From positions 1 to 20,415 of IMG/VR virus record IMGVR_UViG_3300042365_000328: 20,415 nucleotides of DNA. The stretch is one strand, 5' to 3'. Source of the DNA: a virus. The stretch's first letter is position 1. Every line of letters begins with the position of its first letter. The position numbers were made by a program, and so were the translations under genes. The notes under the pieces were generated by a model. That model was given only the letters and a program-made list of their open reading frames with translations. It had not been told where the DNA came from and searched no databases. Shown here one piece after another: positions 1-20,415 of this stretch.

Positions 1-1
1 C

Positions 2-445
2 CGCTACGACCTCTGGCGCGTCTGGTCCGACGGCCCAAGCGTGGCGTTCATCGGCCTGAACCCGTCCACGGCCGACGAGACGCAGGACGACCCGACCATT
101 CGGCGGTGCATCGGGTTCGCGAAGTCCTGGGGTTTCGGGCGGATGCACATGTTGAACCTGTACGCGTACCGGTCGACCGATCCGATCAGGCTGCTGCCCG
201 AACTGGAGGGCAAGATCGGGCCGGCGAACGACGAGACGATCTTTAACGTGGCCAACGGGTGCAGGTTCGTGGTCCCGGCCTGGGGCGCGTTTCCGTTCGC
301 GCGCGCTCGTGGTGAGCAGGTCGTGCGGCGCCTGATTGCACACGGCGCCCAAGTGCGGGTCTTGGGCCGGAACAAGGACGGCAGCCCGAAACACCCGCTC
401 TACATCCGCGCCGACACGCAGCCGCAACCGTGGGGTGCGCTGTGA
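2..445 (+). CDS. DUF1643 family protein, cut at the left window edge
   Basis: The frame is open from the first bases of the window, so the start codon lies outside it. The internal GTG at 41 would remove residues that fit the family, because the upstream residues (RYDLWRVWSDGPS) match the usual N-terminal part. The core FIGLNPSTADE followed by DDPTIRRCIGFAKSWG and MLNLYAYRSTDP is the recognisable DUF1643 signature. The biochemical function of DUF1643 is not established; such proteins are common in phages and mobile elements. The C-terminal part (FVVPAWGAFPFARARGEQVV, then VRVLGRNKDGSPKHPLY) also fits the family. It is the first of a run of plus-strand genes with replication-type content. Family assignment is fairly sure; role unknown. 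Confidence 0.8.
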   Translation, partial: RYDLWRVWSDGPSVAFIGLNPSTADETQDDPTIRRCIGFAKSWGFGRMHMLNLYAYRSTDPIRLLPELEGKIGPANDETIFNVANGCRFVVPAWGAFPFARARGEQVVRRLIAHGAQVRVLGRNKDGSPKHPLYIRADTQPQPWGAL

Positions 446-499
446 GCGCCACGGTGGCGGCGGCGCTGGCGTTTGAGCGGTGCGCAAACGAGGTGACCC

Positions 500-742
500 G
501 TGGCTGACCACATCCACCTGCCAGACGGATCCAACTGGCCGCCGCCGCTCGACCAAGAGACGGCGGAAAAACTGAACTGCTACGAATCCGAGACGGTCAC
601 GCTGACGCGTCACGAGGCGTGGCGCCTGCGGTCGATCGTGGGCGCGTATGACCACCTCGTCGACCACCCCGCCGGGACGGAGGCCGCGATCCGCAAGCTT
701 CGGTTGCTGCGCCGCGCTTTGGGGCGCCACCGTGCGCCGTAG
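500..742 (+). CDS. Small hypothetical protein (80 aa)
   Basis: No family was recognised. The GTG start at 500 is preceded by a good ribosome-binding site (GAGGTGA at 490-496), and the reading frame ends at 742, overlapping the primase-like gene start at 732 by 11 nt, so the two are probably translationally coupled. The protein is soluble and charged. Its middle part (residues 31-60, with TVTLTRHEAWRLRSIV) looks like a helical or HTH-sized region, and the C-terminus is rich in arginine (residues 65-78), which could contact nucleic acid. Being directly upstream of a primase-like gene suggests a replication-associated role, but this is context only. Confidence 0.6.
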   Translation: MADHIHLPDGSNWPPPLDQETAEKLNCYESETVTLTRHEAWRLRSIVGAYDHLVDHPAGTEAAIRKLRLLRRALGRHRAP

Positions 743-1814
743 CGTCTGGTCGGAGCTTGGGGAGCGTCAGGTGGCCGAGCTCGCCGCACACCTCGGGCTC
801 GAGCCCGGCCGCCGCGGCACGTGGGCGTGCCCCTCGTGCCGCGCCACTACGCGGGCCACCGGCGACCGCCGCGGGCCTGTGGGCGTGACGGGCTCCGGAG
901 GCGGCTGGCGCTGCCACCGCTGCCAGGCCGGGGGCGACGGCGCGGACCTCGTGGCGTGGGCGCTCGCCGGGTGCCGCAGCCGCGAGGCCACCGCCGAGCA
1001 GGCCGACGAGGCGCGGGCGTGGGCCGCCGAGCGGGGGCTGGTCGCGCCCGACCCGACCTCACCGGCGACGGCCCGCAGCGTCGCGTACGCCCCGCCGGCC
1101 CCGCGCGTCGAGGCGCCACCCCGCTACCCGAGCACGGAGCTGGTGACCCAGGCGCGCGCCTGCCTCGGTCACCTGCCGGCGCGCTGGCCCTGGTGGGCAG
1201 ACCGAGAGTACGGGTCGCCGCGTGACGCCCGCATAGCCCTTCGGGGCGCCCGCGCCGGGGAGCTTTTCGCCGGGATTCCCGCCGCCTATCAGCTCGTGCT
1301 TCCGCTCTGCGACCACACGGGCACGACCCGGAGCTACCACCTTCGGCGCACGGACGGCGGAACGCCCAAAACACGCAACCCAACGGGCTATTCAGTCGCC
1401 GGGCTCGCGTTCCTATCGCGCACGGCCTACCTTGCGACGGTCGGCGAGATGCCGGACGCGATCATCGTCGAGGGCGTCACTGACTACTTGTACGCCTGCT
1501 CGATCGTGCCCGACGACGTCGCCGTAATCGGCGGGATCTCCGGGTCGTGGCCGATCCTGTCGCGCCTCCGCTGGCGCCCTGACGCCCGCGTGATCGTGGC
1601 GACGGACGCTGACCCGCCGTACCACGCGATCAAGGGCGACCCGACCAGCCCGCTGCTGACCGGAGCCGGTGACCTGTACGCGCAGGCCATCGCCGGAGAG
1701 CTGGCGCGCTCACCCTCGCCACCGGCGGCGGTCGTGCGGGTGCGGCCTCCGGAGGGGAGCGACCTGGACGCGTGGCGCCCTTCGTGGTCGTCTCTGGCCC
1801 GTGACATCTCGTGA
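732..1814 (+). CDS. Zinc-ribbon/TOPRIM primase-like protein (360 aa)
   Basis: Likely primase or primase-like replication protein. Residues 33-36 (CPSC) and 61-64 (CHRC) form a four-cysteine zinc ribbon like those of DnaG-type phage primases, which help bind template DNA. A TOPRIM-like fold follows: the glutamate motif in IIVEGVTDYLYA (E247) and the acidic motif VIVATDADPP (D292, D294), which in this fold bind the catalytic metals. No C-terminal helicase domain is present, so a partner helicase would have to be encoded elsewhere. The GTG at 732 was chosen over an upstream GTG at 648 because sequence before 732 is out-of-frame shadow of the preceding gene. The last 15 bases of the gene overlap the repeated leader element that starts at 1800. 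Confidence 0.8.
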   Translation: MRRSVWSELGERQVAELAAHLGLEPGRRGTWACPSCRATTRATGDRRGPVGVTGSGGGWRCHRCQAGGDGADLVAWALAGCRSREATAEQADEARAWAAERGLVAPDPTSPATARSVAYAPPAPRVEAPPRYPSTELVTQARACLGHLPARWPWWADREYGSPRDARIALRGARAGELFAGIPAAYQLVLPLCDHTGTTRSYHLRRTDGGTPKTRNPTGYSVAGLAFLSRTAYLATVGEMPDAIIVEGVTDYLYACSIVPDDVAVIGGISGSWPILSRLRWRPDARVIVATDADPPYHAIKGDPTSPLLTGAGDLYAQAIAGELARSPSPPAAVVRVRPPEGSDLDAWRPSWSSLARDIS

Positions 1815-1876
1815 CACAGTGAGCCGTGGACGGCGCGCCATCGGCGGATAGTAGGTGGGTGTGCGGCGGCGATGAC
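1800..1876 (+). promoter_or_regulatory. Repeated 77-bp leader/promoter element, copy A
   Basis: Aligns without gaps to 5280-5356 with 4 mismatches in 77. It starts inside the last codons of the primase-like gene and ends about 20 nt before the ATG at 1898. It contains two CGTGACA heptamers 10 bp apart (1800-1806 and 1810-1816), a GGCGCGCC palindrome (1832-1839) and an AT-richer step GGATAGTAGG (1846-1855) that could be a -10-like region. No convincing standard -35/-10 pair is visible. Conservation of non-coding sequence in front of two unrelated genes supports a promoter and 5' leader; the exact start site is unknown. Confidence 0.7.
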
Positions 1877-1897
1877 CGGCCGCCGAAGGAGATACAC

Positions 1898-2119
1898 ATG
1901 GCATACCAAGCACGCATCGCGAAGATCCTCGACGCCAGCGGGTTCGCCCTCGCGGGCGTGACGGCTCGGCAAGCGGAGGCGTGGATGCGCCTCGAACACG
2001 GCACCCTCGACGCGCTGTCGAGCACCGCGTTCGTCGGCGAGGTCATCATGGCCGCGCGCTGCACGGTCCAGGCCGGCGCCGAGCACAGCGACGCGCTCGC
2101 GTCATCCTTCGGGCTCTGA
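1898..2119 (+). CDS. Small hypothetical protein, cassette cargo A (73 aa)
   Basis: No named family. The ATG at 1898 is set by a strong ribosome-binding site (AAGGAG at 1886-1891, 6 nt spacing); the frame is open further upstream, but that region is the repeated leader. The protein is short and probably all-helical: residues 22-35 (TARQAEAWMRLEHG) and 39-55 look like amphipathic helices, and it ends in ALASSFGL. Such small helical proteins are common among uncharacterised phage genes. It is bracketed by the 77-bp leader upstream and a GC-rich hairpin at 2137-2162 downstream, the same arrangement as the unrelated gene at 5379-5780, so it may be its own transcription unit. Function unknown; an accessory or anti-host role is only a guess. 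Confidence 0.7.
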   Translation: MAYQARIAKILDASGFALAGVTARQAEAWMRLEHGTLDALSSTAFVGEVIMAARCTVQAGAEHSDALASSFGL

Positions 2120-2136
2120 CGCCGGGCACGCCCTCG

Positions 2137-2162
2137 TCCCGCTCGGGTCAACGCCGGCGGGG
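2137..2162 (+). terminator. GC-rich 3' hairpin, copy A
   Basis: CCCGC (2138-2142), a bulged T and CGG pair with CCG and GCGGG (2154-2161) around a 7-nt loop; T2137 and G2162 can add a wobble pair. The same block, with the same bulge, recurs at 5802-5826 after the other cassette gene. There is no T-run, so a classical intrinsic terminator is not shown; it may be a T-less terminator, an RNA-stabilising 3' end or a protein site. Confidence 0.5.
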
Positions 2163-2201
2163 CTCACCCACACTGGCGCCCACGGCGCCAAGGAGCACAC
2201 T

Positions 2202-2495
2202 GTGCAGATCGACATCAACAGGAGCGCAGCGACCATCCAGGTCACCCGCGGCGATACGCTGGTCACCGCCTGCTACATCGGGCGGTCGACTCAGTACCCG
2301 CCCGACGACACCGCCGACGACTGGTGGTCCGTGACGGCGGCGATCTGGCACCGCGAGTGCCGCGCCCGCGCCGTCCCCGAGGCGTGCGGGGCCGTCGAGC
2401 ACCTCGAGCGCCTGCAGGTCCGCCACTGCATGCGGCTGGCCGTCGCCGAGACGGACGACCCGGCCGCGGCGATGGGTGAGGCCGGGCCGGCGTGA
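2202..2495 (+). CDS. Small hypothetical protein (97 aa)
   Basis: No family recognised. The GTG start at 2202 has a clear ribosome-binding site (AAGGAG at 2190-2195). The N-terminal 35 residues alternate polar and hydrophobic residues (QIDINRSAATIQVTRGDTLV), suggesting beta-strands; the central part is rich in tryptophan and contains three cysteines, and the tail (residues 83-97) is acidic then Ala/Gly-rich. It lies after the hairpin that closes cassette A and its stop overlaps the start of the sigma-like gene by 4 nt (GTGA at 2492-2495), which makes translational coupling with that gene very likely. Confidence 0.65.
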   Translation: MQIDINRSAATIQVTRGDTLVTACYIGRSTQYPPDDTADDWWSVTAAIWHRECRARAVPEACGAVEHLERLQVRHCMRLAVAETDDPAAAMGEAGPA

Positions 2496-2974
2496 CCTGG
2501 CCCGCCAGCGACTACCTCCGCGCCCGCGCCTTCGTCACCCGGCGGTGGCCCGAGATCGCCGACGACATCGACGTGTGCGCGGTGCTCGATGCCGCGCGGG
2601 CGTCGTGGTACCCCGACCTGGGGTGCAAGTGGCCGAGCTGGTGGCGCTGGTGGCTGCACAGCACGGCGACCCGACACCTCGCACGCGAGCAGACCCGCCT
2701 GCGCGCCCTCGACCGGATGGCGCTCCAGCCGGGCCCGGAGCACGGGCCGTCGCCGGACGAGCAGGTGGACGCGGCCCGGCTCTGGCGCCTCGTGCCGCAG
2801 CTCGACCCGCAACCGGCGGCCGTCGTGTGGCACCGGGCGCACGGCGCGACGCTGGGCGAGGTCGGCCGCGAGATCGGCCGCACGCGTGAGCGTGCGCGCC
2901 AGATCTGGCTGACCGCGCTCCGAAAGCTGCGCAAGACCGCCAAGATCGACGAGGACCTCACCCCGGCACGATGA
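2492..2974 (+). CDS. Small sigma-70-like factor (160 aa)
   Basis: Probably a phage-encoded sigma-like transcription factor that redirects host RNA polymerase. The C-terminal part (residues 119-148, starting TLGEVGREIGRTRERARQIW) closely matches sigma-70 region 4.2, the helix-turn-helix that reads -35 elements, including the RERxRQI block. Residues 38-68, with GCKWPSWWRWWLHSTATRHL, have the spacing of sigma region 2.3-2.4 (FSTYAxWWIRxAIxR in housekeeping and heat-shock factors), the part that melts and reads the -10 element. Region 1 and most of region 3 are missing, so it is about the size of an ECF factor although its region 4.2 is closer to group 1-3 factors. The GTG start overlaps the preceding stop by 4 nt. 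Its last 17 bases overlap the convergent gene ending at 2958. Confidence 0.75.
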   Translation: MTWPASDYLRARAFVTRRWPEIADDIDVCAVLDAARASWYPDLGCKWPSWWRWWLHSTATRHLAREQTRLRALDRMALQPGPEHGPSPDEQVDAARLWRLVPQLDPQPAAVVWHRAHGATLGEVGREIGRTRERARQIWLTALRKLRKTAKIDEDLTPAR

Positions 2975-3284
2975 CCCCGGCGACGGCCTGGAGGTACGCC
3001 GCGTCAAGGCCGAGCGCCCGCGCCAGCCCGGCCGCGAGCACGATCCCCAGCAGCGTCATCAGCGCGCGACCGGGGATGGACGCCGCGAATCCGGCCACCG
3101 CCGCCCACGCAAGGGCGCGGGCGTCGACGGCGCGTCGGTCGGCCTCAAGGTGGGCAGAGAGCAGCGCACGCGTGGTGCGCGCCTCCTCTGCGAGCTGGCG
3201 CAGGGCCGCCACGAGGTGGCCGGTCTGCCCCGCGGTCAGGGCGTCGGCGGCTGCATCGGCGGCGTCAGTCGGCTCGTCATGCAC
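2958..3284 (-). CDS. Small membrane protein, last gene of the minus-strand cluster (108 aa)
   Basis: No named family. The GTG at 3284 was chosen because a G-rich Shine-Dalgarno-like run (six Gs) lies just upstream and the preceding gene ends there; the longer frame upstream is arginine-rich shadow sequence. Residues 20-55 form a charged, probably coiled-coil helix (LVAALRQLAEEARTTRALLS). Residues 57-70 and 73-91 are hydrophobic and can span the membrane once or twice, followed by another hydrophobic C-terminal stretch. This architecture and the neighbouring two-segment membrane protein suggest a role in lysis (holin partner or antiholin), by context only. Its 3' end overlaps the sigma-like gene tail-to-tail by 17 nt. 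Confidence 0.6.
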   Translation of the reverse strand: MHDEPTDAADAAADALTAGQTGHLVAALRQLAEEARTTRALLSAHLEADRRAVDARALAWAAVAGFAASIPGRALMTLLGIVLAAGLARALGLDAAYLQAVAGVIVPG

Positions 3285-3286
3285 GG

Positions 3287-3541
3287 TCAGCCCCCCAGCG
3301 CGCGGAGGGCGTCGCGCACGACCGCCGCCGGCTCGTGTGCCTCGTCGGCGGCGGCCGGACCGGTGACCGGCTGTCGAGCCCGCAGCGCCCAGGCGGCCGT
3401 CAGGAGCAGCGCCACGGCGGCGCCGAGGATCAGCCCGACGCCCACCCAGCCCGGCCACGCGGCGGCCACGAGCGCGGACGCGAGCGCCGACAGGCCGGCG
3501 CCGAGGGTCAGGCGGGGGTCGGCGCAGGGTTCAGGGGTCAT
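3287..3541 (-). CDS. Holin-like small protein with two membrane segments (84 aa)
   Basis: The ATG at 3541 has a good ribosome-binding site (GGAGG about 5 nt upstream) and overlaps the end of the GNAT gene by 11 nt; a TTG further upstream (3553) is less likely. Residues 11-28 and 32-53 are strongly hydrophobic and separated by a short PG turn, followed by a charged, alanine-rich cytoplasmic-type tail (residues 54-84). Size and topology match class II holins, the phage proteins that permeabilise the inner membrane at lysis. No sequence signature confirms this, since holins share topology rather than sequence. Confidence 0.55.
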   Translation of the reverse strand: MTPEPCADPRLTLGAGLSALASALVAAAWPGWVGVGLILGAAVALLLTAAWALRARQPVTGPAAADEAHEPAAVVRDALRALGG

Positions 3542-4058
3542 CGCTGCCTCCAAGATCCAGCCGCCAACGCCGCTTGGAGGTGGCGCCGACGTCGGCGCTG
3601 GCGGGGCGTTTTCGCGACGCCCACCCCTTGCCGCGCGGTCGCGTCACGCCGTCTCGGCGAAACCCGGCCTTGCGGTAAATGCAGCCGGTATGCCGCGTTC
3701 GGTCGTGGTAACTGATCAGCGCGACCATGCCGGCGCGGCGGGCCACGTCGGCGGCGTGGCGCAGCACGGCGGAGGCGGTGCCGTGAGGCAGGCCGGGCGC
3801 GAGCCAGAGCCGCGTCACTTCGCCCACCGTACCGTCTTGCGCGAGGCGCCGTGCGACGGGGCGGCCGACGAGGCACACGCCGACCAGCGCGCCAGGCGCC
3901 GCGCCGAACAGGCCCGGCTCTGGAGCGCGCACGCCGACGCAAAACAGGCATCCGGGCGGCGGGTTGCCGAGGTAGTGTCCCTCCAACAGTCGGCGGGCGG
4001 CCGGGCCGTAAGGCTCGACCGCCACGAACAGGTCCGGCGTGGCGCTCGGGACGATCAC
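3531..4058 (-). CDS. GNAT-fold protein resembling the XF1762/Mom group (175 aa)
   Basis: The sequence has the GNAT N-acyltransferase layout: a beta-4-like strand GEVTRLWL (79-86), a pyrophosphate-loop and helix region LPHGTASAVLRHAADVARRAG (90-110) and a C-terminal RHTGCIYRKAGFRRDG (122-137). Other parts (HYLGNPPPGCLFCVGV at 28-43, GVCLVGRPVARRL at 60-72, and a basic end with GWASRKRPA) resemble phage proteins annotated XF1762-like, related to phage Mu Mom, which modifies adenines in DNA to block host restriction. Substrate here is unknown; a plain acetyltransferase is possible. The GTG start overlaps the preceding stop by 4 nt. It is the only enzyme-like gene in a cluster of small membrane proteins. 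Confidence 0.65.
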   Translation of the reverse strand: MIVPSATPDLFVAVEPYGPAARRLLEGHYLGNPPPGCLFCVGVRAPEPGLFGAAPGALVGVCLVGRPVARRLAQDGTVGEVTRLWLAPGLPHGTASAVLRHAADVARRAGMVALISYHDRTRHTGCIYRKAGFRRDGVTRPRGKGWASRKRPASADVGATSKRRWRLDLGGSDDP

Positions 4059-4531
4059 GCCGCGTCCACCGCTGCGGCCCGGATAGCCGCGATCGTGGCC
4101 CGCAGCTCGCTCGCGTCGACCACGCTGTCACTGCACGCGCTGGCGAGCGACCGGAGCGCCGCGGCGATGACGTCGAGCAGGCCGTCGCCGGTGGACAGGA
4201 GCAGGGCGAGCGAGCCGAGCACGGGGGCGGCCCACGCCGGGACGGGCACCGAGACGGCGTCGTCGGGGATCCATGCGGCGGTGTAATCGAGGTCGGTCGC
4301 CAGCGATCGCAGGATCTTGGCGGCTTCTTTGTCGCTGACGAAGCGGCCGTCTGGGGAGTCGGTGGCGCCCGCGGCGGCAAGCGACTGCGCCGCAGAGCTC
4401 ACCGCGCCGAGCAGCGAGTCGAACATGGTCGCGCCGATCCCGTCGCTGTAGGTCGGCATGCCGCCGATCAGGCCGGCTGCGCCGGACAGGAGGTAGGCGG
4501 ACGTCGCGGAGATCTTCAGTTTCTTGGCCAT
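4055..4531 (-). CDS. Hypothetical protein with hydrophobic segments (158 aa)
   Basis: No family recognised. The ATG at 4531 is fixed by a strong ribosome-binding site (AAGGAGG, 6 nt spacing); the much longer open frame upstream is arginine-rich shadow of the genes before it. The N-terminus has a basic start (MAKKLK) followed by moderately hydrophobic Ala/Gly/Leu/Ser stretches (residues 11-24 and 38-53). Residues 99-126 (starting AWAAPVLGSLALLLS) are hydrophobic enough for a membrane or buried helix, and the end is an amphipathic alanine-rich helix. Possibly a membrane-associated member of the lysis/accessory cluster. Its stop overlaps the GNAT start. Confidence 0.6.
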   Translation of the reverse strand: MAKKLKISATSAYLLSGAAGLIGGMPTYSDGIGATMFDSLLGAVSSAAQSLAAAGATDSPDGRFVSDKEAAKILRSLATDLDYTAAWIPDDAVSVPVPAWAAPVLGSLALLLSTGDGLLDVIAAALRSLASACSDSVVDASELRATIAAIRAAAVDAA

Positions 4532-4542
4532 GTTTGGCCTCC

Positions 4543-4842
4543 TTACGGCTGGGGGTATGGGACGGATCCGGCGGCGCGCAGGTGCACCGCCTCCGCCAGC
4601 AGGTCGGCAACGGCGCCATCGAGCACGGTCCACGCGCCGCCCCACAGCGACGCGCACGCGGCCTCCGCGGCCGTGACAGACGCGGCCGCCGCCGAGAGGC
4701 AGGCGACGTAGGCCGACACGGTGCGCTCGGGCATGGTGAGCGCGATCGCCATATCGCCGCGGTGAAAGCGGACAATCATCCCGAAGCCGACGCCGCCGGA
4801 GACGTGGCGCGCTTCCTCCAGATTGACCAGGACTACGCCCAC
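4543..4842 (-). CDS. Hypothetical protein (99 aa)
   Basis: No family recognised. The GTG at 4842 has a good ribosome-binding site (GGGGAGGT about 6 nt upstream, with a GGATCC between it and the start) and overlaps the end of the preceding gene by 10 nt. The first 40 residues look like beta-strands (VVLVNLEE, GFGMIVRFHRGDMAIALTM), the rest is alanine-rich and probably helical (residues 43-90), ending in a proline-rich tail. It is not clearly a membrane protein. Its place inside a minus-strand run of overlapping small genes is the only functional clue. Confidence 0.6.
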   Translation of the reverse strand: MGVVLVNLEEARHVSGGVGFGMIVRFHRGDMAIALTMPERTVSAYVACLSAAAASVTAAEAACASLWGGAWTVLDGAVADLLAEAVHLRAAGSVPYPQP

Positions 4843-5141
4843 GGATCCACCTCCCCGCGGAGCAGTGACCGGATGTCGCCCATCCTACGCCGCGCGCCGT
4901 TGATGGCGTCCATGTAGCCGCACCCGCACTTCGGCGCCAGATCCCGCGCAAGGCTGGCCAGGGTGGCGTCGATGCTGGCGAGCTCCCGACGGGCCTGGGA
5001 CACGCGCCGCTCTTCGAGGTCGGCGGCCGCCTCCGCGGCGATCATTCGGGCGAGCACGACGGCGACCACCCACGCGCACGCGAGCGCCGCGACGAGCACG
5101 AGCACGATCGCCCACACGGGCACGGGTACGAGGTGATCCAC
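4833..5141 (-). CDS. Single-pass membrane protein with coiled coil, spanin-like (102 aa)
   Basis: First gene of the minus-strand cluster. The GTG at 5141 follows a clear ribosome-binding site (ACGGAGGT, 4 nt spacing); the frame upstream is open but is intergenic repeat sequence. Residues 9-32 are a strong hydrophobic helix (starting VWAIVLVLVAALACAWVV), followed by a charged heptad-like helix (residues 36-68), a KCGCG motif (71-75) and a basic end. This order matches inner-membrane spanins (Rz type), which help disrupt the outer membrane in lysis, but an overlapping lipoprotein partner (Rz1 type) was not found. A generic membrane-anchored protein is the alternative. Confidence 0.6.
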   Translation of the reverse strand: MDHLVPVPVWAIVLVLVAALACAWVVAVVLARMIAAEAAADLEERRVSQARRELASIDATLASLARDLAPKCGCGYMDAINGARRRMGDIRSLLRGEVDPWA

Positions 5142-5153
5142 GGAACCTCCGTG

Positions 5154-5179
5154 CGCACAGTCTACCTCGGAACTGTGCG
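5154..5179. promoter_or_regulatory. Perfect 8-bp inverted repeat in the divergent intergenic region
   Basis: CGCACAGT (5154-5161) and ACTGTGCG (5172-5179) are exact reverse complements separated by 10 bp. The repeat lies 12 nt upstream of the first gene of the minus-strand cluster, close to its ribosome-binding site. It could be an operator (arm centres 18 bp apart) or a 5' leader hairpin controlling the cluster. No protein is known to bind it. Confidence 0.45.
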
Positions 5180-5279
5180 GCCGGTATGCCGCGTTGCGCG
5201 CCGGTTGTTGCGGATTCGCACACTTGGCGACCCGTAGCGCACACGTCGCGCGATCGTGACGGTTGGTGCGTTCTTGCGT

Positions 5280-5356
5280 CGTGACATATCGTGACACCGT
5301 GCGCCGTGGACGGCGCGCCACCGGCGGATAGTAGGTGGGTGTGCGGCGGCGATGAC
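5280..5356 (+). promoter_or_regulatory. Repeated 77-bp leader/promoter element, copy B
   Basis: Second copy of the element at 1800-1876 (73 of 77 identical, ungapped). The two CGTGACA boxes (5280-5286 and 5290-5296), GGCGCGCC and GGATAGTAGG are all kept. Here it is purely intergenic, upstream of the gene at 5379, which shows that its conservation does not come from coding the end of the primase-like gene. It faces away from the minus-strand cluster starting at 5141, so 5142-5378 is a divergent control region. Confidence 0.7.
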
Positions 5357-5378
5357 GCCCCGCCGACGGAGAAACACC

Positions 5379-5780
5379 ATGCGCACGAAGATTACGGTTG
5401 ATGCCGGGTACACCGCCGAACATGTCGACTTCGGGGTCACGGACGCAAAGGGCCGCACCATCGGCGCCATGGTTCATCGTTCCGTGCGGACGTTCGCCGA
5501 GATCAAGATCGTGGAGGTCGCGGCCGGCGAGGTCGCGCCTGACGGCACGACGAAGCCGTGGCCGCGCAAGATCGACGCCGACACCGGTCGGGAAAACGTG
5601 TGCTACTCGACGCAGGAGCCGGGCGCATGGTTTCGGTTCTGCCCGCAGGCGACGCGCGGCTCCGCGTCGTTCGGGGCCTCGCAGTACGACCGCTACTACC
5701 GCACCGAAGCCGAGCGGGAGGAGGCGGTCGCCGCGTACCTGCAGGCCGCCCGCGCGCGGGCCGCCAAGACCACGCGCTAA
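5379..5780 (+). CDS. Hypothetical protein, cassette cargo B (133 aa)
   Basis: No named family. The ATG at 5379 has GGAG about 6 nt upstream; the open frame reaches further up but into the repeated leader. The N-terminal half looks beta-rich (FGVTDAKGRTIGAMVHRSV, then AEIKIVEVAAGEV), the middle is polar (residues 57-75), and the second half has PGAWFRFCPQATRGSASFG followed by a helical tail (TEAEREEAVAAYLQAARARA). This layout recalls small uncharacterised phage proteins, but I cannot name a family. It has no similarity to the 73-aa cargo of cassette A even though the flanking leader and hairpin are nearly the same. Function unknown. Confidence 0.7.
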   Translation: MRTKITVDAGYTAEHVDFGVTDAKGRTIGAMVHRSVRTFAEIKIVEVAAGEVAPDGTTKPWPRKIDADTGRENVCYSTQEPGAWFRFCPQATRGSASFGASQYDRYYRTEAEREEAVAAYLQAARARAAKTTR

Positions 5781-5801
5781 CCCCCACGGGCTCACGCCCC
5801 G

Positions 5802-5826
5802 CCCCGCTCGGGTCATGCCGGCGGGG
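5802..5826 (+). terminator. GC-rich 3' hairpin, copy B
   Basis: CCCCGC (5802-5807), a bulged T (5808) and CGG pair with CCG and GCGGGG (5818-5826) around the loop GTCATG. Twenty-four bases match copy A (2138-2162) apart from the loop, including the bulge. It starts 22 nt after the stop of the 133-aa gene. No T-run follows, so its role as terminator is likely but not shown. Confidence 0.5.
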
Positions 5827-5959
5827 TCGCCGGCTCGCGGCGACGGCTTGTAGCCTCCCGATCTGGCTTGATTCGGCGTGCCTCCGTACGGTGCGGGGGC
5901 GCGAAACGTGCTAGAACGCGAAGTAACTAGGCCGTTTGCACCGGCCGTTTGGGGGAGTG

Positions 5960-6373
5960 ATGGAACCAGGGGATCGGGTCGTTTGGTGGAGCGCGTACCA
6001 GACCCGCCAGTTCGTGGCGTGCGAGGTGCGCGCGGTGGCGCGCGTCACCCCGGGCGGGAGCCTGCGGCTAACGACGGGCGAGCTGGAGCGGGCCGAGCGC
6101 TGGCGCGTCGCCACCCCGGCCGAGGTGGCCGCGTGGGACGCGCACACCGCTGAGCAGGCTGTCGCCGAGAGGGCGGCCCGCCACATGGCGGCCTGCCCGC
6201 AGACGCGACCGGGCTTCGGGGTGGGGGTGGAGCCTGCGAAGGTCGTGCGGCCACGCGCGGCGGCTGTGCTCGCGTGGGCGGGGCGGCTCGCCGAGCTCCA
6301 GGCGCAGCTCGAGGCGGCGATGAGCGCCGCGGCGGTCGCGCTGGAGGCGTGCCAGCCGACGAAGGGGGCGTGA
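5960..6373 (+). CDS. Hypothetical protein, possible N-terminal beta-barrel (137 aa)
   Basis: The ATG at 5960 follows GGGGGAG; a GTG at 5957 and a TTG at 5936 are weaker choices. Residues 1-55 (GDRVVWW, FVACEVRAVARV, GSLRLTTGEL, AERWRVATPAEVAAW) have the strand pattern of small SH3/KOW-like beta-barrel domains seen in many short phage proteins that may touch nucleic acid. The rest is helical, with a likely coiled coil near the end (residues 100-128, with LAELQAQLEAAMSAAAVALE). Its stop is 1 nt away from the stop of the convergent tail gene, leaving no room for a terminator between them. Function unknown. Confidence 0.65.
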   Translation: MEPGDRVVWWSAYQTRQFVACEVRAVARVTPGGSLRLTTGELERAERWRVATPAEVAAWDAHTAEQAVAERAARHMAACPQTRPGFGVGVEPAKVVRPRAAAVLAWAGRLAELQAQLEAAMSAAAVALEACQPTKGA

Positions 6374-6374
6374 C

Positions 6375-8036
6375 CTACTGCGGCAGCACGATGTCGTCGT
6401 CCCCGATCGGCACGACGCTGCCCGTGGTCGGTGGGGCGGGGCGAATCTCCAGCTCCAGCCGTGCCCGGCAGTGGTCGTCAAGCTCGACCGCGATCACGTC
6501 GGCGGCCGCGTCGATCAGTAGGTGTGCCGACACGAGGTGCACGACGTCGCCCGGCCGGATCCATGCGTAGTCGGCCGGGCAGTCGAACACGACCCGTCGC
6601 CGGGAGGCGGCGTCACGGGCCGCGCGCCAGAGCAGGGTCAGCGCGGCGCCGTCGCGGTCGGGCACGATGTCGGTGGTCAGGTCCTCCCCGTCGAGCACGC
6701 CGAGGCGGGTGGCCGACTGCTCGACCACGAGGGATCCAATCGCGTCGGGGTCCTCCGGGTCCGGCGATGGCCCGATCGTGGTCCGGCGTAGGTATTCGTT
6801 CGATGCGGCGTCGAGCGCCCAGCGGATCGTACGCCGATTGCAGCGCTCCCACGGTGGCGCCTGGTACTGCACGGGCCCGACGTGGGCGACGCCCGGCCCC
6901 TCCGTGATCGTGGCAACGGTCGCCGTCGAATCCCACCGCCACGGCACGAGGTACAAGCCGTCCGGCCCCACGGCGACGGACACGGGCACGAGCGGCAGCA
7001 GGTTGTCCGCCACGTAGTCCCACGGCGACACGGCTTCGTCGGCGTACCCGGCCACCTTCCAGCGATCGAGCATCGGGCGGACCGACGCCAAGCGCGCGCG
7101 ATCGATCCGGTCGACCGACCGGCCAAGCCACCACTCGATCAGGTGGCCCATCGTGGACAGCTCGGCGCCGTCGATGTCGGACAGCAGCGACCCGCTGTTC
7201 TGGTTCCAGCAGATCCAGTAATCCCCGGCTTGCTGGATCGCGAGGACCTCCGCCGAGATATCGACGACGGCGCACAGTTGGCCGAGGCCGTCCGTCTCGT
7301 GAGTGACGTCGACGACTTCGGTGGACCAGCCGCCCATCACGGCGTCGTCGCGGTACATGAGGGTGACGTTAGCCGAAACCACCCGGTGCCCGGCAATCAG
7401 GAGCTTCGTGGCGATCTCGCCGACCGACGAGTATTCGACGATCAACGCCGGAGATCCAGGCGCGACGATCGCCGTTCCGTCGGCCTCGCGGTAGGATCCG
7501 GGACGGCCCCACACGGTCGGGTAGACCCGGCCGTCGTGATCGGGTAGGCGGTCGGGCCACGTGTCGGCCGAGACCACCGCCGAAGGGGCGGGGTGGGTGG
7601 CGCGGTCGTCCCAGGGCGCCCATTCGACCGTGAAGGTGACAAGCGAATGCCTGGATCCGTCGGGATTCAGAATCTCGTCGTAGTCGGGCTCGACCACGCG
7701 GCCGGCGATCACGACCTCACGCCACGTGCGATCGATGCCTACGCGGTGCATCGACAGTTCGGCGGTCGCGGCCGACAAGTCGTGACCAAGCGCGATCAGC
7801 GCCGCCACCGACTCCGGCCAAACGACCTCGATCTGCGCGGTCGGTGGGGACGGCGACGTCGATAGCGGCTCTGCCTCGAGGCGCACGCGAAGGCCGGCGA
7901 GGCCGGCAAGGTAGGTGCGCGTGCTGGATCCGTCGGTAACCTCCATCGTTTCCGACGCGAACCGCCAGATACGGCCCGCAAAGGTCAGATCCAGAAGCCA
8001 CGCTAACCGTTCGCCGGGTTCGGGTCGGAGCCTCAC
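6375..8036 (-). CDS. Tail-tip/baseplate hub-like protein (553 aa)
   Basis: Last gene of the virion module. The GTG start at 8036 overlaps the stop of the 1108-aa gene by 4 nt. The first 200 residues are beta-rich (DLTFAGRIWRFASETMEV, RVRLEAEPLS) and contain a PTVWGRPGSYREADG block (around residues 188-202) like the GR(P/V) loops of tail hub or distal tail proteins. The middle and C-terminal regions have strands typical of tail-associated proteins (RVVFDCPADYAWIRPGDVVHL). Position after tape measure and receptor-binding genes supports a role at the tail tip, perhaps as hub or fibre-attachment protein. No enzymatic motif seen. Specific role uncertain. Confidence 0.55.
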   Translation of the reverse strand: MRLRPEPGERLAWLLDLTFAGRIWRFASETMEVTDGSSTRTYLAGLAGLRVRLEAEPLSTSPSPPTAQIEVVWPESVAALIALGHDLSAATAELSMHRVGIDRTWREVVIAGRVVEPDYDEILNPDGSRHSLVTFTVEWAPWDDRATHPAPSAVVSADTWPDRLPDHDGRVYPTVWGRPGSYREADGTAIVAPGSPALIVEYSSVGEIATKLLIAGHRVVSANVTLMYRDDAVMGGWSTEVVDVTHETDGLGQLCAVVDISAEVLAIQQAGDYWICWNQNSGSLLSDIDGAELSTMGHLIEWWLGRSVDRIDRARLASVRPMLDRWKVAGYADEAVSPWDYVADNLLPLVPVSVAVGPDGLYLVPWRWDSTATVATITEGPGVAHVGPVQYQAPPWERCNRRTIRWALDAASNEYLRRTTIGPSPDPEDPDAIGSLVVEQSATRLGVLDGEDLTTDIVPDRDGAALTLLWRAARDAASRRRVVFDCPADYAWIRPGDVVHLVSAHLLIDAAADVIAVELDDHCRARLELEIRPAPPTTGSVVPIGDDDIVLPQ

Positions 8037-11000
8037 ACCTCCTCCCGAATCGTCAGGGCGGCGACGCGCACAAGCTCCGTGTCAAGCTCTTCGCCGAGCA
8101 CGTTCTCGACGCGCACCGGCCCCTCCAGGCGCCCATAGAGGTGCTGGCCCCGGCGATTCAGCAAGACCGCCACGTCGGACGCACCGCCCTTCGCGAGCCG
8201 CGGGAGGTAGACGATGTGGCCCGCGGCGCCGGACTGCGCGCGGTGGATCCCCTCCAGCACGGTCGGGGTGGTGCCGACGAGCGCGGCGGCAAGCGCGCCC
8301 GACGCGGCCGACGCTAGGAGGTAGTCAGGGTCGGCCTCCCCGCCCGGATCCACGGCGGCGCTCGTCTCCACTCCGTCGACCCACCCGACCTCGACCAGGC
8401 GGCGGGGGACCGCCCGAACGCGCGACGTCGACGTGCCGTCCGCCTGCTCGATGATCTCGGTGGCGGTGTCGGTTTCGACGACGCGGCCCCAAGAGTAGTC
8501 CTCGGGCATGAGCACGACCGGGCCGACGACGAGGCTACCGAGCTCGTGGATCCCGCCCGGCGGTCGCGGGATCGTCGAGCTCGGGACCGGGACCCGGAGC
8601 CGGATCCCGGAGTACACCACGCCGGCAAGGTGCAGCACGATCACGGCGTCGCGCGGGATGACGTGCAGAGTGCCCGACGTCGGATCGATGGACGCGGCAT
8701 CGACGCGGAGCACGGGCCGGCGCGTCGTGGCGTTGGTCCACTTGCCCTCCGTATTCGACAGGATCTCCCACGAGTAATGGCCGGCGGAGTAGGTCCAGGC
8801 GTACGCTCCGCGAACCTCCTCGCGTACGAGCGTGGGCGAATCGGTAGGCGCGCTTGCCGACGGACGGACGGCGTTACCGTCGCGAGCGAACGGCAACGCC
8901 TCCATCCCATCGTACAGGTTGACCGTCGCCAGCGTGATCCACGCGGAGGTTCCGGCGTCGTACCCGGCGATCTCGACGCGGCCGATGGTGGATCCGAACA
9001 GGCCGATCGCGATCGTGTCGCACCCAAGGGAGGCGTCGCCGATCTCGGACCAACGGACCGCGATGTCGGCTTGCGTCGCCGAGTCCCAGCGAGCGAGCAC
9101 GCGTGGGCTCGGTTGTCCGTTGTGTGGCAGGATCCGGGTCAGTGGGTAGTCGTCGGACGCCTCGACAGACCACAGGTCACCGCGCACGGTCGGCCCGTCC
9201 GTCGCCGAGAGGACGAGTCCACCGTCTACGTAGGTGCCGCCCGGCGAAAACTCCCGCGCGCCGAGGTCGTCCGGGTTGGTTTGGCCGGAACAAAGCCGCG
9301 TCTTGCCCGCGTAGATGTCGCTCACGTCCAAGAACCGATGCCATACGGACGTGCTGGCCGACGCCGCGAGGTGGCCCCACGTGATCGTGTTGGCGCCGGC
9401 CGCGCCCGCGTTGTCGGCCAACGCATCGGACGAAGCGCCTAGGATCCAGAACCGATCGGCGGGGTGCGTGGCGTCGGCGTCCCGGTACCACACGCGCACA
9501 GCGCCGTTGCCGTCGGCGTCCTTGCCAAGTGCCACGCGGATGTCGACGCGGCCGGACAGCGACACGGTGGCGATCGTAACGGCGGCGGTGGCGTCGGCGA
9601 CGCGAAAGCCGGTCGCCGTGTGCCGGATCACGACGACCCAGCCTTCTACGCCGTCGTCGACGCGCACGAGGCACGCGACCTGGTTCGTCGACAGCGACCC
9701 GCCGGAAGTCACCTGAACCGAGTATTCGGCAATGATCCCGTGATCTACGCTGCTGGTCGGCGCGCGGGTGTAGGACCGCGTCTGCGCGATCGTCGTCGTG
9801 ACCGTCAGCGCACCGCTCGCGAGCGCATCCGATCCGGCGCCTGCCGCCGTCCAGTAGGTGTCGCCGGGCTCGTCGAACGGGAGCCACGTGCGCTCCCAGG
9901 ACACGCGCTCGTCCTGCCGGGCGAACCGGGTGTAACCGGGAAGCGTGTGCGTCGAGTAGCCCCCGAGGTAGATCGCGATCAGCGACGGATCCGCCGTGCC
10001 GGGGTTGGCCGCGAACGTGCCGACCATCACAATCCGGCCCTGGCTGGGGCAAACGCTGAACGCGGTAGGGTAGGTTGCAGCGTCATTCGACGCCCACCAC
10101 GTGGTGAGCCCGGCGGTGGACGAGCCCTGGCCGACGCCGGACCAGGTCACGCCCCCATCGGTGGAGCGGACCAGGATCCCCTCACCCGTGACGGTCGGTT
10201 GCCGGCCGAAGGCAAAGATCGCTCCCGTCTCGTCGACGCAGGCCCCGAGGTCGCCGAGCACGAGCACCTTGCTGGCGACCGTAGCCCACGCCTCCGTGCT
10301 TGACGCGACGTCGTAGGCGGTGGCAACCTCCAGATCGTACGACGCGGACGACACGATCCGCGCGCGAGGCTTGCGGTCGATCGCCGTCAGGTAGAGCACG
10401 ACGAAGCCGGATCCGGCGGCGAGCACTTCGGGGAGCATCCCGCCCGAATCGGCTACGTCGTCGGTCGACCACGCTCCGTTGACGAGTTTGAAGCTCACTC
10501 CGTCGTCGGTGCTGTGCCATTGCGCCAACGTGTCGAGGTAGTCCAGATCGGTGTCACGGGCCTGCAGGTGGGCTACGAGCAGGACCTGCCCGTTGGCGTA
10601 GGCGCACCGCAGGCGGCCGAGGATGTAGCCACCGAGGCCGGCGCCGGTGGTGCTCGCGTAGGCTACATCGTCGGCCAGGCAGTACGACTGACCGAGCGCC
10701 CACGTCGCGCCGTCGTCGTCACTGTACCACATGCGCACATTGCCGAGTCCGGTAGTGGCGGTCACCGGATCGAACACCCAGTGGTAGAGGTGCAGCCGCC
10801 CGCTCGGCAAGCGAAGCAGGCACGGGTTGAAGGCCTGCGACGCCGGCAACGCAAACGAAGTCGAGTAGACTGTGACGGTCGACCACGTGTCGGCGGTCGG
10901 CGAGCGCACCGACACCTCGATGCCGTCGTCGGCGGGCGTGCGGCCGCTGTCGTCAGTCTGGTACGCGGTGACGACGGTGCCGTCGGCGAGCGAGATCGCG

Positions 11001-11359
11001 TGAGGCTGGGCGGTCGACACGAGCGTGCCGGACGGCGCGACGCGGACGGCCTCGTACCCGCTGATTGTGCCGGGTGGCTCCCAGCCTCGGTATTCGTCGG
11101 TGTCGTCCGTGCTGTTGCGCCAAACGTACGTGGCGCCGTCGATTTCTGGCAGGCCGCCGCGGAGCGTCAGGATCCGAAGGTGGGCGCCCTCGGCTTGCTC
11201 GCCGGAGCTCGTCAGCGTCAGGCCGGTGACCTGATCCGGGTCCGGCACGCCGGGACGGGGCGACGTCTGCACGAGCGTCGTCTCGGCGTCCCACAGGGCG
11301 ACGCCAGCATCGTTAGCCAGCAACGCCCGGTATACCGCTCGCGATTGGTCGGACGCCAT
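8033..11359 (-). CDS. Large tail-tip/receptor-binding protein with sialidase-like Asp-box propeller (1108 aa)
   Basis: A virion protein that probably binds host surface glycans. Three Asp-box (BNR) motifs, pattern S-x-D-x-G-x-T-W, are visible at residues 213-220 (SDDDGATW), 283-290 (STDDGVSF) and 399-406 (STDGGVTW), so residues about 100-470 likely form a sialidase-type beta-propeller. Catalytic arginines and the Tyr/Glu pair of true sialidases could not be confirmed, so it may only bind. Residues about 490-690 look like a jelly-roll/LamG-type domain, and the C-terminal 400 residues are beta-rich and probably anchor to the tail. The ATG at 11359 follows GGAGG and shares one base with the tape-measure stop. 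The next gene starts within its stop codon. Confidence 0.65.
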   Translation of the reverse strand: MASDQSRAVYRALLANDAGVALWDAETTLVQTSPRPGVPDPDQVTGLTLTSSGEQAEGAHLRILTLRGGLPEIDGATYVWRNSTDDTDEYRGWEPPGTISGYEAVRVAPSGTLVSTAQPHAISLADGTVVTAYQTDDSGRTPADDGIEVSVRSPTADTWSTVTVYSTSFALPASQAFNPCLLRLPSGRLHLYHWVFDPVTATTGLGNVRMWYSDDDGATWALGQSYCLADDVAYASTTGAGLGGYILGRLRCAYANGQVLLVAHLQARDTDLDYLDTLAQWHSTDDGVSFKLVNGAWSTDDVADSGGMLPEVLAAGSGFVVLYLTAIDRKPRARIVSSASYDLEVATAYDVASSTEAWATVASKVLVLGDLGACVDETGAIFAFGRQPTVTGEGILVRSTDGGVTWSGVGQGSSTAGLTTWWASNDAATYPTAFSVCPSQGRIVMVGTFAANPGTADPSLIAIYLGGYSTHTLPGYTRFARQDERVSWERTWLPFDEPGDTYWTAAGAGSDALASGALTVTTTIAQTRSYTRAPTSSVDHGIIAEYSVQVTSGGSLSTNQVACLVRVDDGVEGWVVVIRHTATGFRVADATAAVTIATVSLSGRVDIRVALGKDADGNGAVRVWYRDADATHPADRFWILGASSDALADNAGAAGANTITWGHLAASASTSVWHRFLDVSDIYAGKTRLCSGQTNPDDLGAREFSPGGTYVDGGLVLSATDGPTVRGDLWSVEASDDYPLTRILPHNGQPSPRVLARWDSATQADIAVRWSEIGDASLGCDTIAIGLFGSTIGRVEIAGYDAGTSAWITLATVNLYDGMEALPFARDGNAVRPSASAPTDSPTLVREEVRGAYAWTYSAGHYSWEILSNTEGKWTNATTRRPVLRVDAASIDPTSGTLHVIPRDAVIVLHLAGVVYSGIRLRVPVPSSTIPRPPGGIHELGSLVVGPVVLMPEDYSWGRVVETDTATEIIEQADGTSTSRVRAVPRRLVEVGWVDGVETSAAVDPGGEADPDYLLASAASGALAAALVGTTPTVLEGIHRAQSGAAGHIVYLPRLAKGGASDVAVLLNRRGQHLYGRLEGPVRVENVLGEELDTELVRVAALTIREEV

Positions 11360-13314
11360 CAGCGCCTCCGGGTGGATCGGCCGACCCGATCCCCGCCAGC
11401 AATAGCCCGGTGCAGGGCGCCGCGACGGGTGTAGGCTTCGGCGGCGACCTGATCCATCACGCGGTGGCGCAGCATCAACGACACGGCGCCTCCGGATCCG
11501 CCCGACGACTCACCGCGGTTCGCGGCGTTGACGCCTGCTTCCCCTCCGACCGCGCGCACGCCCGCGGCCGTCAGAACGGCCTCGTTCCGGCGTGCGCGGA
11601 TCGCTACCTCATCGGGCGCGCTGGATCCGCTGGCGCCGATCATGCCGCCCGTGTGGAACGTGGGCAGGGGCGCAGCGGCGGCGGTCGCGAGTTGTACGGC
11701 GCCCAACGCCGACATCGCCACGATGCCAGGAATGTTCAGGGGCGGGGGCGCGCTTGCGGCGGCCTTCGTGACCGCGGCTGCAGTGTTGACCGTGATCTCC
11801 AGAATCCCGGCCGCTTTCGCCATCTTGGCGCGGCTCATGGCAGCGTCGCGCGCCGCCTGCAACTCTGCCTCCGTCGCCGTGCCGGTGGCCTCCAGGGCGG
11901 CGAGGGCGCTGGCGGCGGCGTCAGCGCTCGACTGCCCAGCGAGCGAGACGAGCGCCCCGAACGACCCGGCCACCGTGGCGCCCGTGTCCTGCCACGCGGC
12001 GCGTAGCGTGGCGGCGTCGCGCTGTGCCTGCGCGGTCATCTGCTCGCCTGCGCGCTGCGACGCCTCCAGCGCCCGGTTAGACGCCTCCGCCTGCGTCGCG
12101 AGGGCATCGGCCATCGCCGAGGTGGACGCGTCTACGGCGGCGGCCTTGGCCAGCTCCGCCTGCTCGACCGCCTCCGCGCCACCCCCGGCCGTCGCCGTGA
12201 GGGCGTCGATCTGGGCGATCTGCTCCACGAGTTGCAACGTGATCCGGTGCATGGGGTCGGCGGCGGCGATGGTGCTCGCCGTCGCCATCGCTTGGATCCG
12301 GTCGAGGGCGGCGAGCTGCGCCGCTTCCTCGCGAGCGGCATCGGCGGCGCGCCGTGCCGCTTCGGCCTTGGCCTCCTTGGCGGCCCTTGCCCGTTCGTCG
12401 TTCTCGGCGTCGACGTCGACCAGCAGGCCCAACGCGATCAGTTGCTGGCGTTCCTGCTCGAGCGCGGCCTCGACGTCCTCGGCAGACTTGGCAAGATCGG
12501 TGTTTGCCGCGGCGAGATCGCGGCCGGCCTTCGTGTTCGCGACCGCCCTCGGCAACACCTCATCGAGCGCATCGGCCATGTTGAGCAGTGGCACAATGCC
12601 GAACGACACGGCATCGTGAAACATGTTCGATTGGTTACCGGCCTCGATCATGACCTCTGCGAACGCGATAGCGACCGATACACCTCGGCTAAGGCTACCG
12701 GTGAGGCGGCCAACCGTCTCGCCGGCCGCCACGACTTGCGGAACGAACGTGTTGAGTGTCCCCAGCAAGTCGCCGACGCCATCAGCGGATGCGGCCGCAA
12801 ACGCCTGCTTGGCCTGCAGGGCCGCCGCCGTGAGCGAATCGATCGACGTCTGGGCCTCGGAGATCGACGCGAGTTGCGTGGCGGTGACCGCCGACGTCGC
12901 GCCGAGCTCCGCAAGTGCGGCCTCCGTCGCCGCGAAGTCGCGGATGCTCGACACCGCGGCGCCGATCGCTGCGCTTGCGCCCGCGGCGGCTCCACCGATC
13001 AGCAGCATCGAGGCGGCAGCGGCGCCGGCCACGGGACCGAGCGCAGCGATCCCCTTGCCGACGTCCGCCACGTCGCCGACGATTCCGCCGAACACCTTCT
13101 CCGCGCCGGTCCTGATGTCGCCTAGCCCGGCCTTCCACGAGGCTGCGGATCCAGCGGCGGCGCCCTTGGCCGCGCGCTCGGCTGCCTTGATCTCCCGCGA
13201 CAGTTGGCCGGCCATCGCCTTGGCCTCGACACCGGTAATGCCGGGGATCTTCGCCATCTCCTCGCGGAACTTGTCGAGGCGCGCCACGACGTCGAGGCCG
13301 ATCGTTTCACCCAC
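11359..13314 (-). CDS. Tail tape measure protein (651 aa)
   Basis: Sets tail length and sits inside the tail tube. It is mostly helical and alanine-rich, with a hydrophobic stretch at residues 88-122 (GPVAGAAAASMLLIGGAAAG and on) typical of tape measures, a charged coiled-coil middle (VEAALEQERQQLIALG, then repeated ARRAADAAREEAAQLAALD), and a second hydrophobic region before FHTGGMIG and DEVAIRARRNEAVLTAAGV, which match the C-terminal motif common in phage tape measures. At about 0.15 nm per residue, 651 residues would give a tail near 100 nm. The GTG at 13314 has a GGAGGT site and overlaps the preceding gene by 8 nt. Position after the frameshifted chaperone pair and one minor tail gene is typical. 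Confidence 0.85.
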   Translation of the reverse strand: MGETIGLDVVARLDKFREEMAKIPGITGVEAKAMAGQLSREIKAAERAAKGAAAGSAASWKAGLGDIRTGAEKVFGGIVGDVADVGKGIAALGPVAGAAAASMLLIGGAAAGASAAIGAAVSSIRDFAATEAALAELGATSAVTATQLASISEAQTSIDSLTAAALQAKQAFAAASADGVGDLLGTLNTFVPQVVAAGETVGRLTGSLSRGVSVAIAFAEVMIEAGNQSNMFHDAVSFGIVPLLNMADALDEVLPRAVANTKAGRDLAAANTDLAKSAEDVEAALEQERQQLIALGLLVDVDAENDERARAAKEAKAEAARRAADAAREEAAQLAALDRIQAMATASTIAAADPMHRITLQLVEQIAQIDALTATAGGGAEAVEQAELAKAAAVDASTSAMADALATQAEASNRALEASQRAGEQMTAQAQRDAATLRAAWQDTGATVAGSFGALVSLAGQSSADAAASALAALEATGTATEAELQAARDAAMSRAKMAKAAGILEITVNTAAAVTKAAASAPPPLNIPGIVAMSALGAVQLATAAAAPLPTFHTGGMIGASGSSAPDEVAIRARRNEAVLTAAGVRAVGGEAGVNAANRGESSGGSGGAVSLMLRHRVMDQVAAEAYTRRGALHRAIAGGDRVGRSTRRR

Positions 13315-13846
13315 GGGTTACCTCCGTGATGATTGCGCGCTTGAGCTCGGGTAGCGCCGCCTTGACCCGCGCCTTCATCGGGCCGGAGACCAGGTGCGGA
13401 ACGAGGAACTTGGGCGTTCCCTGCGCCGCTTTCGGATTCGGCTCATACGCGATCCCCATCCTGCCAACGGGCATCCCTGCGCGCTTGCGGCGACCCCACT
13501 CCTCGTTGCTGACCTCGACCTCGAGCAGCGCGGTGGATCGGGGCTGGCGCACGTACAGCGGTACGGGCTTGCCGCCTGCGCGGCGCGTGTCGGTGGATCC
13601 GACGCTGACCCGGACCTCTGATTCGGAGATCGTCACGGTGACGCCGATATCGCCGGATCGGCCCGTGCGGCGCGTGACGAGGCCGTACCACTGGCGCTCT
13701 GCGTCGGTCGCCACGTCGGACGCGATCGCCTCCAGGCGACTCACAAGGCCCCGGCTGGCGGCGTCTGCGGCACGTCGGTACAGGTCGGCGATCGTGCCGC
13801 TGACCTCGATCGTGACGTCGCCGTCGCGGTAGCGGGTGACGCTCAC
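13307..13846 (-). CDS. Minor tail protein between chaperone and tape measure (179 aa)
   Basis: The GTG at 13846 was chosen because it overlaps the chaperone stop as GTGA; the longer frame upstream is shadow sequence. The N-terminal helix region (TIADLYRRAADAASRGLVSR) and a central beta part (GDIGVTVTISESEVRVSVGS) resemble HK97 gp10-type head-tail or minor tail proteins, which also carry a central RTGR-like loop (residues about 59-63 here). The C-terminus has PKFLVPHLVSGPMKARVKAALPELKRAI, again like that group. In many siphophages gp10-type genes lie before the tail tube; here it lies after the chaperones, so exact role is uncertain. Confidence 0.6.
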   Translation of the reverse strand: MSVTRYRDGDVTIEVSGTIADLYRRAADAASRGLVSRLEAIASDVATDAERQWYGLVTRRTGRSGDIGVTVTISESEVRVSVGSTDTRRAGGKPVPLYVRQPRSTALLEVEVSNEEWGRRKRAGMPVGRMGIAYEPNPKAAQGTPKFLVPHLVSGPMKARVKAALPELKRAIITEVTRG

Positions 13847-14432
13847 AGGCTGCCCGCGCGAGCGGCGGCGGCGGCCTTGGCGAGCTCGCGCAGGTCGGGC
13901 GGCGGCTTGGAGGCCTGCCCGGACTCGGCGCGATAGAGTGCCAGGATCATGATCTGCCGCTCCCTGTCGAGCCCGTAATACCACATCGGATCCTGCGCGA
14001 CCGTCAAGCCTAGTCGGATCGCCCACCGGTCAAGGGCGCCTCGCTTGCCCCCAAAGGGCCGGCGGCCTCTGCGACCTCCGGTTCGCGCGGGGACAGGTGC
14101 TCGACCATCAGCGGCAGGATCCGGTTGCCGGCTTCCGCGATGGCCGTGCGCGACACGCCGAGCCCGATCAGCCACGAGTAGACGTCGCCGCCGTACCGCA
14201 TCAGGTCGTAGTCGGGGCCGTACTTCGCGGGGGCGTGGCGCTGGATCCGCGTCGCGAGCGCGATCGCCGCGGCCTGGACGCGGAGCAGGCGCACCCCGCC
14301 CGCATCGAGCGCGGGCGCCCACGCGGTCGCGCAGTCGTCGCGCGCCGCGAAGTTGGGCAGGATCACGGTGTGCGACGGGCCGACGCCGGGGACGTCGAGG
14401 CTGATCGTGGGCGGTGGCGCCGGGGTGCTCAT
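13843..14432 (-). CDS. Frameshifted tail assembly chaperone, long form (gpGT-like, about 196 aa)
   Basis: Predicted product of a -1 ribosomal frameshift at 14052-14058. The first 127 residues come from the upstream frame; after the shift, translation continues in the frame that ends at 13843, adding about 69 residues (FGGKRGALDRWAIRLGLTV, then MWYYGLDRERQIMILALYRA). This second part has no start codon of its own with a ribosome-binding site, and W-x-x-x-LG and YYGL-type motifs are typical of the T part of tail chaperones, which bridges the tape measure and the tail tube during assembly. In lambda the long and short forms must be made at a set ratio. The GTGA overlap with the next gene suggests coupling. 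Confidence 0.7.
14010..14432 (-). CDS. Tail assembly chaperone, short form (gpG-like, 140 aa)
   Basis: Short form made without frameshifting; it ends at TAG 14010. The N-terminus (SLDVPGVGPSHTVILPNFAA) is beta-like, and the rest is helical, including PDYDLMRYGGDVYSWLIGLGV, the pattern seen in siphophage G-type chaperones. The ATG at 14432 has only a weak ribosome-binding site but lies 5 nt after the tail tube stop, so it is likely coupled to that very highly translated gene. Position between tail tube and tape measure is the standard one. Confidence 0.7.
   Translation of the reverse strand: MSTPAPPPTISLDVPGVGPSHTVILPNFAARDDCATAWAPALDAGGVRLLRVQAAAIALATRIQRHAPAKYGPDYDLMRYGGDVYSWLIGLGVSRTAIAEAGNRILPLMVEHLSPREPEVAEAAGPLGASEAPLTGGRSD
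14052..14058 (-). promoter_or_regulatory. -1 frameshift slippery heptamer CCCTTTG in the tail chaperone
   Basis: Read on the minus strand, the zero frame is GGC CCT TTG GGG GCA. The heptamer C CCT TTG fits X XXY YYZ: slipping back one base re-pairs CCT on CCC and TTG on TTT, which enters exactly the frame that stays open to 13843. It lies 40 nt before the zero-frame TAG, inside the overlap of the two frames. A run of five Gs follows directly. Confidence 0.65.
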
Positions 14433-14436
14433 CGGA

Positions 14437-14949
14437 TCACGCGATCGTCAGGTAGTCGGTGGAGAGCGCGTGCGCGGTACCCTTGATCGAGAACTTGCCG
14501 GGGATCCCCTCGGCAAAGTCCACCTCAAACGAGCAGTACTTGAGCGTGATCGAACTGTCGCCGGTCGCGCCGAAGTTGCTCCGCTCACCGGTCCACGCGA
14601 GTTGGAGCAGGTACGCCCCACCCAGCGCGGCGCTCGCCTTGCTGACCGCCGACGCCCACACCCCGAGCTTCAGCAGCGCGTCGCCCGGCAGCGCGGTCGT
14701 GCCGTCGCCGATGATGCCGGTTGCATGGCACGTGAACGTGAAAGGAATGGACATACGCTCGACTTCGCGCACAGAGTACGGGATGCCGCGAGTCTTGAAC
14801 TCTTCCTTGCGGAGTTGCCCAGACATCAGGCCCTGCACTTGCAGGTCGCCGTCCTCGTACAGAATCGTCAGAGACAGCGGGGTGCCGGTCCCGTCGGTGA
14901 TGGCGATCGCGCCGTCCTTGGGAACGAGCGGGTTGGCGGAAACGGACAT
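14437..14949 (-). CDS. Major tail tube protein (170 aa)
   Basis: Probably the repeated subunit of the tail tube. The size, the beta-rich sequence (AIAITDGTGTPLSLTILYEDGDLQ, then MSIPFTFTCHA) and the C-terminal GKFSIKGTAHALSTDYLTIA suit tail tube proteins, and it lies between the tail terminator and the chaperone pair as in most siphophages. The ATG at 14949 has one of the strongest ribosome-binding sites in the window (AAGGAGG, 5 nt spacing), in keeping with a product needed in many copies. A family name was not assigned by sequence alone, so the call rests on position, size and strand pattern. Confidence 0.75.
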   Translation of the reverse strand: MSVSANPLVPKDGAIAITDGTGTPLSLTILYEDGDLQVQGLMSGQLRKEEFKTRGIPYSVREVERMSIPFTFTCHATGIIGDGTTALPGDALLKLGVWASAVSKASAALGGAYLLQLAWTGERSNFGATGDSSITLKYCSFEVDFAEGIPGKFSIKGTAHALSTDYLTIA

Positions 14950-14958
14950 ACACCCTCC

Positions 14959-15399
14959 TTAGTTGGGCGCAACGTGCTGGACGTCAAACGCCAGTCGGAT
15001 CTCGTACCACATGGGATCCGGCGTAACCCGGACGTCTTGCGCCTTCCACCGGATCGAGCAGTCGCCGGGGTACGACGCCGACACGGCGCACACCGCGACG
15101 CGCACGGTGGACGCGGCGTCGAGCGCGGCGTCGTACGCCGTGACCTGGTCTTTCGGAGTGGCGCGCCAGAACAGCACTACGACGAGCCGGGTCAGCGTGA
15201 GCGCGCCGACGCCGGGTCGCTGGCGATCCCGGAGGTCGGCCGCCGCCGGGACGCCGACCGCGAAGCCGCCGTGCAGCACGGAGGCGGGCTCGGCTTGCAC
15301 GAGGTCGTAGGCGCGAGCCAACTCCTGATAGGGAACGCCCAACGCCGTGATCTTGGCGGCTACCGCCTGACGGATCGCGCTGGCGGCTACCGTCCCCAT
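14959..15399 (-). CDS. Tail terminator / tail completion protein (146 aa)
   Basis: Small mixed alpha/beta protein that probably caps the head-facing end of the tail tube. It begins with a helix (ASAIRQAVAAKITAL), contains a LTRLVVVLFWRATPKDQVTAYDAALDAASTVR segment (strand then long helix), and ends RWKAQDVRVTPDPMWYEIRLAFDVQHV, with a final beta-strand, the order found in lambda gpU-like terminators and neck proteins. The ATG at 15399 has only a weak ribosome-binding site and overlaps the preceding gene by 13 nt, implying coupling. It is directly before the tail tube gene. Confidence 0.65.
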   Translation of the reverse strand: MGTVAASAIRQAVAAKITALGVPYQELARAYDLVQAEPASVLHGGFAVGVPAAADLRDRQRPGVGALTLTRLVVVLFWRATPKDQVTAYDAALDAASTVRVAVCAVSASYPGDCSIRWKAQDVRVTPDPMWYEIRLAFDVQHVAPN

Positions 15400-16148
15400 G
15401 GGGACCGCAGGGGCGGGGTTGTCGACTCCGCGAAGAACGTGGTGGCGTGCGCAGGGCGCCGGACCTCACCGCCGGTGCCGTCCTCGTCGCGGTCGTAGAC
15501 CACCGACAGACCGTCGAACGCCTTGCGCGCGAGGTCCTCGTATTCGGCTTGCAGGTCGGCCCACTTGGCCTCTTGGCCGCCGACCCGAAAGTCTCGCATG
15601 ATGATGACCAACGCCCGGAACATGTGAACGCGCCGCAGGTCCTCCGACGACAGGATCCGGTGCGGCAGGTTGCCCTGCTGGCGGAGGTCGTCGGTCAGAT
15701 CCGCCCACGCTTCGTCAAGCTGCGCTTGGTAGCTCGCGAGCGACGCGGGGCGCTGGCTGGCGAGGTCGCTGTGACGACGGATCAGGTCCAGATCGGTCAC
15801 GACCGGGTAGAGTTGGCTCCGGCACACGGCGCCGGAGCGGCGGAACCGGTGCGACGTACCGGCCACAACCAACGACCACTCGACCGAGTAGCCCTCCCGG
15901 TACGGCTCGTCGGCGAGCACCGAGGATCCGATCGAGTACTGCGCGACGGATCCGGTGACGGTGACGGCCTGTGCGTCGACGAGCGCCGTTCCGTCGGGCC
16001 GCAGCACGGTCAGCGTCGAGCCCGACTGCGTGGGGGCGACAACGGCGCCGTCTCGGTACAGGGGGCACGTAACGAGGTTCGCCCGGCCCTTCACAAGTGT
16101 TTCGGGGCCGGAAAACCGGGCTGCATAGATCGTGTCGGCAGCGGCCAC
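15387..16148 (-). CDS. Head-tail connector-like protein (253 aa)
   Basis: Probably part of the neck that joins capsid and tail. The first half is beta-rich (LVTCPLYRDGAVV, STLTVLRPDGTALVDAQ, YREGYSVEWSLVV), an immunoglobulin-like pattern, and the second half is helical (YQAQLDEAWADLTDDLRQQG, LRRVHMFRALVIIMRDFRVGG), resembling gp6-type head-tail adaptors fused to an extra beta-domain. The fused arrangement makes it longer than simple adaptors (about 100-120 aa). The GTG at 16148 follows GGGGTG. It lies between a beta-sandwich virion protein and the tail terminator. Confidence 0.6.
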   Translation of the reverse strand: MAAADTIYAARFSGPETLVKGRANLVTCPLYRDGAVVAPTQSGSTLTVLRPDGTALVDAQAVTVTGSVAQYSIGSSVLADEPYREGYSVEWSLVVAGTSHRFRRSGAVCRSQLYPVVTDLDLIRRHSDLASQRPASLASYQAQLDEAWADLTDDLRQQGNLPHRILSSEDLRRVHMFRALVIIMRDFRVGGQEAKWADLQAEYEDLARKAFDGLSVVYDRDEDGTGGEVRRPAHATTFFAESTTPPLRSPWGR

Positions 16149-16168
16149 CGGTCACCCCGAAGCGCAGA

Positions 16169-16672
16169 TCAGACCGCGCTTTCCGAGACGTTGAGCACGA
16201 CAAGCGCCGCGTCGTTGTCGGCGTGCGACGCCGACCACTGACCGGTCACTTCGAGCAGGACGGGGACCTGCGGATCCAGATCCAGCGACGTGATCTTGCT
16301 CGACCAGACCTTGACGGCGGTACCGACCGCATCCGGATCGTTGTACGTCCCGAAGCACTCGATCACGCTGGCGCCGTCGACGTCGCGCACGACCAGGGTG
16401 CCCTCGATGCGGCACACATCGTTGTCGGCCTGGTCGACCGCGGCGGTCTCCAGGATCGGGGTACCGGTGAGCGTGGTCGGGCCGAGACGGACGCGCACCG
16501 TGAGGGTGTCGGTGCTGTTGCTGTCCGTGGTACGGGTCAGCGCCTCGAACTTGATCACCTTGCCGGCCTGCAGGGCACCGATCGGGAACGTGCGCGAGCC
16601 GAGCACGACCTCGGAAATCCCGGCGGGGGTGATGGTGCCGTCGGCAACCTGTACGGCGAGAACGTTGTGCAT
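16169..16672 (-). CDS. Beta-sandwich virion protein, possible head decoration or fibre protein (167 aa)
   Basis: Almost wholly beta-rich with regular alternating strands: ALQAGKVIKFEALTRTTDS, TDTLTVRVRLGPTTLTGTPI, NDVCRIEGTLVVRDVDGA, then VLLEVTGQWSASHADNDAAL. This matches jelly-roll type decoration, spike or fibre proteins found next to capsid genes, which bind the outside of the head. The ATG at 16672 has AAGGAG about 6 nt upstream, and the start lies 2 nt after the stop of the preceding gene. No catalytic motif. Head decoration is inferred from position two genes downstream of the major capsid gene; a tail role is possible. Confidence 0.55.
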   Translation of the reverse strand: MHNVLAVQVADGTITPAGISEVVLGSRTFPIGALQAGKVIKFEALTRTTDSNSTDTLTVRVRLGPTTLTGTPILETAAVDQADNDVCRIEGTLVVRDVDGASVIECFGTYNDPDAVGTAVKVWSSKITSLDLDPQVPVLLEVTGQWSASHADNDAALVVLNVSESAV

Positions 16673-16674
16673 GG

Positions 16675-17331
16675 TCACTCCTTGCGTTTCGTGAGGGCGG
16701 CCAACTTGGCGCCGAACAGGTCGGCGGCGGCTTTGGCGCTGGCGGATCCGGTACGGTTGGCGCGGCGGCGCTGACCCGACGTCAGGCGCGAGCGGAGCGC
16801 CGCAAGGGCCGGCGCCGAGGGGCCATCGAGCACGGACCCGATCAGCGCGTGGCGCCACCGGTTCCACCCGTCGTCGTCGTAGTCGAGCAGTACACGCGTC
16901 CCGACCACGATCGGGCGCTGCCAGACGGGCATGTGCACGTCACCGGCCGTGCCGTCGTACCCGACGCAGTAGTCGGCGAAGTCCTCGCCGAACGCCTTGC
17001 CGCCGGTGGTGCGCGGGACCTGGATCCACCCAAGGCGACCGCGGGAGGCCAGCGCTTCGGTGGGGTCGCCGACTGCCGAGCGGCGCAGCGGGATGACGCC
17101 CGATCGCCCGCCGCGGAACTGGAACGCCCGCAGCGACGGGACCAGCAAGGCCTCGGCGCCGACCATCGCCACGTCCCACGAATGAGGATGCGCCAAGAAC
17201 ACGAACGGGGGCGACGGATCCATCGGGACGAGCGCGCCCGCGGCCGCCGCCGGAACGGAGGCGGCGGGCTTGGCCCGAGGCGGGCCGGAGCCGCCGACGA
17301 GCGCGCTGGTAGTGGCTGCGGGCTTCGCCAT
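16675..17331 (-). CDS. Hypothetical virion-module protein (218 aa)
   Basis: No family recognised. The ATG at 17331 begins 2 nt after the capsid stop (TGATCATG), with little ribosome-binding site, so it is likely translated by coupling. Residues 1-40 are Ala/Pro-rich and probably disordered; the central region has strand-like blocks (FVFLAHPHSWDVAMVG, GWIQVPRTTGGKAFGEDFADY, IVVGTRVLLDYDDDGWNRWRHALIG), and the last 45 residues are basic and helical (RSRLTSGQRRRANRTGS to KLAALTKRKE), which could bind DNA or the capsid interior. It is presumably a head or head-completion protein. Confidence 0.55.
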   Translation of the reverse strand: MAKPAATTSALVGGSGPPRAKPAASVPAAAAGALVPMDPSPPFVFLAHPHSWDVAMVGAEALLVPSLRAFQFRGGRSGVIPLRRSAVGDPTEALASRGRLGWIQVPRTTGGKAFGEDFADYCVGYDGTAGDVHMPVWQRPIVVGTRVLLDYDDDGWNRWRHALIGSVLDGPSAPALAALRSRLTSGQRRRANRTGSASAKAAADLFGAKLAALTKRKE

Positions 17332-17333
17332 GA

Positions 17334-18260
17334 TCAGGCCGCCAACGCCGTGATCTTGGTGCCGCGCGCGTCTTCGATCTCGATCGTGCCGAGCATGTAC
17401 CACCCCAGCACGGAGGTCGTGCCGTCGTCGCCGCGGATCGCCTCGACCAGCAGCGGGCCGACGTGGAGCAGAACGATCGTGCCGGGCTGCGGCACGAGGT
17501 CCTGCTCGGCGTAGCCGATCGCGCCGACCCCGAACATCATGCTCACGCGGTCGGATCCGCTCGCGGGCATGAGCGACGAGGTGTAGATCTCGATGCCGTC
17601 GTACATGCCCTTGTAGCCGCGGCCCTTGAGCACCTGCATCTCGGCGGCGGCCGGCTGCCACTGGGTGAGGCCGTTCCGTCCTTCGAGGTCGATCATCCAC
17701 TCCGAGAAGTGGTGATCGTACAGGACGGCGAGGTACGGACCCGGCACGCCTGCGTCGTTGAGGGTCTGCTTCGCCGCCATGAACATGTCATGGTCGAACG
17801 CCGCACCCGACGCGCCGGACTCCGTGGAGAAGTCGGCGGCATGCGACGCGATCTCCTCGGTGAACGTCATGGACGCCGACATCGCGATGGACTGCGCGAG
17901 GCGCACCGCGTTGAAGGATCCGGTCGGATCCACCGCGGCAAGCTCGTCCGACACGGCGTGCCGGAGCCCCTTCTTGGCGATCGTGACCGTGCGCTTGGCC
18001 GAGCTGATCGCCGTCTCCGAGAGGCCCGTCGCTTCGGCCGCGTCGGTCATCCGCTGGATCCCGTCGAGGCCGAGCAGCGGCATCGTGCCGGACAGCGAGC
18101 CGGACCCGGGCGCACCGAGGCCGGTCAGCGGGCCCACGTTGAGCAGCGCCGGATGGCCGCGCAGCGAGGCGCGGTCGCCAAGCACGAGCAGCGCGGTCTT
18201 GCTGGCGATCGCCGTGGCGAGGGTATCGGATCCTGGGGTCGCGGTGGTGACAGCGGGCAT
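17334..18260 (-). CDS. Major capsid protein, HK97-fold type (308 aa)
   Basis: Main shell protein by position (after portal and scaffold), length and features. The middle has the long helix-rich part of the HK97 fold (SFNAVRLAQSIAMSASMTFTE, then FDHDMFMAAKQTLNDAGVPGPYLAVLYDHHFSEW), followed by GRGYKGMYDGIEIYTSSLMP and a beta-rich end (GTIVLLHVGPLLVEAI), as in coat proteins of other siphophages. The ATG at 18260 has a strong AAGGAGGG site and shares one base with the scaffold stop (TAATG). No maturation protease is seen nearby in the window. A long N-terminal delta domain is absent, so the separate scaffold gene fits. Confidence 0.8.
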   Translation of the reverse strand: MPAVTTATPGSDTLATAIASKTALLVLGDRASLRGHPALLNVGPLTGLGAPGSGSLSGTMPLLGLDGIQRMTDAAEATGLSETAISSAKRTVTIAKKGLRHAVSDELAAVDPTGSFNAVRLAQSIAMSASMTFTEEIASHAADFSTESGASGAAFDHDMFMAAKQTLNDAGVPGPYLAVLYDHHFSEWMIDLEGRNGLTQWQPAAAEMQVLKGRGYKGMYDGIEIYTSSLMPASGSDRVSMMFGVGAIGYAEQDLVPQPGTIVLLHVGPLLVEAIRGDDGTTSVLGWYMLGTIEIEDARGTKITALAA

Positions 18261-18877
18261 TAGCCCTCCTTCTTGGCGTACGCGGCGATGAAGCCGGCGT
18301 CAACGATGTTGGGGTGCGCGGCTTGGATCGCCGGGAGGTTCGCCCGGAACTCTGCGGCGGTCATCTGGGCGATCGACTCCGCAGTGAAGACTGGCGCGGC
18401 GGCGGGGCCGCTGCCGGCGACGGTCGTGGATCCGGTCTTGGCGGTCGTGGATCCGGTCGCGCCCGCGCCCGCGCCCGACCCCGCGGCACCAGCGGTGCCG
18501 GATCCGGAGCCGCCGCCGGTTGCCGACTTCGGGAGCCACGGCGCCAGATGCGGCGCCGTCTCCGCGGTGAGCCCGCCGATCCACGCGTCGAACGCGGGGG
18601 CCTTGTCGCCTGCGGCCTGCGCAGCTTCGGCGTATTCCGCCTCGAACCAGCCGCGAACCTTCGGATCCGCGATGCCGGCCTTGTCGAGCACGGCGCCACG
18701 GGTGGCCGCCGTGCGAACGGCCTCGACCTCGGTAGCGTGTGCGGCCTTCGCGGCGGTCAACGCCGCGGTTGCGGCGACGGACTGCTCGCGGAACGCGTCG
18801 CGCTCACGCTCGGCTTTCGCCAGGGCGGCCGCCGCGGCGCGCAGGGTCTTGAGCTCTGCCTCGTCTACTTCGGGCAT
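18260..18877 (-). CDS. Capsid scaffold-like protein (205 aa)
   Basis: Probably the scaffold used to build the procapsid. Residues 5-60 are a charged, alanine-rich coiled coil (AELKTLRAAAAALAKAERER), residues about 70-125 form a small helical domain (ADPKVRGWFEAEYAEAAQAAG, then FDAWIGGLTAETAPHLAPWL), a Gly/Ser/Thr/Ala linker spans about 126-170, and the end (ESIAQMTAAEFRANLPAIQA) resembles the capsid-binding tail of scaffolds. The ATG at 18877 is preceded by GAGAGGATCC; an upstream start at 18904 is less likely. The linker contains a perfect 17-bp direct repeat. Position between portal and capsid is standard. Confidence 0.7.
   Translation of the reverse strand: MPEVDEAELKTLRAAAAALAKAERERDAFREQSVAATAALTAAKAAHATEVEAVRTAATRGAVLDKAGIADPKVRGWFEAEYAEAAQAAGDKAPAFDAWIGGLTAETAPHLAPWLPKSATGGGSGSGTAGAAGSGAGAGATGSTTAKTGSTTVAGSGPAAAPVFTAESIAQMTAAEFRANLPAIQAAHPNIVDAGFIAAYAKKEG
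18421..18458. repeat. 17-bp direct repeat with 21-bp period in the scaffold linker
   Basis: The 17 bases at 18421-18437 recur exactly at 18442-18458, so the unit is 21 bp (7 codons) and in frame. It encodes two TGSTT units, and each copy carries one GGATCC. Probably a local tandem duplication that lengthened a flexible linker. Confidence 0.6.
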
Positions 18878-18920
18878 GGATCCTCTCGCTGGATCAGATT
18901 GCACGGTTGCGGCGGTGGCG

Positions 18921-20414
18921 TCAAGGGGCCGACGCCGGAAGGGTGACGACGGGCGCCGGGGTGGTGCCGGCGGTTACTCGAAACTCGGCGTTATCGGCGG
19001 CGATTCGCCGGAGTGCGGCGCGGGCCTCCTCCTCGGTGGATCCGGGGTGCTCGATCAGGTACGCGTCGACGGTCGACATCCGCCCAGCGGCGATCAGCTC
19101 GCCGTGGTGCGCGCGCATCGCCTCCGCTTCGTCGCGCGCCAGCGGCACGCTCGCGTAGTCGATCCGGTAGCCCTGCTCGGGGATCGCGGTCATGCCGGCC
19201 GCACCGTTCGTGATCGCGGCGATGCGCTCGATAAGGCCGAGATCGGCGACACGCAGGGATGGAGTGTACTTCTGCTGCGCTCGCCGCTTGTCGTCGCGGC
19301 TGATCGTGAGGGCCGCCGCCGACCACGGGTTGCTGCTCGACTGAATCAACTGCGCGGCGGACAAGCCGAGGCCGTCGAAGTCGGCAACCGACCGCTCGAC
19401 CATCGCTACGGTCCGCGCCAGCGCTTCGGGGTCGGTCGGGTGCAGTTGCGTGAATGTGCCGGGTGTACCTGGCTCGATGTGCTCAAAGTGGTTGACCGCG
19501 ACCGGATCCGAAACGACTTCGGCGCGTGCCTGTCCGTCGGGACCTTCGCGCGGCACGGATCCGACCGGCACGAGGCCGACGGCGATGTTTCGCGGCCACG
19601 AAGCACGGTAGATGACGTGACCCAGGAAGGTGTACGACGCGCCGGTGTCGAGCGTGCCCTCGACCACCTCCTCGCCTTCGGTCGGGTCGAACAGGCGGCC
19701 GCGCATCCGTGCGTGGTACAGGACGCCAGGAAGGAACGGCGTTCCTGCTCGATCGCCCTCGGTCCACCGCCACGGGTAGGACCCGGCGGCGGGGCCGAGC
19801 ACGGCGGCCGTGTAGTCCGACGGCGCCGTCGGAGCGGCCTCGATAAAGCGCCACGAGGGCGCGGCTGGATCCGCGATCGACAGGATCTCCCAGACCCAGC
19901 GGTATCCGAGGGCGGGGACGTGGATCCACCGCAGCTCGCGGACTTCGACCGGGACGTTGGGGTCGGCCGGGTGCGGGGTGGCCTCGATGCAGTCGGGGGT
20001 CACGGCGCGCACGACGGGCCGACCGAGCTCCGCGGACCAGTCGAGGCGCATCCACATCTCGCGCAGGCCGATCAGGTCGGACTGCACCGACTGCATCAGC
20101 GGCCACAGGCCCATCGCGTCGAGCACGCCGCCCGGATCCAGCAGCAGCGGGACCGGCCCGGCCGGATGACGGACCATCGGGGGCCGGTCGTAGTTGACGG
20201 CGAGCTCCGTGCACAGCCGGCGAAACGGGTTGCGCGCCATCGAGACGCGCCCCATGACTGCGCGGCGCGTCGGGCCGAAGTGCTCCTGAACGCGGGCGTC
20301 CAGGTCGGCGCGCCAGCCGCCGGACAGCAGACGACGGCGCAGGCGCGCGACATCCCAGCGCACGACGGTGCGCGGATCCGACGAGGCGGGCGGCGATTCG
20401 GGGGCGTGGATCAG
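18921..20414 (-). CDS. Portal protein, probably cut at the right window edge
   Basis: Forms the ring through which DNA enters the capsid. The C-terminal part (YRIDYASVPLARDEAEAMRA, ELIAAGRMSTVDAYLIEHPG, then EEEARAALRRIAADNAEF) matches the end of SPP1 gp6-type portals. The centre has PSDYTAAVLGP and GRLFDPTEGEEVVEGTLDTG, and GLSAAQLIQSSSNPWSAAAL resembles the portal stem/crown region. The N-terminal part (RNPFRRLCTELAVNYDRPP) matches the start of the core. The frame stays open to the window edge (LIHAPESPPASSDPRTVV), so the true start is probably outside; a GTG at 20363 is the first internal start but has no ribosome-binding site. A terminase gene would be expected upstream. Confidence 0.75.
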   Translation of the reverse strand: MIHAPESPPASSDPRTVVRWDVARLRRRLLSGGWRADLDARVQEHFGPTRRAVMGRVSMARNPFRRLCTELAVNYDRPPMVRHPAGPVPLLLDPGGVLDAMGLWPLMQSVQSDLIGLREMWMRLDWSAELGRPVVRAVTPDCIEATPHPADPNVPVEVRELRWIHVPALGYRWVWEILSIADPAAPSWRFIEAAPTAPSDYTAAVLGPAAGSYPWRWTEGDRAGTPFLPGVLYHARMRGRLFDPTEGEEVVEGTLDTGASYTFLGHVIYRASWPRNIAVGLVPVGSVPREGPDGQARAEVVSDPVAVNHFEHIEPGTPGTFTQLHPTDPEALARTVAMVERSVADFDGLGLSAAQLIQSSSNPWSAAALTISRDDKRRAQQKYTPSLRVADLGLIERIAAITNGAAGMTAIPEQGYRIDYASVPLARDEAEAMRAHHGELIAAGRMSTVDAYLIEHPGSTEEEARAALRRIAADNAEFRVTAGTTPAPVVTLPASAP

Positions 20415-20415
20415 G

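Follow-up and report, generated by a model that had tools for sequence, protein, structure and literature searches.

An excess of GGATCC in the virion module of a virus fragment and its likeness to known iterated-palindrome signatures

Restriction-type palindromes are often avoided by phages (PMC6286503), and a fragment of an uncultured high-GC phage in which a BamHI-type site is held at about five times expectation, strongly enough to retain rare GGA codons, raises the question of what produces and keeps these sites. The stretch analysed here as a whole, referred to as the window, is a linear IMG/VR virus record of 20,415 bases, the record itself being a fragment. Exact counting gives 54 GGATCC in the window, 4 before position 6375 and 50 between 6557 and 20374, in agreement with the approximate tally of the first-pass annotation (about 54, with about 50 after 6375 and four near 527, 4267, 4564 and 4843). 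The features to which the counts refer are listed below.

41-6373, no strand: early (left) half, in which six CDS hold 0 GGATCC (0.6 expected)
41-445, plus strand: DUF1643 protein (E 3.3e-35)
648-1814, plus strand: primase-like protein of the early half
2492-2974, plus strand: small protein similar to sigma-70 region 4 and to DUF6362
3531-4058, minus strand: Mom-like DNA modification protein (phrog_1384, E 2.8e-20; Pfam Mom, E 1e-8)
527-4848, no strand: left-half GGATCC sites 527, 4267, 4564 and 4843, no significant excess
6375-8036, minus strand: tail protein, 553 aa, weak Phage-tail_3 match; 5 GGATCC (1.3 expected)
8033-11359, minus strand: 1108-aa protein, weak BNR match; 11 GGATCC (2.7 expected)
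11359-13314, minus strand: tape-measure-like protein, 651 aa, partial match to phrog_5448; 4 GGATCC (0.6 expected)
13307-17331, minus strand: seven smaller virion-module genes, 12 GGATCC in CDS
17334-18260, minus strand: major capsid protein, Phage_capsid_4 just below cut-off; 5 GGATCC (0.4 expected)
18260-18904, minus strand: scaffold-like protein, role from position and gene order; 5 GGATCC (0.7 expected)
18921-20363, minus strand: portal protein, role from position and gene order; 6 GGATCC (1.6 expected)
6557-20379, no strand: GGATCC-dense zone, 50 sites by exact count, with first bases at 6557, 6732, 7494, 7653, 7926, 8245, 8346, 8548, 8602, 8990, 9130, 9442, 9987, 10174, 10409, 11170, 11494, 11623, 12294, 13147, 13595, 13988, 14117, 14243, 14502, 15014, 15653, 15924, 15948, 16272, 16744, 17022, 17216, 17553, 17916, 17926, 18056, 18228, 18428, 18449, 18500, 18663, 18878, 19038, 19504, 19557, 19867, 19922, 20134, 20374

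With the exception of 13988 and 20374, the sites of the right zone (48 of 50) lie fully within CDS, and the scaffold-like gene has the highest density among the virion genes (7.8 per kb). As to the early half, relatives of the DUF1643 protein occur on many conjugative plasmids, the protein encoded at 2492-2974 is a possible phage transcription regulator in view of its sigma-70 region 4-like match, and the Mom-like protein bears on base modification of phage DNA.

In the right 14,041 bases the 50 sites compare with 4.7 expected from composition, 6.6 from a first-order Markov model and 28.2 from a maximal-order Markov model built from GGATC, GATCC and GATC. The latter expectation is high because GGATC and GATCC are also in excess, therefore Markov models alone are not decisive. 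With a z of 16.9, GGATCC is at the top of the 4,096 hexamers in this part, where no other palindrome comes near it (CGATCG, z 3.0); in the left 6,374 bases it occurs 4 times against 2.0 expected. The 13 virion CDS, all on the minus strand, contain 48 GGATCC, where shuffling synonymous codons yields 9.6 +/- 2.2 (highest count in 300 runs, 15) and 13.9 +/- 2.9 when codon-junction dinucleotides are preserved, and with either procedure it is the first of about 4,080 hexamers. Each of the 13 genes exceeds its own expectation and all reading frames are used, with 22, 16 and 10 sites in frames 0, 1 and 2 (1.4, 6.6 and 1.9 expected), the improbable GGA-TCC frame contributing most. The amino acid contexts described at first sight were recovered from the coordinates: in the capsid gene Gly-Ser (17553, 17916, 18228), Asp-Pro (17926) and Gly-Ile (18056), and in the 553-aa gene GGA-TCC at four of the five sites. 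GATC as such is about two-fold in excess in the virion genes (183 vs 92.6 expected; about 135 vs 83 without GGATCC), and NGATCN words other than GGATCC are mildly raised. Since all frames contribute, every gene is in excess and the count survives the shuffle, both objections named beforehand, counts close to a codon-preserving shuffle and equal enrichment of many similar 6-mers, fail. The excess is independent of codon usage and composition, and an explanation by codon usage, amino-acid content, base composition or chance has a negligible probability: the maximal-order Markov model accounts for 28 of the 50 sites, roughly half, but the two shuffles, every gene and every frame stand against it.

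The sites are scattered and irregularly spaced (gap CV 0.72, with one pair 10 bases apart), which rules out tandem or clustered repeats. CCCGGG (2 vs 19.7) and GGGCCC (3 vs 15.7) are strongly depleted under a first-order Markov model of positions 1-20415; both are also low in the virion genes by codon shuffle, perhaps owing to restriction avoidance.

The words that differ from GGATCC by one base were counted with the GGATCC codons held fixed in the shuffle; an apparent depletion of neighbours came largely from these codons entering the shuffle and mostly disappeared once they were fixed. Variants with an intact GATC core are in excess (50 vs 26.8 expected) and those with a broken core are not (40 vs 43.8), so that deviations fall on the outermost bases and the core is kept, as in the highly iterated palindromes (HIPs) of cyanobacteria. 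Among the C-to-T variants there is no depletion (GAATCC/GGATTC, 5 vs 1.8; AGATCC/GGATCT, 12 vs 8.1), and because of this Vsr-like short-patch repair, one form of the repair bias in the host suggested at first sight, is not supported.

A related genome of 38 kb (G001), 92% identical to the window over the late module, allowed the maintenance of the sites to be followed. Of 48 GGATCC, 41 are intact in G001, against 21.9 expected under a codon- and codon-position-matched model (z 5.7) and 27.9 under a more stringent background in which the sites themselves are counted, where GGATCC is the most conserved of 182 words. Unchanged codons amount to 21/22 within sites and 10/24 outside for GGA, and to 10/10 and 29/53 for GAT; in TCC codons no such difference is seen (19/22 and 58/68). 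Conservation at third positions is 93% within sites vs 81% in the local flanks (P 0.003). Selection or a restoring bias keeps the GGATCC sites.

At larger distances, L022, a syntenic virus with 28-42% identity over eight proteins, also has GGATCC as top hexamer (17 vs 3.1 expected), and only 1 of 38 window sites is found at the homologous place (0.4 expected), indicating that density is kept and not position. Another relative (L037) tends towards GGATCC (8 vs 2.8 expected). Farther relatives are without excess, one of them (L028) holding 0 vs 6.1 expected, and for this reason the excess is a property of the lineage or host and not of the protein folds. Different favoured palindromes may occur in other members: CAGCTG is in excess in the distant relatives L034 and L039 (27 vs 4.2 and 26 vs 4.4), which have 0 GGCGCC vs about 14, both without codon control. 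In L030 and L032, GAGCTC reaches 52 vs 11.6 and 9 vs 0.5, and L032 has zero GATC across 11.8 kb.

The first-pass annotation had placed the over-representation in the virion half. This stands for the right part of the window, although the block is not ended by the window, as in relatives it runs upstream into the terminase gene (5 GGATCC vs 1.2 expected), which lies outside it. In the early genes the excess is weak or absent: pooled over the window and relatives they hold 5 vs 2.85 expected, a fold below that of the late module (Poisson P 0.006), and G001 has 1-8 GGATCC per kb in the late module and 0-3 per kb elsewhere. The late module of the window is 99.9% identical with that of a further record (G003), while the left parts differ between some such records; as late modules are near-identical and left parts different, early genes turn over faster. 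An old signature together with newly arrived early genes that have not taken it up would be compatible with the late bias.

Searches for relatives that could reveal the host gave no relative in genome contigs scanned with the terminase and the 1108-aa protein, no match in phages with the capsid, terminase and 1108-aa protein, and none in plasmids with the 1108-aa protein. Lipoprotein-like ends (..LACAALDTG..) raised the suspicion of a Myxococcota host. For Myxococcus itself such a host is unsupported, as phage Mx8 and plasmid pMF1 (L042 and L045) are without GGATCC; their GATC density (0.1 and 0.3 per kb) denotes strong avoidance, and Myxococcus-like hosts are unlikely because GATC is nearly absent from both. 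The methylation mark put forward at first sight is a possible cause of the excess. In Arthrobacter sp. U41, m6A is reported at GGATCC (PMC5356067), yet two plasmids of this strain have no excess (17 vs 17.1; 22 vs 16.3), so a host methylase alone is insufficient, as far as this one case goes. Also against a methylase as cause, mycobacteriophage Daisy, described below, and most of the GGATCC-rich loci examined have no gene with a methylase motif, by which a host enzyme is neither excluded nor shown.

Several explanations were weighed for an excess that is maintained and biased to late genes. Phage-encoded modification at GATC or GGATCC, by the D12-like methylase of G001 or the Mom-like protein of the window, with many modified packaged sites aiding protection or packaging, is considered unlikely. 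G001 does encode, at L013:12309-13049, a D12-like methylase related to Type II MTases (PADLOC MTase_II, E 1.4e-34; phrog_56) beside a second MTase-like protein, the window has its Mom-like gene (phrog_1384, E 2.8e-20), and the two-fold excess of GATC overall fits this possibility. However, Daisy has the same signature and ORFs without a methylase motif, the enzymes of G001 and the window are only putative modifiers of GATC or GGATCC, modified genomes have no obvious need for more sites, and a genome-wide excess would be expected. The late bias and the strong maintenance of the sites are what a density-dependent site for a phage or host protein on the late module would produce, acting in late transcription, nucleoid-type silencing or packaging. 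This alternative is rather improbable, as the sites are intragenic, use every frame and have irregular gaps, those of L022 are not at homologous positions, the same hexamer is found genome-wide in the unrelated Daisy, and there is no candidate protein. The binding site proposed at first sight survives as a rival in its density-dependent form; a fixed-position site is unlikely because the distant relative shares no positions beyond the 1 in 38. More generally, direct selection on the late module for many GGATCC in the service of a phage function, modification or binding on late genes or packaged DNA, is doubtful, and no virus is known to us in which an iterated palindrome serves in this way.

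Neutral mutation or repair bias alone (Vsr-type, or GmeC-directed mismatch repair) would make GGATCC without functional selection, and it accounts for the recurrence in unrelated viruses and for the absence of fixed positions. Exactly such an origin has been put forward for HIPs, in a model where their excess is a by-product of methyl-directed, GmeC-directed mismatch repair (PMC4390886). The strong retention observed here fits that model only where repair actively restores sites, and the undepleted C-to-T variants together with a retention far beyond codon-matched expectation, which requires a restoring bias or selection, make neutral bias alone improbable. Over these alternatives we tentatively prefer a host-linked, HIP-like GATC-core palindrome signature carried and kept by the late module, a reading that is plausible if short of probable. 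The excess would then be a lineage-level signature, most likely common to the host genome, behind which would stand a process that recognises first the core, GATC, and next the whole hexamer; its agent would probably be a methyltransferase acting in connection with repair, replication or protection, with methylation as the presumed cause. Such a signature would be imprinted on the long-resident late (virion) module and kept there, and the frequently replaced early genes would bear it weakly. Against the host-linked reading, a purely host-imposed bias should eventually reach the early genes too. If the signature is host-linked, GGATCC becomes a marker for host prediction; and since unrelated phages have the hexamer too, some of them mycobacteriophages that can be cultured, the role of iterated palindromes is testable in laboratory phage.

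DNA uptake sequences serve the uptake of conspecific DNA and differ from the six-base palindrome seen here in virion genes. Those of Neisseriaceae and Pasteurellaceae (PMC1939737) resemble GGATCC in being short over-represented words.

A pattern scan, biased by design, found among the matches listed unrelated viruses with scattered GGATCC excess. At L131:9718-10416 ten GGATCC fall within one open frame of 233 codons, a local cluster unlike the scattered sites elsewhere. In two related phage contigs (L129 and L158), GGGATCCC is the top palindromic octamer, and the L129 portal protein has matches in phages from a wide range of hosts, with Synechococcus phages among the best. Synechococcus JA-3-3Ab and JA-2-3B have this octamer as their alternate HIP (PMC4390886); L129 and L158 are thus candidate phages of hot-spring Synechococcus with the alternate HIP of their host, which is suggestive, not proof, of a phage and host sharing an iterated palindrome.

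The resemblance to HIP1 (GCGATCGC of cyanobacteria, in which single-base variants fall mostly on the outer positions; PMC4390886), already remarked upon in the first-pass annotation, is borne out: after codon control one GATC-core palindrome is the most over-represented word, it is used in all frames and spread inside genes, variants affect the outer bases, and sites are conserved, with density kept over position. The differences are that HIPs are known on cyanobacterial chromosomes with matching methylases and the window is from a phage for which none of the results obtained here points to a cyanobacterial host; that the hexamer core in the window is preceded by C or T, not G; and that GGATCC occurs once per 282 bases, against roughly once per 1000 for HIPs (PMC4390886).

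In mycobacteriophages of subcluster B3 (Pipefishvirus), GATC and GGATCC were reported in 2015 at more than four times expectation genome-wide, without explanation (PMC4841201). In the B3 phage Daisy, GGATCC occurs 62 times against 15.5 by codon shuffle, ranks first and is spread genome-wide, and 55 of 56 sites are kept between Akoma and Daisy (47 expected). In 22 genes of Daisy (L043, 1-50000), GGCGCC and GGGCCC are absent, with 37 and 17 expected by codon shuffle. Daisy and the window phage have no protein in common, and the excess, genome-wide in B3, is biased to the late module in the window, where the left half (4 vs 2.0) and the early genes (5 vs 2.85) fall short of a whole-genome excess. 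As far as the literature was searched, the signature of the window is of a kind already seen and, as in B3, without explanation; what both phages share is the same hexamer at about four-fold or more (48 vs 9.6 here), a milder excess of GATC (183 vs 92.6), the use of all frames and the keeping of sites.
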